DNA of 64,000 nucleotides. It comes from Pseudocercospora fijiensis CIRAD86 (Eukaryota; Ascomycota; Dothideomycetes; Mycosphaerellales; Mycosphaerellaceae). Location: NCBI RefSeq assembly GCF_000340215.1, contig NW_006921542.1:896267-960266 (forward strand), read 5' to 3'. The position numbers and the translations under genes were made by a program. Under the pieces are notes generated by a model. It was given only the letters and a program-made list of their open reading frames with translations, was not told the DNA's origin and searched no databases. The number at the start of each line of letters is the position of its first letter. Position 1 is the first letter of the stretch. Positions 1-64,000 of this stretch are shown piece by piece.

Positions 1-950
1 CCCTATTTAGCTTAGCGAATTTATAAAGGCGGCCTTTAAGAAGTTAGGTACGAGGTTCTTTGCGACGATAGCGTACTATCCCTAGTTAGACGGCTAGTCT
101 AAGCGAACTAATTAGACCGTAGAGATCGTACTCCGATTCTTTACCTTAAATTATCCGGATACTAATTAGACGGACGTACTTCCGTATATCTAGGCCGAAC
201 TTAATAACGCTAGGAATGCTTCTGCTAGAGAGGTACCTAATATTCTAATTTAGGGATTTAAGACTAACTTAGACGCGCTAAACCCCCTTACCGAACTCCC
301 TACTAAGGACTACTTAGTATTAAGATAGGAGGTACGCGACTAGGCTACGGACTCTCTCGCGTAGGCGGTAGTAATAATAAAGGACCGATATAACCGCAAG
401 CATCGCCCTATTTCCTTTAAGATAGGCTAAAAAGTACTGCTTAAGCTATATAAGGGATACCGCCTACTAGGGAACCCTAATCGTAAACTCTCTATATAGC
501 GTACTAGACTATTTAAGGTAGTACGCCTAGTCGGCAACCTCGCCTACGAGCTCGATCTCCCTCTAGTAATACGTATCTACCCTATAATCTTAGTTTCGTA
601 ATTAGAACCCTACCCCGAGGGCTATAATCCGTACGACCGGGAGATACCTAAGCCTAGCCTAGTAGATAAAGTACCTTTCGATAACGACTACCTATACCTA
701 AAAGTACCCTATTAGGGGATCGAGAAGCTCCTCGGACGTAGAGTCTCGAGGGGCAAAACGTAATATCTAGTTAAGTAGCGTAGGTACGGTTACGCGTATA
801 ACGTTTAGTCCGATATCGACGACCTCCGTAACTTAGCGGAGCTTGTCTAGGAGTACGACCGCCTATACCTATAGTAAGCGTTACGATAGCAAGCGTTACG
901 ATAGCGAGCATAATAATAGCAGGTACCGTAATAGGTAGCGCTATCCCTAG
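1..950 (+). pseudogene. Ty3/gypsy integrase C-terminus plus chromodomain, RIP-degraded
   Basis: The fragment enters the window already inside the integrase. Frame 2 reads the late integrase block (A-Y-Y-P-stop-L-D-G-stop-S-K-R-T-N) near bases 65-110, where the family has A-Y-H-P-Q-T-D-G-Q-S-E-R-T-N, so the stops sit at glutamine codons. It continues through an SH3-like integrase tail (V-L-L-K-L-Y-K-G-Y-R-L near 430-460) to a chromodomain at about 715-880 (E-K-L-L-G-R-R, then Y-L-V-K, D-I-D-D-L-R). In gypsy elements these domains insert the DNA copy and steer it to modified histones. The upstream part of the element lies outside the window. All stops are TAA or TAG, so it is inactive. Confidence 0.85.
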
Positions 951-1383
951 GCGCGCCGCAGTCGATAGTAGAAGAGCTATAAGCTCGGCCTTCTCGGAGG
1001 CCTAGCCTACGTAACTCCTAACGAGCCGCTATATAGAAGATTAACTAAGTAGGATTACGCGTAACAATAGGTATCTCTACCGCGGTATATTACGTTATAG
1101 CATTATTATCTATAATTAAATTATACCCTACTTTACTTCGTTTTAAAATATATAATAGTTTACTTTATTATCCTCCCTCTATTATCGCTCCTCGCTCTAA
1201 GGCGCGCGGTAACGCGTCTTATTATTGTTATTAACGCGGAACGCGTCCTATTATCGAACAGGCCGCACTATATATATAAACGGCACGGCGTAAGCGAGGT
1301 AAAGTTTGCGTTATAATAACGTAGAACGCCCTAGTAACGCTGCAAATTTTCGATGCTATATATATATAATATATTAAACTCTA
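951..1383. other. Non-coding stretch after gypsy pol, possible LTR remnant
   Basis: No reading frame resembling a known protein was found. The stretch is AT-rich with runs of TA. It holds a TATA-like stretch at about 1268-1282 followed by GC-rich text, which would suit an LTR promoter, but I could not find a matching second LTR. Confidence 0.3.
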
Positions 1384-4300
1384 TACGATATTAACCTCCC
1401 CCTGCCCTAGCGAACCTACGACTACGTACGCTCTCTAGTAATATACCGCTACCCTATCGGTAACCCTATTATATCGAGCGATACTAGCGCGCCTAGCGAC
1501 ATTACCGCGATAGTACGCTACTACCCTTAGAATAACGACTACGGCCCGCCGCCTGCTGCCTTATATATATACCGCTAGGACGAGTTATCCGACCCTAGCT
1601 AGACCTAGCTAAAAGAACGCCGCTATAAGTCCCTACTATTCTTTGCCTCCTAAGAGCCTAAATTCGAGCTATACTACGACTACGCTACTACGCCGATAGA
1701 AGTAGCGTAGAGACTTAATTACGGTATCCTAGTAGAGCAGGTACTAGTGCTAGTATACCGCGAACTAGACTAGCCGCTATACGACTACGTCGGCGAGTTT
1801 ATAAGCGCTAAGATCTGGACGCGAATCTATAATACGCCGATCCTACGAGTTCTCCTTCGTAGACGCGCTACTAAGATCTACCTAATTATAATTATAGATT
1901 TTTTCCTATAAAAGTACGGCTCCTACCGCGCCTTTATTACGCGTATTCGCGCGTAGGACTATATAGAAGCTACGGACTTCGCCTTGCTACTCCTCGATCC
2001 GGAGCCTAGTATAATAGACTATAACTTATTACGATATATTAAGATTATACTCTAGGAAAATACGAGCCTTCGTAGATACGATAAGGACGACCGCTCCGAG
2101 TAGGCCCGCTTCTTTAGCGTACTAGAATTCTACTAATTCCTCGATTAGGCGCCTAATATATCTAACGCCGGCGACGAAGGCGTAGTCGTTATACTCCCTA
2201 ACCCCTAGTATACGAAGCTTTTCTACGACCTAGACGACATCCCTATACTCGTATAGAACTACGATATTTACTACGCTATCCGAAAGCTATCGCGACTTAA
2301 TATCGGTATAACTAATTACTAGTAGATAGGAGCGCTATATAATAGAGACTACGTCTAGATAGTAACGTAGCTATTCCGCATACTAGTAAAGCACAGTTTC
2401 TATTCTAATACAATTAGTACTCTATACAAAGTACTTAAAGATATGCCTAGATAGGATAATACTAACGTCGACCTTATTATAGTCTACGACTAGATCGCCT
2501 AGGTCGTAGGCTACGACGAGATAGAGTAGCGCTTAAATCGCGACGACCTGCTAGATTAGTACCCCGAGGAGCAGAAACTTACAGCCGAGCAGATACGCGA
2601 CTAGTAAATAGTAGTAATATACGTTAAGGCGTAAGAAAAGATTCTAGCTATAGAACTAGTAGACCCTATTACCGGCGAGATAGCTACGCCTTTACGATAC
2701 TCTACGTAGACCGCGTCGACGGTAGACTTTTAAACTAAATGCTAGTACTAGTCCGAGCGTACGCTTATAGTCGTCTACGACTATAATACTATCGTATAAA
2801 AGCGTAAAACAAGTAGAGAGTAGAAGGATTATTATAATACGCTACGCTGCTACTAGAGCGACGAGGGCTTAAATCTAAATAAAAAGGCCCTATAAAACAA
2901 GTAGGATACCGAGCCTACTAAGGTAATAGTAAAGAATAAGTAGGACGAGCTAGGCAAGGACGCTACGTAAGATAGGCAAGATACTAAGGAGTTAGAGCCT
3001 ATAACGTCTAGCGCGACGATCCTAATAGAAGATATAGAGATATAGTACATTATAGCGAATACCGAAGCTAATCTACCGCTACCTAAGGGCCGTTACCTTA
3101 AGAACTCTCTACGGAAGTACTAGCCGACGCTAGTCTAGGCGGTACTCGCGAACGTTTTCCCGCGGAAGATAACGCTCGACGCCCTCTATAAGGACGTCTA
3201 GATCCTTCTTAGGTATACGATAATAGCGCGTTCCGTCAATAAGGAGCTTAGTAGGTAGATAGAAGACGAGGATAGTATAGTAATTATAGTAGACGGCGAG
3301 TAGGTACTTACCTTATATAGCTAAGTAGTATATAAAAAGGCGGTAGGCAAGCTTCCCTAGGCGGACGCTAAGCTATTACAAGACCGCCTATACTAGCTAA
3401 AGACTATTAACAAGCGGCAACTGCAAAAAGACGCTACTACCGAGTAGCTACGACTACTAAAGGACGTCGGTAGCGTAGAGGACGCCGCTACTAAGTAACC
3501 GAAGTCGCTAGAGGACGCGCCTAAAGACGCCGAGAATATAGAGGAGATAGGTCTAGTCGCTATATTAATAGCCGTAGTAGGAAGTAAGGCTCTAGGATAG
3601 GATATCGAAATATAGGACCCTATAGAGGTACGAGAACGCAATAAAGAGCTCTAGGAGGTAGCAATAGGAGCAATTTTAGCCTATATAATAGAGCCTATAA
3701 TAGTAGTATAGCTAACCGAGGCCGTCCCTATCGCGTTCCTAAGTATAAAAACCGTATTATATACTAAGTTCGCGTAGGAGTTATTAGAAGCTAACGTCGG
3801 TATAAGCCTTACCGAAGTAGGTAACGCGTTTATCCTAACCTTAAAAGATAGGTTAGAGGCGAAGCTACGTATAATAGAAACTACCTACTTTAACGACGAG
3901 TATAATCTAGGATAGTACGTCGTAACGAACGACCCTAAGGCTAAAACGCTCTAGTAAGTATACGACGAGGAGACTAAGTATAACGATACCCTAGCCCCTA
4001 CCGACTACGACTCCCTAGTATACGAGAACTCTAATAGTAGCGACGACTCTCTAGTATACGAAAACCCTTACGACGCCGCGGACTCTCTAGTATACTTAAA
4101 ACGCGGACGACGGCGACGATTCTCTAGTATACTAAAACGTAGACGATAGCGACGACTTATAGTACGGCGATCGGAACGATAGTAAGCGATACTCTATTCT
4201 AGATAGCGTCGATATAAATAGAGATATTCGAGACGCTATAAAATTATTAGGCGCCCGCTAGCGTACCGCCGCCCTCTTCTATATAATAATAGTAAACGCT

Positions 4301-6462
4301 ATTAAGGCCGCTATAAAGGAGGATAATAACGCTATCGAGCGTTTTATAATAATAGACAAGTTAGCCTATATAGGGCAAATTACGCTCTAACTAGTATACG
4401 AATACTAATTCCTTAGCTCGGTATATAAGACTACTTATATAAACGAGTACTTTAAGGAATTTATTAGCGACTTTTACTCTACTCTAGTACCTAGTATAGA
4501 CCTGTATAGTAGGCTCTAAGCTATATTCGACCGCGTCTAGGGATACTATAGAGGCCTACTAGTCTTAGGACCGACCCTATTACTCTATACGCTACTATAG
4601 ATACGTATAGTAGTAGAGTACGACGCCGACCCCCTAGCTATAAACTATATAAATAAGACATCGGGCGATCCTACCGATAACGCCGATCCTACTATCTACG
4701 CTAAGCCTACTAACGACGCCGACGTAGAGGACGCTAACGTTTAAAACCCTATATAAGCCGAGAACTATATCGATAACGCTAGCGACGTATCTACTATCGA
4801 CGACGCGATAAATACGCCTAAAGGATAAAAGAAGGACGGCGATAACGAGGACGCCCTAATCGACGTAGAGGAGAAGAAGTAGCGCCGTAGAGCGGCTAGG
4901 GCAGCTAAGATAAATAAAGGTAAGGCAGACGAGGACGACGATTAGGAAGACACTCTAGCTATTATAGATAAGAAGAAGGTACGCTATAGAGCGGTTAATA
5001 TAGATAAGGATAAGAACTTTTAGCGCTCGGGTATATAGTATACTAGTATTAAAGATTAGTTAGAGTCGTAGTACTAAGCTAATATAGCGGTATCGATATA
5101 TAATATACTAGGATTTAAGATAATAGACTATATACTACCGATAGGTACCCGCTTATCCGACTTTAAATTAGGAATAATATACCGCAAGGTTAATAATACG
5201 ACTATCGGCCTAAAGGATCTCGGAGAGTAGTATATATACTCCGTCGGAGTATAGGGATATCTACGCTCTAAGCGTAAGCTAATCGGTCCGCCGTACCTAT
5301 ACTACGAGTAGTATCCTAACGGTATATACAAGATCGCCGCTATTGCTTATTATACTATACTTATAGGTAGCGGCACCTTCCGCTATAAGGCCCTAGATTA
5401 GGTTACCTAGACGCATATCGATAACGCTAGCAATTAGGTAACGATTACGACGGTAATGCCTCTAGATATCGAAGGCGAGACAGAGCTAATTACCTCTTTA
5501 CGCTAATAGTAGGCACGCTAGTAGAAGTACTATAAGGACCTAAACTACGACCTATATAAGAAGTAGCTTTAAATTATTTCCCCGTCCTACCTTACTTTTA
5601 AGGCCGCTATAGTAGAATAGCTAATAGAGATCGATATCGTCGCTATCCTAGACTACGCCCTTAAAAACATATAGGCCTATAATACAACCGACGAGAATAG
5701 TACGCTAACGGATATCGCGCTCGACTATTTCCTACGTATAGCGTATCTTTAGCTATAAATAGACTATATACCGCGCGTAGACCGCGATTAGGTAACTACC
5801 CGTAATAAGAAGGGCCTACTACTAGAAGATATCGAATATAATTACGCTATAGAGGACGTAGATCCGGTAAAACTATACTGCGGGCTAGGGCGTATAGGTA
5901 TTATAGGACGATACTAGTCGCTTACCGACGAGTAACGCGCTAACTTATACCTCTGCCTACCGGACGAGCTCGCTATAGCTATTAAGTCTAAGACTCTCGT
6001 TAGCACTATAGCTACTAACGAAGTAATATAAGTGCCGGCTACGCCGTAACTATCGGAGAAGCGTAAGACTAAGTCTCGGTACGGCGCCGCTAGCGCTAGC
6101 ATCCTCGCCCTAGCCTCTAAGAGCAAAGGCAAGGCCTCCTCCCTACTAAAGGCTAAGGACAAGAAGAAGCTACCGAAACTCTAGACGCGCTAACCCTTCG
6201 TACGCGCCCTATCTCTACTAGCCTCGGCAACCGCCTCTATACCTATACCTAAGACGCTAAAGTAAGTATAGTACGTCGGCGTACGGAAAATATAAGATAA
6301 GAGCGGCGGAGCAAAGCGCAAGCGGGCTAGTACTAGTACCGGCGAGATATCTAACTAGAAGAGACGACGCTAGTACGTAAACTTCTTAACTAGCTCCGAT
6401 ACTAAGGCTATACTAAAGTCGGCTACTAAGAAGACGTGCGCTAAGCTCGTAGATTTAGACTA
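1384..6462 (+). pseudogene. Very long degenerate reading frame, family not recognised
   Basis: From about 1384 to 4090 one frame reads coherently if TAA and TAG are taken as mutated glutamine or tryptophan codons. From about 4100 to 6462 the coherent frame is shifted by one, so an indel is likely inside the 15-bp repeats near 4009-4132. The implied protein would be about 1,690 residues. The N-terminal third is mixed alpha/beta in character, the middle (about 2900-4900) is rich in Asp, Glu and Lys, and the C-terminus (6040-6440) is strongly basic with K-K-K and K-R-K-R clusters like nuclear localisation signals. I recognise no catalytic motif. It may be the first open frame of a large transposon or a duplicated host gene. 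It lies just upstream of a gypsy pol on the same strand. Confidence 0.5.
4009..4132 (+). repeat. Four spaced copies of a 15-bp unit
   Basis: GACTCTCTAGTATAC, or a one-base variant of it, occurs at 4009-4023, 4045-4059, 4081-4095 and 4118-4132, spaced 36-37 bases apart. In the frame of the surrounding gene the first three read D-S-L-V-Y. The change from 36- to 37-base spacing at the last copy marks where the upstream and downstream coding frames stop agreeing. Confidence 0.8.
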
Positions 6463-6509
6463 AAGAACGGAGGTAGAGATACCCTAATATATATTAGAAG
6501 GCATAAGCT

Positions 6510-9500
6510 ATATAATATATATTAAGCGAAGGGAACGGAAGTTAGGAAGGAGTATAGATACGGCTATCTTAGTACGCTACCTTTCGTTCTATTAGATAGG
6601 GATACTATTATAGTAGGTACGGAACGCCGGGCCTATATATACTCCTATAAGACTATAGATACCTCTTTAATACTATACTATTATAGACCTACTAATCGTC
6701 CCTTACGTAATATAGAGAGGATACGCTTACTAAAAGGGGCGCTAGTTACTAGTAATAGTCGTCGCTAGTACGTCGCTATTACGACGCTAGGTAAAAACTA
6801 TTAGTATCGCGACGAACTAGTAAAAGCGTTTCGCTTATTATAATCGATGTTCTACGAGCCCTCCTTTCTATACTATTTCGACCCTAACCGTCGCTTATAC
6901 GCTAATATAGATTCTTCGAAAGAGTTTAGCTATAGCGTAGTACTCTACTATATCGATAGGGATCTAGACTCGATTCTATCTAAGAGAAAGGCACTATTGT
7001 TTCCTTACTATAAGGTCTAGCCTATTCTATTCTTAAGCCGAGGCCTAACTTAGGTAGAGATATAATATTAGCTAATAGAGCTCGAATACTCGGAGATTAT
7101 ATAGATAGTAAAGAAGGTAGGCTATTTAATATATGCTTTATTAAGGCCGACGACTATCTTTATATACTACTATACCGCGGTCGGTCGTACTAATTTAGTA
7201 TCGATAACTACGACTACCGATATAGGTAAATAGAACCTAAAATTAGTAAGAGCGTCGATATTCCTATCCTAATACTAGGTCGATATAGTTTACCGTCTAG
7301 GGCGGATATACCTAGTTCTAGATGCCCTTAGTCGGCTTCTAGGGGATACGGAGTCGCCTAAGTTAACGTAGGATAAAGAGAACTTAGACCCGCTCTCCTA
7401 CTATACCGACGTTACGCCCTCTTCGGCCGATCTAGAGGATATAGCCTACTTTTATACGATACTAGTAGAGTTAGATCCGGATTTCTGACGACGGTTAAAC
7501 CGAGCGTACGATAACGACGAATATTAGTCTAGGGTTTTGCGACTAGTCCGATAAGTATAGGGGCGGAATGCTTTAGAGCGTCTCTATTTAGAGGGAGCTA
7601 ATATGCCTTCGGTAACGAAGACGTTAGTTCGGTATAAGGGTAGCAAAAACCTAGACCTATTCGTAGGTAATAAGTTTAATAGTCCGCTAGGCATTCGATT
7701 CTTCGAGAGAGACGGCCTCTTATATTTCTACGATTAATCCTTAGGGCAGGAGCGGCTCTATATCCCTTAGGCCTTAATAGGCGAGATTTTTAAATAGGCT
7801 TACGACGACCGTTACTACTAGGGCCTTTAGCGCGTCTTCGACCGTATTTAAGCTTCCTTTTTTATATATTAACTCGCTCGCTACCTTCGCCTCTATTTAG
7901 ATTATTATTATTAGTATCTCCTTTTACATACCCTCCGATACGCTTCTTACGGCGAGCTTTATCTAATCTAGAATACGGAGGGCCTATACTATACTATAAT
8001 AATAGATCTCGTAACCGCCTTACCGGTTATAACCGATAGATTTAATATACTATATACGATTACTTATAAGACGTCTAAGCGGGTAGTAGTCGTCCTAGGT
8101 AAAGAGGACTAGAAGGCCTATAACTAGGGCATTGCTTTAATCGATAGGCTTTACTTAATAGATATAAGTATACCGGCGGTACTTATCGCTAATCGTAATC
8201 CTCGCTAGCTAAGCGACTTCTTTAAGGGCGTTTTTTCGCGCCTATATACGAAGCTAGCTACGTCTAAGGCCTAGTACCCTTAGACCGATAGTTAATCTAA
8301 GCGAACTAACTAAACGGTAGAGATAGCAATTTGTTACTAGTTAGCGGATTACCCTAGTAAGGATTAGTCGACGTTTATCCTATAGTTATAGGCTACGTTT
8401 AATAACTCCTATAATACGACTACCGGCTAGTCGCCGAATAAGGTTGCTATAGGCGTAAGGACGAATCTCGACTCGCTCGACGCGCTATATAACTATCTAT
8501 ATAATAGGGCAGTAGCGCGTAGTCGTATCTAGAAGGAGGTTTAGGACGCGATTACTTAGGCAAACGTAAAAATAAAAAAACGGTATAATAGCAAGTATAA
8601 GCCCCTATTCCTTAAGCTAGGTAACTGTATTATACTTCGCCTATACTATAGCTACGAAGTCCTAGGTTAGTCGTATAAGTTTAGCTACTATTTTAAAGGG
8701 CCTTTTACGGTTCTCGAAAGAGTCGGACGACTAGCCTACTATCTCGAGTTACCGCTAGTAATATATATCTATCCGGTAATATCGGTTTCGTAGTTAGAAA
8801 AAGCTCCTAAAGACCTAGATCCTTTTAAGAGAACTATTAACTACGAGCCCCCGCCTATCGTAGCTAAGGACGGTCTAGGTTCTATTAATAAGGGTAATTC
8901 TTACGAAATCGAGCGCTTTCTTAGGCGAAGGACCGTCGTCCGAAGAGGCTAGCCCGTTATCTAGTACCTAGTAAAGTAGAAGGCGTATAGGAGCGCCTAT
9001 AATATATAGTACGATACCGACGACTTAACTAGCGTAGACAATCTACGTAAAGCCTACGATAACGCCTACCCTATAGAGGAGGCCCTACTATCCTATACTC
9101 TCTATAGAGTAGTAAAGCGGACGAGATCTCGCTAGCCTTTTTTAGAGGTTACTAGCTCCGCTAATAAAGGCGAGGCCGGACAATCCCTCGCGATTCGTCG
9201 TAAATCGATATAACTCTATAGCGCGACTTCTTCTTTAGAGTCGTAATCCGTACCCTTATATTATTATCGTAACTACGTTACTTAGGTAACCGTTATACGT
9301 AGACGTAGACTATCCCTTATTTAGTATCGTTTCGGATTGCTACTATCTTTCCGGTATTCTACGATAAGAGAGCTTTTAATTAATTACTAACGACGAATAG
9401 AAACAGCCCTCGATCGCGAGAAGCGCGTCCGTCGCGAGGAACTTAAAGTAGTAGCTTTTTAGTAGAAATTACTATAGTACCGATCGCAACGTAAGCGCCT

Positions 9501-11150
9501 AAGCGTTATACTATTCGAGTCGGATTTATAACGCGCGTCTCGCCTATACTATAGGGCTAATATATTTAACCTCCTCTAAGGAGCGATAACTAAGGAATAT
9601 CGTAGAAATAAGGATTAGGACCCGTAGAATACCGCGATAGAATATAGTAAGATCGACGCTTCTCGCGAGGAATTACTACTATTAGATAGTCTAGGACCGG
9701 CTAAATAGTCCTTATTTGTTACTAGCTTAATACTTACGCCTAAGTTAGAGAAGGAGGCGAGTAAGGAGGATATAGTATTAGGTACCGCAGTCGAGAGTCG
9801 TATAGCCGCGCCTAAGCTAGACGATATAACGAATAAAGAGAATATAGTATTAGATACTACGGTCGAGAGTCGTACGGTCGCGCTAGAGCCTAAGGACGTA
9901 ACGAGTAGAGAGAACGTAGCGTTAAATACTTCGATCGAGATTCCTACGGTCGCGTCTAAGCTTAAGAATACGATAAACGAAAAGGATATAGCGCCTAACG
10001 CTATAGTCGAGAAACGTACGGCTACGCCTAAGCTAGAGAATTTAGAGAAATTAATAAAGGATTTAGTAGGCAAAGAAAACGTAATAGTAGATTAGATCGG
10101 CGAGTATCGTAGAGAGATAGATAACGCCGCGCTTAACCTATAATAAACGCGGCTAGAGGAATACGGTACTAACCTAGCGTAGACGATAGAGGGCTTCGCG
10201 ATCCTCGCTATAGTAGAAGGCAACCTTCGATAGATCTTTCGTAAGGCGCTATCGCTTATTTCTAGTAACGGGAGCTTAAGTACTAGCGAGGTTTAGACGG
10301 TATTAAGCTACGCTACCGAGGATAGGTATATATAGCCTTTCCTAATGTTTACTAAGAACGGATTAGATATAGAACTATACTACGTATTAACGGACGCTAG
10401 TCGATAACTATTATAGCGATACGTACCGTTATTCCTAGGTCGTAGTTATATTAACGAGACGCTAATAGCGAGCTTAGTACCGTTGCCCCTAGCTAATAAT
10501 ATAGACGAGTCCGATTTAGAATCGCTCGAGGTAATAGCTCGCCTATAATCGTAGGGAACGCCGGGTAGTAAGTTTAGTACTATATAGCGTTAGACTATCG
10601 CTAGCCTATCGATAGTGCTTCCGAATCTAGACTACCTACTCTCCGATATTAGACGGGTTTCCTTTCTAAAATATTACGTACTAGCGGTTATCGTAGTAGT
10701 TAATCTAGACTATATTTTCGATAGGAAGTCGTTTATATAGGCGGTTACGGCGCTTACTACGAAGAAGAAATAGTTAATAGAGTTAGCGAAGGCGTTACTA
10801 GGCGAGGGCTAATAGATAGGCCGAGCGCTCTATAAGGCTATAGCCGACTACTTTATTAATAAGGGCGACCCTCCGCTATACTATTTAGGTAAATAGGAGT
10901 TTGTTTAGAAGGGCAGAGCGTTAGAGGTTAAGATTCTAGAGGCCGAGAAGCTATAGGACGCCGTACCTAGCTTCTTTGCCCTTTACCGAGACGCCGCGAC
11001 CTACGCGTCTAGTAGCCCGGTTAACGGTATAGAAAGCGGCCCGATTAATCCCGTTAGCGCATAGTCTCTTTATACGCCTTCGGCTTTAGAATCGGCAATA
11101 TCCTTAATAATACCCGCAAATCGACTAGCTTTACCGAAATTACTATCCCC
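6510..11150 (+). pseudogene. Ty3/gypsy pol (RNase H, integrase, chromodomain) with long repeat-bearing C-terminal extension
   Basis: One frame can be followed from about 6840 to 11150. RNase H begins near 6850 (F-D-P-N-R-R-L-Y-A-N-I-D-S-S-K-E-F) and includes P-I-L-F-L-S-R-G-L near 7020 and D-A-L-S-R-L near 7322. Integrase follows, with I-I-D-L-V-T-A-L-P near 8000 and T-D-S-stop-S-K-R-T-N near 8285, then an SH3-like tail and a chromodomain-like segment near 8900-9060. Unusually the frame does not end there. It runs on for about 2 kb, including four 24-residue tandem repeats at 9742-10029. Reverse transcriptase is not clearly readable upstream (6510-6840), so the 5' half is lost or scrambled. 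Glutamine and tryptophan codons are replaced by TAA and TAG throughout. Confidence 0.8.
9742..10029 (+). repeat. Four 72-bp coding repeats (24 residues each)
   Basis: In the gypsy pol frame the translation repeats every 24 residues: units open K-L-E-K, K-L-D-D, E-P-K-D and K-L-K-N. The units share a pattern of acidic/basic start, a V-L-x-T-x-V-E centre and T-V-A or T-A-T end. The period is an exact multiple of three, as expected of a repeat that grew under coding constraint. Confidence 0.75.
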
Positions 11151-11172
11151 GCGTTACGAAAACTTCTTTACC

Positions 11173-11270
11173 GATCCTATCGATCCTATCGATCCTAGCG
11201 ATCGCGAGCGATCGCGAGCGATCCTAAGCGATCCTAAGCGATCCTAAGCGATCCTAAGCTATCCTAGAAC
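11173..11270 (+). repeat. Tandem GATCC(TATC/TAAGC/GCGA) short repeats
   Basis: About ten degenerate units built on CGATCCTATC and CGATCCTAAG follow one another. Many contain or create self-complementary GATC blocks. Confidence 0.85.
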
Positions 11271-11950
11271 GATAAATAGGTAACTTATAAAAGTTAGACT
11301 TTTACCTTATACTATACTAAAAATAGAACATTTTTGTCATATATTACTAAGCCGTAAACCTTCTAGATAAAAAGATATAAAGGAAAGAAAATCGCTTTTT
11401 TAGACATTTTGCTTCTAATTTATCTTTTTTTCTAGCAGGGTTATAGATTAGTAATATAGTAGAAAGGTACTCTATTTTTAGTATATTATTATAAAAAAAT
11501 ATAAAATTTATAGATTTTCTATAAAACTAAAGCTAGGGAACAGAAATAAGCAATATAGTATTTTAGCTTTTCTAAGTTATACTTTACTATTTTTAGAAAT
11601 CTAAAAAATAGAACTTAAAGTTCTATATACTAATAAGAGTATTATAAATTTTTAAGTTATAATACTTAGTAGCTATCTTAGAATCTAGAAAAGAATCTCG
11701 AGTGTTTCGAGTGTACTTTTTTTCAAAGTTCTGCTTATTAAGCGTCGGCTTTTAAAAGAAACCTTAACGAAATATCGGCTGTATTTAACGAAACCTCAAC
11801 GAAAAAAATTTATTTATAAAAAAAACCTACGAAACCGCTAAATTTAACCTATACGTTATACTCTAAAATACCTCGTAGTAGTAGTATACGTAGTAGTAGC
11901 AGTCGCAGTCGGGCTCTAACTTATCCCGCGTCCTTTACGTTCCTTGCCCT

Positions 11951-11981
11951 CGAATTTCGGGACGGGCCGTCCCGAAATTCG
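11951..11981. repeat. Perfect 31-base palindrome
   Basis: Arms CGAATTTCGGGACGG (11951-11965) and their exact complement (11967-11981) flank a single central G. The palindrome sits just inside the right GATC array of the foldback element. It shows no RIP-type mismatch between arms. Confidence 0.95.
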
Positions 11982-12089
11982 CGATCGCGAGGATCCTATC
12001 GGATAGGATCGCGAGTAGTCGGAATTTCTAGATCGCGGCGATCCTATTAGATAAGATCTTTAACGTACGATCCCGAGGATCCTAAGGAT

Positions 12090-12145
12090 CCTAAGGATCC
12101 TAAGCGATCCTAAGCGATCCTATCGATAGGATCGTCGCGATCGGA
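12090..12145 (+). repeat. Right-end GATCC array with 20-bp palindrome
   Basis: Direct units GGATCCTAA and CGATCCTAAG run into CGATCCTATCGATAGGATCG, a perfect 20-base palindrome. The same palindrome recurs in the fragment near 32162-32181. Confidence 0.85.
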
Positions 12146-12219
12146 AAAAAAGTTTTCGTAACGCGCTAGCGCGTATATTTCTTTACTTATCGCTACTATA
12201 GGTACCTACCTCCCTAATA

Positions 12220-13870
12220 TAGGCGCCGAGTAACGGCTCGCTATAAGCGCCCGTACTAGCTCCCCCTAAGCTACTTACTACTCTAATCGAGTCGGTATAT
12301 AAAGAATACCTAGACCCTCCCCCTAAAGAACTTAAGTTCGAGCGTTAGCGACTCCGAGGTTAGCGCGCGCGCTAGGTTTTAATTAATAAGCGCCTTCTTC
12401 GCGCTAACGAGATATCCGAGTAAGCCGCAATCTAGTAGTATATAGAGTACGACAATTATAATAAGAAAGTCGATATACTAATCGCCGCTAATCCTATAGA
12501 GCGTAATAAGGCTAAAGATATATACTTTCTCTAGGCCGCGAAGCTCGTATATAACGTATACGCCGAGGACGCGGACAGTCGACTGCCTAATCTCTTTCGC
12601 CTACGCTTATATAAGCGAATCGTTAAGCACTATTTAGTAAGGCTTTAGTATTACCTATAGTATCTATACCTTATAGCTAGCGATCGGCGCTTCTAGATTC
12701 TACGCGAATTGTATTAGTATATAGGTAAGCTAGTTACCGATTTTAAAAACCTATTCTTTACGTAACTATACTCGTTCTAAATCGTAAATAACGACCTTGC
12801 CTAAGAATACTCTATCTTTAGGACCGACCTCTACTCGGACGGCTACGATACGTAGTAAGATATCTACGTAATCCGCTTTAGCGAGTATATAGCACTTACG
12901 ACGACGGACGAATTAAAGGAGCTCCCTAAATTAGCTGACCTCGACGCGAACTTTCTACTAACTATTACCTTCTAAGTTATAGCATCGACTCCTATTAAAT
13001 ATTACCCGCTTACGTAAGAACTTCCTTAGCTTAAGTACCTATACTAGCGACCTACGATTCTAGCTAGTACTATCTCTAATTTATAATAGAGTAGTCGGTC
13101 TTATAGTACGTGCTATCTTATACTTCTTATAGATAGTTAACCTCGCGTAAGTATAGTTCTACCGCTACGTCTTAAAGGAATATTGCGATAGTATTATAGT
13201 AGGCGGTTACCCGGTCCTATATAAGCGTAGCGAGTATAGTAAGGACGTCTCCTACTGCGACTATAGTAAGGAATACTAGAAGACGGGCAAGCGACCTATT
13301 AGCGAGTATATTAGAGTAACGAAGTATTATAAAATCGACCTAACTACCTATAGCGAAGTCTAATTCTTATAGATAGTAGCTACCGGACGACTTTCGATAG
13401 TACGCCTACCTCTACTAGACTCCTAGCTTAAGGACTATACGGTTTAGCTACTACTAATCGGTATAGAGCTTAGCGCCTAGTCGGCTACACAGCTTCACAA
13501 GTAGTACGAGTCCTCCTTAAATTCTAGTAGTCTACCCTACCTATACCTTCGTAACCTAGGTTACTTAGCTATTACCTAGGACCTCGTCGCCTATACCTAG
13601 CGATATATTATAGTCTATAACGCCTATACGCTCTATAGCGAGGGTTATATATTAGCCCTTTATACTAACGAGGCGCTCGCGGATACGAGAGCTATAGCAA
13701 CCTCCTAACCGGATTAAAATGCTTTAACTATAATAGTACTAGCTATCTACTAGGCTAATGCGATAAACCTAGGGATTAGGCCCGAATCGACCGTACTACC
13801 GCCGACTACTAGAAGTACCTTTTAGTAGCTAACGCTACCCCTATAGGCTAACCTTCTAATTAGTCGAAAA
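12220..13870 (+). pseudogene. Ty3/gypsy gag, RIP-degraded
   Basis: A coherent plus-strand frame upstream of the gypsy pol reads as a helical, charged capsid-type protein (about 12290-13080), followed by a more degraded region. No intact zinc knuckle C-x2-C-x4-H-x4-C could be read with confidence, though cysteine and tyrosine codons near 13245-13330 and 13900-13950 may be mutated traces. Assignment to gag rests mainly on position in front of protease and reverse transcriptase on the same strand. Confidence 0.6.
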
Positions 13871-13899
13871 AAGAATAAGCGCCGCACTAACTATTAGTC

Positions 13900-16800
13900 T
13901 TATACGGCGTAAAACTATCGATATTATACTAGCTATTATACGTACCTACCTTATATAGGACACGTATAGAACTAACTATAAGACTAAGGTTACGCTAGAT
14001 CTAGGAAATTTAGTTAGTGCCCTTATTAGCTATCGCTTAGCTAAGCAATTAGACCTCCGACAACTAAATAGGGCTAACCTACTAACCCTTACTTAGTTTA
14101 ATAATGCTCGGCACTTAACCTATAGAGCCTACTATATTCCTATAGTTCTAAAGGACGACCTCGGAAATAAGCGCCTACTAGGCTTTACTACCTACGTAGT
14201 AGATATAGACAACCTATATAGAGGAGCTACTATTATTATTAGTAACCCTATCCTTAAGCAATACGCCGTAGCTATAGACCTAGGTAGCTAATAGTAGCGA
14301 TTTAGAATCGCTAGGAAAGAGGATATTAAGTATATTAACGTTAGCGAGTGCCCTAACGATATTAGGGTCCTATTTATCGGCAACCTAATACCTGCCGTAG
14401 CTAACCTAATAGTCGACCTATTAGGTAATAACGATAAGCCTATACCCCCTAATAGTATAGACCCTAATTAGCTTGCTCGTATACTATAGCCTATTCGAGA
14501 GACCTATATTAATATGTTTAAACACTACCTAGTATCGATATTGCCTATATTTAAAGAGACGGACTATAAGATCGATATTATATAGGGTAAGGAGGTTCGT
14601 TTTAGGCTACTCTACAACCTTAGTAAAACAGAGCTTGCTATATTGCGTAAATACCTAGATAAGAACCTAGCTAATAGTCGAATTTAGTATAGTAACAGTC
14701 CTACTAGTATACCTATCCTATTCGTACTAAGGAAGGATAGTAGCCTACGCCTATATATCGATTATCGTAGGCTTAACGCTGTTACTATTAAGGACCGTTA
14801 TCTACTTCCGCTTATTAATAAGACCCTCGATCGCCTATCTAGCGCCTGTTTCTATACTATATTAGATATTAAAGACGCCTATAATCGTATCTGTATTCGT
14901 AAGGGCGATAAATAGAAAACAGCCTTCCGTATACGCTATAGCTATTTCGAGTACTTAGTTATACTATTTAGCCTAGCTAATGCCCCTACTATATTCTAGT
15001 CCTATATCAATCGGGCCCTATTAGGCCTATTAGACTACCTCTGTATAGTTTACCTAGACGATATCCTAGTCTATATATACCTACCTAATATTATAGAATA
15101 TTAGGCTACCGTACGTAAGGTGCTCGACCGCCTACGGGCTTATAGCTTGTATTACAAGCCTTCTAAATGCACCTTCGCTACTAAGGAGGTAGCCTTCCTC
15201 GGCTTTATCGTATTAACTAATAGTATTAAGGCTAATCCTAATCGGATTAAAACTATTACTAAATAGCTAATACCTACTAGTATTAAGGAGCTTTAATTAT
15301 TCCTAGGTTTTGCTAACTTTTACCGCCGCTTTATTAAAAGCTATTCGAGGTATATAATGCTATTAACTAAGCTTACTAAGACTAAGGCAAACCCTTCTAG
15401 AGAGTTCAAATAGACTAATAAAACACAAGCCGCTTTTAACGGCTTAAAGCAACGCTTTACTAAAGTCCCCTTATTATACTATTTCGTACTAAGCAAGCAG
15501 ATCCGAATTAAAACTAACGCTTTACAGTTCGCTGTATTAGCTATTATGTTATAATAGGCTAATAACAATTACTAGCACCTAATTGCTTTCTTTTTACGAA
15601 AGATAATCGATATAGAACGTCGATACGAGACCTGCGAGTAAGAGCTTTTAGTAATCGTAGAAGCCTTTAAGTACTAGCGCTACTATCTCGATAGTGTATA
15701 GCACACTATTTAGGTCTATATAGACTATAACAACCTCCGTAGAATTACGAAGGTTACTAGGGTTATAGGTCGATAGGCTAGATAGGCCGTCTACCTCGCT
15801 AGGTTCGATTTTAATATACTATATCGGCTAGGCGTAAGTAATCCTACTAATAGCCTATCGAGGCGACCTAATTACGATAGCGAGACTTACTAATCTATTA
15901 ATTTATTGTTTCTAACCCTATAGTATAAGATTGCTATAGCCCGTATTATTAATAAGCAAGCGTAGGATAAGCGGCTTACCGGACTCCGCGACGGCTTAAA
16001 GTATATTAATGCTCTTACTATATTAATAGTACGTATTAAGGCAAGGGCTAACGATATAGATAGGAAGAGTTATAATAACTCCCTAGTCGACATCGCTATA
16101 TATAGTAATAGCGATAGCACTACTATAGTTAATCTAGCTACTAGTACTATTAGATATATATAATACGTACCTCGTTTAATAGCAAGGGTGCTACTAAATA
16201 ACCTTGCAAATAGGGATAGTTAATCGTTTATAGATAAGCTATTATAGGCTTAGTAGAGGGACGCCTTTGCTACTAAACGTGTCGATAAGCTTATAAGTAG
16301 GCGAACGACTCGATCTAGTAAGAGTAACTAGTCGATCGATAACAAGGGTTACTTAAGGTTTAAGGGCAGATACTATATCTCCGCTAAATATTCGATCCGA
16401 TAAGAACTTCTTAAGCGATACTATAATAGTAAGCTTGCTAGTTACTATAGTATAGAGAGGTCGTATAAGCTACTATTGCGTATATACTACTAGCTAAATA
16501 GTAAGCGGGATATAAAGGAATACGTTAATACGTATACCGTATACTAACGTATTAAGGCACTAAAGCATTAGCCTTTTAGCGAGTTGTCCTTATTACTAAT
16601 CTCTTACAAGCTATTTGTAGAGCTTATAATAGACTTTATTATAGGTCTTCCTTCTACTAAGTAAAGAGGAAGCAAAGATATCTTTAACGCTATCCTAGTC
16701 GTCGTAGACCGGTTTACTAAGGGCGCTCGCTATATCCCCGCTCGGAAGGATTAGACGGCTATTAACTTAGCTAAGTTACTATAGAATAATATCTTCTATA

Positions 16801-17720
16801 GCTATTAGGGGACCCCTAAGGGGATAGTTTCCGACCGAGGGTCGATATTTATATCTTACTATTAGAGTAAGATTTGCCTATAGCTAAGACTTAAGCATCG
16901 CCTGTCTATAGCATTCTATCTGTAAACAGATAGCTAAACCGAGAGGCAAAATGCTACCCTATAGCAATACCTACGTAGCTATATTAATAAGAACCCTAAC
17001 GATTAGGTTAATCTCTTATAACTAGCGGAATTCGTATATAATAATAGTATGCATTTATTAACTAAGCTCTTACTATATATAGCTATAATAGGCTAGAACG
17101 CTGCTATGCTATAAGACCTACTATCGCTCGAGGCCGAGCGTAAGGAAAGGGAAGCGTGTTAAGTACTAACCCCTAAGACACTAGCAGCTATTAAGAGGGT
17201 TTAAAAGATACGGGAAATTTACGCTAAGTTAGCTAACAAACTAGCGAAGGCCTAGGCCTATTAGAAGGCCTACTATAATAAACACTATACCCTAATAACC
17301 TTTAAACAAGGCGATATAGTTATGCATAGTACGAAGAACCTCCGTATCTGTAAACACCCCTCGCCTAATAGCAAAACTAGGCCTAAACTCGCACTAAGGT
17401 ATATTAGCCCTTTCCGTATCCGAGAACCTAGGGGTACCTAGGCCTATTAACTATAGCTTCTACCTTATTATACTATCTATTATACCTTCTATATATCCCT
17501 CCTTAAGCCGTACTACCTACGCGAAGGGGATAAGGCGCCTACTAAATCCGAGGACATACTAGCTAATAGTAAAGAGCTATAGTCTATAAGTATTAGACTA
17601 GGTAAGGCAAGAAGGAATACCTCCTAAGATAGTAAGGCTATTTACCTAAATAGGACTCGTAGGAAGCTAAAGCCTCTTTTAAAGATATAACTAAGTTATT
17701 AGATAAGTATTAGACTAGTA
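13900..17720 (+). pseudogene. Ty3/gypsy pol: protease, reverse transcriptase, RNase H, integrase
   Basis: This is the best preserved pol in the window. A protease-like stretch (D-L-G-N-L-V-S-A-L-I-S) lies near 13995-14030. Reverse transcriptase runs about 14640-15300 with the block L-R-L-Y-I-D-Y-R-R-L-N and the catalytic motif Y-L-D-D-I-L at 15051-15068. RNase H begins near 15490 and includes R-R-Y-E-T-C-E-stop-E-L-L near 15620. Integrase covers about 16440-17140, with V-V-V-D-R-F-T-K-G, V-S-D-R-G-S and an L-Q-T-D-S-stop-T-E-R block; a DNA-binding tail follows to about 17690. No chromodomain was seen, unlike the other gypsy copies here. Stops are TAA or TAG at Gln/Trp positions. Protein order places it with Metavirus-type elements. 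Confidence 0.9.
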
Positions 17721-18239
17721 TAAAGAACAAGAAGAAGGCTAAGGGCCTATAATGTCGCCTAGGAATAATACTACCCCCGGGGTGCTATTAGCTAACTAAT
17801 TAGAGGTCGGCAAACTAGGACAATAAGACTATACTACTATAGTAAACGCGTACCGAGCGTTAATACGCGCGCTATAACGCGTTAACTAATCGCCTACTCT
17901 TTTAAGGATTCTACCTCTTTACTAACGCGCCCTATAAGGCCCTTCTCCTAGTATTTAGGTCCCTGTCTTATTCCTTTATTCCGTCGAGGCCCTAAGGCCT
18001 AGGTAGTCGGCGGGGATAGCGCGCGCGCGGATAATAATAATAATAGCGATAGCGTCGCGCTACGAGCTAGCGACGGCTAAAGGGACGGCGCGGCTATATT
18101 AGTAACGGTATTACGGAGTGTATTACTAGTCGAAGAAGGAAATCGGAAGTAAGGTAAAGTTAGCGCTAAGACGGCTAGCGCCGCTATTATTAATATTACC
18201 TACTATTGTCGCTATACCTATAATAACAATCTTACCTAT
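17721..18239. other. Non-coding stretch, possible 3' LTR of the gypsy element
   Basis: The stretch starts just after the pol frame ends. It contains a CCCCCGGGG palindrome near 17774 and alternating CG runs near 18020-18032. No partner LTR was recognised upstream of the gag, so the LTR reading is a guess from position. Confidence 0.3.
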
Positions 18240-18700
18240 ACTATAGCCTAAGGCTAAGACGCTAGGTTAAAAGGGGTTAAACCGTTCGAAGGACTTAGGG
18301 ACTAAAAAGGTTAAACGATTAATAGACTAACTAAAGGCAAAAATATAGAGCTAAGCTAGCCGAGGTCGATCTTGTAGATAATAGGTTACTCCTTAATCTT
18401 TCCGACCTATTAAGCGAGGCGAACCTTAACTATTGCACTTATAATAGCCTTTATCTATAGAAACTAGACGAACTGTATTTTTAAAAAGATAAGATTAATT
18501 AATACTTAAAGGCTGCTAAACCTAACTAATTAGAGCTAGTAAAACTACGATAGTAAATAATAGCCCTCGTAATAATAAGAACAATCCCTCGGAAGCGGAT
18601 AAACCCTCGGAAGCGGACATTTCTAGGTCTTTTAGAGTAGACGCAAAGAACTCGGACAACCTTACTTAGAACGGGGGCAGTGCTATAGAACCCCGTATAC
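18240..18700 (+). pseudogene. Short gag-like coding remnant
   Basis: The frame through about 18355-18600 reads coherently if TAA and TAG are taken as glutamine, giving a helical, leucine- and asparagine-rich segment. It carries a short tandem duplication of CCCTCGGAAGCGGA near 18590-18617. It may be the start of a second gypsy element whose integrase end appears at 19180. The stretch from 18700 to 19180 that follows shows no frame. Confidence 0.35.
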
Positions 18701-19179
18701 CTACCTATTATAGTAGGGAAGGTACGCTCGTATTGTAATTAGTTGCTAGCCTTTAATTTATATAGCTATATAACCCCTTATTGTTATAAGTAGTAGTAAT
18801 AGCGTAGTTAGAAGTTAGACGTTGTCGGAGGTAAGGTTTAGATAGGATAATATAATTAGTTAGTTAACTGTTAGTTAAGCGTTTAATTTAGCGCGGCTAA
18901 ATAGCTTAGTTAATCTGCTAAGTTAGCGGCAATAGAGATTAGATTAGAATATAGATAGGCTACGAGGGCGCGGCCTTTAGAAGGGAAGCGTATATTAGAG
19001 GTTATACGTAATTAGTATGTAACTAGACCGAGTAAAGCTAGGGGCCTAGTGCCTTAGGTAGGGCTTAGCGCTTAGCGTTAGGCTAACTAGCCTGCCTTCC
19101 TCCCTCTCCTCTTAGATCTCTATCGAATACTATACTAATTTACTACTACCCTATCTACCTACTAATATAACCCTTCTTA

Positions 19180-19608
19180 TAGCTCTTTAGATAGCCTAGA
19201 CCTACTAAGAGCTCTAGGACGAGATAAGATATACCTAGGAAGTATACGAGTACTACGCTAATTAGCGTAGACGCGCCGCGCTAGATTACTAAATCGGAGA
19301 TTACGTTTACCTCGACTTACGGTATATTAGAACTAACCGACCTTCGAAAAAGCTCGACTAGAAAAATCTAGGACCTTTCCGAATTATTAAGAAAGTCGGT
19401 ATATACGTATACGAACTAGATCTCCCTAAGAATCTTTATATTTACCCGGTTAACTACGTGATTAACCTAGGAACCGTTAGAGAAATCGGAGATCCCGAAG
19501 ATATTCCGGCGATTCCGGAAGCTACTAAGGCTACCGATTAGATCGAAGACGAACCGGAATCTACCTTAGGTATAGTACGGGCAATTATCGGATAGATCTT
19601 TAGTAATA
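19180..19608 (+). pseudogene. Gypsy integrase C-terminal tail, cut by the assembly gap
   Basis: The frame reads a typical late integrase SH3-like region: G-D-Y-V-Y-L-D-L-R-Y-I-R-T near 19290-19330, then L-G-P-F-R-I-I-K-K-V-G and Y-E-L-D-L-P. It is nearly identical to the reverse complement of about 20990-21410. The two belong to one family and converge on the gap. The upstream catalytic core is absent, so this copy is 5'-truncated. Confidence 0.85.
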
Positions 19609-20158
19609 NNNNNNNNNNNNNNNNNNNNNNNNNNNNNNNNNNNNNNNNNNNNNNNNNNNNNNNNNNNNNNNNNNNNNNNNNNNNNNNNNNNNNNNNNNNN
19701 NNNNNNNNNNNNNNNNNNNNNNNNNNNNNNNNNNNNNNNNNNNNNNNNNNNNNNNNNNNNNNNNNNNNNNNNNNNNNNNNNNNNNNNNNNNNNNNNNNNN
19801 NNNNNNNNNNNNNNNNNNNNNNNNNNNNNNNNNNNNNNNNNNNNNNNNNNNNNNNNNNNNNNNNNNNNNNNNNNNNNNNNNNNNNNNNNNNNNNNNNNNN
19901 NNNNNNNNNNNNNNNNNNNNNNNNNNNNNNNNNNNNNNNNNNNNNNNNNNNNNNNNNNNNNNNNNNNNNNNNNNNNNNNNNNNNNNNNNNNNNNNNNNNN
20001 NNNNNNNNNNNNNNNNNNNNNNNNNNNNNNNNNNNNNNNNNNNNNNNNNNNNNNNNNNNNNNNNNNNNNNNNNNNNNNNNNNNNNNNNNNNNNNNNNNNN
20101 NNNNNNNNNNNNNNNNNNNNNNNNNNNNNNNNNNNNNNNNNNNNNNNNNNNNNNNNNN
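19609..20158. other. Assembly gap (550 N)
   Basis: Unsequenced bases between two opposed copies of the same gypsy family. Its true length and content are unknown. Confidence 1.
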
Positions 20159-20680
20159 GTCCCCTTATATATCTTAATTGCTTACTTCCTAGTAAACCTC
20201 TACTTCTAGGTCCTTCCCTACGCGCTAAGCGCGCGCGTACGTATCCCGCTTATCCGCTATCTCGTAGCGACTTTATTTCCTAGCTAACTTACGCGGCGCG
20301 CGTATACGAACTCGTTTAACCGCTTTTAAGCAAATATATTTCTCCTAGCTCTTCCCTATCTTCCGGTTCCTTCCTACTACTCGGATCTATCCTACGACTC
20401 TATATATATCGCTTACTATCGTCCGTATACGCGTACGCGTAGTTTAATATAGTCCCGACGTTCGTATATTAATATATAATATATTATTCTACTATATACG
20501 GCCTCCGCGGGAGTCCCTAAGATACGGCTAAATAGACGGCTAACTAGGCGACCTACTTCGCTAGAGGCCCCTACTACTAAGGTAACTTTAATCCGATATT
20601 ACTTTATAGTATAGTAGCTAGCCTATAGGACTTGTCGGTACTTTCTAGATAGCTACTATAATAGTAGCCCCCCCTTCGTT
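20159..20680. other. Non-coding stretch, probable 3' end of the minus-strand gypsy
   Basis: The stretch holds GC-alternating text, a TA-rich run at about 20460-20490 and no coherent frame. It lies downstream of the chromodomain of the minus-strand gypsy, where 3' UTR and LTR would be expected. Confidence 0.35.
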
Positions 20681-20689
20681 TTACGCGGA

Positions 20690-22487
20690 GTTCCTATAAC
20701 ACTTAACGAGGTCCGTAGATAATGTATACTAGTATTCTTGCCCTAGTTCGGGTCGGAGACCTTATTCTAAATTCTAATCGTATACTTCTTAGAGGAAGTG
20801 TTCCGGGATAGCTCTTTCTATAGTCGTATAGTCGGTATAATCTCGTAGGAATTCTTCGATTGCTTCGCGGGCGAAGATAATATAGCGTAGAGGTTCCTAG
20901 GTCGTATCTTCGTCTAAGTACCCCTCCTACTATATCTCTCCCTACGGTCCGGAAGGGTTAAGATTACCGAAGTTTGTATTACTAAAGCTCTATCCGATAA
21001 TTATCCGTACTATACCTAAGGTAGATTCCGGTTCGTCTTCGGTCTAATCGGTAGCCTCGGTAGCTTCCGGAATCGGCGGAATATCTTCGGGGTCCGCGAT
21101 TTCTCCGGCGGTTCTTAGGTTAATAACGTATTTAACTAGGTAAATATTAAGATTCTCGGGGAGATCTAGTTCGTATACGTACGTACCGACTTTCTTTATA
21201 ATTCGGAAGGGTCCTAGATTTTTCTAGTCGAGCTTTTTTAAAGGTCGGTTAGTTCTAATATACCGTAAGTCGAGGTAAACGTAATCTCCGACTTAGTAAT
21301 CTAGCGCGGCGCGTCTACGCTAATTAGCGTAGTACTCGTATACTTCCTAGGTATATCTTCTCTCGTCCTAGAGCTCTTAGTAGGTCTAGGCTATCTAAAG
21401 AGCGAAGGTATCGGCGTCTCTTTCTAGATCGTTTACTAGGGGCTCTAGTTCGATTTCTACTAGTTCTATACCGGTTCGGGGGTAAAATCTACTCGAAGCG
21501 TAGAAAGGCGCAGTCTAAGTCGTAGCTAATTCCTAATTATTAATAGCAAATTTAATAGAAGGCGTTAATCTTAGCTAGTTATTTTAGTAGTATTTATAGA
21601 AGTACCTAATAATTTGTTCGATCTAAGCGTTAGCCCGTTCGGTTTACCTACCGGTCTACGGGTAGTAAGCCGTTAAAAGGCGCGCTTCAATTTTTAGTCG
21701 CTCGTAGAGGCGCTTCTAGAAACGGGTAACGAAATTCGGGCCGCGATCCGATATAATTAATTTAGGTAGGCCTATATCTTTCTATATATCTCGGTAGAAG
21801 ACCTAAGCCGTATTCTTCGCCGTTAGGCTACGGGTATCTAATACCTTCTTACGTTTAGTAAGGCGGCAGACTACGACTAGTATATTTTAAAACTAGAGGC
21901 CGTTAAAGTCGGATCCTTTCGGTAGGCCTATAATAAAATCTATTAAAATGTGCTACTACGGTCGTAGAGGAATTTTAAGAGGTTTTAGTAGTCTTTGCGG
22001 CTTACGCGTATCTACTTTTGCTCTATAGTATACTACGTAGTTCTTAACGAATCGGTCGATATCTCGGTATAGATTAGGCTAGTAGTACTACTTCCGGAGC
22101 TAAGATAGCATCTTAGCTTAACTGGGATATGCTATTCCGAGAGGGTTATAAGCGGAACGTATAATCTAATCGCGTAAATCTTCGAAATCCGGGACGTAGA
22201 GGGTATTCCTAAACGTTATATAGGGCGCTCTAGGTAGAGTTCTATAGAGCTCGTACTCCGAGAGAGAAACATTCCCGTAAAACTATTCTTCGTTCTATAA
22301 AGCGTAAATTAGGCCCTTAGTAAAAGCGTCTTCGGTATATACTATTATAAGCTACTACTCGAGCTAGGTAGGTTCGAGGAGGTTCTACGCTTCTTCTTCG
22401 CTTTCCTAGTCGCTATTCGAGTTTTCTAAGCTCGTATCTTCGTCGTCCGAGCTATTATTATCTCCGAGAAAGGCAGGAGCGGCTATT
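20690..22487 (-). pseudogene. Gypsy integrase and chromodomain, minus strand
   Basis: Read on the minus strand from about 22480 downwards, the frame passes an integrase core (D-F-I-I-G-L-P-K-G-S-D-F near 21930, S-D-R-G-P-N-F near 21745, and a late block ending in Q-T-E-R-A-N near 21635 if stops are read as Gln). The SH3-like tail matches 19180-19608. A chromodomain follows near 20830-20940 (G-Y-L-D-E-D-T-T, then E-P-L-R). Reverse transcriptase is missing: the copy ends at 22487, where hAT copy A begins. RIP stops are frequent. Confidence 0.85.
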
Positions 22488-22879
22488 AGTACGAATAGAC
22501 CCCGTAGTAGTTCGGGTTAGTTTAGTTTAGTTTACTAAGCCGAAGATCTAGTTTAGTTTAGGTTAGTTTACTAAGCAACTATAGGATTAGCTAGTTCGAA
22601 CTATAGAATTTATCGGTTTCTAAGAAGTGTAAGAATGTCTACGTAACTCGAAGTAAGCCCTTTATAAGATACGAGAGTATAGCCGGTAGCGTAGCCGGCA
22701 TTTTTTAGTTATAGGAAGGTACTTATATAACCCTAAATCTATAGACAATTAGCTAAGGGCACTAACTAATCAAAAGCATATATATATATAAGCTATTATA
22801 GTTCAGTTTAGAAACTGTACTTATTAGGTATAAATTTTATCCTTTCGCTCGCTATTTAATTCCCTAACTGCTCGGTAGA

Positions 22880-23416
22880 ATATTATTATCTAGATCTAGG
22901 TAGAACTTATCGATTTCCCTAGAAGCCCTCTTTAAGAAGTTCTAACACTTTCTAACTAAACTATTCTCTAATATTAAGTACTAGGATAGCTCCTCCCTCG
23001 GTATCGGTATAGTATATAAAAGAGCTATAAGGTAGCTCTATATAACGTTCTACTAGTTACTCGCTATACTAAGGCCGAATACTAGTTCGTTCGTTAGAAC
23101 TCTTAGTTATTTAGGAGATATAAAGGGTAGGAAAGGCATTAACTTCGTATTATATAAAGAGGTAGAGGCTACTATAGAGGAGTCCTTTAACCTATAGAAG
23201 ATAGTAAAGGATATAGAGGCAGCTATAGGTCTAGGTACCTAGTTAAATTTCTAGCAGGTAGAGTATAAGGATATTTAGAGGGAGTATTAGATAGAGTTAC
23301 GAAGGCAGATATATAATATAGTATAGAAAACAGGGATAATGCCTATAACTATAAGCATTAGGCTCTTTAACCTTCCTTTTTTTTCCCTATTTTCTTTTTA
23401 TAAAAGACCAAACTAA
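22880..23416 (+). pseudogene. 180-codon unidentified frame, copy A
   Basis: This is the mutated counterpart of the frame at 25428-25967. The start reads ATA instead of ATG. It is three bases shorter than in copies B and C, so the frame is kept across an indel, but several TAG/TAA codons and missense changes interrupt it. Confidence 0.6.
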
Positions 23417-23740
23417 TACAAATTGATAGGAATGTCTATATTCTTTTAGTTCTTTAAATAACCTAGCAGCGTAGCTAATAGCGTAGCCGGTAGCGTAGCC
23501 GGCAGCGTAGCCGGCTTTTTTACTCCTTAGTACTAACGGGATTTTCGAAGACTTCTATTCCGTACGGCTAATAAAGTATACTATACTATATATATATACT
23601 TAGAGAGTATTTAGAGCGCGGTATATAGCGCCGTATTATAGCGGCTTATTTCGTATATAGAAAAGCTTATAGACGACACTACGAATATCCTTCCTACTAG
23701 AATATCTATCCTACCTAGTACTATCTCAAATATAGACATT

Positions 23741-24377
23741 CTAGCCTTTTAGAATCTAATCGAGTGCTTTAAAATCCTTCTCTATAATCGTTATACGCTT
23801 CGCGTAGATAGCTATAAGGTTGACCGCTAAAATAGTATTAGTATAGTCCGAAAAGAGGTAGAAGAGAAATATATATTCGAAGATACGAACAAGATAGGCT
23901 TCTATAGCCTCTTAAAGGGCGCCTATCGTAGAAGCTTAGAAGCGAAGGTCTACTCTATAAACCTAGGCAATTTCGCGAATAAGTCGTTAGAAAGGAGCTT
24001 TACGGATTAGGAGATCGGAACTCTTCTAATACTTCCGAATCTTATAGAGGGCTACGGCTAAAGAAGGATTAGTAAAAAGACAGTAAGAATGCCGGCTACG
24101 CTACCGGCTACGCTACCGGCTATAAATAGGACTTACTTCCTAGGCGCTATCGACGCTTCGTACGATTATTACTACTAGTAGTAGAAGCGCTAGTCGTCGT
24201 CTTATATAGAGCCTTGCTCGCGACGCCCTTTCTAGTACCGGAGCTAGCGGTAGTAGTAGCAGCCTTCTTACGTTAATATACTATACTCGTTCTACTATAT
24301 CCGGTCTTCTTACGACCCGTAGAAGTAGTAGGTCCCTTCTTACGAGGCGTCGTAACTTAGTTAAGTAGACTCGGTAT
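23741..24377 (-). pseudogene. Histone H3-like gene H3-2, copy A
   Basis: This is the reverse-strand homologue of the copy C gene at 49756. The fold region (about 23760-24060), both introns and the GCCGGC repeats in intron 1 (24090-24125) are recognisable but carry more RIP changes. The tail keeps only one K-x-x-x-K unit (about 24195-24222) compared with three in copy C. The start codon position reads ATA. Confidence 0.75.
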
Positions 24378-24414
24378 TATAAAAGTCGTCGAATTAAGGA
24401 AAAAATTGCGTTAC

Positions 24415-24640
24415 GAAGGTATATAAAAGCGCGCTCGGAGCGAGGGTATTACGGAGATAGCAGATATAGAGCGTAGAGATATAGGTATCGATACGAAGGT
24501 TAAATATAGCGAAAGAGGTAGTATCGCGGTATCGCTAGGCAATAGAGTAAGCGTCGCGCAAGCCTATATTATAGTAACGTTAGAGTAAGGAAAGCAGGCA
24601 GGTACGGCTAAAAAAGGCAGGTACGGCAAACTTTAAAATA
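24415..24640 (+). pseudogene. Small opposing frame, copy A
   Basis: Homologue of the frame at 26993-27211. It differs by an in-frame insertion (S-E-R-G for S-G) and carries a TAA near its end. Divergent from H3-2. Confidence 0.4.
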
Positions 24641-25427
24641 TAGCCGGTATAGTAATAGGCGAAAGCCTCCTTTTAATAAATAGCCGGCGTAATAATAGTA
24701 TCCTACTATAGTATAGATATTCTTTAGTAATACCTCTACTAGCTATAGTAATCTTATAAGTAACCTAGGCCTATTACTAGGAAATATAAGAAATATTAGG
24801 TAGGCTATACTATACAAGCTAGTTATTTAGTAGGAAAAGGCCTACTACCGTCTCTATATACTAGCTACGAGTGCCGGCTATCGCTCTAAATTCAACTCCG
24901 CCCTATCTCGGAGGCTAAGGTACCGAGCGGAAACCCTATAGCTTATATTTACTCGGTTGTCGCGGAGCGCTTATAGGTAAGGTATTAGAAAAGAGTAGAC
25001 CCCGTAGTAGTTCGGGTTGGTTTGGTTTAGTTTGCTAAGCCGAAACTCTAGTTTGGTTTAGGTTGGTTTACTAAGCAACTATATAAGTAGCTAGTTCGAA
25101 CTATATAATTTATCGGTTTTTAAGAAGTGTACGAATGTATACGTAGCTTTAAGCAAGCCCTTTGTAAGACTTAGTAGTATAGCCGGTAGCGTAGCCGGCA
25201 TTTTTAGTCCTTAGTACTTATAGAATTTTCGAATCCTACTTAGGCTACGTAGTTGTATAAAGGTACTTATATAACCTCAAATCTATAGACAATTAGCTAA
25301 GGGCACTAACTAATCAAAAGCACACACACACACATATAAGGCATTATAGTTCAGTTCGGAAACTGCACTCCTTAGGTATAAATTTCATCCTTTCGTTTAC
25401 GGTTCAATTCCCTAACTGCTTAGTAGA

Positions 25428-25967
25428 ATGTCTTTATCTAGATCTAGGCAGAACTTATCGATTTCCCTAGAAGTCCTCCTCCTTAAGAAGTTTATACACT
25501 TTCCTACCGAACTATTCGACAACATTAAGTACTAGGATAGCTCCTCCCTCGGTATCGGTATAGTATATAAAAGAGCTATAAGGCAGCTCTGTAGAACGTT
25601 CTACTAGTTACTCGCTATACTAAGGCCGAATGCTAGTTCGTTCCTTAGAACTCTTAGTTATTTAGGAGATATAAAGGGTAGGGTAGGTAGTAACTTCGTA
25701 TTATATAAGGAGGTAGAGGCTACTATAGAAGAGGCCTTCAACCTATAGAAGATAGTAAAAGATATAGAGGCAGCTATAGGTCTAGGTACCTAGTTGAATT
25801 TCTAGTAGGTAGAGTATAAGGATATTTAGAGGGAGTATTAGGTAGAGTTGCGAAGGCAGGTATATAATATACTCTAGAAAACAGGGATAGTGCCTATAAC
25901 TATAACTATTAGGCTCTTTAACCTTCCTTATTTTTCCCTGTTTTCTTTTTGTAAAAATCTAAACTAA
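25428..25967 (+). pseudogene. 180-codon unidentified frame, copy B
   Basis: An ATG at 25428 opens a frame of exactly 540 bases to a TAA at 25965. It is the same length as in copy C. TAG codons inside fall where glutamine or tryptophan would be expected. The N-terminus is leucine- and serine-rich (M-S-L-S-R-S-R-Q) and the middle is helical with G-D-I-K-G-R and E-V-E-A-A-T-I-E-E-A segments. There is no signal peptide and no motif I recognise. It lies next to the element terminus and points inwards, towards the 3' end of H3-2. Exact length conservation between copies argues that it was a real gene. Confidence 0.6.
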
Positions 25968-25973
25968 TACAAA

Positions 25974-26964
25974 TCAACCGGAATGTCTATCTTCTTTTAG
26001 TTCTTTAAAAAACCTAGTAGCGTAGCTAGTAGAGTAGCCGGCAGCGTAGCCGGCAGCGTAGCCGGCCTTTTTACTCCTTAGTACTAACGGGATTTTAGGA
26101 GACTTCCATTCCGTACGGCTAATAAAGTATACTATACTATATATATATGCTTAGAGAGTATTTAGAGCGCGGTATATAGCGCCGTATAATAGCGGCTCAT
26201 TTCGTATATAGAAAAGCTTATAGATAATACTACGAACATCCTTTCTACTAGAATATCTATCCTACCTAGCACCGTCTCGAATGTAGATATTCTAGCCTTT
26301 TAGAATCTAATCGAGTGCTTTAAAATCCTTGTCTATAATCGTTATACGCTTCGCGTAGATAGCTATAAGGTTGACCGCTAAGATAGTATTAGCATAGTCC
26401 GAAAAGAGGTAGAAGAGAAACATACATTCGAAGATACGAACTAGGTAGGCTTCTATAGCCTCTTAAAGGGCGCCTATCGCGGAGGCTTAGAAGCGAAGGT
26501 CCGTTCTATAATCCTAGGCAATTTCGCGAACAAGTCGTTAGAAAGGAGCTTTACGGATTAGGAGCTTAGAACTCTTCTAATACTACCGAATCTAACGGAG
26601 GGCTACGGCTAAAGAAGGATTAGTAAAAAGACAGTAAGAATACCGGCTACGCTGCCGGCTACGCTACCGGCTACGCTACCGGCTACAAATAGGACTTACT
26701 TCCTAGGCGCTATCGACGCTTCGTACGATTGCTACTAGTAGTAGAAGCGCTAGTTGTCGTCTTGCGTAGAGCCTTGCCCGCCGTTATCTTACGCGGAGCC
26801 TTGCTCGCGACGCCCTTTCTAGTACCGGAGCTAGCGGCAGCAGTAGTAGCCCTCTTACGTTAATATACTATACTCGTTCTACTATTTCCGGTCTTATTGC
26901 GACCCGTAGAAGTACTAGGTCCCTTCTTACGAGGCGTCGTAACTTAGTTAAGTAGACTCGCTAT
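25974..26964 (-). pseudogene. Histone H3-like gene H3-2, copy B
   Basis: Minus-strand homologue of the copy C gene, starting at the mutated ATG (ATA) at 26964. The tail has two K-A-x-R-K units (about 26758-26812). Intron 1 contains the GCCGGC repeats at 26640-26690. The histone fold lies at about 26310-26640, with a second short intron inside. The first TAG after the fold is at 26292; if it was once a sense codon the frame continues to a TGA at 25974-25976, adding a ~100-residue extension that would include the A-G-Y-A repeats. RIP stops make it a pseudogene. Confidence 0.8.
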
Positions 26965-26992
26965 TATAAAAGTCGTCGAATTAAGGAAAAAA

Positions 26993-27211
26993 GTGCGTTA
27001 CGAAGGTATACGAAGGCGCGCGCGGAGCGAGGGTATTATAGAGGTAGTAGATATAGAGCGTAGAGATATAGGTATCGATGCGAAGGTTAAATATAGCGGT
27101 AGTGTCGCGGTGTCGCTAGGCAATAGAGTAAGCTTCGCGCAAGCCTATATTATAGTAACGTTAGAGCAAGGAAAGAAGGCAGGCACGGCTAAAAAAGGCA
27201 GGTACGGCTAA
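26993..27211 (+). CDS. Small open frame divergent from H3-2, copy B
   Basis: The frame is open for about 72 codons but begins only with GTG. A fungal gene would need ATG, so the true start may be the ATA at 26962-26967 mutated by RIP. The product would be basic, with R-R-R-A-R-S-E-G near the start and a K-K-A-G-T-A-K-K-G tail. All four hAT copies keep this frame, with only a multiple-of-three indel. The start region overlaps or abuts the H3-2 start on the other strand, which would suit a divergent promoter. It could also be an accidental frame opposite a non-coding leader. Function unknown. Confidence 0.4.
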   Translation: MRYEGIRRRARSEGIIEVVDIERRDIGIDAKVKYSGSVAVSLGNRVSFAQAYIIVTLEQGKKAGTAKKGRYG

Positions 27212-27779
27212 AAAAGGCAGGTACGGGAGACTTTGAAATATAGCCGGCATATATAGCCGGTATAGTAATAGGCGAAAGCCTCCTTTTAATAAATAGCCGG
27301 CGTAATAATAGTATCTTACTATAGTATAGATATTCTTTAGTAATGCCTTTACTAGCTATAGTAATCTTATAAGTAACCTAGGCCTATTGCTAGTAAATAT
27401 AAGAAATATTAGGTAGGCTATACTAAACAAGCTAGTTATTTAGTAGGAAAAGGCCTACTACCGTCTCTATATGCCGGCTACGAGTGCCGGCTATCGCTCT
27501 AAATTCAACTCCGCCCTATCTCGGAGGCTAAGGTACCGAGCGGAAACCCTATAGCTTATATTTACTCGGTTATCGCGGAGCGCTTATAGGTAAGGTATTA
27601 GAAAAGAGTATAAAAAGTACGAGAAGAGTATCCTAGGATATAGGTCGTAAGTAAATAAGAGTAGTACGCCTAGTTATTTATATAGTACGTTACTCTATAC
27701 GACTAAGAGCCTATATTATCTTATGCTTCGCTTGTATAACCTCGACTCTACTAGTATACTATCGATCTCTTCCTCGGTC
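27212..27779. other. Spacer of hAT copy B between small frame and H3-1 C-terminal exon
   Basis: GCCGGC-type repeats occur at 27240-27300 and 27474-27495. The hexamer-rich text AGGCGAAAGCCTCCTTTT near 27270 has an inverted core. No coherent frame was found. Confidence 0.5.
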
Positions 27780-28136
27780 GCTAATACGCTATCTTAATTC
27801 TTCTTCGAGTTGCCGGACTTAGTACGTATCTATAGCTATATAATAGCGCTACGCATTATAGAGAATTTCTCGTTAAAGTTTCTCTCTCGTAGGCTTACTA
27901 TCTGCCTCGTAGTATAGAGGATCAAAGTGCTAATGCTAAAGAATCTCCTTATAGTTAGGATGCTAGGGCTCCTTAGGACCTTTGTATTTTAGGTCTAAAT
28001 AGAGACGTATTATAAACGTTCTATCGCCCTTTCGCTTACTACCCGCTAGGTCGCGATATGCGAAGAAACTAATCTAAATATAGCTCGTCTCTGTAAGAGC
28101 CGGATAAATATAGAGCGCTAGGTTTCTACTTCGTAC
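27780..28136 (-). pseudogene. Probable C-terminal exon of H3-1, copy B
   Basis: Minus-strand counterpart of 48218-48590. It begins after the conserved acceptor AATCTAAG and reads the same ~120-residue segment (aromatic-rich, then an E-E-E-L-R coiled part). No family was recognised. Confidence 0.5.
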
Positions 28137-28239
28137 CTTAGATTTAGGGACGGCGCGGAGATAAAATTAGAAATATAGCCGGTACCTATATCCGGCAAAA
28201 GGATACGAAAATAGGCCTCCTCCTAGGTTAATCTAATAA

Positions 28240-28850
28240 CTAAATACAATTTCTAACTAATCCGCTATAAACCGACGCCGAATTTTAGCTAGAAGCTATA
28301 TATCTTTATTTCGAAGAGTAACCCGCTTCGTATAGATAGTAAGGAGGTTTAAAAGCTTAAGCTCGGTTACGAGAAATGCCTCCGTAGCTTCCTAAAGAGT
28401 ACTAACCGCTTTAGCCGTAAATCGTATACTAGACCGAAAATCTAATATAATTTCTCGAACGAGTCGCTAGAAGAGAGTCTTAGGGATTAAAAGCTCGGTC
28501 CCTCTTTTATTTTAGAAAAGCCGGATCTAGCGAAGGCTAATAGTACCTAGTTTAAAGCGCCGCTTCTTTATCGTCGAGTCCTACCTTATTCCCTTTTTTT
28601 TAATAGAAAGATAACTTTTCTTCGCGATAGCCTTCGTCCGCCTACTCTTTTTAGCCTTCTCCTATCTACCTAAGGCCTTCTTGTTTTTCGGTACTATTTT
28701 CCGAGGAACCCCTTTCCTTCGTATATACTACGGAGAGTCTTACTCTTCCGATATCTCGTTCTCGCTACAGTCTCCCTATACTTAGCTTACTTTACCCTTA
28801 CCCTTTAGCCTCTAAAGATATTTATCTACGCGTTTAGGCGACGAGGGTAT
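28240..28850 (-). pseudogene. Histone H3-like gene H3-1, copy B
   Basis: Homologue of 47504-48106 on the minus strand, with the start mutated to ATA at 28850. A basic tail of about 94 codons precedes an H3-type fold (L-L-I-P-K-T-P-F, R-L-V-R-E-I, E-A-T-E-A-F-L-V and K-R-V-T-L as in copy C, with RIP changes). Its long tail and divergence resemble centromeric H3 variants in layout only; no centromere-targeting feature can be shown. Confidence 0.75.
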
Positions 28851-29209
28851 ATCGGTAGGACCTAGAAAATTAATAAGTATATAATCGTAAGGAGACATTT
28901 ATACTTCTTGCCTTCTAGAACAAATAGTCTTCTATTAAACCGCCTTAGTAGGTTATCGTTAGATTCGTATAAAGGGTAGTAGCCTAAGGAAGGGTAGGTA
29001 GCCGGCTTAGGAAGGCCCGAAGAGCGGAATGCTTAAGGTATATTTATCTTTAAGAATATAGGGAAAGAGAAGAAGGAGAGGAAGAGCGAATAGAGAATTA
29101 GAAATAGTCTGTATATAAGCGGGGTAGGTTGCTATAGCAACTAGTCTGTTTAGGTCCTAGGAATTCGAAATATATTAAAGATATATACCGGCTATATACG
29201 CCGGCTATA

Positions 29210-32138
29210 TTACCTTCTACGTAAACGCTTCGTTTCCTTAAAGCTACTCTAAGCCTATATACGTTTTCGCTTCTCGACCTAGTATCGCCTTCTACCTCCG
29301 CCCTCCTCCTCTTCGTTATCGCTAATTAAGGTTTCGCTTAGACTAAATTTCGTATTCTCTTTACGCTCCTAGGTTTCCTTAATCTTAAGGTTTTCTAATT
29401 CCTCGATTAACTCCTTTAGTATAATCTTAAGTATCCTGCCTTAGCGACTCTAGTAGAGGAGATAGTATCGGAATACTATAATAGATTCGAAGATAGTAGG
29501 CGAGTATATTCGATTAAAGCGGCCCTAGTAATAAGCGATACTAAAAGACCTCTTATAGCCTATATCTACGCTCGGTATAGCGAGGACGTCCCGAGCGACC
29601 GACGCTATCGTTAGAAACTTAGGCTCTAACTGCTACTATCTAGCGAGAATATCGTCTCCGAATTCGTCTAGAAGACTAGTAAGATCTAGAGATTATTAGC
29701 CCTCTTTCTAAGCCTACAGGTTTAGTACTTACCTATACGCCGATAGAGATCGAACTCTTCTTAATTTACTTTAGTAGTTACTTCCTCTTCTACCTCTACT
29801 TCCTACCTACGAAACAGGTATAATATCGGAGCCTTCTAAACCTTCTTTTTCTTTATAGGAGCTGCATTTAGACTAGAATAGTCTAGTAATACTTACGCTA
29901 TTCCTCGTCCCCCTTTTTCTCTAGCTTCTACTAGTATATATCCTTTTCTACCGGAGTAAGCAAGTACGTAACGCTATAGATATCCCCGAACGACTAAAAG
30001 GTAGTACTATAATATTTATATAACTTAGTATAGGAGGTATCTATAGCTTTCGTTATAGCTACTTTCTAGGGAACGCTCTTCTTAGCTAGCTTAGCTACGG
30101 TTTCGTCGAGCTCGTTAAAGAGCTAGTTATAGTACGTAAAAACAAGGTAGATCGTCGGTTCTCGGGTTCTTCTAATCGTAGTAGTAACCTTCGCGTAATA
30201 CTTACTAATATCGACGAGATACTCTACTTAGCGCTATTCGGTAGGGGTAAGCCCGAGCTACTTAATACCCTCGGAACTCTAATAGATCTCGAGAGCGGTA
30301 CGTAAAGTATATCCCCTTATAACTATATAGAATCTCGAATCGAACCGGGTTTTAACGTCTTAGGTAAAACGGAGTAGGCGCTAAGGAGGCCGCTTTTACT
30401 ATCGCTTATTCTATACGATATTCTAGGTATCGGTTTTAGGGCGCTCGATTAGGTTCTTTTAAATAGCCTCGAATCGGTTATATCTCTATAAGCTCGAGTT
30501 CGTATATATTACTAGACGACGAAGCTAGAGAAAAAGAGTTAGAACTATACTAGGTAGCCGGCTACGGGTACTAGCTACGGATAAAAGTTATACCTTATAT
30601 AAAACGAGAGCGAGGCTATCTACCTTATCCTGTCTTATTACTATAACGAGTTTCTCGACTTTCGACTTTGCTTTATCCTTATCTAGGATCTTCTATTAGT
30701 CGTCGTTTAATAGTGCAATTTTAAGCGTCTTAAAGAGGGCTTAGATCGCGATTTAAACTATATAAGCTAGGTAGGGAAACTTCTATAAGGATATAACTAG
30801 TATCGACGTTAGCTCCGATTTAATAGGGCTAGGGCTATTACTAGGCTCCTCTTTATCGTTATTATCGTACGTATTATCGTACGTATCCGGAATCGTAGCG
30901 AGCTTAACATTCGGAAGATTAAGCTAGATTATAGACCTTATAATCTCCTCTACGTACTCGACCCTATCGATACGATTAGTAATTCTAAAGATATATATAA
31001 GTGAATTGTATATATAACGCCTTATATAATGTTCGATTATTACTAGCGTTATCCGTAGTAATCGAGATTAGTTTCGTTATTACGCTAACCCTATCTATTA
31101 CTATATAGATAAGCTTCGCTATATCCTTACTAGTATAGGAACCTAGAATTTTAGGGAATCCGATTATAAGTTCCTAGAGTTTCTAATCCGAATTAATAAA
31201 GTATAGTATAATCGAGAGGAAGGAGGCTCTTATAGTCCGGCTTAACTAGCTATCGATAGTAATAGCTACTTAGCGAGTATTACGGAGGATCTCCTAAATA
31301 TCGTCTAACGTAGCCTCTTTATTCTTTTCGAATATAATACGCTAGGTTATCGCGCCGAGAAATAGGGGAGGGTAGTTTATAAGATATAGGTATGTCTTCT
31401 ATATAGCCTCCCTTTCGTAGAAGTCTTCCGGAAGACCGTTTATAGCTAGCATTTCGTTTGCTAGTTGCTTAAAGTCTTTAGGGGAGAAATCGGTAGCCTT
31501 TAATCCTAGAGCTTCCTTAAGCGTAGCCTATAATAATTAGCTAGATCTCTACGGTTAATAAAAGTAGCCGGCAGCTATAGCCGGCAGCTATAGCCGGCAT
31601 ATTAGAAGACGTACCTCTTTCTAGAACGCTATATCTATATTAACCCTCCTCTCTTCTTAAGATTCCCGATACCGTTTAGAATAGAGATAGTTCGTAGGCG
31701 ATAAGTTCCTATCCCCTAGTTTCGGGTGTTTTAAGATTAAATCGTAGAAGTTATAGACAATTACTAGTTAACCTTTAAGTCGAGAACTCGTATAACGGTA
31801 TAATGCCCTCTCTATAAAGAACTTCTAGAATGTATCTGTTCGCTTCTTACTACCCTATCGTATCGAGTACTTCCGGAGTTTATACTCTTTCGAACGTAAG
31901 TATAAAGGGAACTATATCTTATAGACCTATTAATTAAACTACTCGGTATACTCGTGTTTCTAAAGATACGCCTAGCTAGCCTTTTCGAAGATATCCGGTT
32001 TAATACTCGATATTCTTATATCTTCGAATAACCTTCTACTTAGACTCTGTAAAGGTAAGGCCTAGGTAGTAGTACCCTATAATAAATTCCTACTACTAGG
32101 ATTCGGAGAGGATAAATCTAGCCCTAATCGTCGTTATA
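29210..32138 (-). pseudogene. hAT transposase, copy B, 5'-truncated
   Basis: Minus-strand homologue of the copy C transposase. The catalytic core reads A-I-D-S followed by a tryptophan-position stop and S-R-T-I-R-A near 31250, then I-T-x-D-N-A-S-N-N near 31040. The C-terminal hAT dimerisation block lies near 29450-29620. The N-terminal part is cut at 32138. The GCCGGC-bearing intron is visible at 31565-31600. Stop codons are abundant, so it is inactive. Confidence 0.85.
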
Positions 32139-32262
32139 GAAACTTTTTTACCGATCGCGACGATCCTATCGATAGGATCGCTTAGGATCGTTAGGATCCT
32201 TAGGATCGTACGTTAAAGATCTTGTCTAATAGGATCGTCGCGATCTAGAAATTCTAGTAAAT
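32133..32262 (-). repeat. Foldback-element end fragment truncating hAT copy B
   Basis: This is nearly the reverse complement of about 12020-12150: a GAAACTTTTTTACCGATC start, the 20-base CGATCCTATCGATAGGATCG palindrome, then GATCC repeats and GTACGTTAAAGATCTTGTC. It marks the breakpoint at which similarity to the rest of the hAT element ends. Confidence 0.8.
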
Positions 32263-35200
32263 CTAATCGTAGTTAGAATTTTATTCTTTGCCGTCGAGTC
32301 GTCGTAAGTACTAGTACTACCCTTTAAATTATATTTTCTATCGGATCTATATATTATACGATTGTTGCTTCTACTAATATCTAACGTTTATACGTATACT
32401 CGGGTAACTACCGGCATTTGTATACGTCTACTACGTATACTAAGTTAGTACCGACTTAGCGACCGACTCGTATAGTATTAATAGATTTCGTTATATTATA
32501 TAGGGCATCTATTTATTACAGTTAATAAGAATGTATTCTATTCGTCCTCTACGGCTATATTAAAGCGATATACCTCTACCTTCTTTTGTTTGTTTCCTTT
32601 CGACTTCTTCTTCTCTTTTACTATATATCTCCTAATTCTTCGATCCTACGTCTCCTCGTTAAATGCTATCTCTTTAACTTTGCCGCCGTCCGCCTCTATA
32701 TCCGCCTACTATATCTACTCCCCCTCTTCTAGCTCTAGTGTGTCCCTAACGCGATTACTTACCGCCGCGAATAAAGTCTTATCTGTTATATAAGACTAGT
32801 TAGAATACCTGCTATTCGTATAGTAATTAGCGCGTAATCCTTTCTCTATTATTATTACCGCGGTATATCTATACCTTTTATATTAATTGTCTCGGTTATA
32901 CTTGTGCCGTTACCTCCCTATACCGAAGCAAACGGATTAGTAGCCTCCGTCGGCTCCTAATCTATCGCTTAGAAACTACTCTATAGTATAGGTAGTCTAA
33001 CATCGTTTTTCTTAGATAGGGCCTCCGCCTCCGCTAACTTATCTATCGCATTGTCGCCGGCTTTGAGTTGTTTACTTAATTATTGCCCGGTAGACGCTTT
33101 AGAACCTATCGATTATATTAGTAGGTAAGAGAAATACGGCGCTCGTAGACTACTTTTACTATAGCGCTCGATCGATCCGCCTTTATTATCGGAATCCGAA
33201 ACGACGTCGATTGCTATAAGTATATCGATGTCGTTATATACGCTCTTAAAGTTATTTATTAATAATTTAGGGGTATCCTATACTCTACCTATATACCGTA
33301 TATATATCTTCTACGCTTTCGATAACCGAAGGTTATAAGTAGCTTAATCCGTCGCATTATACGTAGTTATCCGATCTAGGAACGGCTAGTATATTAACTT
33401 GTAATCTAAGGCTAGCTAGATCGCTTTACCTCTAACTTTAGTTAGATGCGACTCTATCGACTATCCGGTTAGTATTCTACTAAGTACCGTAGCGGTAGAC
33501 AATATTATAAAAGGGGTAACTTTATAGTAGTACTATTTAATATATATCTTCTAGCCTCGCTAATCCTGCCGGAGTAGCACACCCGCTAGACATTTATATA
33601 TAAGCTTACTAAGGTAGCGCGTAGTATATATCGACTGTTAGCTATTATCTAGTAACTATACTATTTTAGAGAGGGTCTTACTAGTTTCTCGTCGTAGCAC
33701 TCGAAGATTTAGTTATCGAGTATCCTCTTAGTGTATACTATCCTTTTTAGAGTATCGGTTATTGCGATCGGTACTTAGCTTATTAAGGTCGATCGGATAT
33801 AGGCGTTAATATAGCCTCGCTCCTTTCGTATAGCTTCTCGCAACTATTCTAATATTAGTCTCGATACTATTATATCGGGATCTCTACCGACTGCTTAGAT
33901 TACGTCTCTCGACGGTATATAGCTACCCGGCTATAGCACTATTATACGTAAAGCTAGTAATCGATCGTAGTTTTTACTATATACCTCCTTAATTGTTTCG
34001 TCTACCTATACTAGGGTTTAAGTAGTAGGAAACATCGTCTTATATCCTCTAGCCCTAGTTAACGTAATAGCGAATAGTTTACGACGCGTCTCGTTATATA
34101 AGATTTGCTCCCTTACTTCGAGTAAGCCCTTCTTTCGATTTAAACGTTCTTTACTAGAAGTCGTTAAGCCTTTGTCTCGCTTCTTACGTCGTTTTAATAG
34201 CTTTATATCGTCGCTCCGATCCGCCCTATCGTCGCTATACTTCCGTTTTAGCCTTGCCGGATCTTTACTATTCCTACCCTTATACTAGTTACGTTAGTCC
34301 TCTGTCGCCGTACTCTAGTATACGTTACCTTTATAAATTTCGATCTAATGCTAGTCGCTACGTATAAACTAGTCTCCTCCCTGTTTTCTTCTTCGAATCT
34401 AGTATCCCTATCCGACTCTATCGAGTTAGATAACGATTAAGTTCTATATTTATCTTCTTCGTAGTTGCGACCTATCCTAAGTATACTATAACGAGTAGTA
34501 GTATTGTTACGAATCTAACGTAGTATATATTAGACTATATACGTCTTCGTACTTATTTACCCTACGAAAGGGGAGGGTATTTAATTACGGTTTTATCCTC
34601 TACTCCTATATAGACTACCCGAGTCGCTGTCTATAATCGCTTATTAGCCCTATCGGATATGCCCCGCTAACGCTAAAGTATAATCGTAGCCTATAGACTA
34701 TTCGCTATTTTCGTACCTTATCGACGCTAGCCTAATTCGGTTGCGAGTCGGATTCGGGAACTATTAATCTAGCGCTATTATTAGTCTAGCGGTAATTATT
34801 ATTGTCTAGGCCGACGGTATATAGTAATACTATCGATATTGCACTAAAGCAATCGGCGTATTTAGACTATTTATTCCTCGCTCGGTCGCTACTATAGTAT
34901 ATATAGATATATATTCTTTATCGGTAAATTAATCGGCGTTAGCTAATCCGCTAGGTCGAATATATACCTTCGAAGCCGCCTTATAGTATCGTAGGTTAGT
35001 CGGAACTATCTCTATCGGCGTATTTAGCTAATTCGAGGTTAATAATACCGTAGAGGCCCTATACTCGATAGATGCAATTCAAAATAGATTAGCTAGAGGC
35101 ATGTAATCTACCCTAGCCTAACGACTGCTAGTCGTAGCCTATTTAGCCTTTCCTTAATTATCGCGCTACCCCGAGTCCGCTATCGCTATAGCGCGATTAG

Positions 35201-37200
35201 GGTGCTTAAATATAGGCCGAGATTAAATAGATAAAGGAAGAGATCGCGGCGCTTAAGACTGCTATACGTAATATGCTTACTATATATTAGTATATATCTA
35301 AGATTAGAGCGTAGTGCTTATCGTAGCCGGGGCATCTTGCCTTCCGTTTAATAAATAGATTAGTGCCTATTATTATTAGATTAGGACTTCTATATCGGAC
35401 TTAGTGAAATTAATTATTTATCTTGCTTTTCTACGTTTATATTTGCGCTCGTTCTGCCTCCTTAATTTGCCTATAGATTATAAATCGCAGCTATAGGCCT
35501 CTGCCTAATATATCGGATAGACTAGCCCTCTACTATCGCTCGTTATTGATTCGAACGTGTCTATATTAGTCGCTTATCTAATATAAGGCGTCGAGTCTAG
35601 CTTCGAAACTATAATCTACCCGTAGTATCTTAACTAATCGTTCGAGGTCTATATTATCGACTCCTACTAACGCGCGGCCTTTAACTATAGGCTAGCGATA
35701 ATCGAGTTTATATAGTCGATATATAGGTTTTACCTTCCCGTTCTACTCTTATACTATAACTATACTCTACTATACATTATTTAGTACGTAGTACGGCGGC
35801 ACCGCTCTAGATCCTTCTAGTATCGCTAGTCTAGTATCCGTAGATATAGCAATTTCCGCGCAATCGCTAGTATCGCCGACTCTACGCGTTATTACGCGTA
35901 CCGTTTTTCGTCTCGTCCGTCGGCAATAATTAGAATAAATCTTGTATACTAGGTACCTAAACGTAGTCTGTCCCTCTACCGTACGGATCTACTTTACTAC
36001 CTTAGGGAACTCTTCTTCGTATTTCTCGTCTGTTAATACTAGGTCGTATAGATAACCTTACGTCCTTCGGCGTTCCGGTAATAACAGTAATCGGAATGTG
36101 CTACTAATCTAACTAGACTCCTAAATTAACCTCTCGACGCTAGCGTAAAATGCGTAGTATATCGACGGCGATAGGCTAGGGCCGCGGGTAATACCGCCTA
36201 TTAAATATTAATCGCGAGATAGTTAAGTACGTAGCATTCTCGAAGGCGGTAGTTGTATATATAGCGTAGTAGAAAGTCGACGTTAGTTAGTAGTAGAAAC
36301 TAGAACTACTCTAGTCGCGGGGTTTGCTAATACCGACTCGGGCCCTAATTCGGTATCGAATTAGGTACTAAGCCTACTAGACAACTTCTATATCCTCTAT
36401 TACTAACTTCGGTAGCAGGTTCGGCAAATTACGTTATCTATTATCTCGCTTCTTAACCTTACGCCTAGTGTATTGTATTGCTATAGATTTATATACGGTC
36501 GTTTATTCGGCCTCCTACTTAGACTACTACTCTAGTATACGATCTATAGAATATTTCGATCGTTTTATGCCTTTGTTTACTACTTATTATAGCTAAATAT
36601 ATGCCTTTTCGCCGCCGATAGAGTTAGTAGCATCTATAGAAAACACGCTATCTTAATCGTTAGCTCGAACTATCTATATACCCTACTCTCGGGTCCTAAG
36701 ACTAACCGCCTTACTAGCCTATACCCTTAGACTATAGCGGGTCTAGTCTACTCGCTATCGTATAATAATTGTTAGTCGCTATAAGGATATAGATCGGTTA
36801 ATTTAGCTATACTACGTAGCTTATTAGCACTCGCGTCCCGCGCCGGCGATCGTAGTCGCAACTCTACTATAGATAGGATTATATTTATATTACTAACTTT
36901 CGATTACTTGTTACGTAGTACTATGTTTACTACGACTTATCGGTCCTATATATAGAACTGTCTATCGTATAGGGGTTTATACTATAACGATTATCTATAG
37001 CCTTATTACTTCGGTTACTAGTTGCGTAACTAAACTATTATATACTTAAGCGCTAGATGCCTTACTTCGTCGATTTATTAGCTAGTTAGGCCCGACTCGC
37101 TAACCGACCTAGTTACGAGGTAGGCATTTAAGGTCGTTACCTTTCCTTATTACTGCCTTCTTTAATATTTACTATTAACTCGTACTAATACACCTGTTCT
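32263..37200 (-). pseudogene. Large degenerate minus-strand coding region, family not recognised
   Basis: Several minus-strand stretches read coherently for 100-250 codons when TAA and TAG are taken as Gln or Trp, for example about 36950 down to 36130, 35220 down to 34400, and 34040 down to 33660. The frame changes between them, so indels have occurred. The N-terminal part has R-V-A-T-T-I-A-G-A-G-R and a T-A-F-E-N-A-T segment; the C-terminal part ends in lysine-rich text near 32580. I could not tie it to a known family. It is divergent from the SNF2-like gene at 37569, with which it may form a pair in one large duplicated unit. A plus-strand open stretch at 32590-32793 is a shadow of this region. 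Confidence 0.45.
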
Positions 37201-37371
37201 ATATATATATACCCCCTTACCCTCCCTATCGTACGTATAGTATATTATTTCCTTCGCTAATGCCCTATTCTAACTTGTATATAGGCTATACTATATAACT
37301 TAGCCGTCGTGCTCGACTAGCGTTAAGCTAGTATATATAGACACTCGTTATATAACGCAACTCTAACGGCT

Positions 37372-37434
37372 CGCGTTAGAGTCGGCGGGTATAAGTAGCT
37401 CTCCGCTCCTATTCTTACCTCCGCCGACTCTAAC
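37372..37434. promoter_or_regulatory. Inverted repeat between divergent genes
   Basis: GTTAGAGTCGGCGG at 37372 and its exact complement at 37421-37434 enclose a 35-base loop. It sits in the spacer between the minus-strand coding region and the SNF2-like gene, where a shared promoter or an operator-like site could lie. No TATA element stands out. Confidence 0.4.
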
Positions 37435-37568
37435 CTATAGCGAATTTTACTAATTCTATTAGTTTATCTACTACTCTCGGATAGTATACGTCGTTATCGA
37501 TCTATAGTCCCTAACCTCTACTATATAAGTATTACTAATTAGTATAACCTATTATATACTAATACTAT

Positions 37569-40500
37569 ATACTAGTTACAAACTCGTCGCCTACTACCTT
37601 TGCCGAGATAGTAGTCTCTACGAATGTCGAGGACTAGCTAAATAACAACGAGCTACTAATTAAAGCCTTAAATAGCGGTAAAGACGTCCCTAAATATATT
37701 ATACTAAACCTATATAGCATCGACAAGCCTCTTTATACGTTAGCAATAAAAAGGCTCCTTCCGTATCTAGAGAAACATTTTTTATTTAACTAGTTAAAGG
37801 GGAAGAAGCTTCGCTAGCCCGTTAAGGGGCATTATAAGGAGGAGAAAGACATAGTATACGCTATTACTAGCAACCTTAACTATCCTACTAAACCTAGACG
37901 TAGGCTATTAATGCCCGAATAGTACTTTAAAGATCCTAAATAGGCTCCGAAGTAGTACGTTAGGGGAATGCTTCCGTAGGATAATGCAAATAGTCCGAAT
38001 AATAAAATTTAGAGGTCTATAGTCTACTTAGTATACCGCCTTATATAGAAGGTTATAAGGGACAAGTTTACCCCGCCGGCCGGTTATAATACTAAAGAGG
38101 AAGACGTATCCGAGAGCGAGACTAATAGATCCCGATAAACTACGCCCTCTATATCTAAGCGTAGAGCAAGTTCTGCCTCTACTAGTAAGACTAGTAGAGC
38201 CGGTCGGGTATTTAAGAGGATAACGCTAGGAGATTCGTACGGTAGTAAGGATACTAATCTAGTAATATCCGACGCGCTACGCCCTATTAAGCCGGACCGG
38301 GCTAAGATTACGTTATAGTTTAGTATTGTCGACTAGCGGTTACCTTTAATAGTAGACTACGAGGTGTTTAGCTTAAATTAGTCTGTCCTATAATCGAAGA
38401 CTTCTAATAATATTAGTGTAAAGGATTTGTTATAGCTCTAGCTCGTACGAGAGTTATTACTATCGCCCGAATAGTAGAAGTACGAATTCTTTATAGTAAT
38501 CGATCTAGCTCGCGGCCCTAAAGGTCTTTCTAAATGTAAGACTAATCTAATATTCTACTCCCTAGCTATAGAGATATATAATAGCTTAGATACTAGGATT
38601 TCTACTAGACTCGATTTCCTCGTCGGTAAAAATATAACGGACTATACTAGAGTACCTTCCGTATATCGTCGACCGTCCCTACTAAAGGCTTCTAGAACTA
38701 TCGACCTAACTTAGTACGGTACTTCTATAGCCGGTAATCCTACTAAAATCAATATCGGTTAGAGTCCGTAGTCGCCTACGAAATTAGCTATTAAGCAAGC
38801 TAATAACGACCGACTCGCTCGTAAGGATCGCGCCGATCGCGAGCGCTATAAACAGGTTATCGCAGATAGATTCTAGAGGATATAGGAAGAGTAAGAGGTA
38901 GCCCGGTAGGTAGCTACGCGAAAAGCAATAGCCGACGCCGCTACGGATATAATAGCGATTTAGTAGGCTGTCGACAAGGCAGTTAATAAGGTACTCCGCG
39001 ATAACGGTTATAATAGGAATACTAGTTTACTTCTAGTCGCCCTCGACGATTTAGTTCGAACGGCCGTCCGTTCTATATAGCCTAATACGATAGAGTATAC
39101 GGTAAAGGCCTATATTGCTTCTACTCTACCTAAGATATAGCTACCTTTAAATAGACTAGTACTATCCCTAGCACAACCTCTAGCGTAGACAAATACTAGT
39201 AACAATACTAAGGACGATAGAAAAATTAAATCGAGTAAAGCCGATAATACTAATAGTAAGAAGACTAGAGATATAATCGACTTAAAGCGAGATCGAATTC
39301 GCTAGAAATAGATCGAGTCGTTACCGAGTTAGATCGTATCGCTACTAGATCCGAATAAACCTAAACTCGCCGTACGACTACTAGGTACGTAAGTAGAAGT
39401 CTAAGCCGACCCTCTACCGATCTAGACGTTAGTAGATTTTATCGATTAGATCTCGTCGGCGGTACCTAGCTAGTCGATAGATTTAGATATAGAAACCGAC
39501 GTCGAGAAGCAGTTGTCTAGTAACGTATACTCCTACCTCGACGCTAAGAACTTTAAGTTAATATACGATTTTAGACTACTCGATCTCTATTAGACTTCGC
39601 CGTATATAGGCGTTATTCTACCTAATTAGAGATCGACTCGCCCGTTAAAGTCTTACTAATTCTATATAATTACCTAGACGCTTCTAGCTTCCGTTACTAG
39701 CGCGGACTTCTATATCGGCGGTATAGACGTAGGTATAGGTAAGACGGTATATACGTTAGGGTACGTCGCTATAACCTCGATATAGTAGAGGGTATAGAGT
39801 AATAACGGGCTATTAACTGCTAACGCCTATCCTTTTCGGCTATCTAATTCGTCGGTTAACCTAGGACTTCGGCTAGATAAGAAAATTGCGTTTAATCCGT
39901 AGGTATTAGCTAGCGGTATAAAGCCGGTTATCCGCCCTAGCGTTTACGTTGTCTATATTCCGAAGTAGCTAGCCGAAAACTAGATATATAAGATCGATAA
40001 CTTTATACTACCCGGAGCTATATTCGTATATCTTATAAAAGACTCTAGTAAGCTAACGAAAGATAAGAGACGTAATAGAGCTAGTCCGTAGAACTACGAC
40101 TAGGTCGCATATATCGATAACTTTCTTTATCTCGATTATATAGCGCTCCCGACTCGGCTAGAACTAGAATAGGTTTTCGGTATAGAGGTTATAGATAAGT
40201 AGTAGTTAAAAAAAGGCGTCCCGGTACGCTTATTACTCGAATACGAGGATATAGAAGTACCCCCTTATTTATAGTACTATAAATAGATCGTCCTTACTAC
40301 CTCGACTATAATATCTAACGTACTAGATTTTATAACGTACGAACGAGCTAAGAAATAGAAGTCCTAGATATAGTCGGACAAATCTAATTCGAAACCGCCG
40401 CTACTTCGTATACTAGCTACGACTATTATCGTCGGTAGGTTTTGTATTACTAAGACATGTAGCGCTAAAGAGTAGACTGCCGTCGCTAGTCTTATAGGCT

Positions 40501-41813
40501 ATCCTTTCGTTCTCGGCCTAAGTAGTACCCTATTTAGCAAACTATCTGATTTAGCTGTTATCGTAACTGCCTCGGTATAGAGACACGTTAAGGCCTACGA
40601 TATAAAGGGTTACCTCTGCCCTATTTAGTCGCCTTCTATAGTACGGTTTACTTTCGTCGACTAATCGCTATTAACTAAAGAGACGCGCGATATAGAACGT
40701 AACTTCTAGTTTAGCGATAATAGTAACATCTCCGACTTGGCTAGGTATATTAGTAATTAGGTTTCTAAGTACTTACAATCCGAATACTCTAACGCGACCG
40801 TAGGTCGAATAGAACTAAGTATTACGGATAAAGATACTCGGGTACTCGACAAGTTTCGCCCCTAGTTACTAACGAAAATAGTTCGCTTTAAGAAGACGCT
40901 AATATAGCAACCTATACCTAATACTCCGCGCGTACTAGCTGTCGATTGTCTACTATATTCCTATTTTAATATCGGCTTGCAATTCAAATCTATAGAAGAT
41001 ATAGTATTAAGCGAGTAGGTCAAAGAATAGAAGGTAGTAGAAGATATTAAATTTATATATATATCTAAGATAATGCGGGTCTTTACTATATTTCTATCGC
41101 TACTTCTCGTACTACGGGGCGACGATAAGGACTTAATTAAGGAACTTAGTACTTTTATACTATAGGATATCAAAAATATACTTCCTAGGATACGCGACTA
41201 CGGTTTATCGGATCCCTACCTCTAAGAATATATACTAACACTATATAACGAGCCGGTTATAGTGTCGCTATAGTATATAATCCGAATAAAGCGTAGTAAG
41301 CAGAGCTAGTACGGGTATAGAAGTAAGATTGTACTAGCTAGCTTTAAGCCGTAGTATATCTTCGTAGTAGACTTAGTACGTATCTATCTGCCCCCTATCT
41401 ACTAAGTATATAAGACTAACATTTTTGTAGTATCTTTAGTAGCTAGCTATATAGAAAGAAGGCACCTAGTATTACAATAATATCCTAAGCACTAGTAATA
41501 TAACGTATAGAATCCTTATCGATACTTAGAGTAGCTAGACCGATACTACTAGAGCCGACCTTGTTAAAGAGTTTGTATCTACGAGGAACAAGGTAAATAG
41601 ATATAGCGACGAGAAGTAGCTTATAGTAGCATATATAAGCTAGATTACAACTAGTATAAACCTCCCCCCTACGGATACCGTTATTATTATCGACAATTAC
41701 TAGACTCCGGAGGCTAATATTTAAATAGGTAGAAGAGTATCTCGTGCGGCCGGCGTTTAGAGGGCAGATTTTACGGAGTCGTACCGATTTGTAATAGTAT
41801 CGGTTGTAATTAT
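37569..41813 (+). pseudogene. SNF2-like helicase, first part, interrupted by hAT copy C
   Basis: A frame starting at an ATA (probable mutated ATG) at 37569 reads coherently for about 1,200 codons. The N-terminal third is low-complexity, Ser/Arg/Lys-rich and presumably regulatory. A Walker A-like motif G-x-D-V-G-I-G-K-T lies at about 39720-39746. A motif III-like segment, G-L-S-S-T-L-F, is near 40515. After a frameshift, motif V appears as I-N-L-P-P-T-D-T-V-I-I-I-D near 41655-41700, followed by a motif VI-like I-G-R-R-V-S-R. This order matches SNF2-family ATPases, which remodel chromatin. Motif II (D-E-A-H type) was not found with confidence. The gene is cut by hAT copy C, and the last ~65 codons resume at 51752. 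Confidence 0.65.
41806..41813. repeat. Target-site duplication GTAATTAT, left
   Basis: Eight bases immediately before the left hAT terminus, identical to 51752-51759. hAT transposases make 8-bp duplications. Confidence 0.97.
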
Positions 41814-41949
41814 TAGACCCCGCAGTGGTTCGGTTTCCGAACTACTAAACGTATATAGTTTGGTTTCTTAGCGGCGAACTAGCTCCCTAGTTCCGGTTTG
41901 GTTTTTTCGAACTATATAGATTCCTAGTTTGAACTAGAGACTATATTGG

Positions 41950-42260
41950 TTTTACTACAAGGACACTCTTATTCGACTGCCGGCTACGATTGCCGGCTAT
42001 AATAGTAACTCTGTTATATTTACTACGCTCTTTTGCCGTTGCTAGGGCGTAGTTGCCGTTACTAGGGCGTGGTTTTGCTACAAGGACACTCTTATTCGAC
42101 TGCCGGCCACGATTGCCGGCTATAATAGTTACTAGGTTGTATTTACTACGCTTTATTACCGTTGCTAGGGCGTGGTTGCCGTTGCTAGGGCGTAGTTGCC
42201 GTTGCTAGGGCGTAGTTGCTATTGCCGGGGCGTAGTTGCCGTAGTTGCGAAAGCTTACCT
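41950..42260 (+). repeat. Subterminal repeats of hAT copy C
   Basis: A ~119-bp block (about 41953-42071) is repeated from about 42072. It includes GACACTCTTATTCGACTGCC and two GCCGGC sites. It is followed by 19-20-base units of the type GTTGCTAGGGCGTAGTTGCC, seven or so in all, ending near 42250. Subterminal repeats in hAT elements commonly bind transposase; that role is inferred here. Confidence 0.75.
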
Positions 42261-42383
42261 ATATAACGTTACGTAGGCGGTAACAATTAGGGCTTCGCGA
42301 CATTCTTACACTTTCAACTTCTTCCTCTATACCTATACCGACAACAACTACTACACGCTGCGCCCCCGCCCCTTTCCCTTATA

Positions 42384-43801
42384 ATAGCAAGAGAGAAGCG
42401 CGCCGCGCGCTAAACAGAAGATAGAACTAAAGACCGCGAGTTTGTTTTGCCTAAGCGTCCAACTAAAAAGCGTAAGACTAAAGAGGAGTACTCTACGAAG
42501 AAGAATTCCGTACGAGACCGCGAGAGAAAGGACAAGATAGATAAGGATAAAAGAGCTAAGGATAAGAGAAGAAAGGCGCGGAATAAGGCATTCTATCGAT
42601 AGCTAGCGCCTATAGAAAAAAGTAAAGGTTGGAATAAGAAGACAACCTAAGAGAAGGCTAAGAGGAGGAAAGAATTGCGGCTAGTTTTCGAGCGTGAAGT
42701 TCTAGCAGCGTAAGTTAATCTAGCTAGCGGCCGTAGCTAGCAGCTATAGCCGGCAGCCGTAGCCGGCAGCTGTAGCCGGCATATTTTTCTTTAACACGTT
42801 AACTAATAGCATTCAGACCTGTAGTCGCTACCTCTATCGATACGACCGATAGTAACGGAGATGTTCAGATAGCCGAGAACAACAATGCTAGAGTTTAGGA
42901 TGCCGCGACAGAGCTTAATACTACGAATAAAGGAACTAAAAAAAGCGAGGAGATACTATACGTCGATCTAGTAATAGGTGCAGTCTTAGGGCCTAACGCT
43001 ATAGACGATAAGCGCTAGGAGTAGATCGAGCATAGTCAAAGAGACGAGATACTAGTAAAGGGCTAAGGCATAAGTCCTATCAATCTAGAAAATTATAGTT
43101 AAAGCTACTACGAAAAGCTAGCAAGGATTGGAATCGAGACTAGTCGTCTTTATATCCTCGATATAGAGTAGAAGTTTCTTTATTAGTATTAGAGCGAAGC
43201 CTTTACGTCTATAAAGGCAAAGTAGCTTGCGATTAATACGATCGGGGCTAGGTATCTAGGGACGGTAGAAGTGTTACTATAGGAGGAAGGGGTACAGGTA
43301 ATTATTCTATGCTCGGTATATATAGCCGGCGTTCGTAGCCGGTAGATACTAACAGTTAAACAGAAAGCGTTTCTCGAAGGCAGAGTGCTACTACTATATA
43401 AAATCTTTACTAAGGCAGAGAGGGCTTGTATCCGGAATCTAAGCTGCTAGTAGGATAGGTTGGCGTTAGAATTCTCTAAATCTCTATATAAGCCTCCGAA
43501 GGATTACCTATTTTAGCGATACGGCTTTAACTCGACTACTCCGCAGGCACCCGAAGAAGCTCGAGCGCTCTTTAAGGTCTTTACTAAGAAGCGGAAGGAG
43601 TTCGAGGATTAGGATTGGTTAATAGAGCTGTTAGTTAGTCTTAGGTTTCGTAGTTAGACTCGGCCTAAGCATTTGCTTGTCGAGTGTCTTATACCGAAAG
43701 AGGATAGATTAAGACTAAAAACGAGCTTAGATTCGTTAGGTATAGTAGCTCGGTTCCGTTAGTAGGAGAGAGCCGCCGTATAGAAGGCAAAATTCAGGTA
43801 G
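42384..43801 (+). pseudogene. Unidentified hAT cargo gene (~430 codons, two introns)
   Basis: The likely start is ATA at 42384 (mutated ATG, followed by GCA). Exon 1 encodes a very basic region with K-K-R-K and D-R-E-R-K-D-K stretches, probably nuclear. Intron 1 is 42710-42816 (GTAAGT donor, CTAAT branch, three GCCGGC motifs). Exon 2 runs to 43315. Intron 2 is 43316-43363 (GTATAT donor, TACTAAC branch at 43347-43353, one AGCCGGC and one AGCCGGT). The frame is kept across both junctions. Exon 3 ends in a charged helical region near 43800. TAG/TAA codons fall at Gln/Trp sites. No catalytic motif was seen. It is absent from truncated copies B and D, so its conservation cannot be tested here. Confidence 0.6.
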
Positions 43802-43910
43802 TTAGGGTAGCTAGGAAAGAAATTCTAGTAGTTAGGCTAGCTAGGGTAGCTAGGAAAAAAAATCTAGCAGTTAGGTAGCTAGGAAACAAAAAAAAAAGGT
43901 AGCTAGCTAT
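43797..43910 (+). repeat. GTTAGG/GTAGCTAGG minisatellite
   Basis: Units of GTAGCTAGGAAA and AGTTAGG alternate irregularly, with A-runs, just after the coding part of the first cargo gene. No protein-like frame continues through them. Confidence 0.7.
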
Positions 43911-44693
43911 TTACTGCCTAGCTGTTCCTAACGATACGATACTATAAAAGAAAGGGTGTTTCTCTATAGCTACTAGTATACATCTACTACTCCTAAGTCC
44001 TTACCTTACCGTACGAAACCTTAAAACATGCCGACCGACATTGTCTATATACTAGGCGCTATACTAGGAAGGGTAACAACGAGACGATAGTCGAAATAGT
44101 CTAGTATACGAGCGAGATTGCGACAACGTCGAGAGGAGGTCGCATACTTACCTTCGAGCCTATCGAGTCCTAGACGACGATTAGGGCTAGATTCATCCTC
44201 TCCGAATCCTAGTAGTAGGAATTTATTATAGGGTACTACTACCTAGTCCTTACCTTTACGGAGTCTAAGTAGAAGGTTGTTCGGAGATATAAGAATATCG
44301 AGTATTAACCCGGAAATCTTCGAAAAGGCTAGCTAGGCGTATCTTTAGAAACCCGAGTATATAGAGCAGTTCAATTAATAGGTCTATAAGATATAGTTCC
44401 CTTTATACTTACGTTCGAAGGAGTATAAACTCCGGAAGTACTCGATGCGATAGGGGAGTAAGGAGCGAACGGACACATTCTAGAAGTTCTTTATAGAGGG
44501 GGCATTGCACCGTTATACGACTTCTCGACTTAAAGGTTAACTAGTAATTGTCTGCAACTTCTACGGTTCAATCTTAAAATACCCGAAACTAGGGGATAGG
44601 AACTTATCGCCTACGAACTATCTCTATTCTAAACGGTGTCGGGAATCTTAAGGAGAGAGGAGAGTTAATGTAGATATAGCGTTCTAGAAAGAG

Positions 44694-44793
44694 GTATATC
44701 TTCTAAAATGCCGGCTATAGCTGCCGGCTATAGCTGCCGGCTATAGATTCCGGCTACCTAAATTAACCGTAGAGATCTAGCTAATTATTATAG
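44694..44793 (+). other. Predicted intron with GCCGGC repeats in the transposase
   Basis: GTATAT donor, CTAAT near 44781 and a TATAG acceptor bound 100 bases that hold three GCCGGCTATA-type units and one degenerate TTCCGGCTA. The protein frame resumes at GCTACG, which matches the hAT protein context. Confidence 0.65.
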
Positions 44794-45727
44794 GCTACGT
44801 TTAAGGAAGCTCTAGGATTGAAGGCTACCGATTTCTCCCCCGAAGACTTCAAGCAACTAGCAAACGAAATGCTAGCTATAAACGGTCTTCCGGAAGACTT
44901 CTACGAAAGGGAGTCTATATAGAAGATATACCTATATCTTACAAACTACCCTCCCCTATTTCTCGGCGCGACAACCTAGCGTATTATATTCGAAAAGAAT
45001 AAAGAGGCTACGTTAGACGACATTCGGGAGATCCTCCGTAATACTCGCCGAGTAGCTATTGCTATCGATAGCTAGTTAAGCCGGACTATAAGAGCCTCCT
45101 TCCTCTCGATTATGCTATACTTTATTAATTCGGATTAGAAACTCTAGGAACTTATAATCGGATTCCCTAAAATTCTAGGTTCCTATACTAGTAAGGACAT
45201 AGCGAAGCTTGTCTATGCGGCAATAGACAGGGTTAGCGTAATAACGAAACTAATCTCGATTACTGCGGACAACGCTAGTAATAATCGAACATTGTATAAG
45301 GCGTTATATATACAATTTACTCGTATATGTCTTTGAAATTACTAATTGTATCGATAGGGTCGAGTATGTAGAGGAGATTACAAGGTCTACAATCTAGCTT
45401 AATCTTCCGAATATTAAGCTCGCTACGATTCCGGATACGTACGACAATACGTACGATAATAACGATGAAGAGGAGCCTATTAATAGCCCTAGCCCTATTG
45501 AATCGGAGCCGACGTCGTTGCTAGTTACATCCCTATAGAAGTTTCCCTACCTCGCTTATATAGTTCAAATCGCGATCCGAGCCCTCTTTAAGACGCTTAA
45601 AATTGCACTATTAAACGACGACTAACAGAAGATCCTAGATAAGGATAAAGCAAAGTCGAAAGTCGAGAAACTTATTACAGCAATAAGACGGGATAAGGTA
45701 GAGAGCCTCGCTCTCGTTTTATATAAG

Positions 45728-45776
45728 GTATAACTTTTGTCCGTAGCCGGCACCTATAGCCGGCAACCTAGTATAG
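45728..45776 (+). other. Predicted short intron in the transposase
   Basis: GTATAA donor to TATAG acceptor, 49 bases, with two AGCCGGCA units. Coding frames on its two sides differ, as a non-multiple of three requires, but the exact acceptor could be the CTAG at 45771. Confidence 0.5.
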
Positions 45777-47144
45777 TTCTAACTCTTTTTCTCTAGCTTC
45801 GTCGTCTAGTAATATATACGAACTCGAGCTTATAGAGATATAACCGATTCGAGGCTATTTAAAAGAACCTAATCGAGCGCCCTAAAACCGATACCTAGAA
45901 TATCGCATAGAATAAGCGATAGCAAAAGCGGCCTCCTTAGCGCCTACTCCGTTTTACCTAAGACGTTAAGACCCGGTTCGATTCGACTTTCTATATAGTT
46001 ACGAGGGGATGTACTTTACGTACCGCTCTCGAGATCTATTAGAGTTCCGAGGGTATTAAGTAGCTCGGCCTTACCGCCGCCGAATAGCGCTAAGCAGAGT
46101 ATCTCGTCGATATTAGTAAGTATTACGCGAAGGTTACTACTATAATTGGAAGAACCCGAGGACCGACGATCTACCTTGTCTTTACGTACTATAACTAGCT
46201 CTTTAACGAGCTCGAGGAAACCGCAGCTAAGCTAGCTAAGAAGAGCGTTCCCTAGAAAGTAGCTATAACGAAAGCTATAGACACCTCCTATACTAAGTTG
46301 TATAAATATTATAGTGCTACCTTTAACTCGTTCGGGGATATCTATAGCGTTGCGTACTTGCTCAACCCGGTAGAAAAGGATATATACTAGCAGAGGCCGG
46401 AATAGAAGGCGGACGAGGTATAGCCGAAGTATTACTAGACTATTCTAGAAAAGATATTCTACGAGCGTCGGAAAGAAACTGGTCCAAATGCAGCTCCTAT
46501 AAAGAAAAAGAAGGTTTAGAAGGCTCCGATATTATACCTATTTCGTAGGTAGGAAGTAGAGGCAGAAGAGGAAGCAACTACTAAAGTAAATAAGGAAGAG
46601 TTCGATCTCTATCGGCGCGCGAGTAAGTACAAACCCGTAGGCTCGGAAAGAGGGCTAATAATCTCTAGATCTTACCGGTCTTCTAGACGAATTCGGAGAC
46701 GATATTCTCGCTATATAGTAGCGGTTAGAGCCTAAGTTTCTAACGATAGCGTCGGTCGCTCGGGACGTCCTCGCTATCCCGAGCGTAGGTATAGGCTATA
46801 AGAGGTCTTTTAGTATCGCTCGTTACTAGGGCCGCTTTAATCGAACATACTCGCCTACTACCTTCGAATCTATTATAGTATTCCGATACTATCTCCTCTA
46901 CTAGAATCGCTAAGGCAGGTTACTAAAGATTATACTAAAGGAGTTAATCGAGGAATTAGAAAACCTTAAGATCGAAGAAACCTAGGAGCGCGAAGAGAAT
47001 ACGAAATTTAGTCTAAGCGAAACCCTAATTAGCGATAACGAAGAGGAGGAGGGCGGAGGTAGAAGGCGATACCGGGTCGAGAAGCGGAAACGTATATAGG
47101 CTTAGAGCAGCTTTAAGGAGACGAAGCGTTTACGTATAAGGTAA

Positions 47145-47503
47145 TATAGCCGGCGTATATAGCCGGCATATGTCCGAAATGTGTTTCGAATTCCTAGGAC
47201 CTAAACAGACTAGTTGCTATAGCAACCGACCCCGCTTACCTACGGACTATTTCTAATTCTCTGTTCGCTCTTCCTCTCCTTCTTCCCTTTCCCTACATTC
47301 TTAAAGACAAATATGCCTTAAGGATTCGGCTCTTCGGGCCTTCCTAAGCCGGCTACCTCCCCTTCCTTAAGCTACTATCCTTTATTCGAATCTAACGATA
47401 ACCTAATAAGGCGGTTTAATAGAAGACTATTTATTCTAGAAGGTAAGAAGCATTAATATCTCCCTACGATTATATACTTATTAATTTTCTAGGTCCTACC
47501 GAT
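47145..47503. other. Spacer between transposase and H3-1
   Basis: Two AGCCGGC motifs at 47148-47165 follow the transposase stop. The stretch is conserved in copies B and D and has short AG-rich and CT-rich runs near 47270-47300. It presumably contains the H3-1 promoter. No frame was seen. Confidence 0.5.
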
Positions 47504-48590
47504 ATGCCCTCGTCGCCTAAACGCGCAGATAAATATCTTTAGAGGCTAAAGGGCAAGGGTAAAGCAAGCCAAGTATAGGGAGACCGTAGCGAGAACGAGA
47601 TATCGGAAGAGCAAGGCTCTCCGCAGTATATACGAAGGAAGGGGGTTCCTCGGAAAATAGTACCGAAAAACAAGAAGGCTATAGGTAGATAGGAGAAGGC
47701 TAAAAAGAGTAGGCGGACGAAGACTATCGCGAAGAAAAGTTATCTTTCTATTAAAAGAAAGAGAACAAGGCAGGACTCGACGACAAAGAAGCGGCGCTTT
47801 AAACTAGGTACTATTGCCCTTCGCTAGATCCGGCTTTTCTAAAACAAAAGAGGGACCGAGCTTTTAATCCCTAAGACTCCCTTCTAGCGACTCGTCCGAG
47901 AAATTATATTAGATTTTCGGTCTAGTATACGATTTACGGCTGAGGCGATTAATGCTCTTTAGGAAGCTACGGAGGCATTTCTCGTAACCGAGCTTAAGCT
48001 TTTAAACCTCCTTGCTATCTATACGAAGCGGGTTACTCTTTAAAATAAAGATATATAGCTTCTAGCTAAAATTCGGCGTCGGTTTATAGCGGATTAGTTG
48101 GAAATTGTATTTAGTCGTTAGATTAACCTAGGAGGAGGCCCATTTTCGCATCCTTTTACCGGCTATAGGTGCCGGCTACATTTCTAATTTTATCTCCGCG
48201 CCGTCCCTAAATCTAAGGTACGAAGTAGAAACCTAGCGCTCTATATTCACCCGGCTCTTATAGAGACGAGCTATATTTAGATTAGTTTCTTCGCATATCG
48301 CGACCTAGCGGATAGTAAGCGAAAGGGCGATAGAACGTTTATAATACGTCTCTATTTAGACCTAAAATACAAAGGTCCTAAGGAGCCCTAGCATCCTAAC
48401 TATAAGGAGATTCTTTAGCATTAGCACTTTGATCCTCTATACTACGAGGCAGATAGCAAGCCTGCGAGAGAGAAACTTTAACGAGAAATTCTCTATAATA
48501 CGTAGCGCTATTATATAGCTATAGATGCGCACTAAGTCCGGCAACTCGAAGAAGAATTAAGACAGCGTATTAGCGACCGAGGAGGAGATC
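47504..48590 (+). pseudogene. Histone H3-like gene H3-1 with long basic tail and probable C-terminal exon
   Basis: ATG at 47504. Residues 1-94 are Lys/Arg/Ser-rich (P-K-R, K-K-S-R-R-T-K, K-R-K-R-T-R), like the long tails of variant H3s. Residues ~95-200 follow the H3 fold: L-G-T-I-A-L-R, L-L-I-P-K-T-P-F-stop-R-L-V-R-E-I, A-L-stop-E-A-T-E-A-F-L-V, N-L-L-A-I-Y-T-K-R-V-T-L, K-D-I-stop-L-L-A-K-I-R-R-R. The stops are TAA/TAG at conserved glutamines. A candidate intron 48107-48217 (GTATTT to CTAAG, branch TTCTAAT, two GCCGGC motifs) would join phase 0 to a ~124-codon exon with W/Y-rich and E-E-E-L-R segments of unknown family. If not spliced, the protein ends near 48190. It would package DNA in place of normal H3; that is inference. 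Confidence 0.8.
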
Positions 48591-49200
48591 GATAGTATAC
48601 TAGTAGAGTCGAGGTCTTATAAGCGAAGCATAAGATAATATAGGCTCTTAGTCGTATAGAGTAACGTACTATATAAATAACTAGGCGTGCTACTCTTATT
48701 CACTTACGACCTATATCCTAGGATGCTCTTATCGTACTTTTTATACTCTTTTCTAATACCTTACCTGTAATCGCTCCGCGACAACCGAGTGAATATAAGC
48801 TATAGGATTTCCGCTCGGTACCTTAGCCTTCGAGATACGGCGGAGTTAATTCTCTATAATACGTAGCGCTATTGTATAGCTATAGATACGCACTAAGTCC
48901 GGCAACTCGAAGAAGATTTAAGACAGCGACCGAGCAGGAGAATAATAGTATATTAGTAGAGTCGAGGTCTTACAAGCGAAGTACGAGATAATATAGGCTC
49001 TTAGTCGTATAGAGTAACGTACTATATAAATAACTAGGCGTGCTACTCTTATTCACTTACGACCTATATCCTAGGATACTCTTCTCGTACTTTTTATACT
49101 CTTTTCTAATACCTCACCTATAAGCGCTCCGCGACAACCGAGTGAATATAAGCTATAGGGTTTCCGCTCGGTACCTTAGCCTCCGAGATAGGGCGGAGTT
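48488..49200 (+). repeat. Tandem duplication of ~361 bp inside copy C
   Basis: The text from AATTCTCTATAATACG at 48488 recurs at 48849 with scattered transitions and a short deletion. Copies A and B have only one version. The duplication covers the end of the putative H3-1 C-terminal exon and the spacer. Confidence 0.85.
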
Positions 49201-49505
49201 GAATTTAGAGCGATAGCCGGCACTCGTAGCCGGCACTCGTAGCCGGCATATAGAGACGGTAGTAGGCCTTTTCCTACTAAATAACTAGCTTGTTTAGTAT
49301 AGCCTACCTGATATTTCTTATATTTACTAGCAATAGGCCTAGGTTACTTATAAGATTACTATAGCTAGTAAAGGCATTACTAAAGAATATCTATACTATA
49401 GTAGGATACTATTATCACGCCGGCTATTCATTAAAAGGAGGCTTTCGCCTATTACTATGCCGGCTACATATGCCGGCTATATTTCAAAGTCTGCTATACC
49501 TGCCT
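49201..49505. other. Spacer of hAT copy C with GCCGGC clusters
   Basis: Clusters of AGCCGGCACTCGT-type units occur at 49212-49245 and GCCGGCTA units at 49420-49478. A stretch with AGGAGGCTTTCGCCT near 49436 is conserved in all copies. No coherent frame was found. Confidence 0.6.
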
Positions 49506-49508
49506 TTT

Positions 49509-49739
49509 TTAGCCGTGCCTGCCTTTTTTAGCCGTGCCTGCCTTCTTTCCTTGCTCTAACGTTACTATAATATAGGCTTGCGCGAAGCTTACTCTATTGC
49601 CTAGCGACACCGCGATACTACCGCTATATTCAACCTTCGTATCGATACCTATACCTCTACGCTCTATATCTACTACCTCCGCAATACCCTCGCTCCGCGC
49701 GCGCCTTCGTATACCTTCGTAACGCACTTTTTTCCTCAA
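49509..49739 (-). CDS. Small open frame divergent from H3-2, copy C
   Basis: This is the same basic product as 26993-27211, open for about 76 codons, but starting only with TTG or GTG in the present sequence. R-R-R-A-R-S-E-G-I near the N-terminus and K-K-A-G-T-A-K-K-G at the end. A loose resemblance to part of histone H4 was considered but is too weak to claim. The 5' end lies within 20 bases of the H3-2 start on the opposite strand. Confidence 0.4.
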   Translation of the reverse strand: MRKKVRYEGIRRRARSEGIAEVVDIERRGIGIDTKVEYSGSIAVSLGNRVSFAQAYIIVTLEQGKKAGTAKKGRHG

Positions 49740-49917
49740 TTCGACGACTTTTATAATAGCGAGTCTACTTAACTAAGTTACGACGCCTCGCAAGAAGGGA
49801 CCTACTACTTCTACGGGTCGCAATAAGATCGGAAATAGTAGAACGAGTATAGTACATTAACGCAAGATAGCTACTACTACTGCCGCTAGCTCCGGTGCTA
49901 GAAAGGGCGTCGCGAGT

Positions 49918-49998
49918 AAGGCTCCGCGTAAGACAACGGCGGGCAAGGCTCCGCGCAAGACAACGGCGGGTAAGGCTCTACGCAAGACGACAACTAGC
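49918..49998 (+). repeat. Three 27-bp units in the H3-2 tail
   Basis: Units at 49918-49944, 49945-49971 and 49972-49998 each encode K-A-(P/L)-R-K followed by T-T-A-G or T-T-T-S. Copy A has one unit, copy B two, and copy D an irregular set of about four. Confidence 0.9.
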
Positions 49999-50047
49999 GC
50001 TTCTACTGCTAGTAGCAATCGTACGAAGCGTCGATAGCGCCTAGGAA

Positions 50048-50138
50048 GTAAGTCCTATTTATAGCCGGTAGCGTAGCCGGCAGCGTAGCCGGTAGCGTAG
50101 CCGGCATTCTTACTATCTTTTTACTAATCCTTCTTTAG
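50048..50138 (+). other. Intron 1 of H3-2 with GCCGGC repeats
   Basis: GTAAGT donor, TACTAAT branch site at 50122-50128 and CTTTAG acceptor. It joins phase 1 exons so that G-T-V-A-L-R is restored. Four AGCCGG[CT]AGCGT units lie in its middle. Confidence 0.88.
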
Positions 50139-50321
50139 CCGTAGCCCTCCGTAAGATTCGGCAGTATTAGAAGAGTTCTCAGCTCCTAATCCGCAAAACT
50201 CCTTTCTAACGACTTGTTCGCGAAATTGCCTAGGATTATAGAACGGACCTTCGCTTCTAAGCCTCCGCAATAGGCGCCCTTTAAGAGGCTACAGAAGCCT
50301 ACCTAGTTCGTATCTTTAAAT

Positions 50322-50369
50322 GTATGTTTCTCTTCTACCTCTTTTCGGACTATACTAATACTATTTTAG
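50322..50369 (+). other. Intron 2 of H3-2
   Basis: GTATGT donor, TACTAAT at 50353-50359, TTTTAG acceptor; 48 bases, no GCCGGC. Splicing restores the H3 stretch between E-A-Y-L-V and N-L-x-A-I-x-A-K-R at its usual length. Confidence 0.88.
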
Positions 50370-50779
50370 CGGTCAACCTTATAGCTATCTACGCGAAGCG
50401 TATAACGATTATAGACAAGGATTTCAAAGCACTCGATCAGATTCTAAAAGGCTAGAATGTCTATATTCGAGACGGTACTAGGTAGGATAGATGTTCTAGT
50501 AGAAAGGATGTTCGTAGTATTATCTACAAGCTTTTCTATATACGAAATGAGCCGCTGTTATACGGCGCTGTATACCGCGCTCTAAATACTCTCTAAGCAT
50601 ATATATATAGTATAGTATACTTTATTGGCCGTACGGAATGGAAGTCTCCTAAAATCCCGTTAGTACTAAGGAGTAAAAAGGCCGGCTACGCTGCCGGCTA
50701 CGCTGCCGGCTACGCTACTAGCTACGCTGCTAGGTTTTTTAAAGAACTAAAAGAAGATAGACATTCCGGTTGATTTGTA

Positions 50780-51319
50780 TTAGTTTAGATTTTTATAAAA
50801 AGAAAACAGGGAAAAATAAGGAAGGTTGAAGAGCCTAATAGTTATAGTTATAGGCACTATCCCTGTTTTCTAGAGCATATCATATACCTGCCTTCGCAAC
50901 TCTACCTAATACTCCCTCTAAATATCCTTATACTCTACCTACTGAAAATTCAACTAGGTACCTAGACCTATAGCTGCCTCTATATCTTTCACTATCTTCT
51001 ACAGGTTGAAGGCCTCTTCTATAGCAGCCTCTACCTCCTTATACAACACGAAGTTACTACCTGCCCTACCCTTTATATCTCCTAAATAACTAAGAGTTCT
51101 AAGGAACGAACTAGCATTCGGCCTTAGTATAGCGAGTAACTAGTGGAACGTTCTACAGAGCTGCCTTATAGCTCTTTTATATACTATACCGATACCGAGG
51201 GAGGAGCTATCCTAGTACTTAATATTGTCGAATAGTTCGGTAGGAAAGTGTATAAACTTCTTAAGGAGGAGGACTTCTAGGGAAATCGATGAGTTCTACC
51301 TAGATCTAGATAAAGACAT
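50780..51319 (-). pseudogene. 180-codon unidentified frame, copy C
   Basis: ATG at 51319, TAA at 50780-50782, exactly 540 bases as in copy B. TAG/TAA codons lie at the same kinds of positions. It converges with H3-2, whose extended frame would stop seven bases away. That tight spacing suggests a compact gene pair. No recognised domain. Confidence 0.6.
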
Positions 51320-51731
51320 TCTGCTAAGCAGTTAGGGAATTGAACCGTAAACGAAAGGATAAAATTCATATCTAAGGAGTGCAGTTTCCGAACTAAACTA
51401 TAATGCCTTATATATATATATGTATGCTTTTGATTGGTTAGTGCCCTTAGCTGATTGTCTATAGATTTGAGGTCATATAAGTACCTTTATACAACTACGT
51501 AGCCTAAGTAGGATTCGAAAATTCTATAAGTACTAAGGACTAAAAATGCCGGCCACGCTGCCGGCTATACTACTAAGTCTTATAAAGGGCTTGCTTGAAG
51601 CTACGTATACATTCGTACACTTCTTAAAAACCGATAAATTATATAGTTCGAACTAGCTACTTATATAGTTGCTTAGCAAACTAACCTAAACCAAACCAGA
51701 GTTTCGGCTTAGCAAACCAAACCAAACCAAC
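51320..51731. other. Right subterminal region of hAT copy C
   Basis: The stretch is conserved in copies A and B. It holds a (TA/CA)n run near 51408-51426, a GCCGGCCACGCTGCCGGC pair near 51549, and a 150-bp end with AACCAAACC-type repeats close to the terminus (51680-51735). It presumably contains the promoter of the 180-codon frame and transposase-binding sites. Confidence 0.6.
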
Positions 51732-51751
51732 CCGAACTACTACGGGGTCTA

Positions 51752-51759
51752 GTAATTAT
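51752..51759. repeat. Target-site duplication GTAATTAT, right
   Basis: Identical to 41806-41813, immediately after the right hAT terminus CGGGGTCTA. Confidence 0.97.
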
Positions 51760-51957
51760 ATAGGTAGTATAGGTTACAAGTAGAGAGGTACGAGCTTAGG
51801 ATATATAATAATCGCTCGGCTTCGAGAAGGAAAAAAAGAGGAAAAAGGGTAAAGTATAATAGGATATAGCTATAGCGTACGTCGGCGCTAGTATTACGAG
51901 CGGGGAAAGTAGTATATAGAGTCGACGTCGATATAGCAGATACGCTATAAAATATTA
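51752..51957 (+). pseudogene. SNF2-like helicase, last part, after the hAT insertion
   Basis: Removing the hAT element and one target duplication continues the frame of 41640-41813, giving a C-terminal tail with S-R-E-V-R-A, E-K-E-K-K-R-K-K-G-K and a Ser/Arg-rich end. The first strong stop that fits is TAG at 51955, although it too could be a mutated Gln codon. Confidence 0.55.
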
Positions 51958-52029
51958 GTGTAAGTAAAGCAAGCCCTAACTTTGTATTTATCCGCGCCTA
52001 ATATTAATAACTACTACTATAGGTATAAA

Positions 52030-52231
52030 TTAGCGATACGACTCGATAACCGACTTAGGGTACGAGTCGGCAAGCCTATATATTAGGAAGCGACCTAGAC
52101 TACCGCTCTACCCTTTAAATTATTAGCGATGCGACTCGATAACCGACTAGCTATCCGACTTAGTCCGGCTTAGGTTACTAATCGGCAAACCGACGTATTA
52201 GGAAGCTACCTAAACTACCGCCCTACCCTTT
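52030..52231 (+). repeat. Imperfect ~90-110 bp tandem duplication
   Basis: CGACTCGATAACCGACT... to TACCGC(T/C)CTACCCTTT occurs from about 52037 and again from about 52131. The second copy has an extra internal GACTTAGTCCGG segment. There is no coding frame; the stretch from 51958 to 52330 is otherwise featureless. Confidence 0.7.
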
Positions 52232-52319
52232 CTATCCTCTCTTACTATATATCCGTATAGTATGTTTCCCTATATTCCGTTACTACCTTTACGTATCGAG
52301 TATAAGGTTATTATATACC

Positions 52320-52640
52320 TGTTGTTTTTATAATAGAAACGTAACCTATTTACGTAATTGCTCTAACTCTAGTACTAACCGCTCTACCTCGTCTTATAGT
52401 TCTTTATTCGTCTTCTATCGTAAAAATAGTAGCGGTCTATTCTTACGGATATATAGCGCTACCCTACCCGAGATTCGAATGCTTTGTTTAATCTATCTAT
52501 CCGGGTCCTCTATATTAGGAAAGGCTAACTAGCTACTACGTTTATCGACTCGATTAAGTACTAACGACTTAACCGCGTACTACGACTCTTAACTGTCCTT
52601 TACCTTATCTATATTATCGAAGTTCCCTATTATTCTAGTG
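52320..52640 (-). pseudogene. Possible coiled-coil coding remnant
   Basis: On the minus strand a frame near 52440-52350 reads a heptad-like helix (E-L-stop-D-E-V-E-R-L-V-L-E-L-E-Q-L-R) preceded by basic residues. The layout recalls fungal bZIP proteins, but the basic region is in another frame and too degraded to assign. Confidence 0.25.
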
Positions 52641-52804
52641 TTAAGTAGAACATATGTAGTATAGACCCTAGGCTAGGAAATCGAATATAGTCGACTAGGT
52701 TATATAGTATAGGCGATCGGTTAAACAACCTTACAACCGTAGCTAGAGCGATTAGCAACTAGCGCGCTAGCTAGAACTATACTCGGCGCTATAACACTAT
52801 TTAC

Positions 52805-53160
52805 TATATAGCGCCGCTATTATATATATAGAGCTAGACTATAGTTAGGGCAAAGGCGTAGATAAGGTTAAGCTCGAGATAAGAACTACGCCGGCGATAA
52901 GGAGTATCGCGAAGGACGCTACGGCTACGGCTATCGCGGGCCTCTAGTAGAACAAGAAGCTAAACCCTATCTACTACGCGGCGCCGCTATTATACTATAG
53001 AGCGAGATTATAGCTAGGGCAAAGGCGTAGGTAAAGTTAAGCTCGAGATACAAACTACGCCGGCGGCGAGAGCGGGCCTCTAGTAGAATAAGAAGCTAAA
53101 CCCTATCTACTACGTAGCGCCGCTATTATACTACAGAGCTAGATTATAGCTAGGGTAAAG
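52805..53160 (+). repeat. Three imperfect repeats of ~130-175 bp
   Basis: GCGCCGCTATTATA, followed by GAGCTAGA(C/T)TATAG(T/C)TAGGGCAAAGGCG, occurs near 52809, 52983 and 53118. Two units continue with GTTAAGCTCGAGATA and a GCCGGCG-rich stretch that in one frame encodes Arg/Gly/Tyr-rich residues. It lies at the presumed N-terminus of the Argonaute-like gene. Confidence 0.7.
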
Positions 53161-54720
53161 GCGGTAAGAGTATCGTAGAAGGACGACCGAGTCGCCTTAC
53201 TTACTCTCGGAGTATCCTATAACTATACCTTTATTATTCTCGCTATATATTACTCCGACGTATATAACGAGAGCACTTTCTTTCGAGCCCCTAAGCTTCC
53301 TTATAGCCCTCTAGCCGAACAAACGGTCCCTTATTATCTAACCTAACGGCATTACGCTAGATTGTATACGTTAGAGCAAAAAGCTGTTTACAGTTAAGGT
53401 TAGGCCTATTATCGGCTTCGCGAAGGCTACCGACAAGATATAGGTTTAGCGTTTTAGTAATACTAACTAGGTTAGATTCCGCCTTGCCGACTATAGTATC
53501 CTAAATGCTATAACGCGACAGATTACTATAAATAATTACTTCCGTTAATACTACGGAATTACTCTTATATACCTAGATCGTCTAGTACTTAACGTCGGTA
53601 CGCGCGCTAATCCCTAATACCTACCTACCGAGCTATATATAGTCCGTCCTAGCTAGCCTTATCGACGCCTACTTAGCGGCGAATAGACTTCTAAGATACT
53701 TAAATTCGTAGCTAGATAATAGATTTCTAAATCTTAATACTATATCTATTACCGGAACTCCTAGTGCTAGACTTAGGAATAGTCTACGACTCTTCCGTTT
53801 TACCGACCCTACCGGTAATCCTTAGTTAACTTCCGTAAAGCTATTTAGCTTCTCGGTAGGTACTAGTATAATTATAGTGCCCGGCCGCATCCTAGATACT
53901 CCTCGCGTAAGCTATAGCTCGAATTCGAAACCTGTTACGCCGTAGAAGGGCTCCTAGAACTTATAGGGCGTTAAGTTTACTAGACCTAGAAAATTAGATA
54001 AGTAGTCGGTTCTAATTATTAACCGTAAGGGCAATCGAGGCAATGCGCTATTTAGGAACCGAACCGTAACCGGAGACATGCTTGCTCCTAAAAAGTTAAT
54101 TAACGAAGTAGAACAGTCTATAAAGTTATACGGTATTAATATAGGCTAACGTATAAAGCCCACGTAGGAAATCCTACTAGAGACCCTTATTACGTAGAAT
54201 CGCGACTTTAATAACCGCTAGCTATATAACACCCTCGCGAAGGCGGAGAGTATAGGCATTAGGTTCCTCTTTATTGCTATTCCGGAAGCCGACAAGTAGT
54301 TATACGCTCGCATTAAATACTTTAGTAACGTCGAATTCGGTATATATACTATCTACTCTATAGGATCGAAGCTTTAAAAGCCTAATAGACAGGGCATATA
54401 TATTAGTAATCTAGCACTTAAGTTCAACTTAAAGGGTAGTAGCGTAGCGCACTATATACTAAATACCTTAGCAAACTACTCGACAATAAGACAACGCTAG
54501 CTATTAAGCAGCTAATCTCTTCGTTATAGGTAGAGCTATTTAGTTTAGCCTTCGTAGGGATAAGCCATATAATAACTATCGTAGTCTTATACGCCCTTTT
54601 AGTGTAGCGGTGCGAGCCCCGAGCCTACGGCGTTATTAGCCTCGACTTTCGTTAACTATAGTATAATTACAACGGCGACGAAACCTATACCGTATCTCTA
54701 CCGAGAATAATAACGGGATA
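52850..54720 (+). pseudogene. Argonaute-like gene, RIP-degraded (PAZ, linker 2, MID)
   Basis: Argonautes bind small RNAs to guide silencing. A Gly/Arg/Tyr-rich start (about 52900-52960) precedes a weak N domain. The PAZ domain is clear at about 53510-53720: N-Y-F-R-stop-Y-Y-G-I-T-L, V-L-N-V-G-T-R-A-N-P-stop-Y-L-P-T-E-L, then L-S-G-E-stop-T-S-K-I-L-K-F. After a frame change, linker 2 follows with V-P-G-R-I-L-D-T-P near 53880, then a MID domain (F-L-F-I-A-I-P-E-A-D-K near 54265 and L-A-L-K-F-N-L-K-G near 54415). A PIWI slicer domain with its DEDD/H residues was not found; only a doubtful C-terminal Y-N-Y-N-G-D-E-T segment remains. It is probably a RIP-inactivated duplicate rather than the active host gene. 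Confidence 0.75.
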
Positions 54721-54730
54721 CTAGAAAAAA

Positions 54731-54938
54731 CGAGAAACTAGATAGCGGGACCTAAAGCAGTATAGAACTCGTATAAGTCGAGACTAATTAGGCTATCCGC
54801 CGCGAGTTAGGGCCAGTAGCGGTAGCAATAGGACACAGATCTAGTAGCCGGGAGGCTAGATAGGATAAGGAAACTAGATAGCGGGACCTAAAGTAGTATA
54901 GAACTAATACGTATTGAGACTAAATAGGCTATCCGTAG
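54731..54938 (+). repeat. Two ~70-bp direct repeats upstream of hAT copy D
   Basis: GAAACTAGATAGCGGGACCT to GGCTATCCG occurs at 54732-54800 and again at 54868-54935 with transitions only. The second copy ends three bases before the hAT terminus. Confidence 0.8.
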
Positions 54939-55275
54939 TAGACGCCGTAGTAGTTCGGGTTAGGTTAGGTTAGTTTGCTAAGCTAAAATTCCGGGTTGGT
55001 TTAGTTCGGTTTACTGAGAAACTATAGGATTAGCTAGCTCGAACTATAGAATTTATCGGTTTCTAACACTTAAAGCATGCCCTTTATAAGACTAGTACTA
55101 ATAGAATTTCCGAAGACTTTAATTCTATACGCCTAAGAAAGCATATTATACTATTTACATATACCTAGAGAGCATATAGAGCGCGCTATATAGCGCTGTA
55201 TTTTGCGTACAGAAACGCTTATAGAGGATACTAAGAACAACTACGCTACCTATTACCCTAGCGAATAAAGACATT

Positions 55276-56003
55276 CTAGCTAGTAAGAATCTAATCGAGG
55301 GCGATAAAATCCTTCTATATTATCGTAACGCGCTTAGCGTAAATAGCTATAAGCTAGACAGCTAAAATAGCATTAGTATAGTTCGAAAAGAGGTAGAAGA
55401 GAAACATATATTCGAAGATGCGAATTAGGTAGGCTTCTATAGCCTCCTAAAGGGCCTCGATTGCGGATCTCTAAAAGCGAAGATCGGCTTAATAGAAGAC
55501 GGCAATTTCGCAAACAAGTCGCTAGAAGGGAGCTTTTAGAATAAGGAGCTAGTTACCCCTCTAATACCTCCGAATCTTATAAAGGGCTACGGCTAAAGAA
55601 GGATTAGTAAAAAGGAGTAAAGATGCCGGCTACGCTACCGGCTATACTACCGGCTATACTGCCGGCTATAGCTGCCGGCTATAGCTGCCGGCTATAGAGA
55701 AAACTTACTTCCTAGGCGCTATCGACGCTTACTACGATTGTTACTACTAGTAGTAGAAGCACTCGTCGTCGTCTTACGCGGAGTCTTGCCCGCCGTTGTC
55801 TTATTCGCCGTCGTCTTACCCGCTATCGTCTTACGCGGAGCCTTGCCCGTAGTCTGCTTTTAACTAGCGCGACCGGTAGCGGTAGCGGCTATCTTACGTA
55901 AATGTATAGTACTCTTTCTACTAGGTCTAGTTATATTGCGACCCTAGGTAGCGGTAGGTCCCTTCTTACGACCCTTCTAAATTTAGTCGAGTAGATTCGC
56001 TAT
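55276..56003 (-). pseudogene. Histone H3-like gene H3-2, copy D
   Basis: Mutated start ATA at 56003. The tail (about 55780-55860) reads K-Q-T-T-G-K-A-P-R-K-T, even closer to canonical H3 than the other copies, followed by extra A-G-K-T-T and A-N-K-T-T units, so the tail repeat was expanded differently. Intron 1 carries five GCCGGCTA(C/T) motifs (55623-55695). The fold region is present but damaged, and the second half is the most degraded of all copies. Confidence 0.72.
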
Positions 56004-56035
56004 TATAAAAGTCGTCGAATTAGTAAAAAGGTACG

Positions 56036-56270
56036 TTACGAAGGTATAGAGAGGCGCGCGCGGAGCGGAGGTATAGTAGAGATAGTAGATATAGAGCGTA
56101 GAAGTATAGGTATCGATACGAAGATTATATATAGCGAGAGGGGTAGTAACGCGGTATCGCTAGGCAACTAAGTAAGCTTCGCGCAAGCCCGTAGTAGAGT
56201 AACGTTATAGTAAGCAAAAAAGGTAGGTACGGCTAAAAGAGGTAGGAACGGCAAACTTTAAAATATAGCT
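56036..56270 (+). pseudogene. Small opposing frame, copy D
   Basis: Homologue of 26993-27211 with TAA and TAG interruptions and the same in-frame S-E-R-G insertion as copy A. Confidence 0.4.
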
Positions 56271-57045
56271 AGTACTTATAGCTAGTATAGGAAAACGGCG
56301 AAAGCCTCCTTTTAGTAAATAGTCGGCGTAATACTAGTAGCCTACTATAATATAGGTATTTTTTAGTAGTTCGATTAAATTCCGAACCGGCTTTCTCGAC
56401 TAGAAATAGAAATACCTATCCGCCGTATAGTAAAACGGCGACTCGCTTTATAGCGAGAATCTAGTAAATTCTACTTAGCAATACTATTAGCAGATAATTA
56501 AAAATTATAAAAAAAGAAATAACTAGTATAGGAATTAAACCTACGACCTCTTAGACCCTATCGATTATAGCGCCTTAGAGTTCTCGGGACCTAGGGTAGT
56601 ATAGCTTAGGGAGCGGGGACTCCTTTAGCGTACCTAGCAACTATGTCTTTTATAGCTAAGAATTATACTACTAGACTAACTAGCTAGAAGATAAAATAGA
56701 CAGGAAATGTCTAGAATATATACTTTTAGAATACTAGATTCTCGGCGTTCCTACTAGAGAATTCCTACTTCGTAGCCTAGATCTAGGTAGGGCGCGGAGT
56801 TGAAATAAGAGGTATAGCTAGCATATATAGCCGGTAAAAGGATACGGAAAGAAGCCTCCTCCTACTAAAAAGCCGGCCTGTCTAGGGAAGCCTGCCGTAG
56901 TATAGATATTCTCTAGCAATACGATTAATAGAGAATTAGGGAGCGTTAATAGAGAAGGAGAAGGAGAAGGCATTAAAGGGTTTACGCCCCGAGAGGGGCC
57001 GTTTACCGGGTAAGCGATTAGTCTAGTTACTAAATATAAATCCTA
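56271..57045. other. Spacer and unrelated insert in hAT copy D
   Basis: The first ~70 bases match the hAT spacer. From about 56345 to 56760 the sequence has no counterpart in copies A-C and no frame. From about 56765 it returns to the segment that flanks H3-1 (CTAGATCTAGGTAGGGCGCGG). GCCGGT/GCCGGC sites remain at 56827 and 56870. Confidence 0.5.
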
Positions 57046-57616
57046 ATTATTCCGCTATAAATCGACGCCGAATCTTAGCTAGAAGCTATATATCTTTTTA
57101 TTAAAGAGTAACCCGCTTCGTATAGATAGTAAGAAGGTTAGAAAGCTCTAACTCGGTTATAAGAAATGCCTCCGTAGCTTCCTAAAGAGCACTAATCGCC
57201 TTAGCCGTAAATCGTATACCGGACTTAAAATCTAATATAGTTTCTCGGACGAGTCGCTAGAAAGGAGCCTTAGGGATTAAAAGCTTAGTCCCCTTTTTTT
57301 CTTAGAATTTCCGGATCTCGCGAAGGGTAATAGTATCCGGTTTAAAGCGCCGGCGTTTGCCCTTTTTCCTTATAGAAGAATAACTCTTCTTCGCGATAGT
57401 CTTCGTCTGCCTACTTTTTTCTCCTACTTTAGCTAAAGCCGCCTTGTTTTTCGATACTGTTTTATAAGGAACCCCCTTCCTTTATATATACTACGAATAG
57501 TCTTCCTCTTCCGATATCTCGTTCTCGCTATAGTCTTCCCGTACTAAGCGTCCTTTACCCTTACCCTTTTCTAAGTTCTTAAGGTATCTTTATACGCGTT
57601 CGGGCGACGAGGGTAT
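57046..57616 (-). pseudogene. Histone H3-like gene H3-1, copy D
   Basis: Start mutated to ATA at 57616. The basic tail is slightly shorter than in copy C, and the H3 fold blocks are recognisable with many RIP changes. A 372-bp hAT derivative sits 11 bases upstream of the start, so its promoter is disrupted. Confidence 0.72.
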
Positions 57617-57619
57617 ACC

Positions 57620-57627
57620 GGTAGCAC
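57620..57627. repeat. Target-site duplication GGTAGCAC, left
   Basis: Identical to 58000-58007 on the other side of the 372-bp element; copy B has the empty site (GGTAGGAC). Confidence 0.95.
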
Positions 57628-57999
57628 TAGACCCCGCAGTAGTCCGGGTTGGTTTGGTTTGGTTTGCTAAGCCGAAATTCTAGTTTAGTTTAGTTTAGTT
57701 TGCTAAGAAACCGGTATACGGACCGGTTTGCCGGCTACGTGCCGGCTACGGACAAAAACCTATCCTAAAACACGTCTAAACAGCCCGAAACACAGATGTA
57801 ATCGTATAGCGTATACAATATAGGCTCCCGTCGCGTCCCGGACTCGTTCCGAGGTCGTCGTATGTCGTCGCAGTTTGCTCGGAAACTAGCTTAGACTAGC
57901 GGGGCAAAAAACTAAACCGGAACTAAACCGGAGGGGTACCGCTAAGAAACCAAACTATATACGTTTAGTAGTTCGGAAACCGAACTACTACGGGGTCTA
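57628..57999. mobile_element. 372-bp non-autonomous hAT derivative
   Basis: The ends are TAGACCCCGCAGTAGTCCGG and the inverted CCGAACTACTACGGGGTCTA. The left ~90 bases resemble the right end of copy C (GGTTGGTTTGG repeats), and the right ~90 bases resemble its left end (AAACTATATACGTTTAGTAG). It is therefore an internal-deletion derivative of the large element, mobilised in trans. It has no coding capacity and fewer RIP changes than the surrounding copy D, so it arrived later. Confidence 0.95.
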
Positions 58000-58007
58000 G
58001 GTAGCAC
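58000..58007. repeat. Target-site duplication GGTAGCAC, right
   Basis: Exact match to 57620-57627. Confidence 0.95.
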
Positions 58008-58439
58008 CTAGAAAATCTCTAAGCCTTTAATCGTATAAAGACATTAAGTGCCTCTTACCTTCCGAACTAAATAGTCTTCTATTAAACCGGTTTAGCAGGC
58101 CCTCGTTAGATTCGTAATTAGTACAGTCGCTATAGGGAGAGGAGGCGGCTAACTTAGCAAGGCCCGAAGAGCCGAATCCGTAAGGCATATTTGTATTTTA
58201 GAATATAGGGAAAGGGAAGAAGGAGAGGAAGAGCGAATAGAGACTTAGAAATAGTAGTAGGCGAGCGGGGTAGGTTGCTATAGCAACTACTCTATTTAAG
58301 AATTTAAAATACATTAGGAACGTATACCGGCTATATACGCCGGCTATATACGCCGGCTATATATACCGACTATATAGGTCGGTTATATATAGAAACTCTA
58401 GTAAATGTAGCTATTTGCCGGCTATACCTGCCGGCTATA
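58008..58439. other. Spacer of copy D between H3-1 and transposase
   Basis: Matches 47145-47503 of copy C in reverse but has an expanded GCCGGCTATATAC repeat cluster at about 58325-58438 (six or more degenerate units, against two in copy C). Confidence 0.6.
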
Positions 58440-60735
58440 TTACCTTCTACGTAAACGCTTCGCCTACTTTAAGTCGCCCTTAGCTTATATACGCTTCCGC
58501 TTCTCGACCCGTAGTCGCCTTCTACCTCTACCCTCTTCCTCTTCGTTATCGCTAATAAGGGTCTCGCTTAGACTAAATTTCGTATTCTCTTCGCGCTCCT
58601 AGGTTTCTTCGATCTCAAGCTTTTCTAATTAGTCGATAAGCTCCTTTAACAAGATATATAGTATCTTACCTTAGCGACTCTAGTAGAGGAGGTAGTATCG
58701 GAATACTATAATAGATTCGAAGGTAGTAGGCGAGTATATTCGATTAAACCGGCCTTAGTAACGAGCGATACTAAAAGATCTCTTATAGCCTATACCTATA
58801 CTCGGAATAGCGAGGACGTCCCGAGCGATCGAAGCTATCGTTAGAAACTTAGACTCTAACCGCTGCTATATAGCGAGAATATCGTCTCCGAATTCGTCTT
58901 AAAGACTAGTAAGATCTAGAGATATTAGCCCTCTTTCCGAGCCTACAAGTTTAGCACTTACCTACGCTCTAATAGAGATCGAACTCTTCTTTATTTAGTA
59001 TAGAACTAACTTGCTCTTCTGCCTCTACTTCCTACCTACTAAATAGGTAGGATATCGGAGCCTTCTTAGCCTTCCTTTTCCTAACACGACCTACATTTAG
59101 ACTAGTTTCTTTCCGACGCTTACTAAATATCTTTTCTAGAACCTCCTAATATCGCTTAAGCTATACCTTGTTATCCTTCTATTCCTCCCTCTACTAGTAT
59201 ATATCCTTTTTAACTAGGTTTAGTAAGCACGTAACGCCGTAGAGCTCCCCGAACGACTCGAAGGTAGTACTATAATATTTGTCTAGCTTAGTATAGGAAG
59301 CCTCTATAGCTTTCGTTATAGCTACTTTCTAAGGGACGCTCTTCTTAGCTAGCTTAGCCGCGAGTTCTTTAAGCTAATTAAAGAGCTAGTTATAGTACGT
59401 AAAGATAAGGTAGATCGTCGGTCCTCGGGTTCTTCTAATTGTAGTAGTAACCTTTGCGTAATGTTTGCTAATATCTACGAGATACTCTACTTAGCGCTAT
59501 TCGGCGGGTATAAGCGCGAGCTACTTAATACTCTTAGTATTCTAATAGAGCTCTAGAGCGGTACGTAAAGTACATCCCCTCGTAAGTATATAGAAAGTCG
59601 AATCGAATCGGGTCTTAATATCTTAGGTAAAACGGAGTAGGCGCTAAGGAGGCCGCTTTTGCTATCGCTTATTCTATACGATATTCTAGGCATCGACTTT
59701 AAGGCGCTCGATAAGGGTCTTTTAAATAGCCTCGAATTAGTTATATCTCTACAAGCTCGAGTTCGTATAGATTGCTAGACGACGAAGCTAGAAAAAGAGG
59801 GTTAATGCTATCCTAGATTGCCGGCTATAGGTGCCGGCTATAGGTGCCGGCTATAGATAAAGGTTATACCTTATATAAAACGAGAGCGAGGCTCTCTGCC
59901 TTATTCTATTTTATTGCCGTAACGAGTTTCTCGACTCTCGACTTTGCTTTACCCTTATCTAGGACCTTCTATTAGTCGTCGTTAGATAGTGCAATTTTAA
60001 GCGTCTTAAAAAGGGCTCGGATCGCAATTTGAACTATATAAGCGAGGTAGGGAAACTTCTATAGGGATGTAACCGCTAATATTAGCTCCTATTCTATAGG
60101 GCCGTTAGGGTTTCTTGTCTAAGGGTCCTTATTATCTTCCGGGTCGTACGTATCCGAAATCGTAGTAAGCTTAATATTAGGTAGATTAAGCTAGATTATA
60201 GACCTTGTAATCTCGTCTATATAGTCGACCCTATCGGTACTATTAGTTATTTCGAAGACAAATGCAAATAGATAGTATATATAACGCCTTATATAATGTT
60301 CGATTATTACTAGCGTTGTCTATAGTAATCGAGATTAGTTTCGTAGTTACGCTAACCCTATCTATTACCGTATAGATAAGCTTCGCTATATCCTAACCGG
60401 TATAGGAACCTAGAATTTCTAGGAATCCGATTAGCATTTCCTAGAGTTTCTAATCCGAATTAATAAAGTATAGTATAATAGAGAGGAAGGAGGCCCTTAT
60501 AGTCCGGCTTAACTAGCTATCGATAGTAATAGCTACTCGGCGAGATTATAGAGAATCTCCCGAATATCGTCTAACGTAGCCTCTTTATTCTTCTCGAATA
60601 TAGTACGCTACGTAGTCGCGCCTAGAAATATAGGAAGGTACTTTGTAAGATATAGGTATGTCTTCTATATAGAATCCCTTTCGAAGAGGTCTTCCGGAAG
60701 ACCGTTTATAGCTAACATTTCGTTTGCTACTGTTC
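58440..60735 (-). pseudogene. hAT transposase, copy D, truncated
   Basis: Minus-strand homologue of the copy C transposase from the dimerisation block (58700-58870) to the start of the catalytic half (about 60480-60730). GCCGGC repeats mark the intron at 59820-59850. It is broken by many RIP stops and cut at 60735. Confidence 0.85.
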
Positions 60736-60910
60736 TTTTCCGGAAGGTTGAGAATGCTAAGACCTCTAGTTTTAAGCCTCGTAGAACACTAAAATTAGGC
60801 TTTCTATGCCTTCTATTACTATAATCACACCGCCTCTTTTATACTAGCCCCCTAGTATGTGTTGTAATAGCTTCTTGCTACCGGAGGTCGCTATTCTTGT
60901 CGCTACGAGC
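60736..60910. other. Junction and probable promoter of the next gene
   Basis: CpA and TpG become common from here on, marking a different mutational history from the hAT copy to the left. No motif or frame was identified. Confidence 0.5.
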
Positions 60911-62577
60911 ATAGCGACTGAGATTTAGCGCGTATACGTCGAATACAACGTTATATCGGAAGCACGCGCGACGCGTTCTCGAAAGGCACCTTCGAAGGAC
61001 CTACTAGCGCACAAGGAAGCGGTAGAGCGGCGCGAGTCGCCTACTAAGAAGGGCAAGAAGAAGGCGGTCGGCGGAGGTAGTAGTAGAAAGCAGAAGAAGA
61101 CGGCGTAGTAGAAGAAGTTTAACAATATAACCGCTTTCGAGGCCGCGGCGCAGAGGGACTTCTAGGTTAACGATGTCGCTACTGCTATAGAAGAAGGTAA
61201 TAACGGCGAGGTTGATATAGCTAGTCAAGTTAAGGTTGGCGAGTTAACGCGTTTAGCTAATAGCTCGCTATTACGAGGGCAGTATAGGGGGCGCCTAGTT
61301 AATAGTTAGTAGATAAACGAGGAAGACGTATCTACGCTATCTCATAACCCTCGTAAGGACCTTCAGTATAAGCAAACCTAGCGCCTTCTTACTAGCAACA
61401 ACGAGTTAGCATTCGAGAACTATAACCGCAATGGCGCTAGTACTTAGTACGCCGAAGATACGTACTATTAGGCTAATAAAGAAGCGCAGAAGAAGCAGCT
61501 CTATATCGGCGACTGTGTATTAATCGTGTCCGCTACTAAAGTAACGAAGGGTAACTAGTTTAAGTAGAGTTAGAAGAAAGGTAAGGTAACGATATTCTTA
61601 TAACGGCTGCTGTTTCTAATCCTTCTACAGCGGACGATTACAACAAGGCCCTCGACTACGCCGTAGAGTTAATAAACGATAGTAGAGACAAGATTAAGAT
61701 TGATATCGAGTTTAAGACTGCCGCTAAAGACGCTAGAACTGGAGCTATTCTCAAAGTTAGCAAATTGAAGCCAAACGACTAGCAGACTATTAATAGTGTT
61801 GCCTTTATTGCTAAGGAGCAGAAACGAGGCAATTATACGACTAAGCTTCTTACTAGTTACATGTGTACTCTCCCTAGCTGCGAGAACTACAATAACTACT
61901 GCTATAGACCTAAAGGACTACTAGATATTGAGCGCTATCATTACTAGTTCTATAGTAAGGCTACAAAGCTATAGTTATATGCACTTACTATTAAGGAAGA
62001 GGGTATAACACTTCGAAAGCCGCTATACAGTGTATTCGCTAAGATGCAGTTATTTAAGGAGAAACAGCAGTCTCGGAAGCCTTATAGTCTACTTGCTGCT
62101 ATAAAGGAGCCCTTCTAACAGACTCTAGCAAGGGGACGCTCTATAGCACCAGTTTATCTACCGCCGCCGGCTATTGACTATATCAAGCTCTTCGAGACTA
62201 TATTCAACTTAATCAATTAGCAGCTAGGCGTTGCTCCTGCCGCTTAGCAAGAAGCTTAGCCTATACAACAACAACAACAATAATAAGAGTCACCTGTTCC
62301 AAAGCAGGTTGCTTAGCGGCTTAATACACCGCTAAGAAGTCTACTTAGACAGTTCTTTATATAGGCAGCGACATAGCATAAATAGAAAGAGCTAGAAGAT
62401 AAAGAACAGCTCTTAAAGATGGAAGCACACTTTGTAACTAAACGATATAACTGTAACTAGTTGTATCAACTTCCTTTAAGAGAGTAGAAGGAGCTTAGCT
62501 TCTTTAAAGGCGACCTAGGTACGTTGCGTGACTGTCTAAAGCGTTTTTAGAAGGAAAAGTTAGCTAAGAGAGAGTGA
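60911..62577 (+). pseudogene. Unidentified gene with a Cys/His zinc-type motif, one intron
   Basis: The likely start is ATA at 60911 (mutated ATG, then GCG). A basic N-terminus (K-K-G-K-K-K, R-K-Q-K-K) is followed by a charged region. The intron is 61581-61630 (GTAAGG donor, TTCTAAT branch, CTACAG acceptor), and splicing keeps the frame. Near 61863-61950 the protein has C-T-L-P-S-C, N-Y-C-Y and a following H, a Cys/His cluster that may bind zinc. A glutamine-rich run (CAA repeats, 62268-62280) precedes a C-terminal helical part with K-E-L-E-D-K-E. It ends at TGA 62575. Only about twenty RIP-type stops interrupt ~540 codons. I do not recognise the family; placement beside a DDE transposase suggests a transposon companion or a repeated fungal gene. 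Confidence 0.55.
61581..61630 (+). other. Predicted 50-bp intron
   Basis: GTAAGG donor, TTCTAAT branch near 61614 and CTACAG acceptor. It contains no GCCGGC, unlike most introns of the hAT element. Confidence 0.7.
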
Positions 62578-62903
62578 GACAATAACGATATACGTGACGG
62601 AGCGACGGCTGTTCTTATTAGTTTAGGTTAGCTAGGCGTTTGCTTATAATCTACGAATTCAATAGCTTGTTATTTGCTCCGTTGCGTATACCGCTATTAT
62701 TATCGTTGCCTCGAGAGTGCTTTCCGGAGGTGAAAGCGGAGGAGGCATATAGGGCTTAGCAGTACGCACTATTACATTATTAATTTTGCTACGCCAACAA
62801 TACACTAACTATATATATAAAAATCGCAGCGGAGCTTTAGATACATATTATCTTATTATCCTATAGATACTAAGATATATTATCGATGTTGTAGTGGTTA
62901 GAT
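62578..62903. other. Spacer, possibly containing a Tc1/mariner terminus
   Basis: A TA-rich run (62808-62822) and ACGCCAACAATACACTAACT near 62792 lie where the left end of the Tc1-type element should be. The matching end would lie beyond 64000, so this cannot be verified. Confidence 0.35.
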
Positions 62904-63980
62904 CTAAAGCGACTAGAGATTGCTAGTAAGCTAGCTTTCTACGTCAATCTCGGCTTTATCTTCAAAGCCGTATACGTTATATCCGCTATGCTTAAATAAG
63001 CCTATTACATCTATCTTGCTAACGTAGTCTAGAGCCTATATAAGGAAGTCTTAAAAGGACTCGAAGTTAGCTATAAGGTCTTTGTTCTTCTTTAGCTATT
63101 TCTTTAGGATTGCGAAGGTCTATTCAATTAGGTTTAAGTTAGGAGAGTATAGCGGCAAGTACTTAAGAGTGTAGCTAGCTAACCGGATTATCGACTCGAC
63201 CTTCTCGCTATAGTAGATTGAAGCGTTGTCTATTATAATAATTATACTTCTATTAAGCAGCGGCAGCACTTTATTCTCAATCTAGTCGTTAAAGGTAACC
63301 TAATTAACAGCGCCTTAGATACAGAGGGTATAGGGCAAGTATCTATTGATTGTAAGCGCTAGAAGTACTAATATTCGTTCTTGCCGTTGCGTATACTAAT
63401 AGTCGTAGCAATCAATCCCCTTCGGAGACTATCCAAACTTGCGGTGTCCACTCTTCTTATTAGAAGCCGTCTTATCGATAAATACTAACTTATCGACAGG
63501 CTATTTCCAGCTCCTCGTATACTAGGCGGCTCTTGCTAGCGGATTGCGCTCCTTCGCGACCTTCTAAGAGGCCTTCCTTATCCATCTAATCTTGTATAAA
63601 CAACGCTATACTATAGACGGATCTACCTCAATCTCGAAGCGATCGAATAGCACTATACACATCTCCTTAAGGTACGTCTTAGGTCGCTTTAAGAGGTACT
63701 TAAGGAGGTAGATTTCTATTTCCTTCGTTATCTTCCTCTTACGACTCGATTTAAACCGCTTCGACGGCAAGAACACCTTACTAAACTAATTATAACAGAA
63801 CTTCTAGCGATATACGGTCGACTGGCTCGTACCTGTCTTTAATACAATGTCGATTATATCGAGTCTACTATCGAAGTATTCTTTAGCGAGTCGAGCGGTA
63901 CGGGCAGGCAGGGCGGTAGGAAGGGCGCGGACGGCGCAGAAGAGGTAGAATAACACTAATAACAACACCTTAGACTGCAT
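62904..63980 (-). pseudogene. Tc1/mariner-type DDE transposase
   Basis: ATG at 63980 and the last TAG at 62904 give 358 codons, the usual length for this superfamily. A helix-turn-helix region lies at residues ~30-60 (A-R-L-A-K-E-Y-F, T-S-Q-S-T-V-Y-R). The DDE core shows the first aspartate in V-F-I-D-K-T near 63490, then H-R-K-F-G, the second in I-I-D-N-A-S near 63228, and the third acidic residue in Y-S-P-N-L-N-L-I-E near 63140. It belongs with the DDE_3 group common in fungi. A scatter of TAG/TAA at Gln/Trp codons shows mild RIP; the original start ATG survives. Confidence 0.88.
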
Positions 63981-64000
63981 ATTCAACGGCTATACCAACA

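Follow-up and report, generated by a model that had tools for sequence, protein, structure and literature searches.

Histone H3-carrying hAT elements have been described in fungi on two occasions. Dhillon et al. (2019; PMC6710886) reported such an element from Pseudocercospora fijiensis and from five related fungi. It is 9.5–9.9 kb long, with 8-bp duplications, short inverted ends and one or two H3-like sequences; CpA-to-TpA repeat-induced point mutation (RIP) is described in all copies, and scaffold 6 is said to carry a three-exon H3 that is intact. A 5.6-kb hAT in Pyrenophora tritici-repentis was described by Manning et al. (2013; PMC3538342), with an H3L gene characterized as neither canonical H3 nor CENP-A; according to PMC6710886, this element has no nucleotide similarity to those of the Pseudocercospora group. 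Repeat R25 of Stagonospora nodorum (PMC3017866) is alike in that it is RIP-degraded, its deRIPped consensus resembles histone H3 and, weakly, a DNA transposon, but as presented in the available portion it was reclassified as an endogenous gene region, with no complete element demonstrated.

We analyzed a 64,000-nucleotide stretch of P. fijiensis DNA (the window), in which positions 41814–51751 hold a complete element of 9,938 bp, as a preliminary description of this sequence had claimed. Its inverted ends carry TAGACCCCG, and the 8-bp target-site duplication that flanks it on both sides, GTAATTAT (41806–41813 and 51752–51759), is perfect. The left end, TAGACCCCGCAGTGGTTCGG (41814–41833, + strand), starts at the position common to 20 further copies; the right end, TAGACCCCGTAGTAGTTCGG (51732–51751, − strand), reads inward from 51751.

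This is almost certainly the H3-carrying hAT of PMC6710886, judging by length, H3 sequences, duplications, RIP and the scaffold-6 H3, with the ends compared by description: the 9,938-bp element has 8-bp duplications, two H3 genes and RIP, and there is an intact three-exon host H3 on contig 6. A new family name was dropped. The element itself is already in print, elements of this kind having been published in 2013 and 2019, and the preliminary statement that no fungal DNA transposon with H3-like cargo had been described is contradicted by both reports. In the available part of PMC6710886 the H3s are intronless, one with a 16-residue insertion, whereas we predict two introns in the second H3 gene (H3-2); families are merged there, whereas we distinguish three; and no direct or inverted repeats are reported in that part, whereas we find arrays of TAGCCGGCA. 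The Pyrenophora element, compared by description, shares inverted ends, a transposase, a further open reading frame and an H3-like gene, but it is shorter and mostly intact, has a single H3L gene and has reported ESTs. What is added here is the intron reading of H3-2, two old H3 lineages and the TAGCCGGCA arrays.

Both ends were examined in 20 further copies, picked for holding both H3 genes. All 20 have inverted ends; in 19 these are flanked by perfect 8-bp duplications whose sequence differs from copy to copy, and in the remaining one the flanks are mismatched at 6 of 8 bases. All 21 family A copies have terminal inverted repeats of about 20 bp, as expected of a hAT element; the hAT-type 8-bp duplications are present in the window copy and those 19. 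The same genome holds two further families with both H3 genes, family E (about 88–90% identical in the main blocks) and family D (about 74–86%). One family E and one family D element have perfect duplications (GCCTTTCG and GAAGTAAA); another family D element is without a matching one (GTAACTTG / GTTACTAG). Further copies lie within the window at about 22496–32134 and 54939–60729.

RIP saturates the window, with a CpA observed/expected ratio of 0.34 in the element and 0.08–0.52 across sixteen 4-kb bins, and no ATG-started open frame of at least 70 codons is found in 41500–52100. Stops interrupt 148 of 150 scored histone matches genome-wide; the two stop-free ones are host genes, and no intact element H3 is among the scored matches. 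The stops coincide with glutamine positions of the host protein at 5 of 5 sites in the H3-2 fold and 5 of 6 in the H3-1 fold (the sixth is at a glutamate), which is the pattern expected from RIP acting on open frames. The element is a hAT-type transposon copy broken by RIP.

Coding-block analysis places a lysine-rich gene 1 at 42414–42713 (+) and gene 2 at 42818–43780 (+; blocks 42818–43309 and 43349–43780). No Pfam match was found for gene 1 within 42390–42800, and none above cut-off for gene 2 or for a block at 48194–48480. The putative transposase comprises five coding blocks at 44815–47080 (+), with a sub-threshold hAT dimerization match (Dimer_Tnp_hAT, PF05699) at its C-terminal end: 16.8 and 13.9 bits in the window and 16.3–20.1 bits in 4 of 5 further copies, against a cut-off of 21.4. 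These five were read on the correct strand; two others, read on the opposite one, are left out of the count. The hAT transposase named in the preliminary description thus has a domain match below the Pfam cut-off. DUF659, given for the P. fijiensis element in PMC6710886, was not found in the element by our Pfam searches, and the 681-residue read-through of the transposase had no relative at E 0.001 among 7,997 candidates scored in the protein collection.

Each element contains 22–27 TAGCCGGCA sites, arrayed outside the coding blocks. A site search of the window copy placed TAGCCGGCA-type sites near the left end at 41978, 41991 and 42114 (41978–42122, −); three sites 13 bp apart at 42747–42781 (+); one between the gene 2 blocks at 43336; three 13 bp apart at 44709–44743 (−); two between transposase blocks at 45744–45765 (+); two of TAGCCGGCA type at 48157–48178 (−); five in 49214–49479 (49214, 49227 and 49240 on +, 49458 and 49471 on −); and two 12 bp apart at 50692–50712 (−), with another at 51559. 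The first predicted intron of H3-2 contains four TAGCCGG[CT]A sites. These arrays are probable binding sites.

Both H3-like genes match the histone profile PF00125 well above its cut-off of 26.4 bits, in agreement with the preliminary description: H3-1, read through its stops (47504–48094), at E 1.6e-24 and 86.9 bits, and H3-2, spliced (49774–50452), at E 4.4e-28 and 98.4 bits. H3-1 (47504–48097, +, ending in TAG at 48095–48097) is intronless, with internal stops and a tail of about 100 residues. It matches 176 solved-structure sequences, the best 60 of which are all histone H3. Its predicted structure has the histone helix order aN-a1-a2-a3 (helices 101–116, 124–138, 146–173 and 181–196), in a weak model with mean pLDDT 59 (65–80 over most of the fold) and pTM 0.32, and weak TM-scores by target of 0.37–0.46 among the best 50 PDB matches. 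In the protein collection H3-1 has 724 matches, of which the best 120 are mostly H3s and also include the Tricladium protein P0052 and the Bimuria protein P0097, which is CENP-A-like. H3-2 has 7,814, and because the best 120 of these, H3s and predicted H3-like proteins, carry animal and plant names, no fungal transposon H3 is distinguishable among them. In a tree, P0052 adjoins H3-1 (support 86/85) on a long branch, its type being unsure; host CENP-A groups with P0097 (95/98) and the element H3s fall outside. A CENP-A identity was dropped.

The H3 gene pair and its order are identical in families A, E and D, and each gene forms one clade across the families (support 99/98 for both), in a tree that leaves out the H3-1 of D20b because its frame is broken by a one-base gap. 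This indicates that the pair is older than the family split; on these sequences there are two separate H3 lineages, both predating the split of the three families. As a measure of selection we used transversions by codon position (first/second/third), since RIP makes none, and excluded the E6–D20a rows for genes 1 and 2 as misaligned partial ends. The transposase shows a third-position excess between families (27/17/45, p 0.0006), as does the H3-2 fold between A and D12 (8/8/17, p 0.023) and in fixed A–D differences (6/7/14, p 0.036), although the H3-2 p values are uncorrected and the family pairs non-independent. Noncoding transversions (47/40/43) are unlike both. Within H3-2 exon 3, 10 of 14 A–D12 transversions are at third positions; for the fold, A–E (5/4/5) and E–D (6/7/10) are not significant, and H3-2 changes at about the noncoding rate (0.124 vs 0.112 transversions per site). 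H3-1 is slow-changing (0.052 vs 0.112) and has no significant third-position excess (A–E 8/4/5, A–D 10/6/11, E–D 6/3/8), and the H3 tails show no constraint in the codon-position tests. Selection on H3-2 is weakly supported by these comparisons.

H3-2 (+ strand) can be divided into exon 1, the tail, with a putative start (49774–50047); a predicted 91-nt intron, GTAAGT...TACTAAT...TTTAG (50048–50138); exon 2, histone fold aN to a2, which alone scores 77.5 bits against PF00125 (50139–50321); a predicted 48-nt intron, GTATGT...TACTAAT...TTTTAG (50322–50369); and exon 3, the end of a2 and a3, with TAG at 50453–50455 (50370–50455). Once the two segments with splice signals are removed, H3-2 aligns with the host H3 fold without a gap. 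Two predicted introns suggest that H3-2 was likely acquired as a gene and not as a copied transcript, and that it likely served the element. We see an even chance that both H3-variant genes of this RIP-broken copy of the printed hAT family were formerly working parts of the element; the expressed H3-like gene published for the Pyrenophora hAT (PMC3538342) counts in favor of this. A considerable probability, short of even, attaches to the published view, in which a host H3 transcript or retrocopy was taken by chance, had no role and decayed by RIP. In PMC6710886, exon-exon junctions without the host intron were seen in both H3 copies and a transcript origin was concluded; H3-1 is indeed intronless, every scored element H3 match is broken, and selection is weak on H3-2 and without significant third-position excess in H3-1. 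That view has to accommodate two separate H3 lineages retained in three families, and the 91-nt segment, which has its GTAAGT donor and TAG acceptor in every copy compared (21 of family A, 7 of D and E). This segment has the phase of host H3 intron 2 and lies one codon away from it, which argues against a transcript origin of H3-2.

The 48-nt segment corresponds to the published 16-residue insertion and is best read as an intron. We consider it quite unlikely that it is a coding insertion as published, even though its length is divisible by three, no pair of families differs in it by a fixed transversion, which is beyond what splice signals need, and an initial GT is left in only 14 of the 21 A copies and in no D or E copy (of 7). 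Against this, 8 of the 21 A copies have GTATGT at the start of the segment, and the other forms seen, GTATAT, ATATGT and ATATAT, are RIP products of GTATGT; the branch-type TACTAAT and final TAG are kept, the TAG in every one of the 21 A copies; and signals with this 48-nt spacing occur in 2 of 127,906 scanned windows of the 64 kb, both in element copies, and in 1 of 989,100 shuffled ones. The segment also stops at the break in the H3 match, within helix a2, and its removal makes the match gapless. That the H3-like segments are chance neighbors of the transposon has a negligible probability and is refuted for the copies examined, since all 20 have both genes inside their ends (19 with perfect duplications), as do families E and D, divergent from A; the H3s travel with the element, as first proposed, and none was found outside the ends of these copies.

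On this reading the element probably moved by cut and paste through its encoded transposase, with the TAGCCGGCA arrays as probable binding sites, and H3-2 would derive from an intron-bearing genomic H3 gene. During its activity both H3 variants may have been expressed and, paired with host H4, built into nucleosomes. These would most likely have lain on the element's own DNA or close to it, and the altered H3 tails could there have led to weaker silencing marks, until RIP put an end to this role. The preliminary description likewise suggested that the H3s could change nucleosomes, counter silencing or influence where the element inserts. A more elaborate version, which we regard as tentative and rather unlikely, envisages a fungal hAT lineage with its own selected pair of H3 variants, its own chromatin, genomic uptake and self-marking TAGCCGGCA arrays; in its details, one H3 was taken with its introns, the tails are altered around methylation sites, and the arrays, spaced at 12–13 bp, are bound by the element's own proteins.

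Should the introns and the two ancient H3 lineages be confirmed, the published account of transcript capture and passive pseudogenes would need revision for one gene. It would then become possible to test why H3 genes are found in Dothideomycete hAT elements, and whether transposon-encoded H3 variants may alter the nucleosomes of element DNA, its silencing or its mutation by RIP.

The hAT-type transposon at window 41814–51751 (9,938 bp) has ends that match as inverted repeats, and GTAATTAT lies on either side of it, in agreement with a preliminary description of a complete element with matched inverted ends and an 8-bp duplication. We read both ends of 20 further copies holding both histone H3-like genes in the 73.94-Mb, 30-contig assembly containing the window: 19 have perfect 8-bp duplications that vary from copy to copy, and one has the element ends with unmatched flanks. 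The H3 genes thus travel with the element, as proposed, lying between its ends in all 20 of these copies and standing in the same order in loci of two divergent families, E and D. In DNA searches of the genome, all 40 scored matches to H3-1 (of 412 candidates, making the counts lower bounds) cover 649–651 of 651 bases, 39 at 98% identity plus the window itself; H3-2 gave 40 full-length matches, at 94–97% apart from the window, and 37 short repeat-array matches, likewise lower bounds (40 scored of 463 candidates). The inner side of the left end (41947–42192) carries an array of 20-bp repeats and a pair of 123-bp units in tandem (91%), and the stretch between H3-1 and H3-2 (48487–49205) contains a tandem duplication, about 350 bp long, with 276-nt and 81-nt repeat families at 94–96%.

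The proposal of two separate H3-like genes had called for histone profile searches and structural prediction. We place the genes at 47504–48097 (H3-1) and 49774–50455 (H3-2), and PF00125, with a cut-off of 26.4 bits, matches both translations, scoring 86.9 for H3-1 (47504–48094) and 98.4 for H3-2 once spliced. The 60 matches listed, of 176, between H3-1 and sequences of solved structures are all histone H3. A model of H3-1, predicted with modest confidence, places helices at residues 101–116, 124–138, 146–173 and 181–196, which would be the H3 order αN-α1-α2-α3, and the PDB matches listed for it are nucleosome structures, at low TM-score. Over the 88 codons of the host H3 fold, 54 residues are identical in H3-2 and 48 in H3-1, leaving out a two-codon insertion of H3-1. 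The H3-2 tail keeps GKAPRK-like stretches, and near the K9 place, where H3 has ARKS, we read ARKG in family A, to which the element belongs, and SRKT in family E; as a lead, this departure would alter modification there. The same tail contains three 27-nt tandem repeats (49912–49992), nine-residue units each with APRK or ALRK, whose number varies among copies.

The complete hAT-type element with H3 genes therefore stands, and its supposed novelty does not: fungal DNA transposons with H3-like cargo are described in two papers. Dhillon et al. (2019, PMC6710886) report 784 H3-like sequences in P. fijiensis and 471 repeat elements carrying them; at full length the elements measure 9.5–9.9 kb, with 20-bp inverted ends and 8-bp duplications. 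Each has one or two H3s, the second copy bearing an insertion of 16 residues, and scaffold 6 has an intact H3 with three exons. Our element and the intact three-exon H3 that we find on contig 6 agree with that account, so the two elements are very likely the same. In Pyrenophora tritici-repentis, a hAT of 5.6 kb carries an H3-like gene for which ESTs are reported (Manning et al. 2013, PMC3538342), and a Stagonospora nodorum repeat matches H3 after deRIP (PMC3017866); titles and abstract openings yielded no further literature on H3-carrying elements. An element with two H3 genes is already known, and what we add concerns the predicted introns of H3-2, the families and the arrays.

No ATG-started open frame of at least 70 codons occurs in window 41500–52100, because the window is saturated with repeat-induced point mutation (RIP). 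The ratio of observed to expected CpA stands at 0.34 in the element, and 14 of the window's sixteen 4-kb bins have values below that; translation through stops reveals a transposase-like region and the two H3-like genes. Of the 106 columns that vary across 21 copies of a 711-base H3-2 segment, 102 show C/T alone or A/G alone. In a search with a histone profile, host H3 (contig 6) and host CENP-A (contig 5) lack stops, and the other 148 of 150 scored matches contain them (of 772 candidates; lower bounds). Stops fall at host glutamine positions in 5/5 cases in the H3-2 fold and 5/6 in the H3-1 fold, as RIP of CAG and CAA codons yields; the sixth is at a host glutamate.

Two segments of H3-2 resemble introns, and cutting out both matches it to host H3 over 88 codons without a gap. 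The 91-nt segment (50048–50138) starts GTAAGT, contains TACTAAT and ends TTTAG; its removal leaves the H3-like frame RLG-TVALRK. It lies in phase 1 in a threonine codon, and host H3 intron 2 is in phase 1 in the glycine codon directly before. Its GTAAGT and TAG are present in 21/21 family A copies and 7/7 D and E copies. The 48-nt segment (50322–50369), with GTATGT, TACTAAT and TTTTAG, corresponds to the 16-residue insertion of Dhillon et al., whose published text reads it as coding. That reading is favoured by the lack of fixed transversions in the 48 nt between any two families, which exceeds the constraint that splice signals need. On the side of an intron, 48-nt windows with the same signals number 2 in 127,906 in the 64 kb (at 50322 and 26378–26425, both element copies) and 1 in 989,100 in shuffled element sequence, and the final TAG is kept in 28/28 copies of A, D and E. 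The first six bases are GTATGT (8), GTATAT (6), ATATGT (4) or ATATAT (3) in 21 family A copies, and ATATAT (5) or ATATGT (2) in seven D and E copies; the variants are those that RIP produces from GTATGT, with GT itself inferred in D and E. After examining both H3 copies, Dhillon et al. concluded that they arose from a transcript or retrocopy (PMC6710886).

Dhillon et al. merged elements irrespective of family (PMC6710886), whereas we keep families A, E (C13, C6) and D (C12, C17, C20a, C20b and window 54939–60729) apart; the E and D loci read have both H3 genes in unchanged order. Nested pieces of related elements also lie at window 22496–32134 on the minus strand, one with the same 48-nt intron-like segment (26378–26425). 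In a 30-row tree, the five H3-1 rows make up a single clade, and so do the six H3-2 rows (99/98 in both cases). H3-1, H3-2 and P0052 group together against other H3s at 90/91, which may be long-branch attraction; P0052, a histone-fold protein of the fungus Tricladium varicosporioides, groups with H3-1 (86/85), its branch being long.

Because RIP produces only transitions, we counted transversions by codon position (1/2/3) between families, with non-independent pairs and uncorrected p values. Between A and D12, a family D copy, counts are 27/17/45 in transposase blocks (p 0.0006), 47/40/43 in noncoding sequence, 8/8/17 in the H3-2 fold (p 0.023, uncorrected) and 9/8/12 in H3-1 (not significant). 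Differences fixed over 20 or 21 A, 2 E and 5 D copies are, for the H3-2 fold, 6/7/14 (A-D; p 0.036, uncorrected), 5/4/5 (A-E) and 6/7/10 (E-D), and for H3-1, 8/4/5 (A-E), 10/6/11 (A-D) and 6/3/8 (E-D). H3-1 has 0.052 transversions per site, below the 0.112 of noncoding sequence and close to the 0.043 of the transposase; at 0.124, the H3-2 fold changes as fast as noncoding sequence. These between-family comparisons show no constraint on either tail. We take them as modest evidence of past selection on the H3-2 fold, and selection on H3-1 is undecided.

The element contains 27 copies of TAGCCGG[CT]A or its complement, all 27 outside the coding blocks used (4,454 bases), against three in the 38,632 window bases outside the main hAT copies and a mean of 0.28 (maximum 2) in 200 shuffles. 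In copies of the other families the sites number 24 (E13), 22 (D12) and 23 (D20b). Dhillon et al. report neither direct nor inverted repeats (PMC6710886). Genome-wide, there are 1,276 pairs of sites spaced 13 bp apart and none of a reversed control pattern; on contig 1, 32 of 35 paired-site places taken from those listed have an H3 match no more than 7 kb away. Other hAT elements have subterminal sites, and by analogy the transposase may bind here. A 372-bp non-autonomous derivative (57628–57999) is inserted in the family D copy; its ends are TAGACCCCG, its duplication, GGTAGCAC, is perfect, and it contains the TAGCCGGCA site twice.

What we observe is an element of mobile type that carries two H3 genes and exists in many copies, and every element H3 match that was scored has stops. 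While the element was active, both H3s would have been expressed, would have entered nucleosomes and might have affected silencing. The added points put in question the origin that was published for one of the H3 genes, out of two, and they offer a testable reason to see the H3s as more than passengers.
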